Shown one piece after another: positions 1 to 64,000 of a stretch of 64,000 bases of DNA. The DNA lies in the NCBI GenBank assembly GCA_035697485.1, contig DASSCU010000063.1, positions 1 to 64,000 of the forward strand. The letters are read 5' to 3'. A program made the position numbers and the translations under genes. Numbering within the stretch: position 1 is the stretch's first letter; each line of letters begins with the position of its first letter. Under the pieces are notes generated by a model. That model was not told the origin of the DNA, searched no databases, and saw only the letters and a program-made list of their open reading frames with translations. Origin of the DNA: Actinomycetota bacterium. GTDB lineage: Bacteria > Actinomycetota > UBA4738 > HRBIN12.

Positions 1-1
1 G

Positions 2-268
2 AGCGACCCGCTGAGCGTCTTCCGCTTCCGCGAACGCATCTCGGCGGGCATGGTGAGCGTGAACAACTCGACCTCGGGCGCCGAGGCGCACCTGCCGTTC
101 GGCGGCAACGGACGCAGCGGGAACGGCTCGCGGCAGTCGGGCGTCTGGGTCCTCGACCAGTTCACCCGCTGGCAGTCGATGAACTGGGACTACTCGGGCC
201 ACCTACAGAAGGCGCAGATGGACGTCGCCGACGTCGAGGCCGATCTGGGGTTCCGCCTGCCGGAGTGA
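2..268 (+). CDS. aldehyde dehydrogenase, C-terminal end (partial)
   Basis: This open frame enters from the left edge, so only about the last 88 residues are visible. The stretch GMVSVNNSTSG followed by LPFGGNGRSGNG is the conserved C-terminal part of NAD(P)-dependent aldehyde dehydrogenases (the PFGG-x-x-x-SG-x-G signature after the catalytic domain). The catalytic Cys and Glu lie upstream, outside the window, so the substrate cannot be inferred. The stop is the TGA at 266-268. The next gene converges on it from the other strand. Confidence 0.85.
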   Translation, partial: SDPLSVFRFRERISAGMVSVNNSTSGAEAHLPFGGNGRSGNGSRQSGVWVLDQFTRWQSMNWDYSGHLQKAQMDVADVEADLGFRLPE

Positions 269-290
269 CGACCGGCCGGATCCGGTCCGC

Positions 291-3179
291 CTACGGCGTC
301 GGAGAGGCCGAGGGCGATGGGGACGCCGCGGCCTCGCCCTCCACGGGGGGCGTCGCTCCGGAGAGCTCGAGCGCCTGCGCCACGAGGTCCTGCGCGGCCC
401 GGATCTCCTCCTGGTAGGTCGCGAGGTCGCCCTCGCGCAGCGCCGCGTCGGCCGCCTCGAAGTGCTGCGCGGCCTCGGCCAGCAACTCGGCGACCGTGCG
501 ATCGACGCCACCGTCACCCCCACCGTCGCCGTCGGGTTCCACCTGGCCCGCCACCGACTCCGCGAGCGCCTCGTCGAGCGTCTGTCCGACACCGACCACG
601 TCACCGTTGGCCACGACGACCCGCTTCAGCTCGGGCACCGCCGCCGACTGGTTCGCCTGCACGTAGACCGGTTGCACGTAGAGGAAGGAGTTCGCCATCG
701 GGATCACCAGCAGATCGCCGAAGAGCACGGTCGAGCCGCCTTGGCCGAGCAGCGTGCGTTCGGATGAGAACTGCGGGTCCTGGTTGATTCGCGAGAACAC
801 GATCGACGGTCCCGGCACGTTCTCAGAAGCGGGAAGCTCGAGGGAGAGGAGCCGCCCGTAGTTCTCGCCGGGGTCGGATTCCGCGGCCAGCCACGCCACC
901 ATGTTCTGGCGGCCCTCCGGCACGAACGGCAGCACGAGCTGGAACGATTCCTCGGCTTCTCCAGGCGCACGCATCAGCAGGTAGTAGGGGCGCAGCCTGG
1001 GTGCCGCATCGAGGGACGAAGTGGAGGTGGTGCCCGCGGCGACGTCGATCGGTTGCTGCGTCGGGTCGGCCGCGATCTCCCACCGGTCCTGCTTCTGGTA
1101 GAAGACCTCGGGATCGGTGACGTGGTAGTTGGCGTACTGCGTGGCCTGCACCTGGAAGAGGTTCTCGGGGTACCGGAAGTGGGCGCGGACCTCCTCGGGA
1201 GCCTCGGCGACATCGGTGAACAGCCCGGGGTACGCACGGGCCCACACCTGGATGATCGGGTCGGTCGTATCGGCGTAGTACGTCATCGAGCCCTCGTAGG
1301 CGTCGACCGTCACCTTCACGGCGTTGCGCATGTAGTTCGCGAGGACTGAAGGCAGATCACCCTCGGTGGCATCCTGCAGGTTGATCGACTCCGAGTACGG
1401 GTACTCGTTCGTGGTGGTGTAGGCGTCCCAGATCCACACGAGACGACCGTCGACGATCGTGAGGTAGGGGTCGCGGTCGAACGTGAGGAAGGGCACCGGC
1501 TTCGGGGCCCGGGCGTAGATGTCGCGGTAGATCATGATGCGGCTCGTCGGCACGATCTGTCCGGAGATCAGCAGGTTCACGTCTCGGAAGCGCCACGCGA
1601 ACAACGCCCGCTGCACCACGTTGCCGACCTCGATGCCACCGGTCCCTTGGTACTCGTAGCCCGACGGGGCCCCCTCGTAGTCGAGCTCCGGCGTCTTCGT
1701 CTTCGTGATCACGAAGGAAGCGTCGCTCGCGTCGCCCTCCCCGAAGTAGATGCGAGGCTCTTCCAACGCCGGCTGGTCGGTCGCCGGCGGAGGCAGATCG
1801 GAGAGCGTGAAGATCGGCGCGCCCTCGGCGTTCGCGGTGTTCACCCTGGCGGCGACCGCCCCGTACCCGTGCGTGTACACGAGGTGCTCGTTCTGCCACG
1901 TGCGGGCCTCGGCCTGGATGCCGGCCTGCGACACCTCCCGGCCGGAGACCATGAGCACGTTGCGCTCGCCGTCGATGTCGTAGCGGTCGACATCGACGTC
2001 GCGGAACTCGTAGAACGAGCGGAACCGCTGCAGCGACTGGAAGTTCTGTCCGATGATCGAAGGCCGCCACAGCCGGATGTTGTCCTTCGTGGTCTGGTTG
2101 GCTCGCAGTTGCGCTGCGGTCACCTGCGGCTCGTACGACTGTTCCGGCGGGGCCTCGACGCCGCCCGGCTCGATGTCGAAGGCGGTGGTCGTGCCCGCGA
2201 TGTTGTCGGCGATGTATTCCTGCTCGCGCTGGAACTCCTGCGGGGTGACCCGGAAGCGCTGCACGAACGCCGGGTAGGCCGTGCCGAGCAGCACCGAGAC
2301 GGCGCCCAGCACGATCACGGCGATGATCGGGAGTGCCCAACGCTGCCGCCAGATGTTCGCGAAGAAGAGCACCGCACAGATCACCGCAGCGATGATCAGG
2401 AAGTTCAACGCCGGCAACTGCGCGTTCACGTCGGTGTAGGACGCCCCCTGCACCACGCCCCGCCGCGAGGTGAGCAGGTCGAACCGCCCGAGGTAGTAGC
2501 CCCAGGCCTTGACCAGCATGATCAGGCCCAGCAGCACCGACAGGTGCGCCCTCGTCGCAGGGGCGACCCGCTCTCCCCACGTGCGCGCCTGCGGTCGGAT
2601 GCCGCCCCAGAAGAAGTGCGCGATCGCCGTGAGGAACGTGATCCCGACGAGCGTCGAGAACAGCCATCCCTGCAGGAACTTCAGCCACGGCAGCGAGAAG
2701 ACGTAGAAGGCAGGGTCGCGCTGGAACAACGGCTCGACATCACCGAACTCGACGCCGCTCGAGTGCCGCCAGAGCAGGAACACCTGCCACTGCCGCGAGA
2801 CCCCGATGCCCACCAGCAACGCGAGCGCCGCGGCGCCGACCGGCAGCGCCCACCCGAGGAACGGCTCGAACGACATGCGCAACCGTTCGATCGCCTCCTG
2901 TTCCGGGGTCAGGAACCGCAGGGGCGGCGGCGCGAGGCGGCGCGTGACGAGCAGGTTCGCGTAGAGCAGCCCGAAGAACAACAACCCGAACACGGTGCCG
3001 AGCGCGACCTTCGTCCGCAGCTCCGTCCAGAACACGCCGGACTGATCGATCTCGCGGTACCAGAGCAGGTCGATGTAGAACGTCGACATCACCGTGAAGA
3101 GCACGGCGAGCACGACGACCCCGCCGATCACGAACGCGGGCCAGCGTCGCTGGCGCGTGGGGATGCGGACGGTCGACAT
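291..3179 (-). CDS. UPF0182 family large membrane protein
   Basis: A 962-residue protein of the UPF0182 family, widespread in actinobacteria (Rv0064 type) and of unknown function. About seven hydrophobic segments fill the first 330 residues, starting with one near residues 14-35. A long extracytoplasmic region follows. The tail has an acidic glycine-rich linker, a helical segment around residues 890-940 (VAELLAEAAQHFEAADAAL) and a Ser/Pro-rich end. ATG at 3179 is preceded by a GGAGGA ribosome site, and a TAGGCT -10-like hexamer lies at 3227-3232. Its neighbour is a PDZ/Lon-like protease, the same pairing as Rv3193c/Rv3194c in mycobacteria (from memory). The family call is secure; the role is not known. 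Confidence 0.9.
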   Translation of the reverse strand: MSTVRIPTRQRRWPAFVIGGVVVLAVLFTVMSTFYIDLLWYREIDQSGVFWTELRTKVALGTVFGLLFFGLLYANLLVTRRLAPPPLRFLTPEQEAIERLRMSFEPFLGWALPVGAAALALLVGIGVSRQWQVFLLWRHSSGVEFGDVEPLFQRDPAFYVFSLPWLKFLQGWLFSTLVGITFLTAIAHFFWGGIRPQARTWGERVAPATRAHLSVLLGLIMLVKAWGYYLGRFDLLTSRRGVVQGASYTDVNAQLPALNFLIIAAVICAVLFFANIWRQRWALPIIAVIVLGAVSVLLGTAYPAFVQRFRVTPQEFQREQEYIADNIAGTTTAFDIEPGGVEAPPEQSYEPQVTAAQLRANQTTKDNIRLWRPSIIGQNFQSLQRFRSFYEFRDVDVDRYDIDGERNVLMVSGREVSQAGIQAEARTWQNEHLVYTHGYGAVAARVNTANAEGAPIFTLSDLPPPATDQPALEEPRIYFGEGDASDASFVITKTKTPELDYEGAPSGYEYQGTGGIEVGNVVQRALFAWRFRDVNLLISGQIVPTSRIMIYRDIYARAPKPVPFLTFDRDPYLTIVDGRLVWIWDAYTTTNEYPYSESINLQDATEGDLPSVLANYMRNAVKVTVDAYEGSMTYYADTTDPIIQVWARAYPGLFTDVAEAPEEVRAHFRYPENLFQVQATQYANYHVTDPEVFYQKQDRWEIAADPTQQPIDVAAGTTSTSSLDAAPRLRPYYLLMRAPGEAEESFQLVLPFVPEGRQNMVAWLAAESDPGENYGRLLSLELPASENVPGPSIVFSRINQDPQFSSERTLLGQGGSTVLFGDLLVIPMANSFLYVQPVYVQANQSAAVPELKRVVVANGDVVGVGQTLDEALAESVAGQVEPDGDGGGDGGVDRTVAELLAEAAQHFEAADAALREGDLATYQEEIRAAQDLVAQALELSGATPPVEGEAAASPSPSASPTP

Positions 3180-3258
3180 GGTTCGGGTCGTTCCTCCTCG
3201 GATGGGCGGCGGGCGCGCCCACGGCGAGCCTAACGCATGCGGTGATATGCGACGGCCG

Positions 3259-4236
3259 TCACAGCCCCTCGAGCGCCTCGACGGCGTCGTCGAACGTCGC
3301 CACGGAGATGAGCCGCATGCCCTCGGTGTCGACGTCGGCGAGCTCGTCCATGTTGTCGGCGGGCACGAGGAAGACGGACGCTCCCGCGCGCTCGGCCCCG
3401 ATCACCTTGTCGGCGATGTTCCCGATCGGGCCGACGTCGCCACCGGGGTCGATCGTGCCGGTGCCGGCGATCGTCCGCCCCCCCGTGAGGTCCTCGGGGG
3501 TGAGCGCGTCGTACAGGCCCAACGAGAACATCAGGCCGCCCGAGGGACCGCCCACGTCGCCGCTCGAGATCTCGATCGGGAACGGGAACGCGTCGACCAT
3601 GCTGATGCCGACCAGCGGTTCCTCGTTGTCGGGGACGCAGGGCTCCCGCAGCAGCTCGATGTCGTGGACCTCGCCAGCGGCGCGCACCCGGAAGGCCAGC
3701 GGCTCGTCGAGCGGCACGCGGTCGATCGTCCGCCTCGCCTCCTGGGTCGAGTCGACGCGTCGGCCGTCGATCGCCAGCACCACGTCGCCGACGAAGAGCT
3801 CGCCCTCGGCCGGGCAATCGGGACCGACGGCCTGGATCAGGGCGCCCTTGCCATGTTCCTCCGGGTAGTCGAACAGCTCGTTGAGGACCACGATCGACGC
3901 GTCGATCTTGCTCTGGTCCATCTGGGAGATCGCGCGCTCCTGCTCCTGCTCGCGATCGGCTCCGGGGGGATAGATCGCCTCCTCGCCGACGATGAACCGC
4001 GACTCGTCGATCCACGCCACGAGCGACTGGAGCGCGGTGACCTGCTGCCAGCGTACGGTCGTCAAGATCAGCGTGCCCTCGGATGCGTACCGGGGCACGT
4101 CCTGCACGTCGATCAGCGGCGCGACGTCGTTCGCCGGCCCCGGCCCGACCGCGTAGTAGGGCAGCCGGATCCAGGCCGCGGCGAACGCGATGGCGAACAG
4201 GACGACGAGGGCGACAACGCGGGCGGTGCGTCTCAT
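3259..4236 (-). CDS. PDZ-domain, Lon-like (S16) membrane-anchored protease
   Basis: A 325-residue YlbL/Rv3194c-type protein. One N-terminal membrane anchor (ARVVALVVLFAIAFAAAW) is followed by an extracytoplasmic region, a PDZ domain around residues 120-200 (GDVVLAIDGRRV) and a C-terminal Lon-type proteolytic domain. The serine/lysine dyad is visible as GGPSGGLMFSLG (catalytic Ser) and, about 40 residues later, GNIADKVIGA (Lys). An in-frame ATG lies 27 nt further upstream, but 4236 has GAGG about 7 nt before it and begins exactly at the basic n-region. It is transcribed towards UPF0182 and may share a unit with it. Substrates are unknown; in Bacillus YlbL is reported to act in the DNA-damage response. 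Confidence 0.9.
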   Translation of the reverse strand: MRRTARVVALVVLFAIAFAAAWIRLPYYAVGPGPANDVAPLIDVQDVPRYASEGTLILTTVRWQQVTALQSLVAWIDESRFIVGEEAIYPPGADREQEQERAISQMDQSKIDASIVVLNELFDYPEEHGKGALIQAVGPDCPAEGELFVGDVVLAIDGRRVDSTQEARRTIDRVPLDEPLAFRVRAAGEVHDIELLREPCVPDNEEPLVGISMVDAFPFPIEISSGDVGGPSGGLMFSLGLYDALTPEDLTGGRTIAGTGTIDPGGDVGPIGNIADKVIGAERAGASVFLVPADNMDELADVDTEGMRLISVATFDDAVEALEGL

Positions 4237-4331
4237 GGTGGGCCTCGATAGTACGGGCGGCATCGGAGATCTTCCTTCACGGAACCCCTGCGGGCGAAGT
4301 ACGCTCGTGCCGCCGAGAGGAGGACGAGCCC

Positions 4332-4697
4332 GTGGGAACCGTGCTGGTGGTGGTCATCGCCGTGGCCGTCGGCGTGCTCGTCTACCGGCTGACCGCCGGC
4401 GACACCGAACCGACGAGCTCGGCCGAGCCTCCCCTCCCCGGAACGGACGACGAGATCGGCGCGTGGTCGAGCGGCGAAGGGGGCGTCACGCGCTCAGCGC
4501 TGGCTCCGACCGAGCGGCGGACCGAGGTGCCGGAGGGGTACATCCCGGTCGCGTCGGGCGCGCCGTCGTGGCATGCCCGGCTCGGCGGTGCGATGGGCCT
4601 CGTGATCGCGGTCGCGATCGGCGCGATCGCGCTGGCGCTCTCGTTGTGGGCGCTGGCGTCGTTCGTCTCCCGGCTCTTCTCCGACGCAGGCGCTTGA
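4332..4697 (+). CDS. small two-pass membrane protein, unknown
   Basis: A 121-residue protein that I do not recognise. It has an N-terminal membrane segment (VLVVVIAVAVGVLVYRL, residues 4-20), a polar middle of about 65 residues and a second membrane segment near the C-terminus (GLVIAVAIGAIALALSLWAL), so both hydrophobic ends flank a soluble loop. The GTG at 4332 has a strong AGGAGG eight bases upstream, and a TACGCT -10-like hexamer lies at 4300-4305. It is divergent from the PDZ protease and converges on the mreB-like gene. Its function cannot be inferred. Confidence 0.7.
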   Translation: MGTVLVVVIAVAVGVLVYRLTAGDTEPTSSAEPPLPGTDDEIGAWSSGEGGVTRSALAPTERRTEVPEGYIPVASGAPSWHARLGGAMGLVIAVAIGAIALALSLWALASFVSRLFSDAGA

Positions 4698-4715
4698 CGC
4701 CCGGCCGCCACGGCG

Positions 4716-5723
4716 TCACCGACGGCGGACGAGCTGGAACGCCGACCGGTAATCCTCGAGGTGCTCGAGCATGCGACCCGTGCCGACGACCACCGTCTCG
4801 AGCGGCCGTTCCACGACGTGAACGGGCACCTCGCACTCCTGGGCCAGCAACATGTCGAAGCCCCGCAGCAGCGCTCCCCCGCCGGTGAGGAACATGCCCG
4901 TCTCGAGCACGTCATGCGTGAGCTCGGGCGGCGCCTCGGCGAGCGTGAGGCGGGTGGCCTCGACGATGCCGTGCACCGGCTCGCCGATCGCCTTGCGGAT
5001 CTCGTCCTCGGTGACCTTCACCTCGACGGTGTTCCCGGTGGCGAGCTCGCGTCCGATCACGACGGCGGCCTTGCTGCCCGGCGTCGGGAAGGCCGATCCG
5101 ATCGCGACCTTGATCTCCTCGGCGGCCTTCTCCCCGATCGCGACGCCGTACTCGGTGCGGATGTGTTGCTGAACGGCGCCGTCGAGATCGAACCCGCCGA
5201 GCGCGGCCGAGCGGCCGCTCACGACGCCCCCCATCGACACGACCGCCATCTCCGAGCGGCCGCCGCCGATGTCGACGACGAGGTGTCCCACCGGCTCGTG
5301 CACGGGCAGCCCGGCGCCGATCGCGGCGGCGAGTGGTTCCTCGACCAATGTCACCTGGCGCACCCCCGCCGACCGGATCGCGTCCTCGATCGCACGGCGC
5401 TCGACCTCCGAGCTCATCGACGGCACGGCCACCAGGACCCGGGGACGCGGGAAGCGCACGGTCATCGTGCGGCGGATCACGACCTCGATCATGGCCTGCG
5501 TCACGTCGAATTCGGTCATCGTGCCCTGCTTGAGCGGTCGCACCGCGAGCACGTTGCCAGCGTCGTTGCCGAGCAGCTGCCATGCTTCCTCACCCATGGC
5601 GAGCACCTCGCCGGTGTCCGCCCGCACGGCGACGACGGCGGGCTCATCGAACACCACACCTTCGCCCTGTCGGTAGACGAGGGTGTTCGCGGTCCCGAGG
5701 TCGATCGCGAGATCGCGGCCCAT
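4716..5723 (-). CDS. mreB: MreB-like actin-fold protein
   Basis: A 335-residue bacterial actin homologue that would form membrane-associated filaments guiding lateral wall synthesis. The phosphate-1 loop (DLGTANTLVY), the LVEEPLAAAIGAG segment and the adenosine loop (LTGGGALLRGFD) are typical. The phosphate-2 loop reads DIGGGRSEMAV, where MreB normally has DIGGGTT; the first Thr is Arg, which could alter ATP contacts. No mreC, mreD, pbp2 or rodA lies beside it, as they would in a standard mre operon. The downstream and upstream neighbours are a small membrane protein and moaE. It could be a second MreB/Mbl-type paralogue. Confidence 0.9.
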   Translation of the reverse strand: MGRDLAIDLGTANTLVYRQGEGVVFDEPAVVAVRADTGEVLAMGEEAWQLLGNDAGNVLAVRPLKQGTMTEFDVTQAMIEVVIRRTMTVRFPRPRVLVAVPSMSSEVERRAIEDAIRSAGVRQVTLVEEPLAAAIGAGLPVHEPVGHLVVDIGGGRSEMAVVSMGGVVSGRSAALGGFDLDGAVQQHIRTEYGVAIGEKAAEEIKVAIGSAFPTPGSKAAVVIGRELATGNTVEVKVTEDEIRKAIGEPVHGIVEATRLTLAEAPPELTHDVLETGMFLTGGGALLRGFDMLLAQECEVPVHVVERPLETVVVGTGRMLEHLEDYRSAFQLVRRR

Positions 5724-5758
5724 CGCTATCGAGGAGTCCTGAGAGAGAAGGCCGCCAT

Positions 5759-6211
5759 CTAGCTGCCCATCACCCAGTGGGCCTCGCCTGAGACGAGGCC
5801 TTCCTTCTTCCAGATGGGCACGTCCTCCTTGAGCCGCTCGATGCCGTGGCGACAGGCCTCGAACGCCTCGGCGCGGTGGGGCGCCGAGACGGCGACGATC
5901 ACGCTCGTCTCGCCGACCTCGAGCGAGCCGACGCGGTGCACGATCGCGACGCGGCGAGCCGGCCAGCGCTCCAGGATCTCACCGGCGAGCTCATGGAGCC
6001 GCTGCTCCGCGAGCTCGTGCCAGGCCTCGTAGGTGAGGCCGGTGACGCCTCCGGCGTCGGAATGATCGCGCACCGTGCCGGTGAAGATGCACACCGCGCC
6101 GGCGGCCGGGTCGGCAACGGCCGCCGCCGCCTCGTCGAGCGAGAGCGGCGCATCCTGCACGCGCGTCAGGACGCTCGCGTCGGGGTCGGAGCCGGTTCGC
6201 AGGTCGGACAC
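5759..6211 (-). CDS. moaE: molybdopterin synthase catalytic subunit
   Basis: MoaE, 150 residues, the large subunit that inserts dithiolene sulfur into cyclic pyranopterin using thiocarboxylated MoaD. The signature stretches are FTGTVRDH, TYEAW, HRVGSLEVGE, SVIVAVSAPHRAEAF and the lysine-bearing VPIWKKE near the C-terminus. The start is GTG at 6211, preceded by TACGAT with exactly 6 nt between, which suggests a leaderless transcript. No other molybdenum-cofactor gene is visible nearby, so the partner MoaD must be encoded elsewhere. Confidence 0.93.
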   Translation of the reverse strand: MSDLRTGSDPDASVLTRVQDAPLSLDEAAAAVADPAAGAVCIFTGTVRDHSDAGGVTGLTYEAWHELAEQRLHELAGEILERWPARRVAIVHRVGSLEVGETSVIVAVSAPHRAEAFEACRHGIERLKEDVPIWKKEGLVSGEAHWVMGS

Positions 6212-6217
6212 GCGGCC

Positions 6218-6223
6218 ATCGTA
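6218..6223 (-). promoter_or_regulatory. TACGAT -10 element of moaE (leaderless)
   Basis: On the minus strand TACGAT is followed by ggccgc and then the GTG start of moaE. The spacing puts the expected transcription start at the first base of the codon. There is no Shine-Dalgarno sequence. Confidence 0.5.
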
Positions 6224-6249
6224 ACCAAGGCCGAAGGACCGAGGGGTCG

Positions 6250-6255
6250 TACGAT
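6250..6255 (+). promoter_or_regulatory. TACGAT -10 element of the DUF2342 gene (leaderless)
   Basis: TACGAT is followed by 6 nt (gagacg) and the ATG at 6262. It is the same hexamer and spacing as for the divergent moaE and for the VOC gene at 9272. No ribosome-binding site is present. Confidence 0.5.
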
Positions 6256-6261
6256 GAGACG

Positions 6262-7446
6262 ATGAGCGATCAAGGAAGCAGCGGGTTCGGGTTCCCGTTC
6301 GGCATGGATCCGGAGTCGTTGCGCGACGCGCCGCTGTTCCGCGAGATGCAGCGGGTGATGTCGTCGTCGTCGGGACCCGTGAACTGGGAGCTCGCGCGGC
6401 AGGTCGCGGTCGCGAGCGCCGCCGAAGCAGGCGACGACCACGACGCCACCGACGAGGAGCGCCATGGCTTCGAGGAAGCCGTGCGAGTCGCCGAGCTGCA
6501 CGTCGCGCGGTTCACGGGTCTCGACCCGCCGATCGACGTGGCCGACGTGCGCGCGGTGCGCCGCGCGGAGTGGATCGGGGCGAACGCCGAGAACCTCGCC
6601 GGCCTGCTGGAGCCGGCCGCCAGGCGCATCGGCGAGTCGATGGATCTCGCGCAGCATGGGTCCATGCCGCCCGAGATGCAGGCGATGAGCGGCATGCTCG
6701 CCCAGATCTCGCCGCTGCTGATGGGCGCGCAGGTCGGGCAGGTGCTCGGGTTTCTCGCGCAGCGGGTGCTCGGCCAGTACGACGTGGCGGTGCCACGATC
6801 GGGACCGGGCGCGGTGATGTTCGTGGTGCCGAACGTGCGCCGGTTCGAGACGGATTGGTCGCTCGACCCGACCGACTTCCGCACGTTCGTGGCACTGCAC
6901 GAGGTGACGCACCGGTTCGAGTTCGCCCAGCCGTGGGCGCGCACCCGGTTCGCTGAGCTGCTCGACGACTTCCTGTCGACGCTGCGGTTCGACATGGAAG
7001 GCCTGCGGTCGCGGTTGGCGACGATCGACGCGAGCGACCCCGAGACGCTGCAGCAGATGCTCCAGAGCGACGAGGGTCTCTTCGGCGCCGAGCTCGACGA
7101 CGAGCAGCGGCTGAAGCTGGGCAGGATCCAGGCGTTCATGTCGGCGGCCGAGGGCTACGGCGACCACGTGATGCACACGCTCGGCGCCGAGCTGCTGCCC
7201 TCGTACGGCCGGATCGAGGAGGCGATGCGCCGCTACCGAGAGGGCGAGGCCGGCGATCCGGTGTTCGAGCGGCTCCTCGGCGTGGAGATGAAGCGCGAGC
7301 AGTACGAGGCCGGACGGGCATTCTGCGACACGGTGGTCTCACTCACCGACGAGGCGACGTTGTCGCGGATGTGGGAGAGCCCCGACGCGATGCCGTCGCT
7401 GCCGGAGGTGGCCGAGCCGCGGTTGTGGCTCGCCCGCACGGTCTGA
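6262..7446 (+). CDS. DUF2342 zinc-metalloprotease-like, F420-associated family
   Basis: A 394-residue member of the actinobacterial DUF2342 family (named coenzyme F420 biosynthesis-associated or zinc-dependent metalloprotease in databases). The HEVTH motif in ALHEVTHRFEF (about residues 212-222) is a zincin-type HExxH and would supply two zinc ligands and the catalytic Glu. There is no signal peptide, so it should be cytoplasmic. The N-terminus (MSDQGSSGFGFPFGMDPESL) resembles that of other family members. The biochemical role is not established, and the F420 link comes only from phyletic co-occurrence of the family. It stands alone with its own leaderless-type promoter. Confidence 0.85.
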   Translation: MSDQGSSGFGFPFGMDPESLRDAPLFREMQRVMSSSSGPVNWELARQVAVASAAEAGDDHDATDEERHGFEEAVRVAELHVARFTGLDPPIDVADVRAVRRAEWIGANAENLAGLLEPAARRIGESMDLAQHGSMPPEMQAMSGMLAQISPLLMGAQVGQVLGFLAQRVLGQYDVAVPRSGPGAVMFVVPNVRRFETDWSLDPTDFRTFVALHEVTHRFEFAQPWARTRFAELLDDFLSTLRFDMEGLRSRLATIDASDPETLQQMLQSDEGLFGAELDDEQRLKLGRIQAFMSAAEGYGDHVMHTLGAELLPSYGRIEEAMRRYREGEAGDPVFERLLGVEMKREQYEAGRAFCDTVVSLTDEATLSRMWESPDAMPSLPEVAEPRLWLARTV

Positions 7447-7502
7447 GGCGAGGGCCCGGGAACGCCGCTGCGGCGGGAACGGTCGTATATCCTCTCCGCT
7501 CG

Positions 7503-8282
7503 ATGGATCCGGTCGGAGAGCTCGTCGCGGCAGCCGTCGTCGACGAGCGTGTGTGGGAGGCGTACGGCGCCCAGGCGAACGACGGCGTCTACCTCGTCGG
7601 GCAGCCCGGCCCGGCGCTGCCGTTCGTCATCTTCCGCGCGTGGAAGGTGCCCGTCGGCGTCGTGAGCGAGGAGATCCGGCTGATCGGACCCTCGGGACGC
7701 ACGATCTGGCGGTGGGGGCCCGAGCCACGCCGCATGGCCGGGGCGATGGACCTCACGACCGAGCTCGATCGCGTGGGCGACGCGGTGTTCGACGAAACCG
7801 GCACGTACGTGGCGTCGTTCATCATCGACGACGCGATCGTGGGCGAGATCGAGTTTCCGGTCTTCGTGCAGAGCGCGCCGGCGAAGCTCGCGAAGGAGAC
7901 CGAGGACGGGCTGAAGAAGTCCGACGTGATCTGGGTCGGCGAGGAGCGAGCCGGGAAGCGGCGCACGGCCCCGGTGTGGTTCGCGTACAAGGACGGGAAG
8001 ATCTTCGTGATCTCGAAGCGGGAGCCCGGGCCCGAGGAGCAGACGGTACCGGGCGTGCCCGACGCCCAGCAGCTCCTCGTCGTCACCCGGCGGAAGGGCC
8101 GCGACACCTCGCTGGAGGAGTTCTGGGCTGCGCAGCGACGGCTCGAGGGCGCGGAGTGGGAGGCGGCCGCCGCCGTGCTCGCCGACAAGCGGAAGAGCCG
8201 CGTGGGCTCGCCCGCCGAGAACATCGCGAAGTGGCGAGGCTCGTGCGACATCGTCGAGCTCATCCCCAACGTCGCGAACTGA
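7503..8282 (+). CDS. conserved hypothetical cytoplasmic protein
   Basis: A 259-residue soluble protein that I do not recognise. It has no signal peptide or membrane segment. The N-terminal half reads like a beta-rich domain (LPFVIFRAWKVPVG, GTYVASFIIDDAIVGEIEFPVFV). The middle has VWFAYKDGKIFVIS, and the C-terminal quarter is helical and charged. A TATCCT hexamer lies 9 nt before the ATG, consistent with a leaderless or near-leaderless start. It follows the DUF2342 gene by 56 nt on the same strand and could be co-transcribed with it. Confidence 0.7.
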   Translation: MDPVGELVAAAVVDERVWEAYGAQANDGVYLVGQPGPALPFVIFRAWKVPVGVVSEEIRLIGPSGRTIWRWGPEPRRMAGAMDLTTELDRVGDAVFDETGTYVASFIIDDAIVGEIEFPVFVQSAPAKLAKETEDGLKKSDVIWVGEERAGKRRTAPVWFAYKDGKIFVISKREPGPEEQTVPGVPDAQQLLVVTRRKGRDTSLEEFWAAQRRLEGAEWEAAAAVLADKRKSRVGSPAENIAKWRGSCDIVELIPNVAN

Positions 8283-8352
8283 TCCGCGCACCACTCGCGG
8301 CGCTCGCGGATCCGCACGTGGATGCCGGCGTTCTGACGCGTCGCGCGCCGGT

Positions 8353-8853
8353 TCAGGCGAGCGATCCGGCGACCTGCTCGAGGCGATCCATCGACTCCTG
8401 CATGCCGGCTTCCATGCCCGACTCGAGGATCATGTCTCGCACCTCGGCGCTGTGGCACTCCGTGGTCTGCGTGAGCAGCGTGCGGCCGTCGACCTCGGTG
8501 AACGTCGTCGTGATCAGCGCCGGTTCGAGGCCCTGGGCCTCCTCCGCTCCAGGGCCGGTGTCGTAGATCTCGGTGTTCACGATGCGCTCGTTCGGAACGA
8601 TCTCCCGGAACTCCCCGTGGAACCCGACCTCGAACCCCTCGTTCGCGGTCATGAGGTAGCGCCACGAGCCGCCCACCCGCAGGTCGACGTCGGCGACGCT
8701 CACCTCACCGCGCTTGCCGCTCCACCACCGTTCGATCAGCTCCGGCGTGGTCCAGGCCCGGTACACCAGGTGCCTGGGAGCCTCGAACTCCCTCGTGATC
8801 TGGATCTGCGTCTCCGACGGAAGCGTCACCACCGCGGTCCCGCTAGTCACCAT
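8353..8853 (-). CDS. SRPBCC/AHSA1-type ligand-binding protein
   Basis: About 166 residues with the START-like helix-grip fold of the AHSA1 family. Typical stretches are REFEAPRHLVYRAWTTPELIERWW, the GGSWRYLM turn, and TTFTEVDGRTLLTQT followed by a long C-terminal helix. Such proteins bind hydrophobic ligands in the cytoplasm and very often sit behind an ArsR regulator, as here. ATG at 8853 (codon 4 of the longer frame) is preferred because GGAG lies 9 nt upstream; ATG at 8862 has none at proper distance. Either start overlaps the end of arsR, so translation is probably coupled. The ligand is unknown. Confidence 0.85.
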   Translation of the reverse strand: MVTSGTAVVTLPSETQIQITREFEAPRHLVYRAWTTPELIERWWSGKRGEVSVADVDLRVGGSWRYLMTANEGFEVGFHGEFREIVPNERIVNTEIYDTGPGAEEAQGLEPALITTTFTEVDGRTLLTQTTECHSAEVRDMILESGMEAGMQESMDRLEQVAGSLA

Positions 8854-9199
8854 CGTTCCCATCTCCTTCCTCTCGTTCCTTGAGCTCCTCCAACACCGTG
8901 TCCAGCTGCTCGAAGCGCTGGGTCCAGGTCTCCTCGAACGTGCGCACCCAGTCGTGGATCGGCTTCAATGACCGGCCGTTCACCCGGTACATGCGGCGCC
9001 GCCCGTCCGAGCGCACGTCGACCAGCCCGACCTCGCGCAGCACGCGCAGGTGCTTCGAGACCTGCGGCTGGGCGAGGCCGAGGGCCGATACGAGGTCGTT
9101 CACGGGCCGTTCCCCGATGGCGAGGACATCGAGGATCGCCCGTCGGCGCGGCTCAGCCACCGCGTTGAAAGCATCAGTCGTGGTGGCCGCTCGTGCCAT
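8843..9199 (-). CDS. ArsR-family winged-helix repressor
   Basis: 118 residues, a typical SdpR-like ArsR regulator without the metal-binding cysteine motif. It contains AVAEPRRRAILDVL, the recognition helix LGLAQPQVSKHLRVLREVGLV and a wing DGRRRMYRVN. The start at 9199 is set by the promoter immediately upstream; the longer frame would run through that promoter. It is expected to repress its own operon with the SRPBCC gene, probably through the AT-rich sequence at 9207-9235. Confidence 0.88.
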   Translation of the reverse strand: MARAATTTDAFNAVAEPRRRAILDVLAIGERPVNDLVSALGLAQPQVSKHLRVLREVGLVDVRSDGRRRMYRVNGRSLKPIHDWVRTFEETWTQRFEQLDTVLEELKEREEGDGNDGD

Positions 9200-9207
9200 G
9201 GCGCGAC

Positions 9208-9235
9208 TATATATGTCTATATCGGTATGTGTCAA
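9208..9235 (-). promoter_or_regulatory. consensus promoter of arsR with overlapping AT-rich operator
   Basis: Reading the minus strand, TTGACA (9235-9230) is followed by a 16-nt spacer and TATATA (9213-9208), with the arsR ATG 8 nt later, so the mRNA should be nearly leaderless. The spacer and -10 form an unusually AT-rich island containing ATATA-N4-TATAT, a plausible operator for the encoded repressor. The opposite-strand VOC promoter lies 25 nt away. Confidence 0.65.
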
Positions 9236-9259
9236 CGCGCGGCGTGCGCGCCCTCTGGA

Positions 9260-9265
9260 TACGAT
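9260..9265 (+). promoter_or_regulatory. TACGAT -10 element of the VOC gene (leaderless)
   Basis: TACGAT, then gcccgc, then the ATG at 9272. The hexamer and 6-nt gap match those of moaE and the DUF2342 gene. Confidence 0.5.
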
Positions 9266-9271
9266 GCCCGC

Positions 9272-9646
9272 ATGACCGACTTCAGGCTGGAACTCGTGAA
9301 CGTGCCCGTGTCGGACGTCGACCGGGCGAAGTCCTTCTACGCCGACCAGGTCGGCTTCACCCTCGACCACGACCACAAGGTCACCGACGAGCTGCGGTTC
9401 GTGCAGCTCACCCCCCCGGGCTCGGCATGTTCGATCTCGATCGGCACCGGCCTCACCGAGTCGGCTCCCGGCTCGGTCGCCGGCCTGCAGCTCGTGGTCG
9501 ACGACATCGAGGTAGCTCGGGCCGAACTCGTGGGCCGCGGCGTCGATGCGAGCGAGATCCAGGTCTTCCCGTGGGGCTCCTTCGTCTTCTTCAGCGATCC
9601 CGACGGCAACGCCTGGAGCGTGCAGCAGCTGCCGGATCGCATCTGA
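9272..9646 (+). CDS. VOC (glyoxalase/bleomycin-resistance fold) protein
   Basis: 124 residues, one vicinal-oxygen-chelate domain made of two beta-alpha-beta-beta-beta modules. The N-terminal module begins LELVNVPVSDVDRAKSFYADQVGF, and the C-terminal module ends FVFFSDPDGNAWSVQQLP. This is the common actinobacterial single-domain type annotated as glyoxalase; the true substrate cannot be told. It is divergent from the arsR-SRPBCC pair, with which such genes are often grouped. Its start is set by the TACGAT hexamer 6 nt upstream. Confidence 0.88.
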   Translation: MTDFRLELVNVPVSDVDRAKSFYADQVGFTLDHDHKVTDELRFVQLTPPGSACSISIGTGLTESAPGSVAGLQLVVDDIEVARAELVGRGVDASEIQVFPWGSFVFFSDPDGNAWSVQQLPDRI

Positions 9647-9751
9647 GCCCCTCGACTTCCACCGGCCCTCGGCGGAGCAGCGTGGAGGCGGCGGCGGGCT
9701 TGCGGATTCGCCTTTGAACGCCCATGGTCGTGTCGGTCTCCGATGCTTCTC

Positions 9752-9779
9752 CTCAACACTTCGGGCATGTCGGGTGTTC
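9752..9779 (+). promoter_or_regulatory. ECF-type promoter motif, copy A (upstream of the sigma gene)
   Basis: CTCAAC (9752-9757), a 12-nt spacer, then TCGGGTGTTC (9770-9779). Three more copies with an 11-nt spacer precede other units of this block at 11621, 15389 and 21134. Its position directly in front of the sigma-factor gene suggests autoregulation. Confidence 0.6.
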
Positions 9780-9789
9780 TCCCCTTCGG

Positions 9790-10326
9790 ATGCCTGAAAC
9801 GCTCAGGCTCGTGGTCTCACGCGGTCTCGCCACGGACGAGGCCGTGAGCGACGCGCAGAGCTTCGAGGAGTTCTTCGAGATCGAGAGCCCGACGATGTTC
9901 CGGCGGCTGTGCCTCGTCACGGGGAACCGCCACGAGGCCGAAGAGGTCATGCAGGATGCGTTCCTCAAGGTGTTCGAGCGCTGGGACCGAGTTCGGCTGA
10001 TGGAGGATCCGACCGGATACCTGTATCGAACGGCCTTCAACCTCTTCAACCGGCGAACGAAGCGCGCGGCGATGGCCCTGCGTCGGGCATTCAGCGTGCG
10101 CGAGAGCGTGGACCAGTTCGCGGCCGCGGACGCCAGATTCATGGTGGAGCAGGGGCTGTCCGAGCTCACCTCTCGACAGCGCGCGGCGATCGTGCTCACC
10201 GAACTGCTCGGCTACAGCTCCGAGGCGGCCGGGCGCGTGCTCGGCGTTCGGCCGGGAACGATCCGGGCCCTCGCATCGCAGGGCCGAGCGGCCATGAAGC
10301 GAACCCTGGAGCCGGAAGATGTCTGA
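9790..10326 (+). CDS. ECF-type RNA polymerase sigma factor
   Basis: About 178 residues. Region 2 is seen as FFEIESPTMFRRL, HEAEEVMQDAFLKVFERW and DPTGYLYRTAFNLFNRRTKR. Region 4 is LSELTSRQRAAIVLTELLGYSSEAAGRVLG with the helix-turn-helix ending GTIRALASQGRAAMKR. The frame is open further upstream, but that part overlaps the promoter motif at 9752-9779; ATG 9790 is the first start after it and GTG 9844 is an alternative. It overlaps the next gene by 8 nt, the usual sigma/anti-sigma coupling. It likely drives the four motif-bearing promoters in this block. Confidence 0.85.
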   Translation: MPETLRLVVSRGLATDEAVSDAQSFEEFFEIESPTMFRRLCLVTGNRHEAEEVMQDAFLKVFERWDRVRLMEDPTGYLYRTAFNLFNRRTKRAAMALRRAFSVRESVDQFAAADARFMVEQGLSELTSRQRAAIVLTELLGYSSEAAGRVLGVRPGTIRALASQGRAAMKRTLEPEDV

Positions 10327-10915
10327 CATCGGCCCGGACCTCGAGCGCACGAGCCGGCGGTTCGAGCTCGCGCCAGGGGCCTTGGACCGGTTGTTCGAAC
10401 GTCACCGGCGGAAGCAGCGCAACCGGAAGATCGGCGCCGGGCTCCTGGCCTTCGCGATCGCGGGGGCCGGCACGTGGGGAGTCGTCACGACGCTGCGAGA
10501 GTCAGGCGGTGGACGGCAGCCGGCCGCCTCGCCGCCGCCCGCCAGCGCCGACGCGGATTCGTACGGACTGATCGCCGGCGTCTACGCGACCACGCTTGGG
10601 GAGAACGATCCGGTCGTCGCGGCCAACGGGATGGCGGGAACGTACACGATGCGGCTCAAGCCCAACGGCGTCATGCACCTGAGGTTGCCCCCCGGCTTCC
10701 AGCGGGAGGGGGAGGCGCCCACCGGGATCAACTTCAGGCTCTCGGGCAACCAGTTCACCACCAACGCGTTCGTGAACCTCACATGCGCCGACATCGAGCC
10801 CGGCGTGTACCGCTGGGAGCTGACCAGGTACCGGCTCACGCTCACACCGCTCGTCGACGAGTGCGAGGTCCGTGCGGCGCTCTTCGGATCTCAGCCGTGG
10901 AGGCGCGGACCTTGA
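10319..10915 (+). CDS. membrane-anchored anti-sigma candidate with beta-rich ectodomain
   Basis: 198 residues. A cytoplasmic segment of about 40 residues (GALDRLFERHRRKQRNRK) is followed by one membrane segment (IGAGLLAFAIAGAGTWGVV, about 42-60), a Pro/Ala linker and a beta-rich extracytoplasmic domain of about 125 residues. That domain has repeated strands (GTYTMRLKPNGVMHL, INFRLSGNQFTTNAF, GVYRWELTRYRLTLTPLVD) and ends SQPWRR, which looks lipocalin-like. No zinc-binding HxxxCxxC anti-sigma motif is present. The anti-sigma role is inferred from the 8-nt overlap with the sigma gene and the topology, and is not proven. Confidence 0.65.
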   Translation: MSDIGPDLERTSRRFELAPGALDRLFERHRRKQRNRKIGAGLLAFAIAGAGTWGVVTTLRESGGGRQPAASPPPASADADSYGLIAGVYATTLGENDPVVAANGMAGTYTMRLKPNGVMHLRLPPGFQREGEAPTGINFRLSGNQFTTNAFVNLTCADIEPGVYRWELTRYRLTLTPLVDECEVRAALFGSQPWRRGP

Positions 10916-11595
10916 CCGGCTCGACGCTCCGTCGTCTCCGCACCTTCGTCCTGATGATGGTCGTGGTGCTCTCCGCGTGTACCGACGGCGGTGCCGCTTC
11001 CACAGGGCGCGCACCCGGGCAAGTCGGTTCGTCGCCAGCACGGAGCCAGACGCCATCCCGGGCGTCCCCTGACCCGCTCGAGGGCGAGTGGCGCCAGACC
11101 TACACGTGCGAGGACAACGTCCGAACGTTCATCACGAACATGCACGTGATATCCCCGAGGACGCGCAGAGCGATGGCCGAGACGACCGGACTGAGCACAG
11201 CGCGGCCCGATCTGATCGCCTACTACATCCGCGACTTCGCGTGGGGCCCGAGCGCAGGGACCGCCACACGACTCACCCCTCAGGCGCTCTGCGCAGGCGC
11301 CGGGGACAGGACCGAGATCATGCGCGTCGCCAATGGACAGATGACCTTCAGCTCGCCAGGTGGCGGGACGTGGCTGGTCACCTACGAGCTGATAGGCGAT
11401 CACATGCTCACCATGAACGACGGCGGCCAGGACATCGCCGTCTGCGAGAGCTTCCTGCGGTGCACCGAGGCCACATACAGGTTCACGTTCGAGATCGCCG
11501 GCAACCGGCTCTGGTTCGAGCAGTTGGGAAGGAAGCATCAGGACCCCTGGGCTGGGGGTGTTCCTGAACGAGCTCCGTACGTTCGAGTGGCGTGA
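10912..11595 (+). CDS. DPLEGEW-family lipoprotein 1
   Basis: 227 residues and a TTG start: GGAGG lies 7 nt before it, and the TTG overlaps the TGA of the previous gene (TTGA). The signal peptide ends in the lipobox LSAC with Cys 23. A Ser/Ala/Pro linker leads to DPLEGEWRQTYTC at about residues 54-66 and a beta-rich region (TWLVTYELIGDHMLTMNDG, YRFTFEIAGNRLWFEQLG). The motif is shared with the products at 13244, 17654 and 18375. It belongs to no family I can name; the strand pattern resembles small lipocalin-like barrels. It is probably exported and lipid-anchored. Confidence 0.75.
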   Translation: MTGSTLRRLRTFVLMMVVVLSACTDGGAASTGRAPGQVGSSPARSQTPSRASPDPLEGEWRQTYTCEDNVRTFITNMHVISPRTRRAMAETTGLSTARPDLIAYYIRDFAWGPSAGTATRLTPQALCAGAGDRTEIMRVANGQMTFSSPGGGTWLVTYELIGDHMLTMNDGGQDIAVCESFLRCTEATYRFTFEIAGNRLWFEQLGRKHQDPWAGGVPERAPYVRVA

Positions 11596-11620
11596 ATCAT
11601 TGGCGCTGAGCACCGAACGA

Positions 11621-11647
11621 CTCAACGTTCCGCGGACTCGCGTCTTC
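11621..11647 (+). promoter_or_regulatory. ECF-type promoter motif, copy B
   Basis: CTCAAC (11621-11626), an 11-nt spacer, then TCGCGTCTTC (11638-11647), 41 nt before the ATG at 11689. The spacer starts GTTCCG, as in copies C and D. Confidence 0.65.
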
Positions 11648-11688
11648 ATCCTAGATGTGAGCACTCCGGAAATGGACGGGATGACGGG

Positions 11689-13239
11689 ATGAAGTCTCTC
11701 GAGCGATGGATTGTCGTCGCGGCGGCAAGTCTGCTCGCCGTCTCGTGTACGGCAGGCGGTGCCGCGGATGAGGCATCGGATGGCGACGCCGTGAGGAAGG
11801 CGTTCAGCCCGACCCTGGACTGGTCGGCTTGCCCCGATGACGTGGAAACCCAATTCATCGAGAAGCACAAGTGCGGGTTCCTCACCGTGCCCCAAGACCG
11901 ATCGGACCCGCAGGGCGGGAGGGTCGGCATGTTCGTGGTGAAGGTCTTCCCCGAGGACGCGAGGCCGTCGCCCGATCCGATCCTGGTCTTCGGGAGCGAT
12001 CTCGGCCGCCCCGACGGGTTCTCGGGTCTCGCGCCGCTTGCCAGCCGGACACACCGGATCGCCTACCTGGTGGAGGTGCGCGGCGTCGGCCATTCCGAGC
12101 CGTCGCTGGAGTGCCCGGAGGTGACAGCGCTGGAAGGCGGCGAGAGGACAACGAGCCCCCACTCGCTCACCGGGGAGTTCGTCGTGGCCGTCCAGGCGTG
12201 CCGTGATCGCCTCGCATCCGACGGGGTGGACGTCAGCGACTTCGGCGTGCAGGCCGTCGCTCAGGATGCCGAGGACCTGCGCGTGGCTCTTGGCGTCCCG
12301 CAGTGGAACCTCGCGAGCTACGGGACGACGTCACGCTACCTGCTCGAATACCTGAGAGAGTTCCAGCCGCACGTTCGAGCGGCCTTCATGGACTCGCCGC
12401 AGTTCCCCCAGATCGACGAGGTCAGCGGCGTTGTCACAGGGACACGCTCCGCGCTGAAGAGCCTGTACGCAGCGTGCGAGACAGATGTACGGTGCGAGAA
12501 GGCCTACCCCGACCTGGCAGCCTCGGGGTCCGAAGCCCTCGCACAGCTCGAGCGCACCTCCCTTCAGCGCCGGATCACGTCGCACGACGGCGAACGAACC
12601 GAGGTCACGGTGGATGCAGCCATGTTCCTCCGCGTTGCGGGTTTCGTTCTGGGTGGCGTCCATCCGGACGCAGCCGGGTCACTGCCAGATATGGTCGCAT
12701 CGGCGGCCGCGGGACGCATGACCCCCCGGTTGGCGGCCATCGTCGCCTCGGGGCCCTTGCTGTGCGCCGGCTACCGCCCGCGATGTGAGCCCGACGAGTC
12801 ATTCAGCCTGGGCGCGTATCTCACGGTCCTGTGCCATGACCAGGCGCCGTTGGTGGATCACGCCGCGCTCGAGGCCGAGACGGCCGGCGACCCAGCCATC
12901 GCGCAAGTGATCGGGCAGCATCCCTACCTCGCGGCCTGCGAGGGCTGGAACGTGTCGCCCGCCGACCCCGCCGTACACGAACCCGTGCTGACCGACGTGC
13001 CGCTCCTGATCCTGGTCGGTCGGTTCGACCCGTTCAGCCCGCCGTCCGTGGCCCGAGCTGCCGCCGAGTCGTTCGAGCAGGCGCGGGTGATCGCAGTCAC
13101 CGACGTTCACAACACCCTGGGCCATAACGAATGCGCTCTCGAGATACGCAACGCGTGGATCGATGAACCGACATCCGCACCAACCGCCGCGAGCTGCCTC
13201 AGGGACATGCAGATCCCGTTCCACATCCAGGAGGTGTGA
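11689..13239 (+). CDS. lipoprotein alpha/beta hydrolase, TAP-like (catalytic triad intact)
   Basis: 516 residues of the tripeptidyl-aminopeptidase-like branch of alpha/beta hydrolases. The signal peptide ends AVSC (lipobox Cys 20). The N-terminal CGFLTVPQDR stretch is typical of the branch. The nucleophile elbow is NLASYGT with Ser 210; the acid is Asp 447 in GRFDPFSPP and the histidine is His 479 in LGHNEC. The usual LDQRGTG loop reads VEVRGVG. It is the only one of the three paralogues here that keeps the serine. It heads a unit of hydrolase, lipoprotein and hydrolase behind promoter copy B. The substrate is unknown; the location should be the outer face of the membrane. Confidence 0.8.
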   Translation: MKSLERWIVVAAASLLAVSCTAGGAADEASDGDAVRKAFSPTLDWSACPDDVETQFIEKHKCGFLTVPQDRSDPQGGRVGMFVVKVFPEDARPSPDPILVFGSDLGRPDGFSGLAPLASRTHRIAYLVEVRGVGHSEPSLECPEVTALEGGERTTSPHSLTGEFVVAVQACRDRLASDGVDVSDFGVQAVAQDAEDLRVALGVPQWNLASYGTTSRYLLEYLREFQPHVRAAFMDSPQFPQIDEVSGVVTGTRSALKSLYAACETDVRCEKAYPDLAASGSEALAQLERTSLQRRITSHDGERTEVTVDAAMFLRVAGFVLGGVHPDAAGSLPDMVASAAAGRMTPRLAAIVASGPLLCAGYRPRCEPDESFSLGAYLTVLCHDQAPLVDHAALEAETAGDPAIAQVIGQHPYLAACEGWNVSPADPAVHEPVLTDVPLLILVGRFDPFSPPSVARAAAESFEQARVIAVTDVHNTLGHNECALEIRNAWIDEPTSAPTAASCLRDMQIPFHIQEV

Positions 13240-13243
13240 CGCC

Positions 13244-13816
13244 ATGAAACGAACCATCGCGATACTCGGAGCGATGACGCTGCTGCTGGCGGCATGCAGC
13301 TCCGGTGATACGGCATCGCGCCAAGCGCCTGCCAGCCAGGCGGAGGCATCACCTACTCTGGCTGAGACGATAGGGCTATCAGATCCCCTCGAGGGCGAGT
13401 GGCAAACGCATTTCTCATGCCAGGACATGGTCCGCACGCTCGAGCGAGAGTCAAATCCCAAGCTGTATGACCGGTGGATCGCCGTCCTTGTGCAGGATGT
13501 GTTCAGGCTTCCGGACGAACCGCCGCGCGGGGACCTCTGCGGGAAGGACCGGTCGGTGACGCTGCGACTGCGTTTCGCCAACGGCACGTTCGTCACATGG
13601 AACCCCCAGCATCCCGAGGTGTCGAGTGTTCCGACGTACGAGCTGATCGAAGGCCACGACGCCTTCATCGGTCGCGACGACGGCTCAGGGAACTGGACCG
13701 AGGAGGCGAAGGTCACCTACCGTATCGTGGGCGATCGCCTCACCCTGGATGTCCAGTGGCCCAGCCCCTGGGAAGCCTCAACACTCGAACCCGGCACGTG
13801 GGTTCGCGTGCGTTAA
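13244..13816 (+). CDS. DPLEGEW-family lipoprotein 2
   Basis: 190 residues. The signal peptide MKRTIAILGAMTLLLAAC gives lipobox Cys 18. After a linker comes DPLEGEWQTHFSC (about 47-59), then beta-rich sequence (VTLRLRFANGTFVTW, VPTYELIEGHDAFIG, VTYRIVGDRLTLDV). The ATG follows a GGAGGT site and lies 4 nt after the hydrolase stop. It shares its motif and strand order with the other three lipoproteins of the block. Its function is unknown. Confidence 0.75.
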   Translation: MKRTIAILGAMTLLLAACSSGDTASRQAPASQAEASPTLAETIGLSDPLEGEWQTHFSCQDMVRTLERESNPKLYDRWIAVLVQDVFRLPDEPPRGDLCGKDRSVTLRLRFANGTFVTWNPQHPEVSSVPTYELIEGHDAFIGRDDGSGNWTEEAKVTYRIVGDRLTLDVQWPSPWEASTLEPGTWVRVR

Positions 13817-13822
13817 TGGACG

Positions 13823-15355
13823 ATGAAGTGTCGCGGAATCCGACGCCGACAGATCGGCGTCGTGACCGTCGCCGTCCTGCTCACTGCTTCCTGCACCTCG
13901 ACGGATGCCTCGTTCCGCCCGACGTTCGAGGTCGCCCCCTGTCCGGACGACGTGTCATTGGTCATCCTCAACGATCACTCGTGTGGATACCTGACGGTGC
14001 TCGAGGATCGATCGGAACCCGACGGGCACACGATCCGACTGTTCGTCGTGAGGATCCGGCCACCGGGGAAGGCCTCGCCGGACCCGATGTTTCATCCAGG
14101 CATCGAATTGGCCATGGGCAACGACTATCAGGGGATCGCTCCGCTGGCCCAGCGCACTCACAGAGAGGTGATCATGCTCGATCAGCGAGGCACTGGTCAC
14201 TCGGAGCCGCCACTGGCCTGCCCTGAGGTTCGAGCGATGTCGGAGAAGGTCCTGGGAGCCCGCCTGTCGGACCCCTCTGCCCGGGACGCCCTCACCAGTG
14301 CCGCCGCGGTCTGCCACGACCGGCTGGTGTCCGAAGGCATCGATCCTTCGGCCTACACGCTGGAAGCCGCGGCTGCCGATGCCGAGGATCTTCGGAGGGC
14401 GCTCAGCATCGAACGTTGGAACATCCATGTGATCGGCACCGCTTCGCGGATCACTATGGAGATGATCCGACGTTTCCCCGAGCACATCCGGTCTGTGCAA
14501 CTCGACTCGCCGCAGTTCCCCCAGCTCGAGGGCCTGACCGAGGCACCGCGGGATCTGCGCGACGCTATGGGACAACTCTTCGCCGCGTGCGCGAAGGACG
14601 CGCGCTGCGATCGCGCGTTCCCCGAGCTCGCCACGGCTTTCGTCGAGGTGATCACACAGCTCAACGCCGACCCGGTAACCGTCAGTGTGCGAAGGGGATC
14701 GCATGGGATCGACCTCGACCATCCCGTGAACGTGATCGTCGATGGGGCTGCCTTCGTCCGGGCGATCAGGGTGATGGTGTCCGACGGCGGGCCAGAAGGC
14801 GCCCCATTGGTGCCTCTCACCGTCTCGGCAGCCCACAGAGGTGACCTCCGCCTCGCGGCTCGCTTCCTCGCCCTAGACCCAGGTGGTTGTGTCGGGTACC
14901 TGCCTTTCTGCGAATGGAACGACTACAGCGAGGGCACCTACTACTCTTTCCTCTGCCACGACGAGGTGCCGTTCGTCGACCCGTCGCGCCTCGAGTCGTG
15001 GGCAGCGGGTGATCAAGGGATCGTCGAAGCGTTCGGACGGAGCCCCTATCCGGACATCTGCGAAGTGTGGCCGGTTGGGAAGACCGACGCAGTCGCGAAC
15101 GAGCCAGTCTCGTCGGACATCCCGACCCTGATCTTCCACGGCGCGTTCGACGCGTACAGCCCGGCCTCACTCGTCGAGGAGGCCGAGGCAAGGCTGTCGT
15201 CGGCGTACCTCGTCGAGTTCCCGTACAACGGCCACAACCTCCTAGCGTTCGACTGTCCCCGGAGATTCCGCAATGTGTGGGTCGACGCCCCCACGTTGCC
15301 GCCGGACACAGGCTGCGTAGTGCGGATGCCAGCCCCCCGGTTCGCGCTCCGCTGA
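13823..15355 (+). CDS. lipoprotein alpha/beta hydrolase paralogue lacking the nucleophile
   Basis: 510 residues, clearly related to the products at 11689 and 18933. Lipobox TASC gives Cys 24, followed by CGYLTVLEDRS, LDQRGTGHSEPPLACPE and a C-terminal Asp (GAFDAYSP) and His (YNGHNLLAFDC). Where the active paralogue has Ala-Ser-Tyr-Gly, this one reads His-Val-Ile-Gly, so the nucleophile serine is Val 203. Histidine and aspartate remain. It is therefore probably a non-hydrolytic binding or scaffold protein, unless another residue substitutes. It starts 6 nt after lipoprotein 2. Confidence 0.78.
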   Translation: MKCRGIRRRQIGVVTVAVLLTASCTSTDASFRPTFEVAPCPDDVSLVILNDHSCGYLTVLEDRSEPDGHTIRLFVVRIRPPGKASPDPMFHPGIELAMGNDYQGIAPLAQRTHREVIMLDQRGTGHSEPPLACPEVRAMSEKVLGARLSDPSARDALTSAAAVCHDRLVSEGIDPSAYTLEAAAADAEDLRRALSIERWNIHVIGTASRITMEMIRRFPEHIRSVQLDSPQFPQLEGLTEAPRDLRDAMGQLFAACAKDARCDRAFPELATAFVEVITQLNADPVTVSVRRGSHGIDLDHPVNVIVDGAAFVRAIRVMVSDGGPEGAPLVPLTVSAAHRGDLRLAARFLALDPGGCVGYLPFCEWNDYSEGTYYSFLCHDEVPFVDPSRLESWAAGDQGIVEAFGRSPYPDICEVWPVGKTDAVANEPVSSDIPTLIFHGAFDAYSPASLVEEAEARLSSAYLVEFPYNGHNLLAFDCPRRFRNVWVDAPTLPPDTGCVVRMPAPRFALR

Positions 15356-15388
15356 GCTCGCACCCGCGCCCACATCAGCGCGAAGCAA

Positions 15389-15415
15389 CTCAACGTTCCG
15401 CCGCCTCGAGTGTTC
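15389..15415 (+). promoter_or_regulatory. ECF-type promoter motif, copy C
   Basis: CTCAAC (15389-15394), an 11-nt spacer beginning GTTCCG, then TCGAGTGTTC (15406-15415). It lies 124 nt before the TolB-like gene at 15540. Similarity to copy D continues downstream as TTCA-x-GGTGA. Confidence 0.65.
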
Positions 15416-15539
15416 TTCATGGTGAACAACGAGTTCCGGTTCGAGTCTCGGATCGCAAGCAGCCGTCCGGTTGACCGGACCCAGCAGTGATGAAGGAGGC
15501 GCGTATGCAAGCCCACAGGATCCACAACCGGGAGGGGCG

Positions 15540-16472
15540 ATGAAGCGAACGCCGATGATCCTGACCGCCATGGGATTGATGGGACTGCTCGTGGCGGCCG
15601 CCGGAACGGCCCAAGCCGCGTTCCCGGGGAAGAACGGCCAGATCGCCTTCGACACCGATGGAAGTGGTCACTCCCAGATCTTCACGGTTCGACCCGACGG
15701 CACCGGCGTCCGGCAGCTCACCCACTTCAAGGGTCGACGCTGCGCCTCCCAGCCGAAGTGGTCCGCCGACGGACGCCACATTGTCTTCGCTGTGAAGGAC
15801 ACGACCGGAGAGTTCTGTTCCGAGAACGGCAACGGCCGCATCTGGGTGATGAACGCCGATGGCACCGGACAGCACCGTGTCATGAAGGACCCGGGCTTCG
15901 ACGACACGGCACCCGCTTGGTCGCCTGATGGCGATCACATCGTCTTCTCCCGCTGTGCCAGGCCGTTCGGGTTCGCGACGTACTGCGACATCGCGCGGGT
16001 TGACGCCGACGGCACCGGTCTCACGAAGCTCCTCGGCGGGAACTGGGTCCACAACGGCCCCAGCTACTCTCCGGACGGGCAGCACATCTCCTTCAGCGCC
16101 AACCGAGGCGGGATGGTCACCGCTATCTGGGTGATGGACGCCGACGGAGGCGGGCTGCACCGTCTCACCGAGCCCGCCCTCGAAGCATCGGGGCCGAAAT
16201 GGTCGCCCGACGGTTCCACGATCCTGTTCGACACGATCAAGGGCATCCCGGACGAGATCGTCGACAGCGTCTGGGTCATGACAGCCTCGGGGAGCGACCC
16301 GATGCTGCTTAACGACCATGGCGTGGCAGCCAGCTACTCCCCGAACGGGCGGAGGATCGTGCTCCTCAGCGGTCGACTCTCCGTGATGAACGCCGACGGA
16401 ACCGATCTCCACACCCTCGTAAGGGCGCGTGGCATCTTCTCCTCCGATTGGCAGCCGAGGGTCGCGTCATGA
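15540..16472 (+). CDS. secreted TolB-like PD40 beta-propeller 1
   Basis: 310 residues with a cleavable signal peptide (ends AGTAQAAFPG) and at least five PD40/WD40-like repeats, seen as KWSADG, AWSPDG, SYSPDG, KWSPDG and SYSPNG, each followed by an I-x-F strand and alternating with DADGTG-type turns. Such propellers are extracytoplasmic binding platforms. The ATG has GGAGGGG just upstream. Its 3' end overlaps the next frame (ATGA). It shares the FPGKNGQIAFD-type first strand with the propellers at 16523 and 21256, so all three are paralogues. Confidence 0.82.
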   Translation: MKRTPMILTAMGLMGLLVAAAGTAQAAFPGKNGQIAFDTDGSGHSQIFTVRPDGTGVRQLTHFKGRRCASQPKWSADGRHIVFAVKDTTGEFCSENGNGRIWVMNADGTGQHRVMKDPGFDDTAPAWSPDGDHIVFSRCARPFGFATYCDIARVDADGTGLTKLLGGNWVHNGPSYSPDGQHISFSANRGGMVTAIWVMDADGGGLHRLTEPALEASGPKWSPDGSTILFDTIKGIPDEIVDSVWVMTASGSDPMLLNDHGVAASYSPNGRRIVLLSGRLSVMNADGTDLHTLVRARGIFSSDWQPRVAS

Positions 16473-16522
16473 GCCATCGGGTGGACGTCGCCTCATCGAC
16501 TTCATCAGGAAGGAGATCCTCT

Positions 16523-17599
16523 ATGCGAGCCAAGCGAACGCCCCCCGGTCTCTGGATCGTGATCCTCATAGCGGCCGGCCTGACGTTCGCCTCGGCCGGC
16601 CCCGCCGGAGCGCAGTACCCCGGCACCAACGGCAGGATCGCGTTCGACGATTACATCACCGGACAGATCTACGCGGTGAACCCCGACGGGACGGGGCTCC
16701 GGCAGCTCACGGACGTGGGTGAAGGCGAGTTCGCATCCTCGCCCGCATGGGCTCCCGACGGGAAGCACATCGCCTTCGCGAGCAACATGAGCGGGCGATG
16801 GCGGTTGTGGATCATGGACGACGACGGGCGCCACGTTCGTCGGGTCGCACGTGATGGCCGAGCCGTGGAGGACTTCGCACCGACTTACACGCCGGACGGG
16901 ACTCGCCTGCTCTACACCCGGTGTCGACACGAGCCGAGGCCTGGCTGCGCACTGTTCTCGATCCGAACCGACGGAACCGACAGGCAGGCGCTCACGCCCG
17001 TGCCCTTCGATGCCGCAGACTTCAACCCATCCTTCTCGCCCGACGGCAGCGAGATCGCCTTCACCAGACTCTTCGCGAACGGAATCATCGCCCAGATCCA
17101 CGTGATGTCGCCCGACGGGTCCGGACTCCATGCCGTCACGGCTCCGTCCCTGGAAGCATTTAGGCCGGACTGGTCCCCCGACGGGCAGCGCATCACGTTC
17201 TCCAGCAACTGCTGCCGCCTTCCCAGCAACGTCTACGTCGTGAATCCCGACGGAACGGGCATCCAACGGCTGACCCCGGCGAGCTACCCGAACAACGACT
17301 TCGCGTCCCGATACTCGCCCGACGGTGCGTCGATCGTCTTCGCGAGCGACCGTCGCTACGACGACTTCTGTTGCTCGGACCTCTTTGTGATGGACGCCGA
17401 CGGCAGCGGCGAAACTCGCATCCGGATCCGGAACGTCGGCGTGAACGCCCCGGCGTGGGGCACCGACCCACCGATCGCCGGCGGCGCCCGGCTGGCTGGA
17501 ACGACCACATCCATCTCCGGCAGGGAGGCCGCGACTGCGAAGGCGGCATGGTGCCGGGAACTCCCTGCACTCCTGCCCGAGATCGAGGGGTGCCGCTAG
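16523..17599 (+). CDS. secreted TolB-like PD40 beta-propeller 2
   Basis: 358 residues. The signal peptide MRAKRTPPGLWIVILIAAG ends near AGAQYPG. Repeats are seen as AWAPDG, TYTPDG, SFSPDG, DWSPDG and RYSPDG, with two cysteine-rich turns (SSNCCRLPSN, DDFCCSDLF). An in-frame ATG at 16469 overlaps the previous stop, but 16523 has AAGGAG seven bases upstream and begins at a normal signal-peptide n-region, so it is preferred. The C-terminus carries about 45 extra residues after the propeller. It is in the unit driven from copy C. Confidence 0.8.
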   Translation: MRAKRTPPGLWIVILIAAGLTFASAGPAGAQYPGTNGRIAFDDYITGQIYAVNPDGTGLRQLTDVGEGEFASSPAWAPDGKHIAFASNMSGRWRLWIMDDDGRHVRRVARDGRAVEDFAPTYTPDGTRLLYTRCRHEPRPGCALFSIRTDGTDRQALTPVPFDAADFNPSFSPDGSEIAFTRLFANGIIAQIHVMSPDGSGLHAVTAPSLEAFRPDWSPDGQRITFSSNCCRLPSNVYVVNPDGTGIQRLTPASYPNNDFASRYSPDGASIVFASDRRYDDFCCSDLFVMDADGSGETRIRIRNVGVNAPAWGTDPPIAGGARLAGTTTSISGREAATAKAAWCRELPALLPEIEGCR

Positions 17600-17653
17600 C
17601 GACACCGCCATTCCGCGCGGCACCCATGGACGTGCCTGATCCAGAGGAGGAAG

Positions 17654-18364
17654 ATGCATGACGCTTCACAGCACAGCATCCACAGGTCCGGGATGCCCGC
17701 CAACGGGGTGTCGTTCATGAGACGGCAGGACGTTGATCGCGGATCCGCTCGCACTCCACCGCGTCGATCGAGGTACGCGTCGCGGCGGACCGGTGGAACG
17801 GCGCTCGTCATGTTGGCCGCGATGCTCGCTGGGTGCAGCTCCGACGGAGCAACCGAGCCCGTCACCGAGAGCCGTCCGGCATCGAGCGCGACGCGGGAAG
17901 CTGCACGAGCCGATCCGCTCGAGGGCGAATGGCGCCAGGAGTTCACGTGCGACGATCAGGTGCGCGCGTTCAGGCGGGGGACAAAGGAGCTGGGGGCCGA
18001 AGGGCGCGCCATGTTCGAGGAGTACGTCCGCCCGATGGCCGCGGGGGCGTATTGGTCGGAGGACGCAAAACTTCCCCCGAGGAACGATCTCTGCAAGTAC
18101 GCGCCGGCCAGCTGGGAGCGGATCCTGCGGGTCCAGGACGGGCAGATGGTCTGGTTCGACCCGGGCGGAGTCGTCGGCACAGAAGCCACGTACGAGCTCG
18201 TCGACGATCACACCTTCACCGCGAGTGACGGCGATCAGAACATCGACGGAACGTACACGTTCGAGTTCCGGATCGAAGGCGACCGGCTCACGATCGATCT
18301 GGTCGACCCCGATCCGTTCGTCGGAGCCGCCGTCGGGGTCGCCCCGTTCGAGCGGATGAGTTGA
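17654..18364 (+). CDS. DPLEGEW-family lipoprotein 3
   Basis: 236 residues from ATG 17654 (GAGGAGG three bases upstream) or 215 from ATG 17717. Both precede an arginine-rich stretch and the signal h-region TALVMLAAMLAGC with lipobox LAGC. After a linker comes DPLEGEWRQEFTC, then the beta pattern GTEATYELVDDHTFTASDG and GTYTFEFRIEGDRLTIDLVD. It is the clearest match to lipoprotein 1 in spacing and strand order. The fold looks like a small lipocalin-type barrel (inference). Confidence 0.75.
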   Translation: MHDASQHSIHRSGMPANGVSFMRRQDVDRGSARTPPRRSRYASRRTGGTALVMLAAMLAGCSSDGATEPVTESRPASSATREAARADPLEGEWRQEFTCDDQVRAFRRGTKELGAEGRAMFEEYVRPMAAGAYWSEDAKLPPRNDLCKYAPASWERILRVQDGQMVWFDPGGVVGTEATYELVDDHTFTASDGDQNIDGTYTFEFRIEGDRLTIDLVDPDPFVGAAVGVAPFERMS

Positions 18365-18374
18365 GGGAGGATCG

Positions 18375-18932
18375 ATGACACCGGGAAGGATCGATCGGCG
18401 GCTGGTCGTGTTGACCTTCACCGCTGCTATCTCGACCCTCACGATTGCATGCACCAGCCTGGACGGGGCGAGCGGTCGTCCTGAGGGGTCGATGATGACA
18501 TCGGATGCCGTGTCGACCGAACCGACGGACCCGCTCGAGGGAAACTGGTTCCACGACAAGGTCCCGTGCTCGGTGCGGCGGGAGACCGTAATCGCGGCTG
18601 GGTTCAGCGAAGCCGAATGGATCGCGGCGTTCCCTGATGGCTGTGCGGGCGAGGTAGGGCCATTCGAGCTCCGGTTCCTCGACGGCCGAGTGATCGGGAT
18701 CGGTGATGACGGCACGATCGGCTGGGATTCGAGCTACGAGTTCAAGGACGGCGACACCGTGGTGCTCGATGACGGTTTCGATCACAGTACGATCGACTTC
18801 ACGATCGAGGGCGACACAATGACGATGCACCTCGTCAAGTTGACCGCTCCCACGAGTAAGGGGGAGTTGACCTACGAGCGTGTCTATCTTGTCGCGGCTT
18901 GGATAGCGGGAGCATTCACCAGGATGAGCTAG
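18375..18932 (+). CDS. DPLEGNW-family lipoprotein 4 (divergent)
   Basis: 185 residues; lipobox TIAC gives Cys 26. The family motif is DPLEGNWFHDKVPC, with Glu replaced by Asn. Beta-rich sequence follows (GPFELRFLDGRVIGIGDDG, SSYEFKDGDTVVLDDGF, TIDFTIEGDTMTMHLV). The ATG follows GGGAGG. The stop codon TAG is directly followed by the ATG of the next hydrolase paralogue, the same lipoprotein-then-hydrolase order as at 13244-15355. Confidence 0.75.
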   Translation: MTPGRIDRRLVVLTFTAAISTLTIACTSLDGASGRPEGSMMTSDAVSTEPTDPLEGNWFHDKVPCSVRRETVIAAGFSEAEWIAAFPDGCAGEVGPFELRFLDGRVIGIGDDGTIGWDSSYEFKDGDTVVLDDGFDHSTIDFTIEGDTMTMHLVKLTAPTSKGELTYERVYLVAAWIAGAFTRMS

Positions 18933-20447
18933 ATGGCAACACGGGTGGCGATCGGTCTCATCGTCCTCACCGTTATGGGATTCGCGTCCTGCACCCAGGA
19001 TTCAGCTTTCCGGCCTACCTTCGAACCCGTCGCATGCCCGGAAGACGTGTCCTTCGTGATCCTCACGGAGCATTCGTGCGGGTACCTGACCGTGCTCGAG
19101 GATCGGTCGAAGCCCGAGGGACGCACGATCCGGTTGTTCGTGATCAGGGTCCGTCCCCCGGGCGGGAGCACGACGCCCGACCCGATGCTCCACGGCGGGG
19201 TCGAGCTGGCCACGACCGCCGACTACGGCGGGATCGCGCCGCTCGCGCAGCGAACTCATCGAGAGCTGATCATCCTCGATCAGCGCGGGGCGGCCCACTC
19301 CCAACCGTCGCTCGCCTGTCCTGAGGTTCGTGCCGTGGCCGAACAGCTCATCGGAGCCCCCATGTCGGAACCGTCCGCCCGCGCGGGACTTCGAAGCGCG
19401 GCGAGCGACTGCTACGACAGGCTGGTTCGCGAGGGGATCGATCCGGCCGCGTACACGCTCGAGGCGGCCGCCGCCGACATCGAGGACCTGCGGCGAACGC
19501 TCGGGATCGATCGGTGGAACATCCAGGTGCACGGCACCGCATCGAGGATCGTGCTGGAGTCGATGCGTCGGTTTCCCAAACGCATCCGTTCCGTCGTCCT
19601 GGACACGCCGCAGTTCCCGCAACTCGATGGGCTGACCGCGGCGCCGGACGATCTTCACGACGCCATGCACCGTTTGTCAGCCGTGTGCGCCGAGCAGGTG
19701 CGCTGCCACGAGGCGTTCCCCGAACTCGTGGACGCGTTCGACGAAGCGGCAGCCCGGCTGCAGGGCCACCCGGTGACCGTTCGTGTCGAGAAGGACCGGT
19801 CGGGACTCGACCACCCGGTCGACGTGGTGGTCGACGGCGCCGCGTTCGTCCGTGGCGTGCGGGTCATGCTCTCCGATCAGGATCTCGGTGGCGCGCCGCT
19901 CGTCCCCGCGGCCGTGCACGCAGCCCTCGACGGCGACGTCAGGCTCGTCGCCCGCTTCCTTGCCGAGGACCCTGGCTGGTGTGTGGGCTACCTGCCGAAG
20001 TGTGAGCGGTACGACTTCAGCGAGGGCACGTACTACTCATTCGTCTGCCACGACGAGGTGCCGTTCATCGACGAGGCCCGGCTGGATAAGACGTCGGCCG
20101 GCAACCCGGGCATCGCCGAGGCGTACGGCCGGAGCCCGATGCTCGATGTGTGCGATGTCTGGCCGGTCGGAGCGGCCGACGCCACCGCGCAGCGACCGAT
20201 GTCGTCGGACATCCCGGCCCTCATCCTGTACGGCGCGTTCGACGCGTACAGTCCTCGGGCGCTGGCCGAGACGGGGGCGGGTCTCACATCGGCCTTCCCG
20301 GTGTCGTTCCCGTTCAACGGCCACAACATGCTCGCGTTCGACTGTCCGAGGAGGTTGCGCAACGGTTGGGTGGACGACCCGGCCTCGCCACCGGACACGA
20401 GTTGCATCGACGACGAGATGCCTGCGCCGCATTTCGAAGTGGCCTGA
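18933..20447 (+). CDS. lipoprotein alpha/beta hydrolase paralogue lacking the nucleophile (second)
   Basis: 504 residues, closest to the product at 13823. Lipobox FASC gives Cys 20, followed by CGYLTVLEDRS and LDQRGAAHSQPSLACPE. The elbow reads Gln-Val-His-Gly, so the serine position is Val 199, while Asp (GAFDAYSP) and His (FNGHNMLAFDC) are kept. The oxyanion-loop region also departs from consensus (RGAAHS for RGTGHS). It abuts the preceding lipoprotein gene without a gap, so translation is probably coupled. A degenerate binding role is inferred. Confidence 0.78.
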   Translation: MATRVAIGLIVLTVMGFASCTQDSAFRPTFEPVACPEDVSFVILTEHSCGYLTVLEDRSKPEGRTIRLFVIRVRPPGGSTTPDPMLHGGVELATTADYGGIAPLAQRTHRELIILDQRGAAHSQPSLACPEVRAVAEQLIGAPMSEPSARAGLRSAASDCYDRLVREGIDPAAYTLEAAAADIEDLRRTLGIDRWNIQVHGTASRIVLESMRRFPKRIRSVVLDTPQFPQLDGLTAAPDDLHDAMHRLSAVCAEQVRCHEAFPELVDAFDEAAARLQGHPVTVRVEKDRSGLDHPVDVVVDGAAFVRGVRVMLSDQDLGGAPLVPAAVHAALDGDVRLVARFLAEDPGWCVGYLPKCERYDFSEGTYYSFVCHDEVPFIDEARLDKTSAGNPGIAEAYGRSPMLDVCDVWPVGAADATAQRPMSSDIPALILYGAFDAYSPRALAETGAGLTSAFPVSFPFNGHNMLAFDCPRRLRNGWVDDPASPPDTSCIDDEMPAPHFEVA

Positions 20448-20494
20448 TCTCCGATTGCGCCCGAGGAGCGCTCGAGCGAGCGGTCATGTATCCC

Positions 20495-20866
20495 TCACAG
20501 CTGCGCGAGCAGCTCGAGCGGGAACGGTGACTGCACGATCGGCTTCACGGCGAGTCTCACCAGCAGCAGAGGGTTGTCGTCGCCCGCCGAGCGGTTGAGG
20601 TGCACCACCCCGCACCCGCCGCATCGGTGCACGAGCACCCACTCCCCGTCGCCGCGCACGGTGATCGCGATCGGCTCCATGAGGGAGCCACACGTCGACG
20701 CGCGGTCGCCCGGCGTATGGTCGACATGCCTGCTCCAGAGGCAACTCGGGCAGTGGTTGCGGTGCTCGGTGCCGACCGCCTGGGTCGGCACGTCGGATCG
20801 GCAATGGCCGCACCGGAACGAGCGCTGACGATGGCGCCGCTCGCCGCGCCGTGCATCGTGGGACAT
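20495..20866 (-). CDS. RNHCP-domain zinc-ribbon protein
   Basis: 123 residues. CGHC and HRNHCPSCLWSRHVD form the RNHCP motif that names the family, with GDRASTCGSLMEPIAI and a final HRCGGCG ribbon. It is presumably a zinc-binding cytoplasmic protein; its role is unknown. The ATG at 20866 has a strong GGAGGT site 7 nt upstream. The frame stays open further upstream and there contains CRDCGH, but no start signal supports that longer form. It is on the opposite strand from the surrounding sigma-regulon genes. Confidence 0.85.
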   Translation of the reverse strand: MSHDARRGERRHRQRSFRCGHCRSDVPTQAVGTEHRNHCPSCLWSRHVDHTPGDRASTCGSLMEPIAITVRGDGEWVLVHRCGGCGVVHLNRSAGDDNPLLLVRLAVKPIVQSPFPLELLAQL

Positions 20867-21133
20867 CGGACGGACCTCCAAGCTCGAACGGTGGATGCAC
20901 CGTCGTGCCCGGAGGGCGCGGACGATCAGCGGATGCTGGGACGACCGGCGTCGGGGCACGACGCGGTGACCGCAGTCGCGGCAGACATAGATCGCACCCC
21001 TTCCTCGGTCGGGCCACGGACGACGCCGTGGCGGTGTCCGAACCCTAGCACGTCGGCTCGGCCGGCGGTCGGATCTTCGAGCACGGCGCACGAGGAGTGC
21101 CAACGAGCACTCGACGACGCGATCGCCGGCAGC
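20867..21133. other. intergenic stretch, nothing convincing seen
   Basis: Between the RNHCP gene and promoter copy D. The minus strand is open in the RNHCP frame (including CRDCGH), but it lacks a start signal. It could hold the RNHCP promoter; I see no clear elements. Confidence 0.4.
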
Positions 21134-21160
21134 CTCAACGTTCCGTGGTCTCGCGTGTTC
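21134..21160 (+). promoter_or_regulatory. ECF-type promoter motif, copy D
   Basis: CTCAAC (21134-21139), an 11-nt spacer beginning GTTCCG, then TCGCGTGTTC (21151-21160), 96 nt before the ATG at 21256. It is the copy closest to C. Confidence 0.65.
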
Positions 21161-21255
21161 TTCAGGGTGAGGATCGATAACCCGCCGTTGTTTCAGCTGA
21201 TCCATGCGGCGAAGGGCTGGGAACACTTGCGAGTGCTGGCGGAGGGACCACATCG

Positions 21256-22167
21256 ATGAGGCGACTTATCACACTGCTCACGATCACAGGGATCGCCGCC
21301 TTGGCGATGGTTTCGATCGCCGGGCCGGCAGCGCTGGCCACCATGCCGGGCCAGAACGGTCGGATCGCGTTCTCGCTCGACAGGGGCTCGGGCGGGGAAA
21401 TCTACACCATCAGGGCCGACGGGACCGACCTCCGGCGGCTCACGCACCTCGACGGCAACGCGATCGCACCCGACTGGTCGCCCGACGGCACGAGGATCGT
21501 GTTCTGGCTCGAGGATCAGGCGCTCTACGTCATGAACCGCCACGGTGGCGGCCTGCACGAGGTGACGACCCCTGGTGGCCAGGCTGCGTTCACCCCCGAC
21601 GGGAACCATCTCGTGTACTCGGGCGGGAGGCGTCGCAACGGGATCTTCCTGATGCGCGCCGACGGTTCCGACGCTCCCGGGCGGCGCCTGACGACGAATC
21701 CCCTGCCCGCAGCCGAGGGTGGTGACGCGAACCCGGAGGTCTCACCGGACGGCCGGACCGTGACCTTCCTCCGGGAGAACGGCTTGTTCGCCGTCGATAT
21801 CGACGGCACCGACGTCCGAGAGCTCGTCTCGCCCAACCTCTTGCTGGTCATCAAACACGACTGGGCCCCCGACGGGAGCCGCATCGTGTTCACCTCGCCC
21901 TACGACTACAGCCGGAACCCGAACGTGTTCGCGATCGACCCGGACGGCTCGGATCCGGAGATGCTGACATCGGCGACCGGCAAGCTCGGGGCGTTCGTCG
22001 GAACCTACTCTCCCAACGGACGCAAGATCGTCGTGAGGGTGGAGAACCTGGACCACGAGCGCTTCCGGATCTTCAAGATGCGACCGGACGGCAGTGACCG
22101 AACCTTGATCGCCGCTTTGCCGGCATCGCCCCGGTTCCTCGACTGGGGTTCGCTCGCGGAATCGTGA
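21256..22167 (+). CDS. secreted TolB-like PD40 beta-propeller 3
   Basis: 303 residues; a signal peptide (ends near AALATMPG) is followed by MPGQNGRIAFS, the same opening as its two paralogues. Repeats are seen as DWSPDG, AFTPDG, EVSPDG, DWAPDG and TYSPNG. It has its own promoter (copy D) and forms a single-gene unit. It converges on the amidohydrolase with an 11-nt gap. It is probably extracytoplasmic; the binding partner is unknown. Confidence 0.82.
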   Translation: MRRLITLLTITGIAALAMVSIAGPAALATMPGQNGRIAFSLDRGSGGEIYTIRADGTDLRRLTHLDGNAIAPDWSPDGTRIVFWLEDQALYVMNRHGGGLHEVTTPGGQAAFTPDGNHLVYSGGRRRNGIFLMRADGSDAPGRRLTTNPLPAAEGGDANPEVSPDGRTVTFLRENGLFAVDIDGTDVRELVSPNLLLVIKHDWAPDGSRIVFTSPYDYSRNPNVFAIDPDGSDPEMLTSATGKLGAFVGTYSPNGRKIVVRVENLDHERFRIFKMRPDGSDRTLIAALPASPRFLDWGSLAES

Positions 22168-22178
22168 GCGGACCTCGG

Positions 22179-23573
22179 TCAAGGGGACGAAGGACACTGA
22201 GCCTCGTAGCCGGGAGCACAGACCTCGAGCGAGCCACCCACGAACACCAAGGCGACGTCGACGCCTTCGAGCGCCCGCAGACGGACGTCGCGAGGATCCT
22301 CCGAGAGCACGACGAAGTCGGCGAGCCTCCCGGGCGCCACGGTTCCCAGGTCGTCCTCGGCGAAGATCCCGTATGCGCCGCCGACGGTGAGCAGACGCAG
22401 CGCCTGCATGAGCGTGAGGCGCTGTTCGCGCATGTACCGAGGCGGATGCTGGCCAGGCTTCGCGATCCGCGTCGTCGCCTGTGCCAGCGCGTCCATCACC
22501 GTCGTGGGCTGCAGGTCCGGATAGTCCTCGCCGAACGGCGAGTCCGTGCTCGCCATCGCGTGCAGTCGCGGGTCCTCGGCGATGTCGCGCCAGCGCGCCA
22601 TGAGCTCGAGCTGCTCGTCGTCGAATTCGTGCCGCATGACCCACTTCCAGTCGGAATCGACGAACGTGACCTGGAACGAAGGCGAGACGCCCATCCTGCG
22701 GATGCGCCTCAATTGGTCCTTGCGGAGCGCGATCGCGTGCTCGAGCCGGGCCCGGAACTGACTCCCTTCCTCCTCGCCGAACGCGAGCTTCAGCGCGTCG
22801 AGGAACTCGTCGGTCGCGGCGTCTCCGCACGAATGCGCGGCGATCTGCCAGCCGGCCTCGTGCACCCGGCGGACCATGCGCCGCAGCTCGATGCGCTTCC
22901 AGTGGAAGTTCCCGAAGTCCCTCGGGTCGTCCGCGCGCCCCTGCGTCATGTACATCGTGTTGGGGCTGCAGGCGTCGATGAAGAACTTCACCCCTGCCAG
23001 TCGGAGCCTCGGCCCGATGACCTCGCCGGGTGTGTGATCGGAGAACCACATCCCGAACCGCTGGTGGCGACCGTAGTTGACGGGGAGGTACGCGTTGACG
23101 CGCAGGCGTAGCTCGCCGGCGGCATCGAGCCCGGTGAGCTCGTCCAGTCGCTCCTGGTTGACGAAATGCTCGTTGATGCTGGTCCACCCACCCTCGAGCG
23201 CCATCTGGATCGCCTTCCGGGGCCACGCGACCCCGTACAGCCCGCGGTCGCCGATCCAGTGGCTGTGCGAGTCGATGAACCCCGGCGTGACGGCCTTGCC
23301 ATCGAGGTCGATCAGAGTGGTGCTCTGGCCGGCGAGGCCCACGACGTCCTCGTCGCTTCCGACCGCCACGAACCGATCACCCGTGACCGCGAACGCGGAG
23401 GCTGTGGGCAGATCGGGGTCCATGGTGAGCACGACCGCGTCGTGCACGATCAGGTCGGGGTACGTGCCGGTGCCGAGGTGCGGCGTTCCCGCGCTCGGCG
23501 TCGCGAGAACGAGGAGCGTGACGAGCAGCGCCGTCGATGCGATCCTCCGCACGGAACCCCCCTTCGGGCGCAC
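22179..23573 (-). CDS. secreted amidohydrolase, YtcJ/amidohydro_3 family
   Basis: 464 residues. The N-terminus (RRIASTALLVTLLVLATPSAG) is a signal peptide, unusual for this mostly cytoplasmic family. The metal-dependent hydrolase fold is supported by GFIDSHSHWIGD (HxH metal ligands), AGVKFFIDA, AAHSCGDAATDE (His ligand) and STDSPFGEDYP (catalytic Asp), plus the C-terminal composite-domain stretch GTVAPGRLADFVVL. It would cleave a C-N bond of an unknown amide, imide or cyclic substrate. It could start several codons later (for example at a GTG), but the signal peptide is kept either way. Confidence 0.85.
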   Translation of the reverse strand: MRPKGGSVRRIASTALLVTLLVLATPSAGTPHLGTGTYPDLIVHDAVVLTMDPDLPTASAFAVTGDRFVAVGSDEDVVGLAGQSTTLIDLDGKAVTPGFIDSHSHWIGDRGLYGVAWPRKAIQMALEGGWTSINEHFVNQERLDELTGLDAAGELRLRVNAYLPVNYGRHQRFGMWFSDHTPGEVIGPRLRLAGVKFFIDACSPNTMYMTQGRADDPRDFGNFHWKRIELRRMVRRVHEAGWQIAAHSCGDAATDEFLDALKLAFGEEEGSQFRARLEHAIALRKDQLRRIRRMGVSPSFQVTFVDSDWKWVMRHEFDDEQLELMARWRDIAEDPRLHAMASTDSPFGEDYPDLQPTTVMDALAQATTRIAKPGQHPPRYMREQRLTLMQALRLLTVGGAYGIFAEDDLGTVAPGRLADFVVLSEDPRDVRLRALEGVDVALVFVGGSLEVCAPGYEAQCPSSP

Positions 23574-23621
23574 CGACAGTAGGAGCGTGGAGATCCGTGG
23601 GTCAAGGCGCGGCGTGAACCC

Positions 23622-24647
23622 TCACGTCGGGCGGTTCACGGGGCGGCCCATCGCCTCGGCGAGCGCCACCAGCTCCTTGCCGAGGGCTTCCATCTCCTCG
23701 GGCAGCAGCGCCTGCGGTCCGTCGCAGAGCGCGGCCTCCGGATCGTGGTGCACGTCGATCATCACGGCGTCGGCCCCGGCGGCCACCGCCGCGCGCGCCA
23801 TCGGCGCCACCAGATGCTTCTTGCCGACCGCGTGCGACGGATCGACGATCACCGGCAGGTGCGACTCGTGCTGTGCCACCGCCATGCCGGCGAGATCGAG
23901 CGTGTTCCGCGTGGCCGGTTCGAACGTGCGGATGCCCCGCTCGCAGAGGATCACCTCGGAGTTCCCTCGCTGCGCAACGTACTCCGCCGCCTGCAGCCAT
24001 TCGTCGATCGTCATCGCGAGTCCGCGCTTCAGCATCACGGGCTTCGCCGTGAGCCCGACCTCCTTCAGCAGCTCGAAGTTCTGCGCGTTGCGCGTGCCGA
24101 CCCGGATGCAGTCGGCGATCTCGGCGACGCGGCCCACCTGCGACACGTCGACGACCTCGATGATGATCGGCAGCCCGGTGTCGCGGCGGCACTCCACGAG
24201 GATCTCGAGCCCGCGCTCCCCGAGGCCTTGGAAGGAGTACGGCGACGTCCTCGGCTTGTAGATGTCGCCGCGCAGCACCGTCGCCCCCGCGGCCTTCGCT
24301 GCGCGGGTCGCGATCATCGCCTGTTCCTCGCTCTCGACCGCACACGGGCCGGCGATGATCGTGAAGGTGCTGCGTCCCACGGGCGTCGAGCCCACCATCA
24401 CCGTCGTCGCCTCGGGGTGCAGGTCGCGCGCGACCATCTTGTACGGCTTGCCGATCTGGATCACGTGGTCGACGCCCGCGAGTTGCGGGAACGGGATCGC
24501 CTGGAAGCGCGCGGTGTCGCCCACGAGGCCGACCACCGTGTGCACGGCGCCGCGGGAGACGAACGCCTCACCCCCGGCGTTGCGCACCTTCTCGCAGACG
24601 ACCTCGATGTCCGAGTCCGTCGCGTCCTGTTTCATGACGACGACCAT
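23622..24647 (-). CDS. aroF: 3-deoxy-7-phosphoheptulonate (DAHP) synthase, type I-beta
   Basis: 341 residues. It condenses phosphoenolpyruvate with erythrose 4-phosphate in the first step of the shikimate pathway. An N-terminal ferredoxin-like/ACT-type domain (about 1-75) precedes the barrel, as in the feedback-sensitive I-beta subclass. Active-site stretches are IIAGPCAVES, YKPRTSPYSFQGLG, MLKRGLAMT, ILCERGIRTFE, VIVDPSHAVGKK and MIDVHHDPE. The ATG has AAGGGA upstream. It is preceded by an aromatic-rich leader peptide and a terminator hairpin (24692-24797), so expression is likely attenuated by charged Phe/Tyr/Trp tRNA. Confidence 0.93.
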   Translation of the reverse strand: MVVVMKQDATDSDIEVVCEKVRNAGGEAFVSRGAVHTVVGLVGDTARFQAIPFPQLAGVDHVIQIGKPYKMVARDLHPEATTVMVGSTPVGRSTFTIIAGPCAVESEEQAMIATRAAKAAGATVLRGDIYKPRTSPYSFQGLGERGLEILVECRRDTGLPIIIEVVDVSQVGRVAEIADCIRVGTRNAQNFELLKEVGLTAKPVMLKRGLAMTIDEWLQAAEYVAQRGNSEVILCERGIRTFEPATRNTLDLAGMAVAQHESHLPVIVDPSHAVGKKHLVAPMARAAVAAGADAVMIDVHHDPEAALCDGPQALLPEEMEALGKELVALAEAMGRPVNRPT

Positions 24648-24691
24648 GTGCGATCCCTTCGTCCTCGCCCGGGGGCGGCACGCCGAGACGA

Positions 24692-24717
24692 GAAAGCCCC
24701 GGGTACCGACCCGGGGC
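24692..24717 (-). terminator. attenuator terminator hairpin before the DAHP synthase gene
   Basis: A perfect 8-bp stem, CCCCGGGT/ACCCGGGG (9 bp with the closing G-C), around a 4-nt loop, followed on the minus strand by TTTCTCGT. It lies 45 nt before the aroF start. Its 5' arm is exactly complementary over 10 nt to the end of the leader-peptide gene, so two exclusive structures can form. Confidence 0.75.
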
Positions 24718-24743
24718 CGCTGTCGCTGGATGGCTGCCGGCGA

Positions 24744-24797
24744 CTACCCCGGGTCGCGCCCGAAGTAGGTGAACCAGAAGCCGAAGTACCCCTGCAT
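24744..24797 (-). CDS. aromatic leader peptide MQGYFGFWFTYFGRDPG
   Basis: A 17-codon frame ending in TAG with seven aromatic residues (four Phe, two Tyr, one Trp), six of them within codons 4-11. Its last codons (plus-strand 24747-24756, CGACCCGGGG in the RNA) can pair perfectly with the 5' arm of the downstream terminator (24707-24716). A ribosome that reaches the stop would mask this segment and allow termination. One stalled at the aromatic codons would leave it free to pair and prevent termination. This is the classical logic of ribosome-mediated attenuation. No strong ribosome site is seen; CATCAT lies 9 nt upstream. Confidence 0.8.
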   Translation of the reverse strand: MQGYFGFWFTYFGRDPG

Positions 24798-24869
24798 GAC
24801 GGCGTCATGATGCCCGACGAGGACACACGATGGCAAGCAGCGCCTGCCACGTGCCCCGGCTCGCTCGCG

Positions 24870-24875
24870 TAGGAT
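24870..24875 (+). promoter_or_regulatory. TAGGAT -10 element of upp
   Basis: TAGGAT, then 8 nt, then the ATG at 24884. It fits the leaderless pattern seen elsewhere in the window. No good -35 is visible. Confidence 0.45.
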
Positions 24876-24883
24876 GCGCCTCG

Positions 24884-25510
24884 ATGACCGCCGCGTTCAC
24901 CGTGCTGGACCACCCGCTCGCCGGCGACCTGCTGACGCGCCTGCGCGACCGAGAGACCGGGCCGGCCGAATACCGGGCGCTCACCCGCCGCCTCGGATTG
25001 CTGCTGATCACCGAGGCCACGCGTGACCTCGCGTCCGAGCCGCGGAAGGTGGACACCCCGCTCGAGCCGTTCGAGGGCACCCAGGTCGCGAAGCGGGTCG
25101 TCGCCATCCCGGTCCTCCGCGCCGGCCTCGGACTCCTCGAGGCCGTCACCGACCTCTATCCCGACGCCGTGGTGGGCTACCTCGGCATGGAGCGCGACGA
25201 GGAGACGCACGAGCCGCGTGACTACTATGCGAAGCTCCCCGATCTCGGCGGGCGCAAGGCCCTCGTGGTCGACCCGATGCTCGCGACCGGAGGCTCCGGG
25301 AGTGCCGCCGTCGGCTACGTGAAGGAGGCCGGCGCCGACGACATCACGTTCGTGTGCGTGGTCGCCGCCCCCGAGGGGCGCGCCCGGCTGCAGGCCGATC
25401 ACCCGGACGTGCCCATCGTCGCCGCGGCGCTCGACCGCGAGCTGAACGCGAACGCCTACATCATGCCCGGGCTCGGGGACTTCGGCGATCGCCTGTACGG
25501 CACGTACTAG
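24884..25510 (+). CDS. upp: uracil phosphoribosyltransferase
   Basis: 208 residues. It converts uracil and PRPP to UMP in pyrimidine salvage. Key stretches are VAIPVLRAGLGLLEA, YYAKLPDLGGRKALVVDPMLATGGSGSAAV (PRPP-binding loop) and the C-terminal PGLGDFGDRLYGTY. The start at ATG 24884 is chosen because it matches the family N-terminus (VLDHPLAGDLLTRLRD) and lies behind a -10 hexamer. It converges on the nucleoside transporter operon, which suggests a shared salvage role: import of nucleosides, then recovery of the base. Confidence 0.93.
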   Translation: MTAAFTVLDHPLAGDLLTRLRDRETGPAEYRALTRRLGLLLITEATRDLASEPRKVDTPLEPFEGTQVAKRVVAIPVLRAGLGLLEAVTDLYPDAVVGYLGMERDEETHEPRDYYAKLPDLGGRKALVVDPMLATGGSGSAAVGYVKEAGADDITFVCVVAAPEGRARLQADHPDVPIVAAALDRELNANAYIMPGLGDFGDRLYGTY

Positions 25511-25544
25511 TCCACTCTGGACGAGACCGACTCGCGCGGCCCGG

Positions 25545-26513
25545 CTAGATCGCGCTTCCGCCCTCGTATGCCCTGCCCGCGGCCGAAGGGGGACGGACCT
25601 TCCCGACGAAGCCGGCGAGCACCACGATGGTCACCACGTAGGGCGTCATGCGGATGATCTGCGGAGGCAGTACCTCGATGCCGGGCAGGTCGGCGAGCCG
25701 CCGAGGGATCGCGAGCGCGAAGCCGAAGAGGAACGCGGCGCCGATCAGGCGTACCGGGCTCCAATTCGAGAGGATCAGCGCGGCCAAGGCGATGAAGCCG
25801 AGGCCGAGCGTCTGTCCCTCGCGCCAGTTGTTCACGACCTCGACCGACAGATAGGCCCCGGAGAGCCCCGCCAGCGCCCCCGAGAGCAGCACCGCCTGCC
25901 AGCGGAGCGGCGCCACCCGCACGCCGAGCGAGCGGGTCGCCTCGGGGTTCTCTCCCGCCGAGCGGAGCCGCAGTCCCCACCTCGTCCGGTACAAGGCGTA
26001 CCAGGCAGGCGCCACCGCGAGGGCGGCCACGACCACGACCGGTGAGAGGTCCTGGAACGCTCGACCGAGCCCGGCGGGAAGCGACGAGAGCAGCGGGATG
26101 TCGATCAGGGGGAGGTGAGCAGCGCCGGGATCCGACTGGGTTGCCTGACCGAAGAACACCGACGAGAGGAACCGAGCCAGCCCGACTGCCACGAGGTTGA
26201 TGACCACCCCCGACACGATGTGGTCGACGCGGAACGTGATCGTGGCGAGCGCATGCACCGACGCGAACGCGGCTCCGCACAGCATGCCGAACAGCAATCC
26301 GAGGATTGGGCCAACCGGCACGCCGAGACCCAGGTCGTCCGTGAAGAACACGGTCCCAAAGGCCCCGGTGACGGTGCCGATCACCATGAGACCCTCGAGG
26401 CCGATGTTCACGATCCCCGATCGCTCGCTGAAGAGCCCGCCGAGCCCTGTGAGGTAGAGGATCGTGAAGTACGTGAAGGCGATCTGGATCGCGGCACCGA
26501 GATCCCCGAGCAT
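25545..26513 (-). CDS. BMP-type nucleoside ABC transporter, permease 2 (NupQ-like)
   Basis: 322 residues and about eight to nine hydrophobic segments. It is the shorter of the two permeases of a BmpA/PnrA-family nucleoside importer. Typical sequence includes LYLTGLGGLFSERSGIVNIGLEGLMV near the N-terminus and GLRLRSAGENPEATRSLGV, the cytoplasmic loop that contacts the ATPase. Its ATG overlaps the stop of the upstream permease gene by one base (TGATG). Confidence 0.9.
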   Translation of the reverse strand: MLGDLGAAIQIAFTYFTILYLTGLGGLFSERSGIVNIGLEGLMVIGTVTGAFGTVFFTDDLGLGVPVGPILGLLFGMLCGAAFASVHALATITFRVDHIVSGVVINLVAVGLARFLSSVFFGQATQSDPGAAHLPLIDIPLLSSLPAGLGRAFQDLSPVVVVAALAVAPAWYALYRTRWGLRLRSAGENPEATRSLGVRVAPLRWQAVLLSGALAGLSGAYLSVEVVNNWREGQTLGLGFIALAALILSNWSPVRLIGAAFLFGFALAIPRRLADLPGIEVLPPQIIRMTPYVVTIVVLAGFVGKVRPPSAAGRAYEGGSAI

Positions 26514-27694
26514 CAGGCCGTGCCCTCCGTCGCTGCGATATCGCCCGGTGCTTCGGCGTCGCCGATGTCCTCGGCTTCCCGAAGGAGCTGCCTGGTGGCC
26601 AACCGCCGCGCGGCGATCTCGTACACAATCACCACCGACATGATCAGGATGCCCTGCAGGATGATCACGAACTCCCGAGGCAGACCGGCCTGGAGCTGCA
26701 CCGCGGTGTCTCCCCGCGTGAGGATCGCCCACACGATCGCGGCGAAGATGATGCCGATCGGGTTGTTGCGGGCAAGGAACGCCACGGCGATGCCCGTGAA
26801 TCCGAGCAGTGCCTGGTAGTTCTGCACGAGCGCCCCCCGTTCGACGAGCAGCTGCTGCATGCCGACGAGGCCGGCGAGCGCGCCGCTGATCAGGAACAAC
26901 TTGATCTGCACGGACCCGATCTCGATGCCGCCGGCCCGCGCAGATCCCGGTGACGCCCCGACCGCGCGAGCCTCGTAGCCCAGGCGCATGCGCTTGATCA
27001 GGAACCACACCGCGAGCGCGGCGACGATCGCGAGCGGAAACAGCCACGAGAGCTGTGCCCGGTCTTCGATGCCGAGCGCCCCGCCCATCCGCGGCACGAG
27101 TGCGCTGTCCTCGAAGATGTCGCTGCGCAGGTCGGCGTTCGTTCCCGTCGGCAAGCTCGAGAGCTTGAGCGGCCCGTTGAGTGCCCAGGCGATCACGCTC
27201 ACCGCGATGCCGTTCATCATGATCGTGGTGACGACCTCGTGCGCTCCCGTCTTCACCTTCAGCACCGCTGGTACGGCTGCGAACGCCATACCGCCGAGCA
27301 TGGCCGCGACGAGGACGGCGATCAGATGCAGGGCCCCGGGGAGCGCGTCGAGCGACAAGGCCGCCCAGGCGGCGATCACCATCGCGAAGAGGAACTGCCC
27401 CTCCACCCCGATGTTGAACAGCCCCGCTTTGAAGCAGACCGCCAGCGCGAGCGCGGAGAAGATCAAGGGCGCGGCCGTGGCGAGCATCGCACCGAAGCTG
27501 GTCACGTCCTGTAACGAGTACTCGAGGATCGCCCCGTACACGTCGAGTGGGTTCGCGCCGTAGCCGACGGCGATGAGGGCCCCGGCGACGAGCGCGACCC
27601 CGACTGCGACCAGCAGCGCGACGCCCTGCACGATCGTGGCATCGAGCCACGCAGGCCGGCCGGGGGCATGCAGCTCGGCGGTCGCGGTCGCCAT
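26513..27694 (-). CDS. BMP-type nucleoside ABC transporter, permease 1 (NupP-like)
   Basis: 393 residues with about ten membrane segments. CFKAGLFNIGVEGQFLFAM and YEARAVGASPGSARAGGI are the family's N-terminal signature and ATPase-coupling loop. The C-terminus is a charged cytoplasmic tail. It pairs with the next permease as a heterodimer. Its start overlaps the stop of the ATPase gene by one base, so the operon is tightly coupled. Confidence 0.9.
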   Translation of the reverse strand: MATATAELHAPGRPAWLDATIVQGVALLVAVGVALVAGALIAVGYGANPLDVYGAILEYSLQDVTSFGAMLATAAPLIFSALALAVCFKAGLFNIGVEGQFLFAMVIAAWAALSLDALPGALHLIAVLVAAMLGGMAFAAVPAVLKVKTGAHEVVTTIMMNGIAVSVIAWALNGPLKLSSLPTGTNADLRSDIFEDSALVPRMGGALGIEDRAQLSWLFPLAIVAALAVWFLIKRMRLGYEARAVGASPGSARAGGIEIGSVQIKLFLISGALAGLVGMQQLLVERGALVQNYQALLGFTGIAVAFLARNNPIGIIFAAIVWAILTRGDTAVQLQAGLPREFVIILQGILIMSVVIVYEIAARRLATRQLLREAEDIGDAEAPGDIAATEGTA

Positions 27695-29205
27695 CAGGAC
27701 GCCGCCCGCTCGGTCTCGTTGCGCCCCAGCATGGCGGCCCCGATGCGCTCGGGCGGATCGTCGGGCGAGAACTCACCGGTGATGCGCCCCTCGTACAACG
27801 TGAGGATGCGGTCGGACAACGCGTAGATCTCGTCGAGCTCCGCAGAGATCAGCAGCACAGCCCGGCCCTCGGCCTTCTGGTCGAGGATCTGCCGCCAGAC
27901 GAACTCGATCGCGCCGACATCGAGTCCCCTCGTCGGCTGCGCCGCCAGCAGCAGCTTCGGGTCGGTCTCGAGCTCGCGGGCCAGGATGAGCTTCTGCTGA
28001 TTGCCCCCGGACAGGGTTCTGGCGAGCACGTTGATGCCGCGCGCTCGGACGTCGAATGTTCGGATCAACCGCTCGGCCAGCTCCTTGATCTTCCCGAGCA
28101 TCAGGACACCCCAGCCGTTGACGAAGGGGCTGTCGTCCTGGCGCCCGAGCACGCCGTTCTCCCACAGGCTCATGTCGAGCACGAGCCCCTGGTCGTGGCG
28201 ATCCTCCGGGATGTAGCCCACGCCTTCGTTTCGGATCCGGGCGACCTGCGCGTGGGTGATCTCGTCGTCCCCGATGAAGACGTGCCCTGACGTCGCCGTC
28301 GTCACGCCGATGATGGCTTCGGCGAGCTCCTTCTGCCCGTTGCCCTCGACGCCGGCGATCCCGACGATCTCGCCGCCTCGCACTTCGAGCGAGACCCCGT
28401 TGAGCTTGCCTTCGGCCCGCACGTCGTCGAGCCGGAGGACCGTGGCCCCCACCTCGGCGGCCGGTTTCTCCAACCGGAAGAGAACCGGTCGGCCCACCAT
28501 CATCTCGGCGAGCTCGGACTTGCTGGTCTCGGCCGGCGTGGTCTCGCCGACCACCGCCCCGCGCCGAAGCACCAGGATGCGGTCGGCGATCTGCAGCACC
28601 TCGTCGAGCTTGTGGCTGATGAAAACGATCGACTTGCGGTCGGCCTTCAGGAAGCGGAGGTTCTCGAACAACTCCTGCGTCTCGGGCGGTGTGAGCACCG
28701 CCGTGGGCTCGTCGAGGATCAGGATGTCGACCCCCCGGTAGAGTGCCTTGAGGATCTCGACCCGCTGTTCCTCTCCAACGGACAGATCATCTACCGTCGC
28801 ACCCGGGTCGATGTGGAACCCGTAGGAGTCGGCGAGGATCTTCACGCGCTGCTCAGCGTCATCGGTGTGCAACACGCGGCCGCCCTCATCGCCGAGGATC
28901 ACGTTCTCGGTGACCGTGAACGGGTCGACAAGCACGAAGTGCTGGTGGACCATGCCGATGCCACGGGCGATCGCGTCTCGCGGCGAGTGGATGCGTACCT
29001 CCTCGCCGGCGATCGTGATGCGGCCTTCCTCGGCCGGATACATGCCGTAGAGGATGCGCATCAAGGTCGACTTGCCGGCGCCGTTCTCCCCGATGATCGC
29101 GAGGACCTCTCCCGGCTTGATCTCGAGCGAGACGTCGTCGTTGGCCACCACCCCGGGGAATCGCTTCGTGACGTGCTCCAAGACGACCGAAGGCGAGGTC
29201 GTCAC
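27694..29205 (-). CDS. BMP-type nucleoside ABC transporter, double ATPase (NupO-like)
   Basis: 503 residues with two fused ABC domains. The first has Walker A GENGAGKST, signature LSVGEEQRVEILKALYRG and Walker B ILILDEPTAVLT. The second has a degenerate Walker A (GVEGNGQKEL) but a full signature LSGGNQQKLILAREL and a switch region, the usual asymmetry in sugar/nucleoside importers of this class. It lies downstream of the binding lipoprotein gene in the same operon. Confidence 0.92.
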   Translation of the reverse strand: MTTSPSVVLEHVTKRFPGVVANDDVSLEIKPGEVLAIIGENGAGKSTLMRILYGMYPAEEGRITIAGEEVRIHSPRDAIARGIGMVHQHFVLVDPFTVTENVILGDEGGRVLHTDDAEQRVKILADSYGFHIDPGATVDDLSVGEEQRVEILKALYRGVDILILDEPTAVLTPPETQELFENLRFLKADRKSIVFISHKLDEVLQIADRILVLRRGAVVGETTPAETSKSELAEMMVGRPVLFRLEKPAAEVGATVLRLDDVRAEGKLNGVSLEVRGGEIVGIAGVEGNGQKELAEAIIGVTTATSGHVFIGDDEITHAQVARIRNEGVGYIPEDRHDQGLVLDMSLWENGVLGRQDDSPFVNGWGVLMLGKIKELAERLIRTFDVRARGINVLARTLSGGNQQKLILARELETDPKLLLAAQPTRGLDVGAIEFVWRQILDQKAEGRAVLLISAELDEIYALSDRILTLYEGRITGEFSPDDPPERIGAAMLGRNETERAAS

Positions 29206-29249
29206 CGACCCCGCCTCCGGCTCATGCGTGCCGCGCTGACCCGCGTCGC

Positions 29250-30371
29250 TCAGGCCTCCTCACCACACCCAAGCTCCAGGTTCGTCGGGTCACACGAAGG
29301 AACGATGCTGCCGTCGAGGATCTGCGCCTTGTAGTCCTCGACCTGATCGATGATGTCCTCGGTCATGAGCTCCGTGTTCGCGTTCGAGTACGAGATGCCG
29401 TCCTCGGCGAGGCCGAACACCTGAGCCCCGCCTTCGATCGAGCCCTCGCCGGTTTGCGCGATGGCGTCGTAGACGGCGGTGTCCACCCGCTTGAGCATGG
29501 ATGTGAGCACCAGCGGCTTCTGGTCGGCACTAACCAGCTCGTACTGGTCCGAGTCGACGCCGATCGCGATCTTGTCGGCCTTCACCGCGGCGGTGAAGAG
29601 CCCCGCGCCGGAAGCCCCCGCGGCGTGGTAGATCACATCGGCCCCCTCATCGTACATCTTCGTCGAGAGGTTCTCACCCGTGACCGCGTCGTTGAACGCT
29701 GCCGTACTGTCGCCGATGTACTCGACGAGCACGGTCATGTTGGGGTCCACGGCCTGCACGCCGTCGCGGTATCCGGCCTCAAACTTGCCGATCAGGAATC
29801 CCGTCTGTCCCCCGAGGAAGCCGACGGTGTCGGACCCATCCTTCTGCGCCTGCAGGGCGGCCGCGACGCCGACGAGGAACGACCCTTCCTGTTCCTCGAA
29901 GGTGAGGTCGGTCACGTTCGCGGGTGCCGGGTTGGGGATGTCGGAGCAGATGTCCGGCGGACAGGTCGCGTACCCGTCGATCACCGCGAAGTGCTGGTCG
30001 GGGTAGTTCCCGGCGTTCTCGTTCACGGCCGGCGAGAACGCGAAGCCGATCCCGAGGATCAGGTCGAACCCGTCGTCGGCGAGCGCGAGCAGGTTCTCGT
30101 CGCGGTTCGAGCCCGACTCGTCGGGCTCGAGGCAGCTCGCCTCGCTCACAAGGCCTTCGTCGACCGCCTGGTCGAACCCCCGCTTGGCGGCGTCGTTGAA
30201 CGACTTGTCGCCGATACCGCCGATGTCGAACGCGATGCCGACCGAGGCGCCATCGGGGTTGGCTGCCTCCTCGGGCACCTCGCAAGGGTTGCCGCCTCCA
30301 CTACATGCAGTGGCGAAGCTGCCGATGACCACGACCGCTGCGACCATCTGCGCGCGCCAACGTCGTCGCAT
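29250..30371 (-). CDS. BMP-family (PnrA-like) nucleoside-binding lipoprotein
   Basis: 373 residues. The signal peptide MRRRWRAQMVAAVVVIGSFATAC gives lipobox Cys 23, then a GGG/NPCE linker and the two-lobed binding fold: GIAFDIGGIGDKSFNDAAKRGFD, FDLILGIGFAF, VGFLGGQTGFLIGKFEAGY and ADVIYHAAGASGAGLF are characteristic. It would capture purine or pyrimidine nucleosides for the ATPase/permease products that follow. The start at 30371 is preferred over an upstream in-frame ATG because GGAGGG is correctly placed and the signal peptide begins there. It is the first gene of a four-gene operon. Confidence 0.92.
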   Translation of the reverse strand: MRRRWRAQMVAAVVVIGSFATACSGGGNPCEVPEEAANPDGASVGIAFDIGGIGDKSFNDAAKRGFDQAVDEGLVSEASCLEPDESGSNRDENLLALADDGFDLILGIGFAFSPAVNENAGNYPDQHFAVIDGYATCPPDICSDIPNPAPANVTDLTFEEQEGSFLVGVAAALQAQKDGSDTVGFLGGQTGFLIGKFEAGYRDGVQAVDPNMTVLVEYIGDSTAAFNDAVTGENLSTKMYDEGADVIYHAAGASGAGLFTAAVKADKIAIGVDSDQYELVSADQKPLVLTSMLKRVDTAVYDAIAQTGEGSIEGGAQVFGLAEDGISYSNANTELMTEDIIDQVEDYKAQILDGSIVPSCDPTNLELGCGEEA

Positions 30372-30423
30372 GCCCTCCCCCTCCATACGTCTCGCGTGGA
30401 CCGCACGGGCGCGGTCAGCGTGG

Positions 30424-30452
30424 ATTGTCCCCTCGGCTCTGAGGACCGTCAA
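30424..30452 (-). promoter_or_regulatory. sigma-70-type promoter of the nucleoside transporter operon
   Basis: Minus strand: TTGACG (30452-30447), a 17-nt spacer, GACAAT (30429-30424). It would give a leader of about 45 nt before the ATG at 30371. Confidence 0.55.
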
Positions 30453-30494
30453 ACGAAGTTCCGTGGGAGACTACGCAGCCGGGATGGAGGCCGG

Positions 30495-30941
30495 ATGTCG
30501 GAGCTCGATCAGCGCATCGCCGCGGAGATCAGGGACCGCGTGGCGGCGTCGCCGTTCCATTCGTCGATGGGCATCTCCGTCGAGGCCGTACGCGACGGCG
30601 CGGTCGACCTGCGCCTCGACGCCCTCCAGGATCACACCAACCTGCACGGCACGGTGCACGGCGGCGTGCTCGCGACCCTGGCCGACACCGCGGCCGGGCT
30701 CGCGGTCCGCTCCGCGATCGCGCCCGGGAGCGGCCACGTGAGCGTGAACCTCGACGTGCAGTACCTCGCTCCGGCGAGGCCGGGAACCCTGCTCGCGACC
30801 GGGAGGGTCGTGCGGTTGGGCCGTCGGATCGCGTTCGCGGAGGCCGAGGTCGCCGCCTCCGACGGCACCATGCTCGCCCGGGCGCAGGTGACGATCGCGA
30901 TCTCACCGCCGCCCGAGGAAGAGCCGGTGGCTCCTCAGTAG
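30495..30941 (+). CDS. PaaI-type hotdog-fold thioesterase
   Basis: 148 residues. HGGVLATLADTAAGLAV is the hotdog active-site helix (the family reads H-G-G-x-x-x-x-L-x-D), followed by the strands VSVNLDVQYLAPARPG and GRRIAFAEAEVAASDG. It would hydrolyse acyl- or aryl-CoA thioesters. The ATG has GGAGG four bases upstream. It is divergent from the nucleoside transporter and overlaps the convergent SCP2 gene by 7 nt at its end. Confidence 0.88.
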   Translation: MSELDQRIAAEIRDRVAASPFHSSMGISVEAVRDGAVDLRLDALQDHTNLHGTVHGGVLATLADTAAGLAVRSAIAPGSGHVSVNLDVQYLAPARPGTLLATGRVVRLGRRIAFAEAEVAASDGTMLARAQVTIAISPPPEEEPVAPQ

Positions 30942-31318
30942 TCGGTGTCGACGGCCTGCATCGCCGCGGGCAGCTGCGAGAGCGCACCCTGCAGACCCAT
31001 CAGCAGCCCCATGTTCCCGGCGACCTTGACCTTGCCTGTCATGAACGCGGTCACGACCGAGAGCTCGCTCTTCGCGAGCTTCACGGCGGTCTCATAGCTC
31101 TGGGTGATCGTCGCATCGGGGCCGTCGGCGTCGCCCACGCCCATGTCGATCGTGCCCTCGGCGATCTCGATCCAATAGTGGGTGTCGCCCGCGCCCGACG
31201 TGATGATCTGCTGGATCGTGGCGTGCTGGCTCGCGGAGGCCTGGCGGAACTCGTCGTTCGCGTTCAGCTGCGCCTTCACGGCGTCGGCCCACTCGGTGGA
31301 CAGGAACCTCACGGACAC
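30935..31318 (-). CDS. SCP2 sterol-carrier-domain protein
   Basis: 127 residues, a single SCP2 lipid-binding domain. IEIAEGTIDMGVGDADGPDATITQSYETAVKLAKSE and the terminal GKVKVAGNMGLLMGLQGAL are the conserved features. It would bind hydrophobic ligands. GTG start with AAGGAG nine bases before; a good TATACT -10 lies at 31377-31372 on the minus strand. Confidence 0.88.
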   Translation of the reverse strand: MSVRFLSTEWADAVKAQLNANDEFRQASASQHATIQQIITSGAGDTHYWIEIAEGTIDMGVGDADGPDATITQSYETAVKLAKSELSVVTAFMTGKVKVAGNMGLLMGLQGALSQLPAAMQAVDTDY

Positions 31319-31414
31319 GTCGATCGTCTCCTTGCCTCGGACTCGGCTCTCGGGGCCGGTGGTTGCGGGCGAGTATAGGCGGGCGGCTCAGCGCCCCTCG
31401 GCGAGGTGGCGCTC

Positions 31415-32068
31415 CTACTCGCGGAGCTCGAACCAGCCGGGATCGGTGAGATGCGAGGCGTCGGAAAGGAACCACGCGAGCCGCTCCCGCCCTCGGATCA
31501 CGACCGTGTTCAGGCTCGTGTTCTCGGGCAGGAAGAACATGTCCTGGTCGCGGATGCCGAGGATGTGGCTGAAGTAGGCGTTGATCACGCCACCGTGCGC
31601 GACGACCACGACGTCGCCCTCGGGCCGGGCATCGATGATCGACTCGACCGCCGCGACGCATCGGCGTTGGAACTCGTCGGCCCGCTCGCTGCCCGGGGCG
31701 AGGTGCCACGCGGGGTTCTGGTTGCGGAACAGATCGATCGCCTCGGGGTGCTCCGCGAAGATCTGCTCGAAGTCCTTGGCCTCCCATTCCCCCGCGAACC
31801 ACTCGCAGAGGTCGTCCCGCTCGATCACGGGCATCGCGACGCGGTCGGCGTAGACGCAGGCGGTCTCGCGGGCTCGGGCCAGCGTCGAGGAGTAGACGGC
31901 CGCGGGGCGCTCGAGCAGCTGGAGCCGATCGGCCAGACGCTCGGCTTGCTCGATGCCGACCTCGCCCAGCGGCGGGTCGTACTGCAGACCGAGCGGCGTG
32001 CGGGTATGAACCGTCGACGAGTAGTCGGGGCGGGCATGCCTGATCAGGTAGAGGCGCCGGTCGCTCAT
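31415..32068 (-). CDS. histidine phosphatase (phosphoglycerate-mutase superfamily)
   Basis: 217 residues. LYLIRHARPDYS contains the phospho-accepting RHA/G motif, YSSTLARARETA the second Arg/Glu region, and VVAHGGVINAYF the C-terminal catalytic His. The DGDVVVVAHGG context is typical of the cobC/phosphatase branch; the substrate is not predictable. The start overlaps the stop of the upstream wHTH gene (ATGA). It is the last gene of a small operon that begins with zinc-binding proteins. Confidence 0.87.
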   Translation of the reverse strand: MSDRRLYLIRHARPDYSSTVHTRTPLGLQYDPPLGEVGIEQAERLADRLQLLERPAAVYSSTLARARETACVYADRVAMPVIERDDLCEWFAGEWEAKDFEQIFAEHPEAIDLFRNQNPAWHLAPGSERADEFQRRCVAAVESIIDARPEGDVVVVAHGGVINAYFSHILGIRDQDMFFLPENTSLNTVVIRGRERLAWFLSDASHLTDPGWFELRE

Positions 32069-32451
32069 CGCACGGCCTCCGGGCGGCCGGCGCGTGATGC
32101 ACGTCGTGCGCGCCACTCGTCGGCGTAGGCCTGCACGTCCTCACGGAGCCAGATGCGACCCGACGCGAGCGCGGTGATCGGCTCGGGGAACGAGCCCCGG
32201 TCGATGTAGGTCACGACACGGCGCTTGTCCCAGCCCATGATCTCGGCTGCCTCGGCGACCCCCACCACGTCGGGCACGACCTCGACCACGAGGTCCCCAT
32301 CGCCGTCGGTGACCCGCCGCAGCTCGGCCAGGCACTCCCGCCTGCTGACACCGGTCACCTCGATGAACGCGGGGACGTCGAGCACACGGGCGTAGTGCCG
32401 GCCGCCCGTTTCCCACATGCGGGCGCGGACCTCGTCGGGCACGCCGCTCAC
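32065..32451 (-). CDS. winged-helix (MerR/excisionase-like) DNA-binding protein
   Basis: 128 residues from a GTG that overlaps the stop of the upstream zinc-ribbon gene (GTGA). The C-terminal half is a helix-turn-helix of the AlpA/excisionase type: VGVAEAAEIMGWDKRRVVTYIDRG, then FPEPITALASGRIWLREDVQAYADEW. The N-terminal half is unassigned and may be a small partner domain. No integrase or attachment site is nearby, so a chromosomal regulator is more likely than a phage excisionase. Confidence 0.75.
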   Translation of the reverse strand: MSGVPDEVRARMWETGGRHYARVLDVPAFIEVTGVSRRECLAELRRVTDGDGDLVVEVVPDVVGVAEAAEIMGWDKRRVVTYIDRGSFPEPITALASGRIWLREDVQAYADEWRARRASRAGRPEAVR

Positions 32452-32612
32452 CAGCCGCAGCAGGGAAGGATGTAGTGACAGGCGGGGCACCGGTAGTGCG
32501 CGTGCTCTGGCTCCATGGGGTGGCCGCACAGGTCGCACGGCAATCGCTTGGACGTGGAGACCGGCACGCACGCCTCGGATCGATCGCTCGTCGCGGGTTC
32601 CACGGTTGGCAT
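32448..32612 (-). CDS. small zinc-ribbon protein, unlisted short gene
   Basis: 54 residues from ATG 32612, or 51 from GTG 32603. Two knuckles, PCDLCGH and RCPACHY, plus a terminal CCGW give a zinc-ribbon pattern. The ATG sits inside a TACGAT hexamer that lies 7 nt before the GTG, so by the leaderless pattern of this window GTG 32603 may be the real start. The end overlaps the wHTH gene by GTGA. It could be a metal-dependent partner of that regulator (inference). It resembles no family I can name. Confidence 0.65.
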   Translation of the reverse strand: MPTVEPATSDRSEACVPVSTSKRLPCDLCGHPMEPEHAHYRCPACHYILPCCGW

Positions 32613-32630
32613 CGTAGCCCCCGTCGCCGA

Positions 32631-32930
32631 CTACATCCCGGGTTGGAGTGGGCGATAGAGGCCTTGACGCCGGAGCTCCCTGCGCCAGCACTCGGTGTGC
32701 CAGTGACGGCGCGCATCGACATCACCGACCGGTACCACGACCAGGTGCACGATACCGGCGCGGACCTCGTGGTCGCACCCGGGGCACCGATAGGACTTCT
32801 GACCGCCGACCGCGCGCACGTCGAAGCCGGGGGCGCTCGCCCACCCCGGCGCGTCGGGCGTCGTTCGGGTCGGGTCGACCGGATCCGGCGGCCGGAAGTA
32901 CTCGGGGTTGCGGCGGTGCTTCCGCGGCAT
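32631..32930 (-). CDS. zinc-binding conserved actinobacterial protein (CxxC...HxxC)
   Basis: 99 residues. A basic, Pro-rich N-terminus (MPRKHRRNPEYFRPP) is followed by YRCPGCDHEV, then VHLVVVP and RRHWHTECWRRE, which together offer Cys-x2-Cys and His-x2-Cys ligands for a zinc site. The type recurs in actinobacteria next to alpha/beta hydrolases of the kind upstream. It overlaps that gene by one base (TGATG). The function is unknown, possibly nucleic-acid binding. Confidence 0.75.
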   Translation of the reverse strand: MPRKHRRNPEYFRPPDPVDPTRTTPDAPGWASAPGFDVRAVGGQKSYRCPGCDHEVRAGIVHLVVVPVGDVDARRHWHTECWRRELRRQGLYRPLQPGM

Positions 32931-33607
32931 CAGACGCGCTCCCCGCGCATGAACGCCGCGACGAGGGGGCCGAACGAAGCCGCGACCTCGCGGGCATCGT
33001 CGCCGCGCGACCGCTCCAGCGAGTGCCCACCCCCGTCGACCGCATGCAGCGTCGCGGTCGGGAGCTTCTCGAGCACGGGTCCGAGGACCGCGGCCGTCGC
33101 GAACGGATCCTTCGTCCCCTGCAGGAACAGCATCGGCACCTCGATCCCGTACAGGTGCTCGTCACGCACCCGCTCGGGCTTGCCCGGGGGGTGCAGCGGA
33201 TATCCGAGGAGGACGAGCCCGGCGGCTGGCGTGCCCTCGGCGACCGCGAGGCTCGCCATGCGGCCCCCGAACGACTTCCCGCCGACCCAGACGGGCTCGC
33301 CGTCGACCGTTCGCTCGACCGCCAGGTCGAAGGCCGCCCGCACGGTGGCGATCGCGACCGGCTGGCGGTCCGGTGAGCGCTTGCCTGCTTCCATGTAGGG
33401 GAAGTTGCATCGCACCGTCGCGACGCCCTCATCGGCGATCGCGCGGGCGAACCCTGACATGAACGGATGGTCCATGCCCGCGCCGGCCCCGTGGAACAGC
33501 GCCAGCGAAGCGAACGCGTCGCGAGGCCGCACGAGGGCGGCGCTCACCAGACCCTTGTCTGGCACGTCGATCGTGAGTCGTTCCTCGGCCGTCGGCACGC
33601 GTGCCAT
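32930..33607 (-). CDS. alpha/beta hydrolase, dienelactone-hydrolase/Tex30-like
   Basis: 225 residues from ATG 33607 (33610 is also possible). LALFHGAGAGMDHPFM is the oxyanion loop, VWVGGKSFGGRMASL the nucleophile elbow (Gly-Lys-Ser-Phe-Gly), MLFLQGTKDPFA the acid and VDGGGHSLE the histidine, so the triad is complete. The family hydrolyses small esters or acts as an esterase of unknown substrate. The start lies about 10 nt from the start of the divergent DUF72 gene, so there is almost no room for separate promoters. Confidence 0.85.
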   Translation of the reverse strand: MARVPTAEERLTIDVPDKGLVSAALVRPRDAFASLALFHGAGAGMDHPFMSGFARAIADEGVATVRCNFPYMEAGKRSPDRQPVAIATVRAAFDLAVERTVDGEPVWVGGKSFGGRMASLAVAEGTPAAGLVLLGYPLHPPGKPERVRDEHLYGIEVPMLFLQGTKDPFATAAVLGPVLEKLPTATLHAVDGGGHSLERSRGDDAREVAASFGPLVAAFMRGERV

Positions 33608-33617
33608 CATGCATGCC

Positions 33618-34355
33618 ATGACGGCGAAGGGCACGTTGCACCTCGGCACGAGTGGGTTCTCGTTCGACGGGTGGAAGCACGGCGTCTTCTACCCGGAGGG
33701 CTTGAAGAACCGGGAGATGCTGCACTACTACTCGACCCAGCTCAGCTCGGTCGAGATCAACTACACGTTCCGGCGGTTCCCGACGGAGAAGTCGCTGACC
33801 ACGTGGCGCGAGCAGGCGGCCGACGGATTCGTGTTCACGCTGAAGGCGAACCAGCGCATCACGCACTTCAAGAGACTTCGTGACGCGGACGACGATGTGC
33901 GCGACTTCCTCGACCGCGCGAAGGTGCTCGGCGACCGGCTCGGGTGCGTGCTGTTCCAGTGCCCGCCGAACCTGCACTACGACCGTGAGCTGATCGAGCG
34001 GTTCGTCGGCTACCTGCCGCCGGGGCCGCCCGCGTTCGCGATGGAATTCCGTCACGCGTCGTGGAACGAGGCCAAAGACCTGCTGCGCGACCAGGGCATC
34101 GCGTGGTGCGTGGCGGAGACCGACGAGCGCGACCCGAAGCCCGAGGAGCTCTCGTGGGAGCCGGTTGGATACCTGCGGCTGCGCAAGACCGAGTACGGCG
34201 ACGGTGAGCTTCAGGAGTGGGCGGAAAGGATCCGGCCAGCGCTCGAGTCCGGGGCCGACATCTTCTGCTACTTCAAGCACGAGGATCGTGGCGCGAGCCC
34301 CAAGATGGCGAAGCGGCTGGAAGGCCTGCTGCACGCAGAACGAAGCAGCGGTTGA
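33618..34355 (+). CDS. DUF72 TIM-barrel-like protein
   Basis: 245 residues of the DUF72 (YecE) family. LHLGTSGFSFDGWKHGVFYP at the N-terminus is the family signature; further typical parts are YSTQLSSVEINYTFRRFP, FVFTLKANQRITHFKRL, LGCVLFQCPPNL and the C-terminal CYFKHEDRGASPKMAKRL. The biochemical role is unknown; a barrel with a possible phosphate/metal site is proposed for the family. Relics of this gene's 3' end occur at 37678 and 39356. Confidence 0.88.
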   Translation: MTAKGTLHLGTSGFSFDGWKHGVFYPEGLKNREMLHYYSTQLSSVEINYTFRRFPTEKSLTTWREQAADGFVFTLKANQRITHFKRLRDADDDVRDFLDRAKVLGDRLGCVLFQCPPNLHYDRELIERFVGYLPPGPPAFAMEFRHASWNEAKDLLRDQGIAWCVAETDERDPKPEELSWEPVGYLRLRKTEYGDGELQEWAERIRPALESGADIFCYFKHEDRGASPKMAKRLEGLLHAERSSG

Positions 34356-34441
34356 CCGAGGGCCCTTCCTAGCGCCAATTCAGCACTTAGGCAACGGATG
34401 GTCAACATCCGACGGTCAGCACCGGCTCGGTTCGCGAACGA

Positions 34442-35794
34442 TCAGTTGTTGATGACCCGATACAGGCGCCAGCGGTCGGGGACGCCCTTCAACTCGTGTT
34501 CGCCCCCGTCCTCGAAGATGAGGCCGCTCCCCGCAACGAGGTCCTTCACCGTCTGCGACACCAGTACTTCCGACGGGCGCGCCTTCGCGCCGACCCGGGC
34601 ACCGATCGCCACAGCGATGCCGCCCACGTCTTCCCCGATGCGTTCGCACTCGCCGGTATGAAGTCCGGCGCGGATCTCGATACCGAGCCGTTTGACCGCT
34701 TCCGCGGACGCGGTCGCCGCACGGATCGCGCGTGCCGGTCCGTCGAAGGTCGCGAGGAACCCGTCGCCCATCGTCTTGACCTCCCGCCCGTGGTAGCGGG
34801 CGATCTGCCCACGCAAGATGCGATCGTGATCGTCCGCGACCTCGCGCCAGCGACGATCGCCCATGGCGGCCGCCTGGGCGGTGGAATCCACGATGTCGGT
34901 GAACAGGACGGTGCAGAGAACCCGTGACAGCTCTGCCTCGTCATCGTGCACCGAGCGGATGAACCGTTCGATCTCGGCGATCAACGCTTCTGCATCACCC
35001 TGCCACGGGAAGTGATCGTCTCCCGGCAGCGTCACGTGACGGCAACCGGGGATGCGCTTCGCCGTGTACCCATCCGGCGGCGGCACCGGGTCACCCTCGC
35101 GAGCGATCTCGAGCGTCGGAACGTGGATCGAGGGAAGGATCGCACGGACGTCGATCTGGTGGTTCATCCGCCAGAGCGTCTCTCCTGCGCCAGGACTCGC
35201 ACCCATGCGCGCGAGGGTGGCGAAGAACGCCACCTCGACTGGATCGTCGGCCTTGCTCCGCCCAGCCCACGAACGCAGCTCGTCAGCGGCCCAGTCGTTG
35301 GTGCCCCATCGAGCCCGGTCCTCGGCGATGAATCGCTCGAGCTCCTCGTCCGTTTCGCCCCACGGGAAGTCTGGGGCCCATGCGTACCGAGGTGTCTCTC
35401 CGAACGCCACCAACGCGATCGTGCGCTCCGGATACGTCGCAGCGAAGAGCATGGCCATCGGGCCACCCTCTGACAGACCGAGGATCACCGCTCGCTCGGA
35501 GTCGGTGGCATCCATCACCGCTTGGACGTCGATCATCCGCGTCTCAAGATCGGGGACGTAGTTCGGGGCGACGCGATCTGAGAGCCCGGTGCCGCGCTTG
35601 TCGAACAGGATCAACCGAGAGAACGACGCGATCCTGCGGTAGAGGCGGGCGAGCGGTGGATGGGTCCATCCGAACTCGACGTGTGAGACGAAGCCCGGGA
35701 TCCACACGAGGTCGACCGGGCCGTCGTCGACCACCTGGTACGCGATGGACACACCATCCGTGGTCTCGGCGTATCGCGTCTCTGGCAAGTCCAC
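34442..35794 (-). CDS. alpha/beta hydrolase fused to class III nucleotidyl cyclase (copy 1)
   Basis: 450 residues, the Rv1900c-type arrangement. Hydrolase domain (about 1-280): nucleophile Ser 108 in ILGLSEGG, acid/histidine region GCRHVTLPGDDHFPW. Cyclase domain (about 290-450): metal Asp in VLFTDIVDST and KTMGDGF, adenine-reading Lys in VKTMGDG and Asp in EDVGGIAV, and Arg of the transition-state pair in AIGARVG. The partner Asn is Ala here. The end GEHELKGVPDRWRLYRV is shared with the two other copies and three relics. It would make cAMP from ATP in the cytoplasm under control of the hydrolase domain (family inference). Confidence 0.87.
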   Translation of the reverse strand: MDLPETRYAETTDGVSIAYQVVDDGPVDLVWIPGFVSHVEFGWTHPPLARLYRRIASFSRLILFDKRGTGLSDRVAPNYVPDLETRMIDVQAVMDATDSERAVILGLSEGGPMAMLFAATYPERTIALVAFGETPRYAWAPDFPWGETDEELERFIAEDRARWGTNDWAADELRSWAGRSKADDPVEVAFFATLARMGASPGAGETLWRMNHQIDVRAILPSIHVPTLEIAREGDPVPPPDGYTAKRIPGCRHVTLPGDDHFPWQGDAEALIAEIERFIRSVHDDEAELSRVLCTVLFTDIVDSTAQAAAMGDRRWREVADDHDRILRGQIARYHGREVKTMGDGFLATFDGPARAIRAATASAEAVKRLGIEIRAGLHTGECERIGEDVGGIAVAIGARVGAKARPSEVLVSQTVKDLVAGSGLIFEDGGEHELKGVPDRWRLYRVINN

Positions 35795-35825
35795 GGAGCT
35801 ATCCTGGGCAACCGCAATACGTTAG

Positions 35826-35972
35826 GCAATGCTTTCGCTCATCGAGCCGGCCGGGTTGCGGTCCTCGACCCTGGCGAACCAGACTGGCCGCGTGAAGAAC
35901 CCTGGCGTCCGGCCCGCGTGGAGCATTGGCGAGCACGAGCTCAAAAGCGTCCCCGACCGTGGCATCTGTATC
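35826..35972 (+). repeat. direct repeat preceding cyclase copy 2 (pairs with 37817-37962)
   Basis: About 145 bp, beginning GGCAATGCT and continuing through TTGCGGTCCTCGACC, that reappears with substitutions and a few indels before cyclase copy 3. Its 3' part encodes a relic of a cyclase C-terminus. End points are approximate, judged by eye. Confidence 0.6.
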
Positions 35973-35978
35973 AGGTGA
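35922..35978 (+). pseudogene. relic of a cyclase C-terminus (relic 1)
   Basis: The frame reads SIGEHELKSVPDRGICIR then stop, matching the GEHELKGVPDRWRLYR end of the intact cyclase fusions. No upstream cyclase domain remains. It sits only 4 nt before the start of the next cyclase gene. Confidence 0.65.
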
Positions 35979-35982
35979 CGTC

Positions 35983-37329
35983 ATGGCCCAATCCCCCGAG
36001 ACACGGTACGCGCGCGCGGCGGACGGGATCCACGTGGGCTACCAGGTGGTGGGCTCCGGTCCTGTAGACATCGTGTTCGTCCCGTTCGACTACTCCAACA
36101 TCGAAGCCGCCTGGGACTTCCCTCCATTCGTCTCGTTCGTCCGGGGCTTGGCCTCGATCGGCCGGGTGTTGGTCTTCGATCGGCGCGGCAGCGGCACGTC
36201 GGACCGTTCGTGGACCGGCGAAGCAGCCACGATCGAAGCGCAGATGGACGACATCCGCGCCGTGATGGACGCAGCGTCATCGGAGCGTGCGTTCCTGTTC
36301 GGGATCGAGAGCGGCGCGTCCCTCTGCTTCACGTTCGCCGCGACGCACCCGCATCGCACGTCGGGGGTGATCGTGCAGGCCCCGATGGTGCGTGGCACAC
36401 CGGCGCCCGACTACCCGGGGACCTGGAGCAGGGAGATGTACGAGGAGTACTTCGAACGGATCGAGCATGCGTGGGGCACCGACGCCTTCGTCCGCGAGGT
36501 CCTCGAGGATCTGTCCCCGTCGCTCCTGCACGACGAGACCGTGGTGCGAGCGTTCGGGAGGCAGCTCCGGCTCTCCGCCAGCCCGGGAGACGCGATCGCC
36601 CGCGATCGCGCGGTGATGGAGACCGACGTCCGCCACATCCTCCCGTCCGTGCAGGCTCCGACGCTCGTCCTGCATCGGACCGGCGACCGCCAGACGAAGT
36701 TGGACGAGGGGCGGTACACCGCGGCGCACACACCCGGCGCGCGCATCTTGGAGCTCCCGGGAGACGACCACCTGTACCCGCTCGACGATCTCGTCCCCCA
36801 CGTCGCGGCGTTCGTCGAGTCGCTCCGGGTCGAGGAGGCGGACTTCGATCGCGTCCTCGCGACGGTGCTGTTCACGGACGTGGTCGACTCCACCGTGCAG
36901 GCGGCCGCGCTCGGTGATGCCGGCTGGCGCGACGTGCGTGCCCGTCATGATCAGATCGTGCGCTCGCAGATCGCCCGGTACCGCGGACGCGAGATCAAGA
37001 CGATGGGCGATGGGTTCCTCGCGACGTTCGACGGGCCGGCACGCGGGGTGCGCTGCGCGACGGCGGTCGCCGCCGCGGTCGGTCCGCTCGGGATCGAGAT
37101 ACGGGCGGGAGTGCACACCGGCGAGGTCGCGATCGAGGGCGATGACGTCGCGGGCCTCGGCGTGGTGATCGGTGCCCGGGTGGGCGCTCTCGCCGGTCCC
37201 TCGCAGGTGCTCGTCTCCCAGACCGTGAAGGATCTCGTTGCGGGGAGCGGCCTCATCTTCGAGGACGGGGGCGAACACGAGTTGAAAGGCGTCCCCGACC
37301 GCTGGCGCCTGTATCGGGTCGTGACATGA
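35983..37329 (+). CDS. alpha/beta hydrolase fused to class III nucleotidyl cyclase (copy 2)
   Basis: 448 residues, paralogue of the products at 34442 and 37978. In the hydrolase part the nucleophile position is Glu 109 (FGIESGA, where copy 1 has LGLSEGG), so hydrolysis is doubtful. Cyclase motifs are kept: FTDVVDST, IKTMGDGF, DDVAGLGV and VIGARVG, with Val in place of the transition-state Asn. The C-terminus is GEHELKGVPDRWRLYRVV. An earlier in-frame ATG at 35926 lies inside relic 1, so 35983 (MAQSPETRYA, like the other copies' PETRYA) is chosen. A degenerate sensor domain driving a cyclase is a reasonable reading. Confidence 0.85.
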   Translation: MAQSPETRYARAADGIHVGYQVVGSGPVDIVFVPFDYSNIEAAWDFPPFVSFVRGLASIGRVLVFDRRGSGTSDRSWTGEAATIEAQMDDIRAVMDAASSERAFLFGIESGASLCFTFAATHPHRTSGVIVQAPMVRGTPAPDYPGTWSREMYEEYFERIEHAWGTDAFVREVLEDLSPSLLHDETVVRAFGRQLRLSASPGDAIARDRAVMETDVRHILPSVQAPTLVLHRTGDRQTKLDEGRYTAAHTPGARILELPGDDHLYPLDDLVPHVAAFVESLRVEEADFDRVLATVLFTDVVDSTVQAAALGDAGWRDVRARHDQIVRSQIARYRGREIKTMGDGFLATFDGPARGVRCATAVAAAVGPLGIEIRAGVHTGEVAIEGDDVAGLGVVIGARVGALAGPSQVLVSQTVKDLVAGSGLIFEDGGEHELKGVPDRWRLYRVVT

Positions 37330-37370
37330 GCATCACCACCTCGGCTTACGCACGACAGGCACAAAATGCG

Positions 37371-37418
37371 CAGATCGGCGTCCCTGGCCGCTGGCGTGTC
37401 TACCGGGTGGTGAGCTGA
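37371..37418 (+). pseudogene. relic of a cyclase C-terminus (relic 2)
   Basis: It reads QIGVPGRWRVYRVVS then TGA, matching the GVPDRWRLYRVVS end of copy 3. The match continues past the stop: GTGAGCTGACCTTCGAC occurs both here and at the end of copy 3 (39326-39341). Confidence 0.7.
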
Positions 37419-37677
37419 CCTTCGACGACGCAGTGGTCGCCAGAGGGAGCGAACGGGGATGGATGCTCATCGCGCTCGTGACGCGTACGAGTAGGAGCTC
37501 GTCGTCCTAGATCTAACGTTGTGACCAGTGAGTCGGGTGAGAAGCAGAAGGGAATCGCAGGTCAACGCCTCGCGCTACAAGCAGTACGAGTTAGAAACAA
37601 GTCGGACGCGGTACGCTCTCAAACGCCCAGGTCAGAGGCCTAGCGAATTGAGCGGATTCCCTTGTTACGCAGCGCAT

Positions 37678-37770
37678 ATGGCTGATAGAACCCACTTCAA
37701 GCACGAGGATGACGGTTTCGGCCCGAAGATGGCCAAGCGCCTCGAAGACATCTTGCGTCTCACAGAATGA
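37678..37770 (+). pseudogene. relic of a DUF72 gene 3' end (relic 1)
   Basis: HFKHEDDGFGPKMAKRLEDIL matches the C-terminus of the intact DUF72 product (YFKHEDRGASPKMAKRLEGLL). The frame is open to its own ATG but only about 30 residues long, and the barrel is missing. Confidence 0.7.
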
Positions 37771-37816
37771 CGCAGCGGCGCGATTCGATGTAGCCCGGCG
37801 GCTGGGCATCCCGTTT

Positions 37817-37962
37817 GGCAACGATGCTCTCACCGAGCCAGCCTGCTTGCGGTCCTCGACCTCGGCGAATCACACTGGCCCCGGGAAGAACCCGGCGTCC
37901 GGCACGCGTGGAGCATCGGCGAGCGCGAACTCAAGGGTGTCCCCGATCGCCGGCGCCGCTAC
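37817..37962 (+). repeat. direct repeat preceding cyclase copy 3 (pairs with 35826-35972)
   Basis: The second copy of the repeat, sharing TTGCGGTCCTCGACC, CTGGC, GAAGAACCC, GGCGTCCGGC and GCGTGGAGCAT with the first. One base is missing in AACCCGGCGTCC compared with AACCCTGGCGTCC, which shifts the frame between them. Confidence 0.6.
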
Positions 37963-37977
37963 CGTGTGGGTGGGTTC
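37912..37977 (+). pseudogene. relic of a cyclase C-terminus (relic 3), in frame with copy 3
   Basis: SIGERELKGVPDRRRRYRVG runs in frame directly into the ATG of cyclase copy 3. It is a fragment of an upstream cyclase end whose stop codon has been lost. Confidence 0.65.
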
Positions 37978-39333
37978 ATGACTCTGCGACCTGAGACGCG
38001 TTATGCCTGGAGCGGCGACGTGTGTCTCGCCTATCAGGTACTGGGTCAAGGGCCGCTCGACCTCCTCTACGTGCAGGGTTACTGCTCGAACGTCGACCTT
38101 GGCTGGGAGGGCCGGCACCTGTCGCGGTTCCTCCGCGGTCTCAACGAACACGGCAGGTTGATCCTGACCGACCGGCGTGGCTGGGGCTGTTCGGATCGCT
38201 TCTCCGCACGCGATGTGCAGGACATCGACGCGTACGTCGACGATGTCAGCGTCGTCCTGGACGCCGCCGCCTCGGATCGGGCGTTGATCGTCGCCTCCGG
38301 AGAGAGCGCGCTGCTAGCGTGCCTCTTCGCGGCTGGCCACCCGTCACGGACGTCGGGACTGGTCCTGATCGACGCCTTCCCCACCTACTCGTGGACCCCC
38401 GAGACGCCGTGGGCTTTGACACCCGAGCAGTGGCGAGAGGGCGCGGCCGGTATCCGCAAGCACTGGGGTAGCCAAGCGTGGGTTCATGAGACATCCGCCG
38501 GGCAGGTCGACGAACGGGAGCTGGACTGGTTCGCGCGCTACATGCGTTCCTCCATCACTCCGGCGGCGCTCGCCGCGGAGATGGAGCGCTACGTGGGCAC
38601 CGATATCCGCTCCGTGCTCCCGGCGGTCCACGTGCCGTCGCTCGTGTTCGTCGATCTCGACGGAACCTGGGAGAACGTCCCCGAGGCCTCCCGCTACGTT
38701 GCTGCGCACGTCCCGGGCGCTCGGTCGGTGGAGCTGGCGAGCGGTCAGGGTCCGAATGTCCACGGTCTGCACTGGTACTCCCGCGCCGAGTCGATCCTTC
38801 GGGAGATCGGGTCGTTCGTGGACGGCCTGCGAGAGGAAGAATCGTCGTTCGACCGCGTGCTCGCCACCGTCTTGTTCACCGACATCGTCGATTCGACCGT
38901 GCAGGCCACCTCCCTCGGCGACCGACGCTGGCGCGAGATCCGAGAGGAGCACGACGCCATCGTGCGAGCGCAACTTGCCCGGTTCCGCGGGCGTGAGGTG
39001 AAGACGATGGGGGACGGATTCCTCGCAACCTTCGACGGGCCCGCGCGGGCCGTCCGCTGCGCGATCGCGATCGCGAGCGCGATAACGTCGCTCGGAATCG
39101 ATGTCCGCACAGGCCTGCACACAGGCGAGGTCGAGCTCGACGGGGAGGACATCGCCGGCCTTGCCGTAGCGATCGGGGCCCGGGTTGGAGCGCTCGCTGG
39201 CCCGTCAGAGGTGCTCGTCTCTCAAACCGTGAGGGACCTTGTCTCCGGCAGCGGCCTCTCCTTCGATGACGCCGGCGAGCACGAGTTGAAGGGGATCCCC
39301 GACCGCTGGCGTCTCTATCGGGTCGTGAGCTGA
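37978..39333 (+). CDS. alpha/beta hydrolase fused to class III nucleotidyl cyclase (copy 3)
   Basis: 451 residues, starting MTLRPETRYAW. The nucleophile position of the hydrolase domain is Gly 108 (IVASGESA), so the triad is incomplete. Cyclase motifs: FTDIVDST, VKTMGDGF, EDIAGLAV and AIGARVG (Ala at the Asn position, Arg kept). The end GEHELKGIPDRWRLYRVVS is the likely source of relic 2. An in-frame GTG lies 12 nt upstream within relic 3, but the ATG gives the N-terminus shared by the family. Product cAMP is inferred from the Lys/Asp pair. Confidence 0.86.
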   Translation: MTLRPETRYAWSGDVCLAYQVLGQGPLDLLYVQGYCSNVDLGWEGRHLSRFLRGLNEHGRLILTDRRGWGCSDRFSARDVQDIDAYVDDVSVVLDAAASDRALIVASGESALLACLFAAGHPSRTSGLVLIDAFPTYSWTPETPWALTPEQWREGAAGIRKHWGSQAWVHETSAGQVDERELDWFARYMRSSITPAALAAEMERYVGTDIRSVLPAVHVPSLVFVDLDGTWENVPEASRYVAAHVPGARSVELASGQGPNVHGLHWYSRAESILREIGSFVDGLREEESSFDRVLATVLFTDIVDSTVQATSLGDRRWREIREEHDAIVRAQLARFRGREVKTMGDGFLATFDGPARAVRCAIAIASAITSLGIDVRTGLHTGEVELDGEDIAGLAVAIGARVGALAGPSEVLVSQTVRDLVSGSGLSFDDAGEHELKGIPDRWRLYRVVS

Positions 39334-39355
39334 CCTTCGACCACGGTGGTCGTGA

Positions 39356-39400
39356 GAGATGGCCAAGCGGCTGGAGGGGCTCCTGCGCATCGATGCATGA
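39356..39400 (+). pseudogene. relic of a DUF72 gene 3' end (relic 2)
   Basis: It reads EMAKRLEGLLRIDA then stop, matching the MAKRLEGLL end of the intact DUF72 product. It follows cyclase copy 3 by about 20 nt, the same cyclase-end/DUF72-end order as before. Confidence 0.65.
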
Positions 39401-39442
39401 TCCCGGGCCGGTGTGTCCGGCCAGGCCGCCATACTGTCGCGC

Positions 39443-40183
39443 ATGGTTTCATTCGATCCGGTCGCCGACGAGTACGAGGCTGGACGACCCGACCATCCGG
39501 AGGCGGTGTTCGACGCCCTGGAGCCGCTCGCCGGACTACTGATCCTCGAAGGTGGTGCGGGAACCGGGATCGCGACACGAGCGCTGCTCAGACGGGGTGC
39601 GCGCGTCGTCGCGTTCGACATCGGGGGCGGGGTCCTCGGGAAGGCCGCCAGTCGTACGCCCGGGCTCGCGGCCGTCGTCGCGGATGGTGCGTTCATGCCT
39701 TTCCGGGATCGCTGCGCGGACATGATCTGCTTCGCTCAGTCGTGGCACTGGCTCGACGAACGACGAAGGTGGGGTGAGGCGGCTCGCGTGCTCCGACGTG
39801 GTGGCCGATGGGCGGCCTGGTGGTCACTCCCACATGCCGACGGCGAAGCATGGTTCGACGCCTACTGGACGGCCGTGGAAGCTGAGACCGACGCCCGTCG
39901 ACACCATCGGTTCCATGACGTCGGTGCCGACGCCCGCCGATCGGGCCTGTTCGATCCGGAGCCGATGGTCGTGATCCCATGGGTGCGCGACGTCACCGTG
40001 GACGGCTGGCTCATGGAGGAGCGGAGTAAGAGCTACACCGCAGCGATGTCCGAGGGCGATCGAAGGTCGTTCCTGCAGCGGGTCGAGCGGATCACGCGTG
40101 ATCGATTCCCCGAGGGCTCGATGCGGGTCCGCTACGAGACCCGGCTCTGGACCGCGTCCGTGATCCGCCACGACACACACTGA
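39443..40183 (+). CDS. class I SAM-dependent methyltransferase
   Basis: 246 residues. The N-terminal FDPVADEYEAGRPDHPEAVFDAL is typical of the Methyltransf_11/25 type. Motif I is LEGGAGTGIATRALLRRG; FDIGGGVLGKA and VVADGAFMPFRDRCADMICFAQSWHWLD follow, then VLRRGGRWAAWW. The acceptor is unknown. A TACTGT hexamer lies 5 nt before the ATG, consistent with a leaderless start. It is separate from the cyclase relics just upstream. Confidence 0.86.
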   Translation: MVSFDPVADEYEAGRPDHPEAVFDALEPLAGLLILEGGAGTGIATRALLRRGARVVAFDIGGGVLGKAASRTPGLAAVVADGAFMPFRDRCADMICFAQSWHWLDERRRWGEAARVLRRGGRWAAWWSLPHADGEAWFDAYWTAVEAETDARRHHRFHDVGADARRSGLFDPEPMVVIPWVRDVTVDGWLMEERSKSYTAAMSEGDRRSFLQRVERITRDRFPEGSMRVRYETRLWTASVIRHDTH

Positions 40184-40208
40184 CGCTGCTGCGACCCAGG
40201 GAGGGTTC

Positions 40209-40337
40209 ATGCATCTCGTCCGATACACCTCGACGACACCGGCCGTTCGGATCAGCGTCTTGGTGGCGGCAGGGGTGGGCGATCTCGTCGAGGTGTCGAT
40301 CGACGGGATCGGCACGCTCTCGAACCCAGTGGTGTGA
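40209..40337 (+). pseudogene. internally deleted fumarylacetoacetate-hydrolase (FAH) gene relic
   Basis: A 42-codon open frame with a good GGGAGGG site. It begins MHLVRYTS, like the start of FAH-family enzymes, and ends GVGDLVEVSIDGIGTLSNPVV, the very conserved C-terminus of that family. About 200 codons with the catalytic metal site are missing between codons ~20 and ~22, yet the frame is intact. Its TGA overlaps the ATG of the next gene (TGATG), so it may survive as a translation-coupling leader. Confidence 0.65.
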
Positions 40338-41320
40338 TGGCGCCGCTGAGGATCTCGTTCGCGACCACGGTGACGGATCGCTCTCGACCGATCCTCGAGG
40401 GGCGCGTCCCGATCGAAGGCTGCGAGGTCACGCCGACCACCGGTGAGCCGGAGGACCTGTTCGGCAGAGCGCTGCGCGATCGGGAGTTCGACGTGACCGA
40501 GCTCTCGCTCAGCAGCTACCTCGTGGTCGTCGGCAGGGACTCGAGCCCCTACATCGCGGTGCCGGCGTTCCCGTCGCGCGCGTTCCGGCATTCGGCCGTG
40601 TACGTGCACGCGGCCAGCGGCATCGACCGTGCGGAGGACCTCGCGGGACGGACCGTCGGCACGCCGGAGTTCCAGCAGACCGCGGCGTTGTGGGTCCGCG
40701 GCATCCTCGCCGATCGTCACGGCGTGCCGCCCTCGGCGATCCAGTGGCGCAGCGGGGGACTGGAGCAACCCGGTGCGAAGGACCGGATCCCGATCAACCT
40801 GCGCGACGACATCGAGCTCCGCCCGATCGACGCCGACGCGACCCTCAACGGGATGCTCGCCGAGGGCGTGCTCGACGCGCTCATCTCGCCGCGCCCCCCG
40901 TCGAGCTTCCTGACCGGCGACCCCCGGGTGCGCCGACTCTGGCCCGACCACCACGCCGAGGAACGCCGCTTCTACGAGGAGACGAAGCTGTTCCCGATCA
41001 TGCACGTCGTTGCGGTCCGTCGCGAGCTCGCAGAACGCCATCCGTGGCTGCCGCTGCACGTCCACGGCGCGTTCGCTGAGGCGAAGCGGCTCGCGATCCA
41101 CGACCTCGAGCAGACGAACTTCCTCAGGGTCACCCTGCCGTGGGTCGAGCTCGACACGATCCGCGCGCTCATGGGCGAGGACTACTGGTCGTACGGCCTC
41201 GAGGCGAACCGAGCCGAGCTGGACGCGGTCACCCGCTGGTCGCACGCGGAGGGCCTCTCTCCCCGAGAGCTCGAGGTCCGCGAGCTGTTCCACCCCGCCA
41301 CGTGGGATCTCAGGTCGTGA
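40337..41320 (+). CDS. 4,5-dihydroxyphthalate decarboxylase-like / periplasmic-binding-fold protein
   Basis: 327 residues, related to 4,5-dihydroxyphthalate decarboxylase and NMT1/THI5-type binding proteins. Recognisable parts are DVTELSLSSYLVVVGRD, IAVPAFPSRAFRHSAVYVH, LAGRTVGTPEFQQTAALWVRGIL, DALISPRPPSSF and a WPDHHAEERRFYEETKLFPIMH segment. There is no signal peptide, which favours an enzyme over a transporter receptor. It would decarboxylate an aromatic acid; with the FAH relic just upstream it may have belonged to an aromatic-degradation operon (inference). Confidence 0.8.
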   Translation: MAPLRISFATTVTDRSRPILEGRVPIEGCEVTPTTGEPEDLFGRALRDREFDVTELSLSSYLVVVGRDSSPYIAVPAFPSRAFRHSAVYVHAASGIDRAEDLAGRTVGTPEFQQTAALWVRGILADRHGVPPSAIQWRSGGLEQPGAKDRIPINLRDDIELRPIDADATLNGMLAEGVLDALISPRPPSSFLTGDPRVRRLWPDHHAEERRFYEETKLFPIMHVVAVRRELAERHPWLPLHVHGAFAEAKRLAIHDLEQTNFLRVTLPWVELDTIRALMGEDYWSYGLEANRAELDAVTRWSHAEGLSPRELEVRELFHPATWDLRS

Positions 41321-41344
41321 TGATGTCAGCGTGACCGGCGCTCC

Positions 41345-41730
41345 CGGTCGGACGTGAGGCTGCTTCCTATCCAGACGTACCCCTCACCGATCGCGATGCT
41401 CGTCGGTCCGTACAGGAGCCCTCCTTCGGCGGGTTGGGCCGTGGCGGAGGCGGCATCAACTCGCTGGACCGTTCGATCGGACGTGTTCGCCACCACACGG
41501 TGGCTCCTCCCTGAACGGCGACCGCCTGCGGACCCGACCCCACGGGCGCGACGGCGGCCACGGCGTCGCCGTCCAGCCGCACGAGCGTGTTCACCGCGGG
41601 AACCGGACCTTCCTCGCCGACTCTCGCGAGAGCGAACACCGCGAGGGACACGGCGAGGATGGCGGCGACACCGGCCACGATCACGGCCGGATGTCGCCAC
41701 GCCGGAACGGCGGTCGGCGGTTCCTCCATG
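41345..41730 (-). pseudogene. frameshifted membrane-anchored YncE/Vgb-like propeller fragment
   Basis: Minus strand: MEEPPTAVPAWRHPAVIVAG begins a membrane anchor, then LVRLDGDAVAAVAPVGSGPQAVAVQGGATVW. The frame breaks near 41491-41494, where GTGTGG-TGGCG lacks one G. The next frame continues VANTSDRTVQRVD and GLLYGPTSIAIGEGYVWIGSS, the repeat pattern of YncE-like propellers, and ends after two repeats. It is both truncated and shifted, so it is a pseudogene. Such segments normally form the C-terminal half of actinobacterial regulators or kinases; the 5' part is absent. Confidence 0.6.
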
Positions 41731-41916
41731 GCGAGTTGCTCGCGTCGAGCTCCAAGGGACCAACCGGAACCCCTCTGAGAACACCACCGTCTCCCCCGAC
41801 TCACCGTCGGCGGGAGGGACCTGTCATGGCGTCCGAGTGATGTGCTGCCGAACGGCCTTCCGGCGGGGTTGCTGACGACCCGTCTCCGGAGGAGCACTCG
41901 CTGCCAGCATGGCTGC

Positions 41917-43086
41917 GTGGCAGCAGAACAGCTCGTCGTCGGCGTTCCCAGCGAGACGTACCCCGGGGAGACGCGGGTGGCCGCGACACCGCAGGCCGTG
42001 GCGCGGCTCGATGCGCTCGGGCTGCGCCTCGTGCTGGAAGCGGACGCAGGCGTGCGGGCCGGGTTCCCCGACGCGGAGTTCGAGCACCACGGCGCAGGCA
42101 TCGTTGACAGGGCCGGGGCGCTCGGCGCCGACATCGTCTTGCAGGTGCGCACGTACCCCGCCAACGGCGCACCGGGCCGCGCCGATCTGGCGTTCCACCG
42201 GCCCGGCCAGGTCGTGATCGGACTGGCGGATCCGTACCGACGGATCGCCGAGGTGAGCGAGCTCGCAGCGTGCGGCGTGACCGTGTTCGCGATGGATCTC
42301 GTGCCTCGGATCGCCAGGGCTCAGAGCATGGACGTGCTCTCCTCCCAGGCGACCGCCGCGGGCTACAAGGCCGTGATCCTGGCCGCCGACCGGCTCCCGA
42401 CACTGATGCCGATGCTCACGACGGCCGCGGGGACGTTCCCGCCCGCGCGGGTGCTCGTGATCGGCGCCGGGGTCGTGGGGTTGCAGGCGATCGCGACCGC
42501 GCGCCGTCTCGGCGCGATGGTCGAGGCCTACGACGTGCGGCCCGCTGCGCAGGAAGACGTCGAGAGCCTCGGCGCTCGGCTCGTCCCGCTGCCCCTGGCG
42601 CCCGGCGATGCCGAGGATGCGAGCGGCTACGCGAAGGCGCTCGGCGAAGCGTTCGAGCGACGGCAGCAGGAGCATCTGGCCGGCGTGGTCTCTGACGTCG
42701 ATGCCGTCGTGTGCTCGGCCGTGATCCCGGGAGGACCTGCGCCGATCCTGCTCACCGAGGATGCGATCGCCGGCATGCGACCAGGGTCGGTCGTGGTGGA
42801 CCTCGCGGCGCCCAACGGCGGCAACTGCTCGCTCACCCAGCCCGATGCGACGGTCGTCGCGCACGGCGTGACGATCCTCGGCCCCACGAACCTGGCGGCG
42901 TCGGTGCCGCAGCAGGCGAGCCTGATGTTCTCGAGGAACCTCACGGAGTTCCTCGCGGTGCTGATCCACAACGGCGCCTTCTCACCCGACCGTGCCGATC
43001 CTGTCGTGGCGTCGACGCTCGTGGCCGAAGGGGGTGCGATCGTGCATCCGCAGCTGGTCGCTCGGCTCGAGGGGGCGACGCCATGA
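41917..43086 (+). CDS. pntAA: NAD(P) transhydrogenase subunit alpha, NAD(H)-binding part
   Basis: 389 residues, the dI domain protein that binds NAD(H) and passes hydride to NADP in PntB, coupled to proton flow. VGVPSETYPGETRVAATP is the typical N-terminus; VLVIGAGVVGLQAIATARRLGAMVEAYDVRP is the Rossmann nucleotide site; GAFSPDRADPVVAS near the end. The start is taken as GTG 41917 (VAAEQLVVGVP) because the upstream frame shows no family sequence; no ribosome site is seen. It overlaps pntAB by ATGA. A split alpha subunit is usual in actinobacteria. Confidence 0.9.
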   Translation: MAAEQLVVGVPSETYPGETRVAATPQAVARLDALGLRLVLEADAGVRAGFPDAEFEHHGAGIVDRAGALGADIVLQVRTYPANGAPGRADLAFHRPGQVVIGLADPYRRIAEVSELAACGVTVFAMDLVPRIARAQSMDVLSSQATAAGYKAVILAADRLPTLMPMLTTAAGTFPPARVLVIGAGVVGLQAIATARRLGAMVEAYDVRPAAQEDVESLGARLVPLPLAPGDAEDASGYAKALGEAFERRQQEHLAGVVSDVDAVVCSAVIPGGPAPILLTEDAIAGMRPGSVVVDLAAPNGGNCSLTQPDATVVAHGVTILGPTNLAASVPQQASLMFSRNLTEFLAVLIHNGAFSPDRADPVVASTLVAEGGAIVHPQLVARLEGATP

Positions 43087-43409
43087 GCGCCGACGCGATC
43101 CTCACTGGGCTGACGATCTTCATGCTCGCGACGTTCCTCGGCTTCGAGGTGATCCGTCGGGTGCCGCCGTTGCTGCACACCCCCCTGATGTCGCTCACGA
43201 ACGCGATCTCGGGTATCTCGCTCGTGGCGTCGCTCATCCTCGCGGGCTCCGGGCGAGGGACGTTCGCGACGGTGCTCGGCGGGATCGCGGTCACGGCGTC
43301 GACAATCAACGTGGTCGGTGGCTTCCTGATCACCGACCGGATGCTCAAGACGTTCCGACGGCGCGAGCGCCGTGACCCCGAGGTATCGAAGGCGGGGCGA
43401 GCGCCGTGA
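43083..43409 (+). CDS. pntAB: NAD(P) transhydrogenase subunit alpha, membrane part
   Basis: 108 residues with about three membrane segments (ILTGLTIFMLATFLGFEVI, LTNAISGISLVASLILAG, FATVLGGIAVTASTINVVGGFLIT). SLTNAISGI and NVVGGFLITDRML are the conserved proton-channel stretches. The start overlaps pntAA (ATGA) and the stop overlaps pntB (GTGA), so the three genes form one coupled unit. Confidence 0.92.
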   Translation: MSADAILTGLTIFMLATFLGFEVIRRVPPLLHTPLMSLTNAISGISLVASLILAGSGRGTFATVLGGIAVTASTINVVGGFLITDRMLKTFRRRERRDPEVSKAGRAP

Positions 43410-44788
43410 CGACGTGGGTGGTGGGGCTGCTGTACGTGGCGGCCGGCGGCTGCTTCGTGCTCGCGCTCAAGTGGCTCACCCACCCGGCGACCGCGCGGCG
43501 GGCCGTGCGTGTGGGCGAGGCAGGCATGCTCCTCGCGGTCGTCGGCACGCTCCTGAAGGAGCAGATCGTCGACGTGCGGTGGATCGCGATCGCAGTCGTC
43601 GTCGGTGCCACGATCGGCGCGTTGATCGCCGTGTTCGTGCCGTTGACCGCGATGCCGCAGCGGATCGCGCTGTCCCACGCGTTCGGCGCGCTCGCGGCCG
43701 CGCTGGTGGGCATCGCCGAGCTCGACCTCGGCGACGGGGGTCTCGCGAGGTTCGCGACCACCGTGCTCGCGGCCGAGATCCTGCTGGGATGTCTGACGTT
43801 CACCGGCAGCCTCGTGGCGTTCGGGAAGCTGCAGGGTTTCGTGAGGGACCGACCGCTCACCTTCCCCGAGCAGAACGTCGTGAACGGGGTCGTCCTCGCC
43901 GCGGGCGTCGCGATCGTGGTCGTCCTGGCGCTCGATCCGACCCGGGTCTCGGTGCTGCCGTGGCTGGTCGCGATCGGGCTCGCGTTCGGCGTGATGATGG
44001 TGATGCGCATCGGCGGCGCAGACATGCCGGTCGTGATCTCGCTGTTGAACTCCTTCGCGGGCCTGAGCGGCGCGGCGCTCGGGTTCGCGATCGCCAACCC
44101 GATCCTGATCATCGCCGGCGCCCTCGACGGCTCGTCGGGCTTCCTGCTCTCGATCTTCATGTGCCGTGCGATGAACCGCACGTTCACGAACGTGATCTTC
44201 GGGGGGTTCGGGGCCGAGCAGACGGCGAGCGGCGACGCCCAGCGGCCGGTGCGCGTGACGAGCGTGGAGGAGGCAGCGATGCTGCTCGACTCGGCGAGCT
44301 TCGTCGTCATCGTGCCGGGATACGGCATGGCGGCGGCCCAGGCCCAGCACAAGGTCGCCGAGATCGCGAACCTCCTGATCGCCCGCGGCGTCGAGGTGCG
44401 GTTCGCGATCCACCCGGTCGCCGGGCGCATGCCGGGTCACATGAACGTGCTCCTCGCCGAGGCGAACGTCCCCTACGACCTGCTGGTCGATCTCGAGCAG
44501 ATCAACCCCGAGTTCGAGCGGACGGATGTCGTGCTCGTGATCGGCGCGAACGACACGGTGAACCCGGCAGCACGGCACGACCGACAGAGCCCGATCTTCG
44601 GCATGCCGATCCTCGACGTCGACCACGCCCGGTCCGTGATCGTGGTCAAGCGAAGCCTGCGGTCGGGGTTCTCCGGCATCGAGAACCAGCTCTTCTTCCT
44701 GCCGCAGACGATGATGCTGTTCGGGGACGCCCGCGAGGTCGCCGCCGGCGTCGCCCTCGAGCTCTCGACGCAGCGGAGCGCCGTCTGA
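43406..44788 (+). CDS. pntB: NAD(P) transhydrogenase subunit beta
   Basis: 460 residues. About eight to nine membrane segments (residues 1-260) are followed by the NADP(H)-binding dIII domain: VIVPGYGMAAAQAQHKVAEIANLL, IHPVAGRMPGHMNVLLAEANV, VLVIGANDTVNPAARHD and SGIENQLFF are all canonical. It completes the PntAA-AB-B enzyme of the plasma membrane, which supplies NADPH from the proton gradient. Confidence 0.95.
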   Translation: MTTWVVGLLYVAAGGCFVLALKWLTHPATARRAVRVGEAGMLLAVVGTLLKEQIVDVRWIAIAVVVGATIGALIAVFVPLTAMPQRIALSHAFGALAAALVGIAELDLGDGGLARFATTVLAAEILLGCLTFTGSLVAFGKLQGFVRDRPLTFPEQNVVNGVVLAAGVAIVVVLALDPTRVSVLPWLVAIGLAFGVMMVMRIGGADMPVVISLLNSFAGLSGAALGFAIANPILIIAGALDGSSGFLLSIFMCRAMNRTFTNVIFGGFGAEQTASGDAQRPVRVTSVEEAAMLLDSASFVVIVPGYGMAAAQAQHKVAEIANLLIARGVEVRFAIHPVAGRMPGHMNVLLAEANVPYDLLVDLEQINPEFERTDVVLVIGANDTVNPAARHDRQSPIFGMPILDVDHARSVIVVKRSLRSGFSGIENQLFFLPQTMMLFGDAREVAAGVALELSTQRSAV

Positions 44789-44905
44789 CCGTCGCGTCGG
44801 AGCGTCCGCCGCGCGGTCCCTCAGGCGATGTCCGGCCCCGTCACGGCAGGCCTCATGCTCGGCCCGAAGCGCTGCCGGGAGACCTACGGTGGAAGCGTGG
44901 TCCGG

Positions 44906-45124
44906 CTACGCGGTCGAGGCGTCAGCGACCTGCTCGTGCGGCGGTCGTCCCGCGAACGGCTGTCGGGCCGCCCACGTCATGCGGACGTGTCCACCCGCCC
45001 TGCGGACGTGCGCACCGCACACCCCGCACATCGCGACCCCCGCTTCGATGCTGCTGGGAAGGAGGATCGGGGAGCCGCATGCGCTGCAGGCTTCCGGCAC
45101 CGGCGTCCTCGATACGGCCACCAC
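44906..45124 (-). CDS. possible small zinc-ribbon protein
   Basis: 72 residues from GTG 45124, which has a GGAGG site six bases upstream. EACSACGS and AMCGVCGAHVR give two Cys-x2-Cys knuckles 18 residues apart, a plausible zinc ribbon; the rest is basic and unremarkable. It lies in the otherwise empty space between pntB and the hemerythrin gene, on the opposite strand. It could be a chance frame in GC-rich DNA, but the ribosome site and paired knuckles argue for a gene. Confidence 0.5.
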   Translation of the reverse strand: MVAVSRTPVPEACSACGSPILLPSSIEAGVAMCGVCGAHVRRAGGHVRMTWAARQPFAGRPPHEQVADASTA

Positions 45125-45307
45125 GACCAACCTCCGATCGAGACCAGCGTGCGCCCGTTCGCGACCGAGGGTCCGGGGCGAACGGCCCCCCGACGAGGGG
45201 CCCATGCCACGGGTCGGGCGCCGGTGGCCCGCCCTACGGTGGCATCGGAAGTCCGCGCGGCCCGATGCACGGAACCGCGGCGGACCATGACGATGGAGGT
45301 GGAAGTC

Positions 45308-45808
45308 ATGTCGCAACCTTGGGCATCGTTCCTGGAAGCGCATGCGGCGCTCCGGGGCCGCATCGCATCGGCGTGCCGGGCCGCGGCCGACTCGGCGGCG
45401 CTCAACGAGGCATCGCTGCACCGTGAGCTGTCGGAGCTCCACGGGCTGCTGGCTCACGGGATGCTGCGGCACATGGACGTGGAGGACCGCGTGCTCTACC
45501 CGGCCCTCGCCCGAGCGGAAGGCCGGATGAGCGTCGACCTGCTGGCGATGGACCACCGCGCGATCGCCGGTCTCGAGCGCGAGGTGGCGCTGGCCGAACA
45601 GGCGCTGTCGCAGGGCGGGCTCGAGCCGGAGAACCGTCGGAAGCTCGTCCGCACGTTGCACGGCCTGGAGATGTTGGTCGACCTGCACATGACCAAGGAA
45701 GAGGAGATCTGCCTGCCGGCCCTCGACCGTGAGCTCGAGGCGGCGATCCGCCAGGACCTGGAGGACAGCCTCGACACGATGGAGAAGGCCGAGCTCCTCG
45801 CCGAGTGA
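45308..45808 (+). CDS. hemerythrin HHE-domain protein
   Basis: 166 residues, a four-helix bundle that would bind a non-haem di-iron centre. Metal ligands are visible as ELHGLLAHGMLRHMDVEDRVLYP (His, His-x3-Glu), AMDHRAI and LHMTKEEEICLPAL (His-x3-Glu). The ATG at 45308 is preferred over 45287 because of GGAGG eight bases before it. The likely role is oxygen/NO/iron sensing or storage; no partner domain is attached. Confidence 0.87.
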   Translation: MSQPWASFLEAHAALRGRIASACRAAADSAALNEASLHRELSELHGLLAHGMLRHMDVEDRVLYPALARAEGRMSVDLLAMDHRAIAGLEREVALAEQALSQGGLEPENRRKLVRTLHGLEMLVDLHMTKEEEICLPALDRELEAAIRQDLEDSLDTMEKAELLAE

Positions 45809-45823
45809 GCGCGGGCGTGGCGG

Positions 45824-46495
45824 TCAGCGGACGTCCGCCGAGCCCTCGGGCCGTTCGGGCGACCGCTCGGCCAGCAGGGTCGCGACCTCGTCGTCGGAGG
45901 TCTGGGTGAAATCGTCGTAGAACTGCCCGATCGCCATGAACAGGCGCGGTGTCTCGACGGCCACGACCTCGTCCGCCACGTCGGCGAGGGCGGTGACCGC
46001 CTCGCGGGGCGCGACGGGGACGGCCAGCACGACCCGGGAAGCGCCTCGCCGACGGAGCACGTCGACCGCGGCCCGCGCCGTCGATCCGGTCGCGATGCCG
46101 TCGTCCACGAGGATCGCGGTGCGTCCCTCGACCGGCACGGGGGGTCGGTCGCCGCGGTAGCGACGGATCCGGCGGTCGAGTTCGGTCCGTTCACGGTCGG
46201 CGACCGCCCGGATCGTCGCATCGTCCACACCGATGCGTTCGATCAGATCCTCGTTGCGCACCGTGATGTCGCCCTCGGCGATCGCCCCCATGCCGAGCTC
46301 GGGCTGCCAGGGACATCCGAGCTTGCGGACCACGAGGACGTCGAGCGGCGCCCCCAGCGCCTTCGCCACCTCGGCCGCGACGGGCACACCGCCGCGCGGC
46401 AACGCCACGACGACGGCCGACTCGCCGCTGTGGGCCGCGAGCCGCTCGGCCAGCCGCCGCCCGGCATCGACTCGATCGCGGAACATCATGGTCAT
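45824..46495 (-). CDS. phosphoribosyltransferase-fold protein
   Basis: 223 residues of the type found next to dienelactone hydrolases or stress genes. It has FRDRVDAGRRLAERLA, ALPRGGVPVAAEVAKALGAPLDVLVVRKLG, ELGMGAIAEG and the PRPP loop ILVDDGIATGSTARAAVD. The base or acceptor is unknown; many members may lack classical transferase activity. It converges on the hemerythrin gene. Confidence 0.87.
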   Translation of the reverse strand: MTMMFRDRVDAGRRLAERLAAHSGESAVVVALPRGGVPVAAEVAKALGAPLDVLVVRKLGCPWQPELGMGAIAEGDITVRNEDLIERIGVDDATIRAVADRERTELDRRIRRYRGDRPPVPVEGRTAILVDDGIATGSTARAAVDVLRRRGASRVVLAVPVAPREAVTALADVADEVVAVETPRLFMAIGQFYDDFTQTSDDEVATLLAERSPERPEGSADVR

Positions 46496-46594
46496 CGCCT
46501 CCAGACCCGATCGCCGCTCCCGATCCGAGCATCGTCGGTCGCCATCGGGGTCGCAAGGGCGAAAGGTCCCGGCGGGGACGGCCCCGCGGGTGGG

Positions 46595-49060
46595 CTACCC
46601 GGTCAGACGATCCCGAACGACCGACCCGATCTCGCCGACCTGTCGAGCGTCGGTGACTTTGCGCCCCAGCGTATCGCGCACGTAGAAGGAGTCGATCACC
46701 CGATCGGTGTAGGTCGCGACCTTCGCGAGGTGCACGTCGAGCGTGAGCTCCGCGAGTGCGCTGGTGATGTCATACAGCAGCCCGATCCGATCCGGAGCTC
46801 CGACCTCGACCACCGTGGAGTAATCCGACGCCTCGTTGTCGACCGAGACCGTGATCGGGGCGTGCGAGCGAGGCCCGGGGTAGCGCGCCCGTCTCTTCGC
46901 CACCAGGTGATCGAGCGAGAGACGCCCCTCGACGGCCTTGCGCAGCACGCCGCGGAACTCGCGCCACCGCGCATCGTCGACTTCGTCCTCGAACACCCCC
47001 TCGACCTCGAACACGTCGACGGCGACACCGTCGTCGGTCGTGAACGCCTGCGCGGTGAGGATCGACAGTCCGGCGAGCGCGACGGCGCCCGCGATCCAGG
47101 AGAGGAGCCCCGGACGGTCGGCCGCGACGACCAGCAGCTCGTACGTACCCGGCTTCATCCCCGGTCGAGCGTTCGCGCGCACCTCCGTGGATCCAACGTC
47201 GGGCGCGATCGTCGGATAGTGAGCGGCGACGCGCTCGGGCTCGACCGAGAGGAAGTAGCCGCGCGGCATGCGGAGCACGAACCGTTCGACGACGTCGTCG
47301 GGCTCTGCCTCGAGCAGGTCCCGGACCGCGTCGATCCGCTCGGTGAGCTGCTGAGCGAGCTCGGCACCCATGTGCCCTCGTTCGAAGACGCGCTGCACTC
47401 GGGTCACGAGCTCGCGCAGCAGTGTCTGGCGCCACGGGGTCCATGCCGAGGGGCCCGTCGCGATCGCGTCGGCCTTCGCCAACAGGGTGAGGGCGGCAAG
47501 GTGCTCGGGTGACCCGATGCGCGCGGCCACGTCGAGGATGAGGTTCTCGTCGGTGAGGTCGCGGCGCGTCGCCGTGTCGGGAAGGAGGAGATGCTCGGCG
47601 ACCATGAACGCCGCGAGGTCGCGGGTCGGCAGCGGCGCGCCCATATGGTCGAGCGTCTCGGTCGCGATCCGCACGCCCGCAGGCACGTGTCCGCCCTCAC
47701 CGGTCTTCCCGATGTCGTGGAGCAAGGCGCCGAGCAGGAGGCCGTCGTGATCGGCTCCGTGCGCGAGAGCACCCGCCGTGAGCGGGTCTTCGTCGCGACC
47801 CGCGATCAGGCGGCCCATCTCGACGAGAGTCGTCGTGAGATGCGTGTCGACCGTGAAGCGGTGGTACGGATCGCGTTGGGGACGGTAGCGGACGTCTCCC
47901 CACGCCGGCATGAGGGTGCCCATCACCCCGAGACGGTCGAGGGCGTCGAGGGCCGCGACCCCAGCCTCACCCGATCGGAGGATCCGCATGAACGCCCCGC
48001 GTGTGCGGTCGGTCCACGCGACCGTGTCGGCGATAGGGGTCACCTCGAGCGAGTCGAGGAGCCGGGCGTCCGGCCGGTCGCCCGACTCCGCGACCGTGGC
48101 GAGCGCCTCCAGCGCCTCGTTCGGTCCGGTGAACGGCTCAGGCGTCCCGGTCGGCATCGATGCGCCCCCGGCGGCACGGGCCAGGACGTTCTCGGCGATC
48201 CAGCGGACTGCCCGGGCGTGCTCGAAGACTGCACGCATCAGCCCGTCCTCGGCGATCAGGCGCGGTTCGTCTCCGAACCCCATCGACCGGGCGACGGGAG
48301 GCTGCAGTTCGAGGGGCAAGCGATCGCCGTGCGTGCCGGACTCGAACTGCAAGGCGCTGCGGACGCGCGTCAGGAACTCCTCGGCGGCATCGATCCTCTC
48401 TCGCTCGGCCGTGCGCAGCAAGGCATCACCGGCGACGGCCGTCGTCCAGCGCACCGCCTGGACGTCGCGGAGTCCTCCGGCTCCGTTCTTGAGGTCCGGC
48501 TCGAGCAGATGGGCCGTGACGCCGAACCGTTCCGCTCGCACGAGGGCGTCCTCGCGTAGGGCGCGGGCGAACGCCGCCACGTCGCCGGCCGCGACAGCGC
48601 GGACCCGGTCGGCGGCCTCACCGGCGATCGCCCGGTCGCCGGCGACCGGGCGCAGGTCGAGCATCGACGTCAGTGCGTCGAGATGTTCCCGGGCCACCTG
48701 CTCGCACTCGATGGGCGTGCGTACCGCGTGTCCGACCTCGAACCCACCGTCCCACAACGGGTAGAGGAGGCGTTCGGCGAGCGCCGCCACCTCCTCTGGT
48801 GACCGACCGTCGTGCACGATCAGCAGGTCGAGGTCGGATCGCGGAAGTTGTTGCTCGCGGCCGTAGCCTCCGATCGCCGAGAGACCGACGCCCGGCGGCG
48901 ACTCCGCGGCGCCGAACATCTCGGTCAGGGCGCCGTCGAGCAGCTCGGCCCGGCGCCTCGCCGACCACAGGCCGTGATGCCCCGGCGAGTAGGCGCGATC
49001 GAGTGCGCGGAGCTCCCCGCGAAGCCGCTCGATGCTTCCGCCCAGGCGTGCGGCCTCCAT
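46595..49060 (-). CDS. glnD: [protein-PII] uridylyltransferase / uridylyl-removing enzyme
   Basis: 821 residues, modifier of the PII protein in nitrogen signalling. Nucleotidyltransferase domain: GLSAIGGYGREQQLPRSDLDLL (Gly-rich loop and metal Asp pair, residues about 60-82). HD hydrolase domain: LLGALLHDIGKTGEGGH near residue 440. Two C-terminal ACT domains: GTYELLVVAADRPGLLSWIAGAVALAG (about 635) and YSTVVEVGAPDRIGLLYDITSALAEL (about 755), which sense glutamine. It lies 16 nt downstream of glnB and is co-transcribed with it. Confidence 0.93.
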   Translation of the reverse strand: MEAARLGGSIERLRGELRALDRAYSPGHHGLWSARRRAELLDGALTEMFGAAESPPGVGLSAIGGYGREQQLPRSDLDLLIVHDGRSPEEVAALAERLLYPLWDGGFEVGHAVRTPIECEQVAREHLDALTSMLDLRPVAGDRAIAGEAADRVRAVAAGDVAAFARALREDALVRAERFGVTAHLLEPDLKNGAGGLRDVQAVRWTTAVAGDALLRTAERERIDAAEEFLTRVRSALQFESGTHGDRLPLELQPPVARSMGFGDEPRLIAEDGLMRAVFEHARAVRWIAENVLARAAGGASMPTGTPEPFTGPNEALEALATVAESGDRPDARLLDSLEVTPIADTVAWTDRTRGAFMRILRSGEAGVAALDALDRLGVMGTLMPAWGDVRYRPQRDPYHRFTVDTHLTTTLVEMGRLIAGRDEDPLTAGALAHGADHDGLLLGALLHDIGKTGEGGHVPAGVRIATETLDHMGAPLPTRDLAAFMVAEHLLLPDTATRRDLTDENLILDVAARIGSPEHLAALTLLAKADAIATGPSAWTPWRQTLLRELVTRVQRVFERGHMGAELAQQLTERIDAVRDLLEAEPDDVVERFVLRMPRGYFLSVEPERVAAHYPTIAPDVGSTEVRANARPGMKPGTYELLVVAADRPGLLSWIAGAVALAGLSILTAQAFTTDDGVAVDVFEVEGVFEDEVDDARWREFRGVLRKAVEGRLSLDHLVAKRRARYPGPRSHAPITVSVDNEASDYSTVVEVGAPDRIGLLYDITSALAELTLDVHLAKVATYTDRVIDSFYVRDTLGRKVTDARQVGEIGSVVRDRLTG

Positions 49061-49076
49061 CTCCGGATGACGCGGA

Positions 49077-49439
<363 letters not shown>

Positions 49440-49444
49440 TCAGC

Positions 49445-50389
49445 TTACGCGCCCGTGAGCTGCTTCTCGTACAGGTCATGTCGGCGTCGAACCGTCATGC
49501 CGACCCCCGCGTACAGGTCGGTCGCGCCCGTCGCGTTCTCGGTGTCCACGCCCAGCCGCACCTCGTGGTGCCCGCGTGCGATGAGCTCCGCGAACGATCG
49601 GGCGAGCAACGCCCTGCCCACGCCTCGGCGCCGCCAGGCTTCGCGCACGCCGAGGTCGCCGACCCACCCCACGCCGTCGTCGGCCGCCAGGTTGACCGAG
49701 GCGCCGATCGGCTCCTCGCCCTCGAACGCGAGCACGATGAGCGACGGGTCGTACCCGGGCATCCCCCGGAACTCCTGGAGCCACTCCTCCTGGTCCGCGG
49801 GCTCGTAGCCGAAGTTGTCACGGAACGCCTCGTCGAGGACCCGGTACGCGATGACCTCGTCGCCGTGCGGCCGACCGAGCCGCATCGTGATGCCGTCGGG
49901 CGACTCCGCGTGCGCATCGACGGCCGGCAGCTCGCACTGCATGTGCCAGAACGAGCGGACGAGGCGGTAGCCGTGCTCGACGAACAATTGCCGGGCGGCG
50001 GCGTCCGTCGCCGGCATGTACGAGCGGAACGGGGCGCTCACGCCTGCAGGAAGCCGGAGCGCAGCGCGTCGTTCGGTCTCGTGGATCAGCGCCGAGCCCA
50101 GCCCGCGACCGGCGTGCTCGGGATGCACCGTGCCCATCGCGAAGATCTGCACGGTGGCGTCGTGCGCCAGCACGAGGCCGTAGCCGGCGATCACCCCGTC
50201 GGGGGCCTCCGCGACGATCGTGTCGCGGTCGAAGTCGAACCTCGCCATCGCCCAGTCGGCGACGATCTCGTCGCGGGACTGGTCGACGAACCCGACATCG
50301 ACCCGGTCCCGGGCCTCGAAGAGGGCCACGAGGACATCGAGGTCGTCGCGCCGCGCCGGGCGAGCCCGGTACGGGACGGGGAACGTCAT
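49445..50389 (-). CDS. tandem GNAT acetyltransferase (mycothiol-synthase-like)
   Basis: 314 residues with two GNAT folds. The first has VQIFAMGTVHPEHAGRGLGSALIHETE (acetyl-CoA loop R-G-x-G-S) and the second VGWVGDLGVREAWRRRGVGRALLARSFAEL, then VDTENATGATDLYAGVGM. Two-domain GNATs of this length include mycothiol synthase (MshD), but specific evidence for MshD is absent, so the substrate is left open. The ATG overlaps the stop of the upstream ku gene (ATGA), so it is translated with Ku. Confidence 0.82.
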   Translation of the reverse strand: MTFPVPYRARPARRDDLDVLVALFEARDRVDVGFVDQSRDEIVADWAMARFDFDRDTIVAEAPDGVIAGYGLVLAHDATVQIFAMGTVHPEHAGRGLGSALIHETERRAALRLPAGVSAPFRSYMPATDAAARQLFVEHGYRLVRSFWHMQCELPAVDAHAESPDGITMRLGRPHGDEVIAYRVLDEAFRDNFGYEPADQEEWLQEFRGMPGYDPSLIVLAFEGEEPIGASVNLAADDGVGWVGDLGVREAWRRRGVGRALLARSFAELIARGHHEVRLGVDTENATGATDLYAGVGMTVRRRHDLYEKQLTGA

Positions 50390-51312
50390 TCTCCGACGGC
50401 CTTCTTTCGGGTCGTCGTCTTCTTGGCGGTGGCCTTCTTCGCCGTCGTCTTCTTGGCGGTGGACTTCTTCGCGGCGGACGTCTTCGCGGTGGACTTCTTC
50501 GCCGCTGGTTTCTTGCGGGGGGCCTCCTGCTCGTCGTCGGCCTGCTTCTTCGCCGCCGCCACGCTCGCCTTCAAGGCCTCCATCAGGTCGACGACCTTCG
50601 CGGTCGGTTCGGCCTCGACGATCTCGATCTCTTCGCCGTTGATCTTCGCCTCGACGATCTTCAGCATCGCCTCTCGGTACTCGTCGGTGAACTCGTCGGG
50701 GTTCCACTCGGCGGTGAGGTTCTCGATCAGCTGGCGGGCCATCTCGACCTCCTGCCCGCGCACCTTGGTGCTGACGTCGACGTCGCCGAACTCGGCCTCG
50801 CGGATCTCGTCGGGCCAGTACATCGTCTCGAGCACGAACGCATCGTCCTTGAAGCGCAGCGCGGCGAGGTGCTCCTTGTCGCGGAAGCTGACCTTCGCGA
50901 TGCCGACCTTGTTGTCCTGGCTCATCGCCTCGCGCAGGAGTGCGTAGGCCTTCGCGCCGGTCTCGTCGGGCGTGAGGTAGTAGGACTTCTTGAACATCAT
51001 CGGATCGATCTCGTCGAGGTCGACGAACTGCTGGATGTCGATCGCGCGGCTCGACTCGACCGGCACGGCGTCGAAGTCCTCGTCGGTGAGCACGACGTAG
51101 CGATCCTTCTCGTACTCGTAACCCTTCACGATGTGCTCGAAGTCGACGATCTCGCCGTCCTTCTCGCACATGCGCTTGTACCGGATTCGCCCCATGTCCT
51201 CGTCGTGGAGCTGGTTGAAGCGCAGCGTCTTCTCCTCGGTCGCCGGGTAGACGGCCACCGGGATCGTCACGAGGCCGAACGAGATGGCCCCTTTCCACAT
51301 CGCTCTCGGCAT
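50386..51312 (-). CDS. ku: Ku protein (non-homologous end joining)
   Basis: 308 residues. It forms the ring that loads on DNA double-strand ends and recruits LigD. WKGAISFGLVTIPVAVYPA, MGRIRYKRMCEKDGEIV, IVKGYEYEKDRYVVLTDEDF and MYWPDEIR are conserved core stretches. The C-terminal 45 residues are a Lys/Ala/Thr-rich repeat (KKSTAKK-type units), common in actinobacterial Ku and thought to bind DNA. The ATG has GGAGGGG upstream. LigD is encoded on the opposite strand about 1 kb away. Confidence 0.95.
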   Translation of the reverse strand: MPRAMWKGAISFGLVTIPVAVYPATEEKTLRFNQLHDEDMGRIRYKRMCEKDGEIVDFEHIVKGYEYEKDRYVVLTDEDFDAVPVESSRAIDIQQFVDLDEIDPMMFKKSYYLTPDETGAKAYALLREAMSQDNKVGIAKVSFRDKEHLAALRFKDDAFVLETMYWPDEIREAEFGDVDVSTKVRGQEVEMARQLIENLTAEWNPDEFTDEYREAMLKIVEAKINGEEIEIVEAEPTAKVVDLMEALKASVAAAKKQADDEQEAPRKKPAAKKSTAKTSAAKKSTAKKTTAKKATAKKTTTRKKAVGE

Positions 51313-51412
51313 GGAAGTCCCCTCCGCGTGTCAGCGTTCCCGCAGCACAGGGCGCGGAAACGTCATCCTATCCCGAGGTGCCGACGTGCTGGGAGGGAGG
51401 GCGCGACCGAGA

Positions 51413-51664
51413 CTATGAGTCGTGGTCAGCGTCGATCGCGCGTTCCAGGTCGGCCAACGCGGCCGCGAACGCGCCGGCGCGATCCTCTCCCGCCGCGACC
51501 CTGCGTTGCACTGCCTCGCCGAGCATGAACGTCGCGATCGGGGTGAGCTTGCGTTCGACGCCGTGGGCGACGTCGCGTGCGACGCCGAGCAGTCGATCCT
51601 GCATGTCGTCACCGACCGGCTCGACCCCGAGCGCGCCGGCCGCGGTGCTCAGCCAGTCCTCCAT
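51413..51664 (-). CDS. DUF6457-type small protein
   Basis: 83 residues. EDWLSTAAGALGVEP and LLGVARDVAHGVERKLTPIATFMLGEA match the small helical DUF6457 family of actinobacteria, often found near molybdenum-cofactor genes. The function is unknown. It is 5 nt downstream of the membrane-protein gene and probably shares its transcript. Confidence 0.7.
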   Translation of the reverse strand: MEDWLSTAAGALGVEPVGDDMQDRLLGVARDVAHGVERKLTPIATFMLGEAVQRRVAAGEDRAGAFAAALADLERAIDADHDS

Positions 51665-51669
51665 ACCCC

Positions 51670-52206
51670 TCAGCCCTCCCGCTCGTAGGTCGTCCGGTCG
51701 GCGACCGGGGGCGTGTACCGGTAGGAGAGAAGGGCGCCCGCGATCGCCAGCAAGCCTCCGGCGAGCGCGACGAACATCCCGATCGCGGGCCGGGCAGACA
51801 CCGAGCCGTCCTCGAACGCCTGGGTCACGGTGTCGCCGCGGGAGGCGTCGGCGCTGAACGTGATGAGCGTCGAGAACGCCTCGACGTCGGCGAACCTGGC
51901 GGCGAGGCCCTCGGTGTCGACCACGCCCCAGATCGCGGCGGCGAGGGCGACGCCCGACGCCAGCAACCCGAGGGTCGCCCAGACGTACTTGCCCCCGCCG
52001 AGGGAGATCATCACCAGCACGCCGCAGATCAGCGCGGCGACGCCGAGGAACAGGATGGTCTGCCCCGACACGGCCTCGATCGCACGAATGCGTTCATCGC
52101 CGCCCCCTCCCTCGACGACGAACCAGGTGAGCAGGGTCGACGCCGAGACCACGGCGCCTCCCAGTACGAGTCCCCACCCAGCCGGGTTCCGCTTCAACCG
52201 CTCCAT
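51670..52206 (-). CDS. four-pass membrane protein, unknown
   Basis: 178 residues. Membrane segments are at about 11-29, 48-67, 76-95 and 142-160, with a polar loop of about 45 residues between the third and fourth (GLAARFADVEAF). Both ends are short and charged, consistent with cytoplasmic termini. I do not recognise a family. It lies upstream of the DUF6457 gene and divergent from ligD. Confidence 0.7.
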   Translation of the reverse strand: MERLKRNPAGWGLVLGGAVVSASTLLTWFVVEGGGGDERIRAIEAVSGQTILFLGVAALICGVLVMISLGGGKYVWATLGLLASGVALAAAIWGVVDTEGLAARFADVEAFSTLITFSADASRGDTVTQAFEDGSVSARPAIGMFVALAGGLLAIAGALLSYRYTPPVADRTTYEREG

Positions 52207-52346
52207 CGTCCCCCCGTCCGGTCGGTGCCTGCTCCGAGTGTGCTTCCTACCACGGGGTGCGTGCGCAGCGCCATCGGCCGCTCGAACATGTCAGCCCGAC
52301 GACGTGCGGATCCCGGGACCACCCCGACCCCGTTGGGTCACCGGGC

Positions 52347-52352
52347 TACCAT
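52347..52352 (+). promoter_or_regulatory. TACCAT -10 element of ligD (leaderless)
   Basis: TACCAT, 7 nt, then the ATG at 52360; no ribosome-binding site. It fits the leaderless start pattern of the window. Confidence 0.45.
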
Positions 52353-52359
52353 CGGCGAC

Positions 52360-54945
52360 ATGCCGGCCAAGCGGAAGCGCGCCCGCACCTCGAAGGAGGC
52401 GTTCACCGTCGAGATGCCGGTCGCCCTCGAGACCCGGCGCGACGGCGACGTCTGGTGGACCGAGATCGGCGAGCGCGAGCTGCGCCTGTCGAACCTGACG
52501 AAGATCTTCTGGCCCGACGAGGGCATCACGAAGGGCGACCTGGTCGCGTATTACGCGAACGTCGCGTCGCTGATCGTGCCGCACCTCGCGGGGCGTCCGC
52601 TCACGATGAAGCGCATGCCCGACGGCATCGACGGGGACTTCTTCTATGAGAAGTCGGCCCCCTCGCACACGCCGGACTGGCTCGGGCGCTGCGTCGTGCA
52701 GAGCGAGGACGCCAAGGGGGGCGAGATCGATTACCTCACGATCGCGGACGCGGCCGGGCTGCTCTACGTCGCGAACCTCGGCTGCATCGAGTTCCACCCC
52801 CTGCACTCCCGCTGCGCCGATGTGGTGCACCCCGACTACCTCTTCTTCGACCTCGATCCGTTCGAGCCGTACACCTACGAGGACGTGCTGGTCGTGGCGC
52901 GCCACATCAAGGTGCTGCTCGACCAGCTCGGGCTGCCGGCGTTCCCCAAGACGAGCGGCGCCACCGGACTGCAGATCTACGTGCCGGTGCTCCGCGGCAC
53001 GTACTCGTACGACCTCGTGCGGGCGTTCGTCGGCGCGGCCGGCCGCCTGATCAAGGGTGCCGACCCCGACCGGGTCACGATGGCGTGGAAGATCGCCGAT
53101 CGCACCGGGAAGATCTTCATCGACCACAACATGAACCGCTCCGGGGCGAACATCGCCGCGGTGTACTCGGTGCGGCCAGAGCCTCGCGCGCCGGTGTCGA
53201 CCCCGCTCGCGTGGGACGAGGTGTTCGAGGGCGGGTTCGAGCCGAGCGACTTCCGCATCGACAACGTCTGGGAACGGTTCGGTCGCGTCGGCGACCTGTT
53301 CGAGGGTGTGCGCACCGAGGCCGCCGACCTGAGCACCGCGCTCGAGGCGCTCGGCGTCGACCCGGCGCACATCGACGGGGAGGCATCGTCGCCCGCGATC
53401 GATGCCCCGCTTCCGCGCACGGCCGCGAAGACGGTCGCGCAGCGGACCTCCGAGGAGATCGCGACGGCGTCGAAGGACCCCGCGCTGTTCGAGTACGTTC
53501 GCCGGCGCGACTTCGGACCCGAGGGCACCACCGAGCCGGCGCCCGGGGAGGTCACGCCGAGCGGGAACTCGTTCGTGATCCACAAGCACCGGGCGACGCG
53601 CCTGCACTACGACGTGCGCCTCGAGCGCGACGGTGCGCTGCCGTCGTGGGCGGTGCCCAAAGGCCTGCCGGTCGCCAAGGGCGACAAGCGGCTCGCGGTG
53701 CAGACCGAGGTGCACCCGCTGGAGTACGGGCGGTTCGAGGGCACGATCCCCGAGGGCCACTACGGCGCCGGCGAGGTGCGCATCTTCGACGACGGCTGGT
53801 ACGAGCCCGTCGAGTGGACCGACACGAAGGTCTCGTTCGTGCTGCACGGCCGGCGATACCCCGGTCTCGAGTTCCATCTCGTGAAGACGAAGACGGACTG
53901 GCTCGCCTTCCTCGCAAGTGCGCAATCGTCGCCGTTGATCCCCGCCCCGCCCCGGTTCCAGCCGATGCTCGCCGAGGGCGGGTGGGAGACGTTCGACGAT
54001 CCGGGATGGTGGTTCGAGCCGAAGCTCGACGGGATCCGCTGCCTCGCCGAGCTCGGCACGGGCGAGACGCGCCTGCGCACCCGCACCGGGCGCGATGCCA
54101 CCGAGCAGTACCCCGAGCTGCACATGGTGCACGAGCTCGTCGACCAGGTGAACGCGGTGATCGACGGTGAGATCGTCGCGTTCGACGACGTGGGGCGACC
54201 CTCGTTCGAGGTGCTGCAGCAACGCATGAACCTCACGGGACAGCGCGCGATCAGCCGGGCCTCGAAGACCACGCCGGTCTCGCTCGTGGCGTTCGACCTG
54301 CTCTGGCTCGACGGCCACGACACGACGGGGCTTCCACTGGAACAGCGCCGCGAGCTGCTCGAGCTGATCGTGGAGCAGGATCACCGGCTGCACGTCACCG
54401 CGCACGTTGCCGGCGACGGGGTGTCGTTCACCGAGCGTGCGAAGGAGCTCGGGCTCGAGGGCGTGATGGCGAAGCGGCTCGGCTCGACCTACCTCCCCGG
54501 ACGCCGCACGCTCGACTGGCGCAAGATCAAGCTGATGAACACCCAGGCCTGCGTGATCCTGGGGTGGACGCCGGGCAAGGGTGGTCGGGTCGGATCGTTC
54601 GGCGCGCTCCTCGTCGGCGCGATCGTCGACGGCGAGCTGCGATGGGTCGGTCAGGTCGGGTCGGGATTCACCGACCGCATGCTGTCGGACCTGATGTCGC
54701 AGCTCGAGTCCCTCGTTCGGCGCGACACCCCGATCGACGACGAATCACTGGCCGCCGTCAAGGGAGCGACGTTCGTCGAACCCGAGCTCGTGTGCGAGGT
54801 GCGCTTCCTCGAGATGACGAAGAGCACCCAGAAGATGCGCGCGCCGTCGTTCCGGGGCATGCGCCCCGACGTGCCGCCTGAGGAGTGCGTGCTGGAGCCG
54901 GTCGCCGGCTCACGACGGGTTTCGAGGGCTGGGAAGCGCCGGTGA
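52360..54945 (+). CDS. ligD: ATP-dependent DNA ligase D (Pol-PE-Lig)
   Basis: 861 residues, the multifunctional end-joining enzyme. Order as in mycobacteria: primase-polymerase domain (about 25-300; RLSNLTKIFWPDEG, and metal pair DLDPF near 163), 3'-phosphoesterase domain (about 395-520; IHKHRATRLHYDVRLERDG, EGHYGAGEVRIFDDG), then ATP-dependent ligase domain (about 535-861) with the adenylation lysine in EPKLDGIRC (Lys 555). The frame is open upstream, but ATG 52360 (MPAKRKRARTSK) has the -10 hexamer and the family N-terminus. It partners with Ku. Confidence 0.95.
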   Translation: MPAKRKRARTSKEAFTVEMPVALETRRDGDVWWTEIGERELRLSNLTKIFWPDEGITKGDLVAYYANVASLIVPHLAGRPLTMKRMPDGIDGDFFYEKSAPSHTPDWLGRCVVQSEDAKGGEIDYLTIADAAGLLYVANLGCIEFHPLHSRCADVVHPDYLFFDLDPFEPYTYEDVLVVARHIKVLLDQLGLPAFPKTSGATGLQIYVPVLRGTYSYDLVRAFVGAAGRLIKGADPDRVTMAWKIADRTGKIFIDHNMNRSGANIAAVYSVRPEPRAPVSTPLAWDEVFEGGFEPSDFRIDNVWERFGRVGDLFEGVRTEAADLSTALEALGVDPAHIDGEASSPAIDAPLPRTAAKTVAQRTSEEIATASKDPALFEYVRRRDFGPEGTTEPAPGEVTPSGNSFVIHKHRATRLHYDVRLERDGALPSWAVPKGLPVAKGDKRLAVQTEVHPLEYGRFEGTIPEGHYGAGEVRIFDDGWYEPVEWTDTKVSFVLHGRRYPGLEFHLVKTKTDWLAFLASAQSSPLIPAPPRFQPMLAEGGWETFDDPGWWFEPKLDGIRCLAELGTGETRLRTRTGRDATEQYPELHMVHELVDQVNAVIDGEIVAFDDVGRPSFEVLQQRMNLTGQRAISRASKTTPVSLVAFDLLWLDGHDTTGLPLEQRRELLELIVEQDHRLHVTAHVAGDGVSFTERAKELGLEGVMAKRLGSTYLPGRRTLDWRKIKLMNTQACVILGWTPGKGGRVGSFGALLVGAIVDGELRWVGQVGSGFTDRMLSDLMSQLESLVRRDTPIDDESLAAVKGATFVEPELVCEVRFLEMTKSTQKMRAPSFRGMRPDVPPEECVLEPVAGSRRVSRAGKRR

Positions 54946-54964
54946 CGGCGCGCGCATGCCGCCC

Positions 54965-55285
54965 TCAGGCGCCGGGTGCCCGGTAGGGCGCGTTCTTCGC
55001 GATCGCGCGATCGATCTCCTCGGCCGAAAGCAGCACGACCGTCTCGATGTTCCCCGCGCCCGAAGCACCGACCGCGGTCGCGACGGCGGCGGCCGTAACC
55101 TGGTCGGGCATCTCGGAGATCACGTATACATCGGTCTCGCCGAACGCGAAGTCGAACGATGCGATCGATCCGCCCATCTCGGCGGCCATCTTCTCGATGA
55201 AGGTGCGCCGGCTGACGGCACCCTCCTTCATCACGCCCTGCATGCCCTCCTTGCTGTAGGAGACCTTGAACATGAACCGGGCCAT
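54965..55285 (-). CDS. GYD-domain protein
   Basis: 106 residues. RFMFKVSYSKEGMQGVMKEG, ASFDFAFGETDVYVISEMPD and ETVVLLSAEEIDRA define the GYD family, small ferredoxin-like proteins of unknown function. ATG 55285 has a purine-rich AGGGGGAAG site upstream; a longer in-frame start is not needed. It converges on ligD. Confidence 0.85.
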   Translation of the reverse strand: MARFMFKVSYSKEGMQGVMKEGAVSRRTFIEKMAAEMGGSIASFDFAFGETDVYVISEMPDQVTAAAVATAVGASGAGNIETVVLLSAEEIDRAIAKNAPYRAPGA

Positions 55286-55371
55286 GCCGCTTCCCCCTCT
55301 CGCGGGCACACGCAGTCGCGGGCAGGGCACCATCGTGACCCTCATGCGCGACGACCGCAATCAGAGGCGCG

Positions 55372-55893
55372 TCAGAACGGTTCGTAGCCGGCGCGCACCA
55401 GCAGCGCGCGCACGTCGCGCTCGTCGAAGCCCCGGTCCAGGAGCTCGCGGTAGAGACGCACGGTCGCGAGCGTGCGGCCGCATGTCGGGCAGAACGCGAA
55501 CACGTCGTCGAACGGTGTCTCGCACCAGGGGCACTGCGTGACCTCGATGCGCTTGTCGGGCTCGAGACCGGCGTCGGCGACCGCGTCGACGTAGCCCTTG
55601 CCGTAGTCCCATTGGATGTACTCGTCCTCGACGAGATCGAACGCCGGCTCGTGGGGTCGCGGTTCGCCGGTGGTCAGCATCTGCTCGAGGTTGTCGCGCA
55701 GCAGCTCCCACTCGAAGTAGTGGTTGGTGCCGCAGTCCTGGCAGGCGATCACGACGCCCTTCACGCCCTGGGGCGAGAAGACCGTGCGCATCGCAGCCAG
55801 GTCGTCGAGGTCGGCCACGATGTCGCGACGTTCCTCATCCGAGAGCTCGAACGGCTCCTCCTGCTCGGGATCCATCTCGAATTCCATGCTCAC
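55372..55893 (-). CDS. DUF5319 protein with C-terminal zinc ribbon
   Basis: 173 residues. The core matches the actinobacterial DUF5319 family (Rv3412-like): DLDDLAAMRTVFSPQGVKGVVIACQDCGTNHYFEWELLRDNLEQML, RPHEPAFD and IQWDYGKGYVDA. An extra C-terminal module, TQCPWCETPF and AFCPTCGR, adds two Cys-x2-Cys knuckles. GTG 55893 follows the stop of the lmbE-like gene at once; ATG 55887 is an alternative start. The function is unknown. Confidence 0.82.
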   Translation of the reverse strand: MSMEFEMDPEQEEPFELSDEERRDIVADLDDLAAMRTVFSPQGVKGVVIACQDCGTNHYFEWELLRDNLEQMLTTGEPRPHEPAFDLVEDEYIQWDYGKGYVDAVADAGLEPDKRIEVTQCPWCETPFDDVFAFCPTCGRTLATVRLYRELLDRGFDERDVRALLVRAGYEPF

Positions 55894-56604
55894 CTACTCA
55901 TCGTCGTCTGAGAAGCGGAACGCCTTGAAGGCCTCGGCGTACTCGACGCCGGCCTCGTCGCCCATGGTGCGGGCACGCTCGCGCACCCACGGGGCCGCCG
56001 CCTCGCCTTCCTCGGACACGTGCTGAGCGAGCGCCTCGAGCTTGATGTCGATCGTGTCGGTGATGTCGACGTACGTGTCGGGCTCGTTGCCCGAGAGCAG
56101 CAGGTTCGGGACCTCGTACGGCTCGATGCCCTCGTCCTCGAGCTCGGAGAACATCACGCGGGTGGGCGCGTCCGGCATCACCGCCGCGAGCGCGAGCAGC
56201 CCCGCCTGCTTGTGGTCCCAGTGGTTGATGTAGCCCTGCCCCGACCAGAGCCGCGAGGGGTCGGGCGCGACGAGCACCTCGGGCCGCAGCCGGCGCACCT
56301 CGCGCGTGACCTTCTTCCGCGTCGCCGGCGTCACCTCGAGCAGGCCGTCGATCTCCCCGAGGAACGTCACGCTCTTCACACCGAGCACGTCGGCGGCGGC
56401 CCGTTGCTCCCGCTCCCGGACGGGCGCGACCTGATCGCGGTTTGCCCCAGGCTCGTTCGATCCGGCTGACCCGTCGGTGCAGACGACGTAGTGGACCTCG
56501 CAACCCTCGCGAGCCCACTTCGCGATCGTGCCACCGCACATGAACTCCGCGTCGTCGGGGTGGGCGAACAGCACGAGCGCGCTCGAGAAGGTCGGTTCCC
56601 GCAT
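55894..56604 (-). CDS. LmbE/PIG-L family deacetylase
   Basis: 236 residues. LFAHPDDAEFMCGGT is the metal-binding AHPDD motif; YVVCTDGSAGS, LRPEVLVAPDPSRL and YINHWDHKQAGLLAL (His-x2-His) complete the zinc site. It deacetylates an N-acetylglucosamine-type substrate; mycothiol MshB belongs here, but other sugar or lipid substrates are equally possible. A TAGGCT hexamer lies 8 nt before the ATG. It is probably co-transcribed with the DUF5319 gene. Confidence 0.86.
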   Translation of the reverse strand: MREPTFSSALVLFAHPDDAEFMCGGTIAKWAREGCEVHYVVCTDGSAGSNEPGANRDQVAPVREREQRAAADVLGVKSVTFLGEIDGLLEVTPATRKKVTREVRRLRPEVLVAPDPSRLWSGQGYINHWDHKQAGLLALAAVMPDAPTRVMFSELEDEGIEPYEVPNLLLSGNEPDTYVDITDTIDIKLEALAQHVSEEGEAAAPWVRERARTMGDEAGVEYAEAFKAFRFSDDDE

Positions 56605-56612
56605 GTGGGTTC

Positions 56613-56618
56613 AGCCTA
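56613..56618 (-). promoter_or_regulatory. TAGGCT -10 element of the lmbE-like gene (leaderless)
   Basis: Minus strand TAGGCT, 8 nt, then ATG 56604; no Shine-Dalgarno sequence. Confidence 0.45.
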
Positions 56619-56685
56619 GCGACCTCGACGCGGAAGGACCCATCGCCTCCAGGGATCGGCGGCTCGAGCGTGGTTCGATGCTCGG

Positions 56686-57813
56686 GTGAGCGACGACGCG
56701 GCACGCATCGCTGAGCTCGAGCGCGGCTTCCGGCGCGACGGGTTGCCGAACCTGATCCTGGACTTCTCGGCGGCCGAGGACGTGTTCACGCGCGCGATCC
56801 CCTTCCTCACGATCGTGTTCGTGCTCGAGATCGTGAACGCGATGGACGTGGAGAAGGGCTGGGTCAACCTGCTGCTGGCGCTCGGCGGTGCCGCGATCCT
56901 CGTCGGGGCGTTCGGCCTGTTGAACGTCGCGCGGGGCCGGCGGTTCCTCTCGGTGCCGACGCGCGTCGGCCCGCCGGAACTGATCGCGTTCGTCGTGCTG
57001 CCGGGGCTGCTGCCGATCGTATTCAGCGGGCAGTTCCTGTTCGGGTTCAACACCATGCTCGTGAACGCGTTCCTGCTGCTGCTCGTGTACCTCGTGATCG
57101 GGTTCGGTGTCGTCTCGCTCGTCCGGTGGACCGGCCGGCGCTTCTTCGCCCAGCTCGGGGCGTCGCTGTCGGTACTCGTGCGCGCGGTACCGCTGCTGCT
57201 CTTCTTCTCCCTCGTGATGTTCTTCACGACCGAGATCTGGCAGGTGTTCACGTCGCCGGGGCCCGGTGCGTTCTGGACGGCGATGGCGCTGTTCGTGCTG
57301 CTCGCGATGGTGTTCCTGGCCGTGCGGCTGCCCGGCGTCGTGCGGGAGGTGCAGGGAGAGTCGGCCGTGGGCGACGTGCCGCTGCGCCGCAAGGAGCGCC
57401 TCAACCTCGCGGCCGTCGCCCTGATCAGCGAGATGCTGCAGGTGGTCTTCGTGAGCACGGCGATCTGGCTGTTCTACGTGGTGCTCGGCGCCCTGCTCGT
57501 GAACGCGACCGTCCGCGAGACCTGGCTGCTCACGCCCGACGACGTGTACTTCACGATCGCGTGGTTCGGTGACGACGTGCAGGTGAACGAGGCGCTGCTG
57601 CGCGTGGCGACCGGGGTCGCGGCCTTCGCGGGGCTGTACTACGCGGTGACGATCCTCGTCGACGCGGCGTATCGCGACCAGTTCGTCGACTCGCTGACGG
57701 CCGAGCTGCGCGACACGTTCCGCCGCCGGAGCGAGTACCTCGAGTTGCAGCGCGAACGCGGGGTGCCAATCACGCCCCCGGATCCGCGGGGCGAGCCATC
57801 CGCAGGAACGTGA
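56686..57813 (+). CDS. multi-pass membrane protein, conserved hypothetical
   Basis: 375 residues. A soluble N-terminus of about 35 residues (ELERGFRRDGLPNLI) is followed by about seven to eight membrane segments, a charged loop near residue 225 (VPLRRKERLNLAAVALISEMLQ) and a helical, charged cytoplasmic C-terminus. The repeated SLVMFFTTE and LISEMLQVVFVSTAIW parts resemble actinobacterial proteins of unknown function. The start is GTG 56686 with TTCGAT six bases upstream. Its end overlaps the convergent GNAT gene by 44 nt. Confidence 0.8.
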   Translation: MSDDAARIAELERGFRRDGLPNLILDFSAAEDVFTRAIPFLTIVFVLEIVNAMDVEKGWVNLLLALGGAAILVGAFGLLNVARGRRFLSVPTRVGPPELIAFVVLPGLLPIVFSGQFLFGFNTMLVNAFLLLLVYLVIGFGVVSLVRWTGRRFFAQLGASLSVLVRAVPLLLFFSLVMFFTTEIWQVFTSPGPGAFWTAMALFVLLAMVFLAVRLPGVVREVQGESAVGDVPLRRKERLNLAAVALISEMLQVVFVSTAIWLFYVVLGALLVNATVRETWLLTPDDVYFTIAWFGDDVQVNEALLRVATGVAAFAGLYYAVTILVDAAYRDQFVDSLTAELRDTFRRRSEYLELQRERGVPITPPDPRGEPSAGT

Positions 57814-58255
57814 CCTCGTTCCCGTCGGGGAACCGCCGCACGTAGATGTCTCCGCGCTCGAACCCGGCACGCTCGTAAGCGCGGATCGCTCGCTCGTTCC
57901 ACGGGAAGACGTCGAGCACGAACATGCTCGGCCGCCAGCGCTCACGTGCGAAGGCCATCGCAGCCTCGATGTAGCTCGGGCCCAGGCCTCGTCCGGTCAG
58001 ATCGGGACGAAGACCGAGCCCGATCTCGACGCTCCCGTGGTCCGCGCTCGCGGTCAGTGCGAGGAACCCCGCCAGCTCGCCGGTCTCTGCGTCGTCGACC
58101 GCGAACTCCAGCTCGCCCCAGCGCTCCGGGTCGCGCATCCCCTCCTCGAACGATGGATCCTCGGACGCGTCGTAGACGTCGTACGGGGCCGGGTATCGCC
58201 AGCCGGCGACCGCGTCGGCGTCCTGCCCGGTGAGGGCCCTGACCGAGAAGCGCAT
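57770..58255 (-). CDS. GNAT acetyltransferase (RimJ/RimL-like)
   Basis: 161 residues. MRFSVRALTGQDADAVAGWRYPAPYDVYD is the typical N-terminus of this branch; VEIGLGLRPDLTGRGLGPSYIEAAMAFA holds the acetyl-CoA loop (R/G-x-G) and FPWNERAIRAYERAGF the C-terminal arm. It probably acetylates a small amine or protein N-terminus. ATG 58255 is chosen as the family start; the longer frame adds unrelated sequence. Confidence 0.83.
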   Translation of the reverse strand: MRFSVRALTGQDADAVAGWRYPAPYDVYDASEDPSFEEGMRDPERWGELEFAVDDAETGELAGFLALTASADHGSVEIGLGLRPDLTGRGLGPSYIEAAMAFARERWRPSMFVLDVFPWNERAIRAYERAGFERGDIYVRRFPDGNEVTFLRMARPADPGA

Positions 58256-58343
58256 GGCGACGCATGGTCTCACGATGGATGCATCGGGTGGCGTGAGGGT
58301 AGGTTCGGAGACATGGGAACCAGGACGAGATGACGGCGGCGTC

Positions 58344-59309
58344 ATGCTGAGGAAGGCGATCGACGCGGTGCTCGAGACCACCGTCGTCGGCAGCTTCACG
58401 AAGGTTGGCTACGAGGCGCGCCGGCGCCTGTACGACTGGCAGGATCTCGCCTCGCTCGACATGGCCGGCAAGATCGTCGTGATCACGGGCGGGAACTCCG
58501 GACTCGGGCTCGTGACGGCGAAAGAACTCGCCGGTCTCGGCGCCGACGTGCGGATCGTCGCCCGCGACGCCGGACGTGGTGCGGCCGCCGTCGAGGAGAT
58601 CGACGCGCTCGGTGCAGGCCGAGCCGGCCTGTACGTGGCCGACCTCAGCTCGCTCGACGACGTCCGTCGCCTGGCCGATCAGATCGCCGAGCGGGAGTCC
58701 CGGCTCGACGTGCTCGTGCACAACGCCGGCGCGCTGCTCGCCGAGCGCAAGGAGTCGGTCGACGGTTACGAGATGACGTTCGCGACGATGGTCCTCGGCC
58801 CGTTCCTGCTGACGAACGAGGTCCTGCCGCTCCTGAGGGCGACGCCCGACGGGGCACGCGTCCTCTGGATCGCAAGCGGGGGCATGTACACCCAGCCGCT
58901 CGACGTCGACGAGCTCGAGATGGGCCCCGAGGACTATTCCGGCGCGACCGCCTATGCGCGCGCGAAGCGGGCGCAGGTCGTGCTCGCCGAGGAATGGGGC
59001 AAGCGCCTTCGCGGCGATCGCGTCGCGGTGCACGCGATGCATCCGGGATGGGCCGACACGCCGGGGCTCGAGACGGGACTGCCCGGGTTCCGCACGCTTC
59101 TCGGACCGATCCTGCGCTCCCCCGAACAAGGCGCCGACACGATCGTGTGGCTCGCGGCCGCCGACGAGCCCGGCCGGGTCACGGGGAGGTTCTGGCTCGA
59201 CCGCGCGCCGCGCTCGACGACGAAGCTCGTGCCGTCGCGGGCAACCGCCGAGGAGCGCGACAAGCTGTGGAGGCTCTGTGAGCGCCTGACCGGAGCGGCG
59301 TCGCCCTAA
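58344..59309 (+). CDS. short-chain dehydrogenase/reductase
   Basis: 321 residues. An N-terminal extension (YEARRRLYDWQDLASLDMAG) is followed by IVVITGGNSGLG, the NAD(P) site; LYVADLSSLDDV, LVHNAGALL and the catalytic SxxxYxxxK set (Ser in IASGGM, then AYARAKRAQ). The extension resembles DHRS12-type SDRs. The substrate is unknown, probably a hydrophobic alcohol or ketone. It overlaps the convergent argH stop by four bases. Confidence 0.87.
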   Translation: MLRKAIDAVLETTVVGSFTKVGYEARRRLYDWQDLASLDMAGKIVVITGGNSGLGLVTAKELAGLGADVRIVARDAGRGAAAVEEIDALGAGRAGLYVADLSSLDDVRRLADQIAERESRLDVLVHNAGALLAERKESVDGYEMTFATMVLGPFLLTNEVLPLLRATPDGARVLWIASGGMYTQPLDVDELEMGPEDYSGATAYARAKRAQVVLAEEWGKRLRGDRVAVHAMHPGWADTPGLETGLPGFRTLLGPILRSPEQGADTIVWLAAADEPGRVTGRFWLDRAPRSTTKLVPSRATAEERDKLWRLCERLTGAASP

Positions 59310-60694
59310 GGCGCCGGACGCCCGGCGATCGTCCGCTCGAGCGCATCGGCCTGGTGCCGTACGCTCTCGGGCGACGGACCGCCGACGATCGTTCGAGCGG
59401 CGACGCTCCGATCGGGATCGAGGAGTGTGGCACCGTCGGCCAGGCCGAACCTCTTCCACTCGTCGTCGGTGAGATCGGCGAGCGAGCGGCCTTCCTCCTC
59501 GACGCGCTTCAGCAGCTCGCCCGTGCGCCGATGGGCCTCGCGGAACGGCACCCCGTCGCGAACGAGCGCCTCCGCGAGATCGGTCGCGTAGAGTCCTTCG
59601 GCCACGCACGCGGCGCGCATCGCGCTCGCGTCGAACCGGATCGTCGAGATGGCGCCCGTGAGCGCGGAGAGCACGAGTTCGAGGGTGTCGGCGGCGTCGA
59701 ACGCGGGTTCCTTGTCCTCCTGCAGGTCGCGATGGTAGCCGAGGGGGAGGCCCTGCAGGAGGGCCGTGAGGGCGACGAGGTCACCGACGACCCGGGCCGC
59801 CTTGCCACGCGCCAGCTCGGCGGTGTCGGGGTTGCGCTTCTGGGGCATCATGCTCGACCCGGTCGAGTACGCCTCGTCGAGCGAGGCCCATCCGAGCGAC
59901 TCGTCTGTCCAGCGGGTGACATCGGCCGCGAGGCGCGACAGGTGCGTGGCGCAGATCGCCGAAACCGAGAGGAACTCCTGCACGAAGTCGCGGTCGCTCA
60001 CCGCATCGATCGAGTTCGTGAACGCGCGATGCATGCCGAGGCGAGCGGCAGTCATGTCGGGGTCGAGTCCCAGCGTCGAGGTGGCGGTGGCGCCGGCGCC
60101 GAGCGCGCTGGTCGACGTGCGGGCCGACCACCCGTGCAGGCGTTCGAGATCTCGGGCGAGCGCCCAGGCGTGGGCGAGCAGGTGGTGGCCGAGCGTGACC
60201 GTCTGAGCGAACCGCGCGTGGGTCGTCCCTGGCATCACGGTCTCGGCATGCTCGCGGGCACGCACGATCAGCGCCTCCGCCAACGCGACAACGAGACCGT
60301 CGATGCGCCTGCCGGCCGCGAGCAGCCAGAGCCGGAGATCGGTCACGACGAGGTCGTTGCGGGAGCGGCCGGCGTGCAGCTTCGCACCGAGGTCACCGAG
60401 CCGATCGGTCACGCCCCGTTCGATCGCCGAGTGGATGTCCTCGTCGGCCTCGTGGAAGACGAACCGCCCCTCCGCCATGTCGTCACCAACCGCCGCGAGC
60501 GCCTCCTCGAGCGCCGCGGCCTCGTCGCCGTCGAGCAGGCCGGCGTCCTGCAGCGCGCGGACGTGCGCGATCGACGCGTCGACGTCCGCCGACGCCAGGC
60601 GCACGTCGAAGCGGAGCGAGCGACCGAGCGCGTGCGCTTCCGGGGCCGGCGGGGAGGAGAAGCGTCCCGCCCAGAGCGGGGTGTCCTCCGTCAC
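59306..60694 (-). CDS. argH: argininosuccinate lyase
   Basis: 462 residues. It splits argininosuccinate into arginine and fumarate, the last step of arginine synthesis. WAGRFSSPPAPEAHALGRSLRFD, DIHSAIERGVTDRLGDLGAKLHAGRSRND, the signature STGSSMMPQKRNPD (catalytic Ser loop) and LPLGYHRDLQEDKE are canonical. The GTG start overlaps the argG stop (GTGA). Confidence 0.95.
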   Translation of the reverse strand: MTEDTPLWAGRFSSPPAPEAHALGRSLRFDVRLASADVDASIAHVRALQDAGLLDGDEAAALEEALAAVGDDMAEGRFVFHEADEDIHSAIERGVTDRLGDLGAKLHAGRSRNDLVVTDLRLWLLAAGRRIDGLVVALAEALIVRAREHAETVMPGTTHARFAQTVTLGHHLLAHAWALARDLERLHGWSARTSTSALGAGATATSTLGLDPDMTAARLGMHRAFTNSIDAVSDRDFVQEFLSVSAICATHLSRLAADVTRWTDESLGWASLDEAYSTGSSMMPQKRNPDTAELARGKAARVVGDLVALTALLQGLPLGYHRDLQEDKEPAFDAADTLELVLSALTGAISTIRFDASAMRAACVAEGLYATDLAEALVRDGVPFREAHRRTGELLKRVEEEGRSLADLTDDEWKRFGLADGATLLDPDRSVAARTIVGGPSPESVRHQADALERTIAGRPAP

Positions 60695-61893
60695 GCGCCG
60701 GTCCCCTGCTTGGCCGACCAGACCTTGAGCGGCAGGCCGTAGAGGCGCACGTAGCCCTCGGCGTCGGACTGGTCGAACGCATCGCCGCTGCCGTACGTGG
60801 CGAGCGACAGGTCGTACAGGGAGTGCTCGCTGCGCCGACCGACGACCGTGCACGAGCCGGGCTCGAACCGAAGCCGGACCTCGCCGGTCACGTGGGCCTG
60901 GGTCGCGTCCACGTAGGCGTCGATCGCGACCCGCAGCGGCGAGAACCACTGACCGTCGTACACGAGGTCTGCCCAACGCTGCTCGAGCTGCGGCTTGTGG
61001 TGCGCGAGCTCGCGCTCCAACGTCACGTCCTCCAGCGCCTGGTGGGCACGGATGATCGCGAGTGCCCCCGGCACCTCGTAGAGCTCGCGGCTCTTGATGC
61101 CCACGCGGCGGTTCTCGATCATGTCGACCCGGCCGAACCCGTAGGAACCGCCGAGCACGTCGAGGCGGCGGATCAGCTCGGGGAGCGCGACGGTCTCGCC
61201 GTCGAGCGCGACCGGGACCCCGCGGTCGAACGTCAGGGTGATCTCGGCGGGCTCGGCAGGCCTGGCCTCGGGCGGGGCGGTGCGCTCGAACGCGTCCTCG
61301 GGCGGCGCCACCCACGGATCCTCGAGCGGGCCGCATTCCGCGGTGCGTCCCCAGAGGTTCTCGTCGACCGAGTAGGTCGCAACGACGCTCGCGATCGGGA
61401 TGCCCCACTCACCGGAGAGCGCGATCGCCTTCTCGCGCGGGATGTGGGCGTCGCGGATCGGCGCGAGCACCTCGAGGTCGGGCGCGAGCACGCCGAACGA
61501 GACCTCGAACCGGACCTGGTCGTTCCCCTTGCCGGTGCAGCCGTGCGCGACCACGTGCGCGCCGACCTCGCGTGCGACGTCGACGACCTCCTCGACGATG
61601 CAGGGGCGCGCGAGCCCCGAGACCATCGGGTACTTCCCCTCGTAGAGGCCGTTGGCCTTGATCGCGGGCGTGAGGAACTCCGCCGCGTAGCGTTCGACGG
61701 CGTCGGCCACGCGCACGCTCGCCGAACCGGCCTTCTTCCCGCGCTCGACGATCTCGTCGAAGTCCTCGCGCTGGCCGACGTCGACCGCGACCGCGTGCAC
61801 CTCGTAGCCCTGCTCGGTGAGCCAGCGGATCGTGACCGATGTGTCGAGCCCGCCGCTGTAGGCGAGCACCGCCTTCTTCGGGTTGGCGTCCAT
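60691..61893 (-). CDS. argG: argininosuccinate synthase
   Basis: 400 residues. It condenses citrulline and aspartate using ATP. AVLAYSGGLDTSVTIRWL is the PP-loop at the N-terminus; YPMVSGLARPCI, GCTGKGNDQVRFE, GRVDMIENRRVGIKSRELYE and the tail are typical. It starts right after the argR stop. Confidence 0.95.
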   Translation of the reverse strand: MDANPKKAVLAYSGGLDTSVTIRWLTEQGYEVHAVAVDVGQREDFDEIVERGKKAGSASVRVADAVERYAAEFLTPAIKANGLYEGKYPMVSGLARPCIVEEVVDVAREVGAHVVAHGCTGKGNDQVRFEVSFGVLAPDLEVLAPIRDAHIPREKAIALSGEWGIPIASVVATYSVDENLWGRTAECGPLEDPWVAPPEDAFERTAPPEARPAEPAEITLTFDRGVPVALDGETVALPELIRRLDVLGGSYGFGRVDMIENRRVGIKSRELYEVPGALAIIRAHQALEDVTLERELAHHKPQLEQRWADLVYDGQWFSPLRVAIDAYVDATQAHVTGEVRLRFEPGSCTVVGRRSEHSLYDLSLATYGSGDAFDQSDAEGYVRLYGLPLKVWSAKQGTGA

Positions 61894-62370
61894 TCAGCTT
61901 GCCTCCATGATCTGGTTGAGCGATCGCTCGATCGCGGGCGGCTTCACGCCCTCGCGGCCGAGGATCAGGATCGTGTTGTCGCCGGCGATCGTGCCGGCCA
62001 CCCCGTCGAGCCCGGCGCGATCGATGCCCTCGGCGAGGGCCGCGGCGGCGCCGGGCGAGGTTCGGACGATCAGTCCGGCGTCGCTGGCGACGAACGACAA
62101 CGCGAACTCGTCGAGCAGGTGCCGCAGCAGCGCCATCGGCCCGTAGGAACCGGCGTCGCCCGGCACCACGTAGCGCGTGCCCTGGGCATCGTGCACGCGG
62201 GCGAGGCCGAGCTCCTCGATGTCGCGGCTGATCGTGGACTGCGTCGCTTCGATACCCATGTACGCGAGCCGCTCGCGGATCTCCTGCTGGCTCGCGAGAC
62301 GCTCCCTCGCGAGCAGACCCAGGATCGCCTGCTGCCGCTTCGATTTCGACGCGCCGTTGGCACGGGTCAC
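61894..62370 (-). CDS. argR: arginine repressor
   Basis: 158 residues. The N-terminal winged helix (QQAILGLLARERLASQQEIRERLAYMGIEATQSTISRDIEELGLARV) precedes the C-terminal hexamerisation/arginine-binding domain (GTIAGDNTILILGREGVKPPAIERSL). It represses the arg operon when arginine is bound. The GTG start overlaps the argD stop (GTGA), so the repressor is encoded inside its target operon. Confidence 0.94.
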   Translation of the reverse strand: MTRANGASKSKRQQAILGLLARERLASQQEIRERLAYMGIEATQSTISRDIEELGLARVHDAQGTRYVVPGDAGSYGPMALLRHLLDEFALSFVASDAGLIVRTSPGAAAALAEGIDRAGLDGVAGTIAGDNTILILGREGVKPPAIERSLNQIMEAS

Positions 62371-63545
62371 GGCGACACCTCCTCGGGCTCGAGCACGCGT
62401 GCCACGGCCGCGCCGAACGCGCGCGCGGCCTCGGCCACGTCGGCATCGCTCGCGATCAGCGGCGGCGACATGCGGACGACGTCGGGGCCGGCCGGGCTCG
62501 AGAGCACGCCCTCGGCGATCATCGCGACCACGACCTCATTCGCGACCGGACGTGCGAGCTGGAAGCCCCAGAGGCATCCGCGCCCGCGGGCCTCGACGAC
62601 GGCGCCCGGTGCGGCGGCGGCGACCGCCGCGGGAAGCTCCTCGCCGATCGCACGCGCCCGCTCGAGCAGCCCGTCGCGCTCGATCGCGTCGATCACCGCC
62701 AGCGCACCCGCGCAGACGATCGGGCCGCCGCCGAACGTCGACGCGTGGTCACCCGGCTCGAACGAGATGCTCGCGCGCGCAAGCATCGCCCCGATCGGGA
62801 GCCCGCCGCCGAGGGCCTTGGCGAGGGTGAGAACGTCGGCCTCGACCCCGGCATGCTGCAGGGCCGCCCACTCGCCGCAGCGCCCGAGACCCGACTGCAC
62901 CTCGTCGGCGACGAGCAGCGTGACCCGCTCGTCGCACAGTGCCCGCACGCCTCGCAGGTACGCCTCGTCGAGCGGGCGCACGCCGCCCTCGCCCATCACG
63001 GGCTCGAGCAGCACCGCGCCGACGTCGCCGGTGATCGCGGCGTCGATCGCGTCGAGGTCGCCGGGCGGCACGAACCGGAACCAGTCCACGAGCGGCTCGA
63101 ACGCCGCCCGCTTCGGCGGCTGGCCGGTAGCGGCGAGCGTCGCCGTCGTGCGTCCGTGGAACGAGCCGTCGAGCGCGACGATCGCCGGCTTCCCGTTCGC
63201 GAGGCCGTGCTTGCGGGCGAGCTTGATCGCGGCCTCGTTGGCCTCGGCGCCGGAGTTGCAGAAGAACACGCGCGCATCGGCCACGGGCATCAGCGTGGCG
63301 AGCCGGTCGGCGAGCGCGGCCTGCGGCTCGGTCGCGTACAGGTTGCTGACCATGTCGAGCGTGTCGAGCTGGTCACGCACAGCCGCGACCCAGGCGGGGT
63401 GCGAATGTCCCAGGGCGTTCACCCCGAGGGCGCCGGCGAAGTCGAGGTAGTCGCGGCCGGTCTCGTCCCATACCCGTGTCCCGGCTCCGCGAACGAGCGT
63501 GAGCGGGTACCGCGCGTACGTCGGCATCACGTGCGGCTCGTTCAT
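62367..63545 (-). CDS. argD: acetylornithine aminotransferase
   Basis: 392 residues, a class III PLP-dependent transaminase. VWDETGRDYLDFAGALGVNALGHSHP, FCNSGAEANEAAIKLAR, DEVQSGLGRCGEWAALQHAGVEADVLTLAKALGGGLPIGAML (the PLP lysine is in LAKALGGG) and GRGCLWGFQL are the conserved parts. The ATG overlaps the argB stop (ATGA). Confidence 0.94.
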   Translation of the reverse strand: MNEPHVMPTYARYPLTLVRGAGTRVWDETGRDYLDFAGALGVNALGHSHPAWVAAVRDQLDTLDMVSNLYATEPQAALADRLATLMPVADARVFFCNSGAEANEAAIKLARKHGLANGKPAIVALDGSFHGRTTATLAATGQPPKRAAFEPLVDWFRFVPPGDLDAIDAAITGDVGAVLLEPVMGEGGVRPLDEAYLRGVRALCDERVTLLVADEVQSGLGRCGEWAALQHAGVEADVLTLAKALGGGLPIGAMLARASISFEPGDHASTFGGGPIVCAGALAVIDAIERDGLLERARAIGEELPAAVAAAAPGAVVEARGRGCLWGFQLARPVANEVVVAMIAEGVLSSPAGPDVVRMSPPLIASDADVAEAARAFGAAVARVLEPEEVSP

Positions 63546-64000
63546 GCCGGCGGTACCTCGGGGGCCCGCCCGATCGGGGCGTCGGGCGTGACCATCGTGC
63601 CGACGCCCTCCGGCGTGAACATCTCGAGCACGAGGGAGTGCTCGACCCGTCCGTCGACGAGGTGGACCCGGCCGACCCCCGCCGACAGCGCGGCGACGGC
63701 GCTCTCGAGCTTCGGGATCATGCCCCCGGCGACGACCCCGGGTTGCCCCAGCAGGTCGAGGCACTGCGAGGCCGAGAGCTCGCTCAGCAGGTCGCCGTTC
63801 GGCCCGATCAGCCCGGGGACATCGTTGATGAAGACCAGCTTCTCGGCGCCGAGTTCGATCGCGAGCTGGCTCGCCACCACGTCGGCGTTCACGTTGTAGG
63901 CCTGCCCGGTCGTCTCGTCGACCGCGATGCTCGCGACCACCGGCACGAAGCGCTGCTCGGTGAGCGTGCGCAGCACATCGGCGTTCACGTGCACCACCTC
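63542..64000 (-). CDS. argB: acetylglutamate kinase, C-terminal part (runs off the edge)
   Basis: The last about 152 residues; the N-terminus lies beyond 64000. FVPVVASIAVDETTGQAYNVNADVVASQLAIELGAEKLVFINDVPGL is the typical arginine-pathway kinase sequence, and GMIPKLESAVAAL holds the lysine near the substrate. It phosphorylates N-acetylglutamate, the second committed step, and is usually feedback-inhibited by arginine; the N-terminal helix needed for that is not visible. Confidence 0.93.
   Translation of the reverse strand, partial: EVVHVNADVLRTLTEQRFVPVVASIAVDETTGQAYNVNADVVASQLAIELGAEKLVFINDVPGLIGPNGDLLSELSASQCLDLLGQPGVVAGGMIPKLESAVAALSAGVGRVHLVDGRVEHSLVLEMFTPEGVGTMVTPDAPIGRAPEVPPA

Follow-up and report, generated by a model that had tools for sequence, protein, structure and literature searches.

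A block of twelve genes within the 64,000-nucleotide stretch of DNA analysed here (hereafter the window), which comes from an actinobacterium of soil type, most probably represents a complete ECF module, with a membrane-held sigma factor, four promoters and a set of exported ligand binders, a reading to which we assign a probability of nearly four in five. According to the mechanism that we propose, the single-pass membrane protein whose gene immediately follows the sigma gene would hold the sigma factor, a signal perceived at its outer beta-rich domain would free it, and the free sigma factor would transcribe four promoters (-35 CTCAAC, with 16-17 nt from AAC to TSTTC), belonging to its own operon and to three neighbouring units. 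The exported products would then most likely bind or sequester an envelope-directed ligand instead of degrading it. Homology and motif evidence suggest the holding of the sigma factor and the transcription of the four promoters, while the nature of the signal and what the products do, ligand binding included, are suppositions.

Judged from the sequence, this appears to be a genuine ECF regulon, unusually clean in outline, of a circuit type that is already known. The sequence-only reading, which had proposed an undescribed envelope module, is supported overall. Provisionally, no description of the regulon contents or of this ECF group was found in the open-licence literature; the type of circuit is familiar. 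For an uncultured actinobacterial lineage this provides an ECF regulon with sharp boundaries, predicted in full, whose targets can all be named from sequence.

A twelve-gene block headed by an ECF sigma gene

The twelve genes lie on the plus strand in four units. Unit 1 comprises the sigma gene (9790..10326), the gene of the putative anti-sigma factor (10319..10915), which overlaps the sigma stop codon and whose N-terminal stub is conserved behind related sigma genes, and lipA (10912..11595), which in turn overlaps the putative anti-sigma gene and encodes a lipoprotein with a DPLEGEWR domain, identified by its lipobox and by alignment. Unit 2 is hydA-lipB-hydB, encoding a TAP-like alpha/beta-hydrolase lipoprotein that lacks the GxSxG serine (hydA, 11689..13239; PF08386, PF00561), a lipA relative recognised by profile search and alignment (lipB, 13244..13816) and a TAP-like pseudo-hydrolase lipoprotein recognised by domain search, comparison and elbow alignment (hydB, 13823..15355). 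Unit 3, propA-propB-lipC-lipD-hydC, encodes two secreted PD40 beta-propellers (PF07676), the TolB-like propA (15540..16472) and propB with five repeats (16523..17599), two further lipoproteins related to lipA, namely lipC (17654..18364; alignment, start codon uncertain) and lipD (18375..18932; profile search and alignment), and a third TAP-like pseudo-hydrolase lipoprotein, hydC (18933..20447; domain search, Hip1 alignment and elbow alignment). Unit 4 consists of propC (21256..22167), encoding a secreted PD40-type beta-propeller. The PD40 repeats of propA and propB score 68.5 and 92 bits against a cutoff of 20.9, and propC was assigned through a TolB-type propeller model that it matches below cutoff.

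The predicted exported products thus amount to seven lipoproteins (four small, sensor-like ones and the three pseudo-hydrolases) and three beta-propellers. The anti-sigma candidate, lipoproteins, TAP-like hydrolases and propellers are those listed by the sequence-only reading, with two amendments: the TAP-like trio are predicted lipoproteins as well, and the block is interrupted by a minus-strand gene. This gene (about 20495-21000), RNHCP-like by eye with a TEHRNHCPSC motif, lies between the hydC and propC units and outside the regulon. Positions 10891-20447 are slightly lower in G+C (65-67% against about 69%) and in GC3 than the housekeeping genes that flank them, which is compatible with fast evolution and no more than suggestive of horizontal acquisition.

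The 178-aa sigma factor contains PF04542 and PF08281, that is, regions 2 and 4 (sigma2 and sigma4 domains) only, which places it among the ECF (group IV) factors, and it matches the solved SigE, SigW and SigL. Its best NCBIfam model is SigE-fam_strep (TIGR02983; 100.6 bits, E 8e-29), and as this score is below the curated cutoff of 141.55 bits, the protein is formally outside that family. Alignment of the N-terminal codons with those of the orthologue in locus L041 agrees with the start at ATG 9790. Its own genome contains seven ECF genes of this sigma family, and nearly every genome of the order contains one to five; about 45 neighbourhoods of related sigma genes were collected. In the tree, the window sigma factor and the sigma factors of L040 and L041, which represent two further families of the order, form a clade with a support of 98/95.

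Four promoter-like sites and a family-wide element

The motif CTCAACN10-13TCGNGTSTTC has exactly four matches in the window, all on the plus strand and each a short distance ahead of a transcription unit, confirming what the sequence-only reading had reported. Site 1 (9752..9779; CTCAAC as -35, N12, then TCGGGTGTTC as the -10 region) precedes the sigma ATG at 9790, site 2 (11621..11647; CTCAACGTTCCGCGGACTCGCGTCTTC) the hydA ATG at 11689, site 3 (15389..15415; CTCAACGTTCCGCCGCCTCGAGTGTTC) the propA ATG at 15540, and site 4 (21134..21160; CTCAACGTTCCGTGGTCTCGCGTGTTC) the propC ATG at 21256. Since only 10 nt separate the end of site 1 from the sigma ATG, the sigma transcript would have nearly no leader. 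The resemblance among three of the spacers, also pointed out before, extends in copies 2-4 to twelve consecutive common bases, CTCAACGTTCCG, and the spacer of copy 1 is one base longer. The layout is therefore CAAC, N16-17 and TSTTC, with N17 and TGTTC in site 1 (AAC-N17-TGTTC) and N16 in the other three; the -35 AAC is present in all four sites, and the -10 element reads (C/A/G)GTSTTC, with CGT in two of them.

The strict motif was absent from 100 dinucleotide shuffles of the window, and the whole genome assembly (3.41 Mb in 64 contigs, 95.6% complete) contains the same four matches only, all inside the block, with no match to a reversed control pattern. A motif common at unrelated genes was the outcome that, according to the sequence-only reading, would speak against a regulon; with zero or one mismatch nothing was found outside the block, the genome having no one-mismatch site at all. 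Allowing two mismatches gives 14 further genomic sites, one of them within lipB and nearly all inside ORFs, and loosened forms of the motif add three positions (C50:1922, C43:2579 and C56:80910), each inside a long ORF. Because the motif had been defined post hoc, chance was assessed for any 14-position dyad of the same form, and four non-overlapping copies of such a dyad occurred in 2 of 1200 Markov sequences of block size.

An element of comparable architecture is found upstream of related sigma genes across the order. In a trimer-dyad count, AAC-N17/18-GTT precedes 10 of 41 such genes, against 1.4 expected, and an EM bipartite search of 39 sigma-upstream regions converged on AAACGnn, N14, CGTTCATG (equivalent to AAACG-N16-CGTTCATG), with a log-likelihood of 157 compared to 43-62 in four sets of mononucleotide shuffles. 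The family-wide element includes CGTTC. Its CATG could in places be a start codon, which does not apply to L066 and L067, where the ATG meets a stop codon at once. The element lies upstream of some 25 sigma genes (loci L041-L079 and L125), and two near-identical sites outside the training set (L064 and L126) also directly precede their sigma gene. The sigma promoter is the strongest matrix hit in most of the loci scanned; sibling loci mostly have a single strong site, at the sigma gene, where the window has four. Streptomyces sigma-E promoters likewise have spacers of 16-17 bp (PMC6767563). With the family matrix the window sites score just 3.8-6.7, indicating that they have diverged, and we regard the window motif as a diverged variant of the family-wide element with the same spacing. 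The distance from AAC to GT, proposed earlier as ECF-like, agrees with the architecture and spacing of this element, and on the same grounds an autoregulated ECF promoter seems the best reading of the window sites.

Two other origins of the repeated sites have to be weighed. If they were operators of another DNA-binding regulator, with the ECF gene as just one target, the twelve bases common to copies 2-4 would find an explanation, as this is more spacer conservation than a promoter needs. Nevertheless, such operators would have to reproduce the bipartite layout and spacing of an element that precedes many further ECF genes of the order, the block contains no other recognised regulator gene, and a search of the block for sigma-70-type promoters found none, so that we consider this origin improbable. 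Even less probable in our judgment is that the repeats are by-products of a recent segmental duplication of leader regions, with no common regulon. Duplication did contribute to the block, as indicated by the 66% identity between hydB and hydC and by the paralogous lipoproteins and propellers, yet similarity around the sites stops at the motif boundaries, copy 1 keeps both boxes despite its differing spacer, the first genes behind the sites (sigma, hydrolase, propeller) are not homologous, and most of the paralogues have no such site in front of them. The autoregulated ECF promoter therefore remains our preferred reading of the four sites.

The putative anti-sigma factor and the exported proteins

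The single-pass membrane protein encoded downstream of the sigma factor is a candidate anti-sigma factor, composed of a basic cytoplasmic stub of about 40 aa, one transmembrane helix and a small beta-rich outer domain; the AlphaFold model of this protein was too poor to be of use. Most of the related sigma genes are likewise followed by a gene for a single-pass protein, in which the stub is conserved (MSDxxxxLERESxRFxLxPG...RRRRKxRNRRI) and the outer domain changes, being a PD40 propeller in L043 and L047, YCF48/BNR in L042, DUF6923 in L040 and L051, and a small beta-rich domain in the window, L041 and L118. Searches of the stub against Pfam and NCBIfam gave no match to a known anti-sigma family, and the zinc motif is absent. 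Class I anti-sigma domains have 50 aa or more and carry an Hx3Cx2C zinc motif in about half of the cases (PMC7406223), whereas the window stub has about 40 aa before the transmembrane helix, lacks this motif and matches neither database. An ECF family whose putative anti-sigma factor keeps one short stub while swapping outer domains makes sensor evolution directly testable.

An HMM built from the small lipoproteins finds the outer domain of the L041 anti-sigma factor (E 1.9e-4 among 6039 ORFs), and a profile comparison with the anti-sigma pair from the window and L041 gives a probability of 91%, on shallow alignments; together these give moderate support to a remote relationship between the lipoprotein domain and the outer domain of the putative anti-sigma factor. 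The AlphaFold model of lipC (pLDDT 73) shows a strand, two helices and then a beta-meander, the order of elements seen in calycins. The predicted topology is therefore like that of fatty-acid-binding proteins and lipocalins, but without a significant structural match, since the best PDB hit was potempin E (E 0.017), with fatty-acid-binding proteins at 0.04 and above.

Hip1/CaeA of M. tuberculosis, a TAP-like serine protease of the same fold family, can be aligned with hydA and hydC over their N-terminal halves (E 3e-6 and 2e-9). However, where Hip1 has the elbow GYSYGTR, the window proteins have SYGTTSR (hydA), VIGTASR and VHGTASR, and hydA, hydB, hydC and the homologues in L041, L118 and L119 carry glycine where the serine would be, followed three residues later by a conserved SR. 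The GxSxG serine is kept in Hip1 and in a relative from another actinobacterium (G193; GISYGT). The plain reading of this substitution, which upholds the description of the three proteins as pseudo-hydrolases in the sequence-only reading, is that serine hydrolase activity by the usual mechanism has probably been lost; a shifted nucleophile is conceivable. All three proteins have lipoboxes (LLAVSC, LLTASC and FASC). Tandem TAP-like hydrolases with about 30% identity to hydC occur in two other loci, L150 and L151, from 9-10 Mb genomes of the phylum, the GISYGT elbow having been read in the G193 copy (L150), and no related ECF gene was found near these relatives.

The combination of presumably dead hydrolases, small lipoproteins and propellers in one regulon suggests a binding-based envelope response. 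It is possible, though we think it rather unlikely, that these proteins act as co-sensors of the anti-sigma factor and not as effector output, which would be compatible with the promoter reading of the four sites; the fusion of a propeller to the anti-sigma stub in sibling modules of the order and the relationship of the lipoprotein domain to the outer domain would fit such a role, but ten exported products are many for one sensor. Somewhat more speculatively, the sensor domain of the anti-sigma factor may have been copied into its own regulon, in which case the lipoproteins would be tethered relatives of the sensor whose induction supplies competing ligand binders and hence negative feedback, with the pseudo-hydrolases and propellers as further binders and the sibling stub with interchangeable propellers as a plug-in receptor design. 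As the output of the module, binding or sequestration of the ligand by the exported proteins is still the role that we favour.

Orthologous modules and known ECF systems

In two further families of the order, orthologous sigma genes also have genes for propellers, hydrolases or lipoproteins as neighbours. L041 contains the sigma and anti-sigma genes, a hydA homologue and a divergent propeller gene; in L040 the sigma and anti-sigma genes are accompanied by a divergent gene for a hydrolase, judged by eye to be of the active type (GASFGG), and by genes for a lipoprotein and a PD40 protein. Neither module has the strict motif and no target promoters were identified in them, so either promoter and sigma factor have co-diverged or the targets differ. 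The self-contained sigma regulon put forward by the sequence-only reading is thus established, by sequence, in a single genome only, as its strict motif is not conserved in the orthologous modules. A scan of genome contigs for relatives yielded two useful ones. A loosened form of the motif has 0-4 scattered matches in each related genome, and in none of these genomes do they form the cluster; a pairwise search for a motif common to the promoters of sigma and neighbouring genes within other loci was dominated by noise, and a matrix derived from the four sites of the window gave no convincing site there.

Three candidates were set aside. The best outside hit of the window-site matrix (L043:3936) does not precede a gene on its own strand. 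A minus-strand site in L040 (5249; CTACACACTTCGAGTGCCCTGGGGATTCTTC), located ahead of the divergent unit of hydrolase, lipoprotein and propeller genes, looks by eye like window site 1 and has the same spacing, and was not counted given its unexceptional scores of 7.9-8.0. A GCAACC...GTAGC element seen by eye in the sigma and lipoprotein promoters of L118 was not confirmed. L118 itself contains a parallel module (3813-6687) encoding a lipoprotein, a more distant ECF sigma factor, a similar membrane protein and a TAP-like pseudo-hydrolase, whose last gene is frame-broken in the assembly, the contig ending there.

The hallmarks of ECF systems include AAC (-35) and CGT (-10) boxes, a cognate anti-sigma gene and autoregulation (PMC8103513). 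The window system resembles SigW/RsiW and the M. tuberculosis pair SigK/RskA in its two-domain sigma factor, the overlapping downstream gene for a membrane protein, the AAC-type -35 box and a site suggestive of autoregulation, and differs from them in an anti-sigma stub outside the described families, a -10 element of GTSTTC in place of CGT(C/T), and targets that are all adjacent. An association of ECF signalling with WD40-like propellers is also known from the ECF57 sigma factors, which have C-terminal WD40-like repeats (PMC8999054); ECF57 factors carry the propeller as a fused part of the sigma factor, whereas the window encodes it as a secreted protein of its own and the sibling modules have it fused to the anti-sigma stub.
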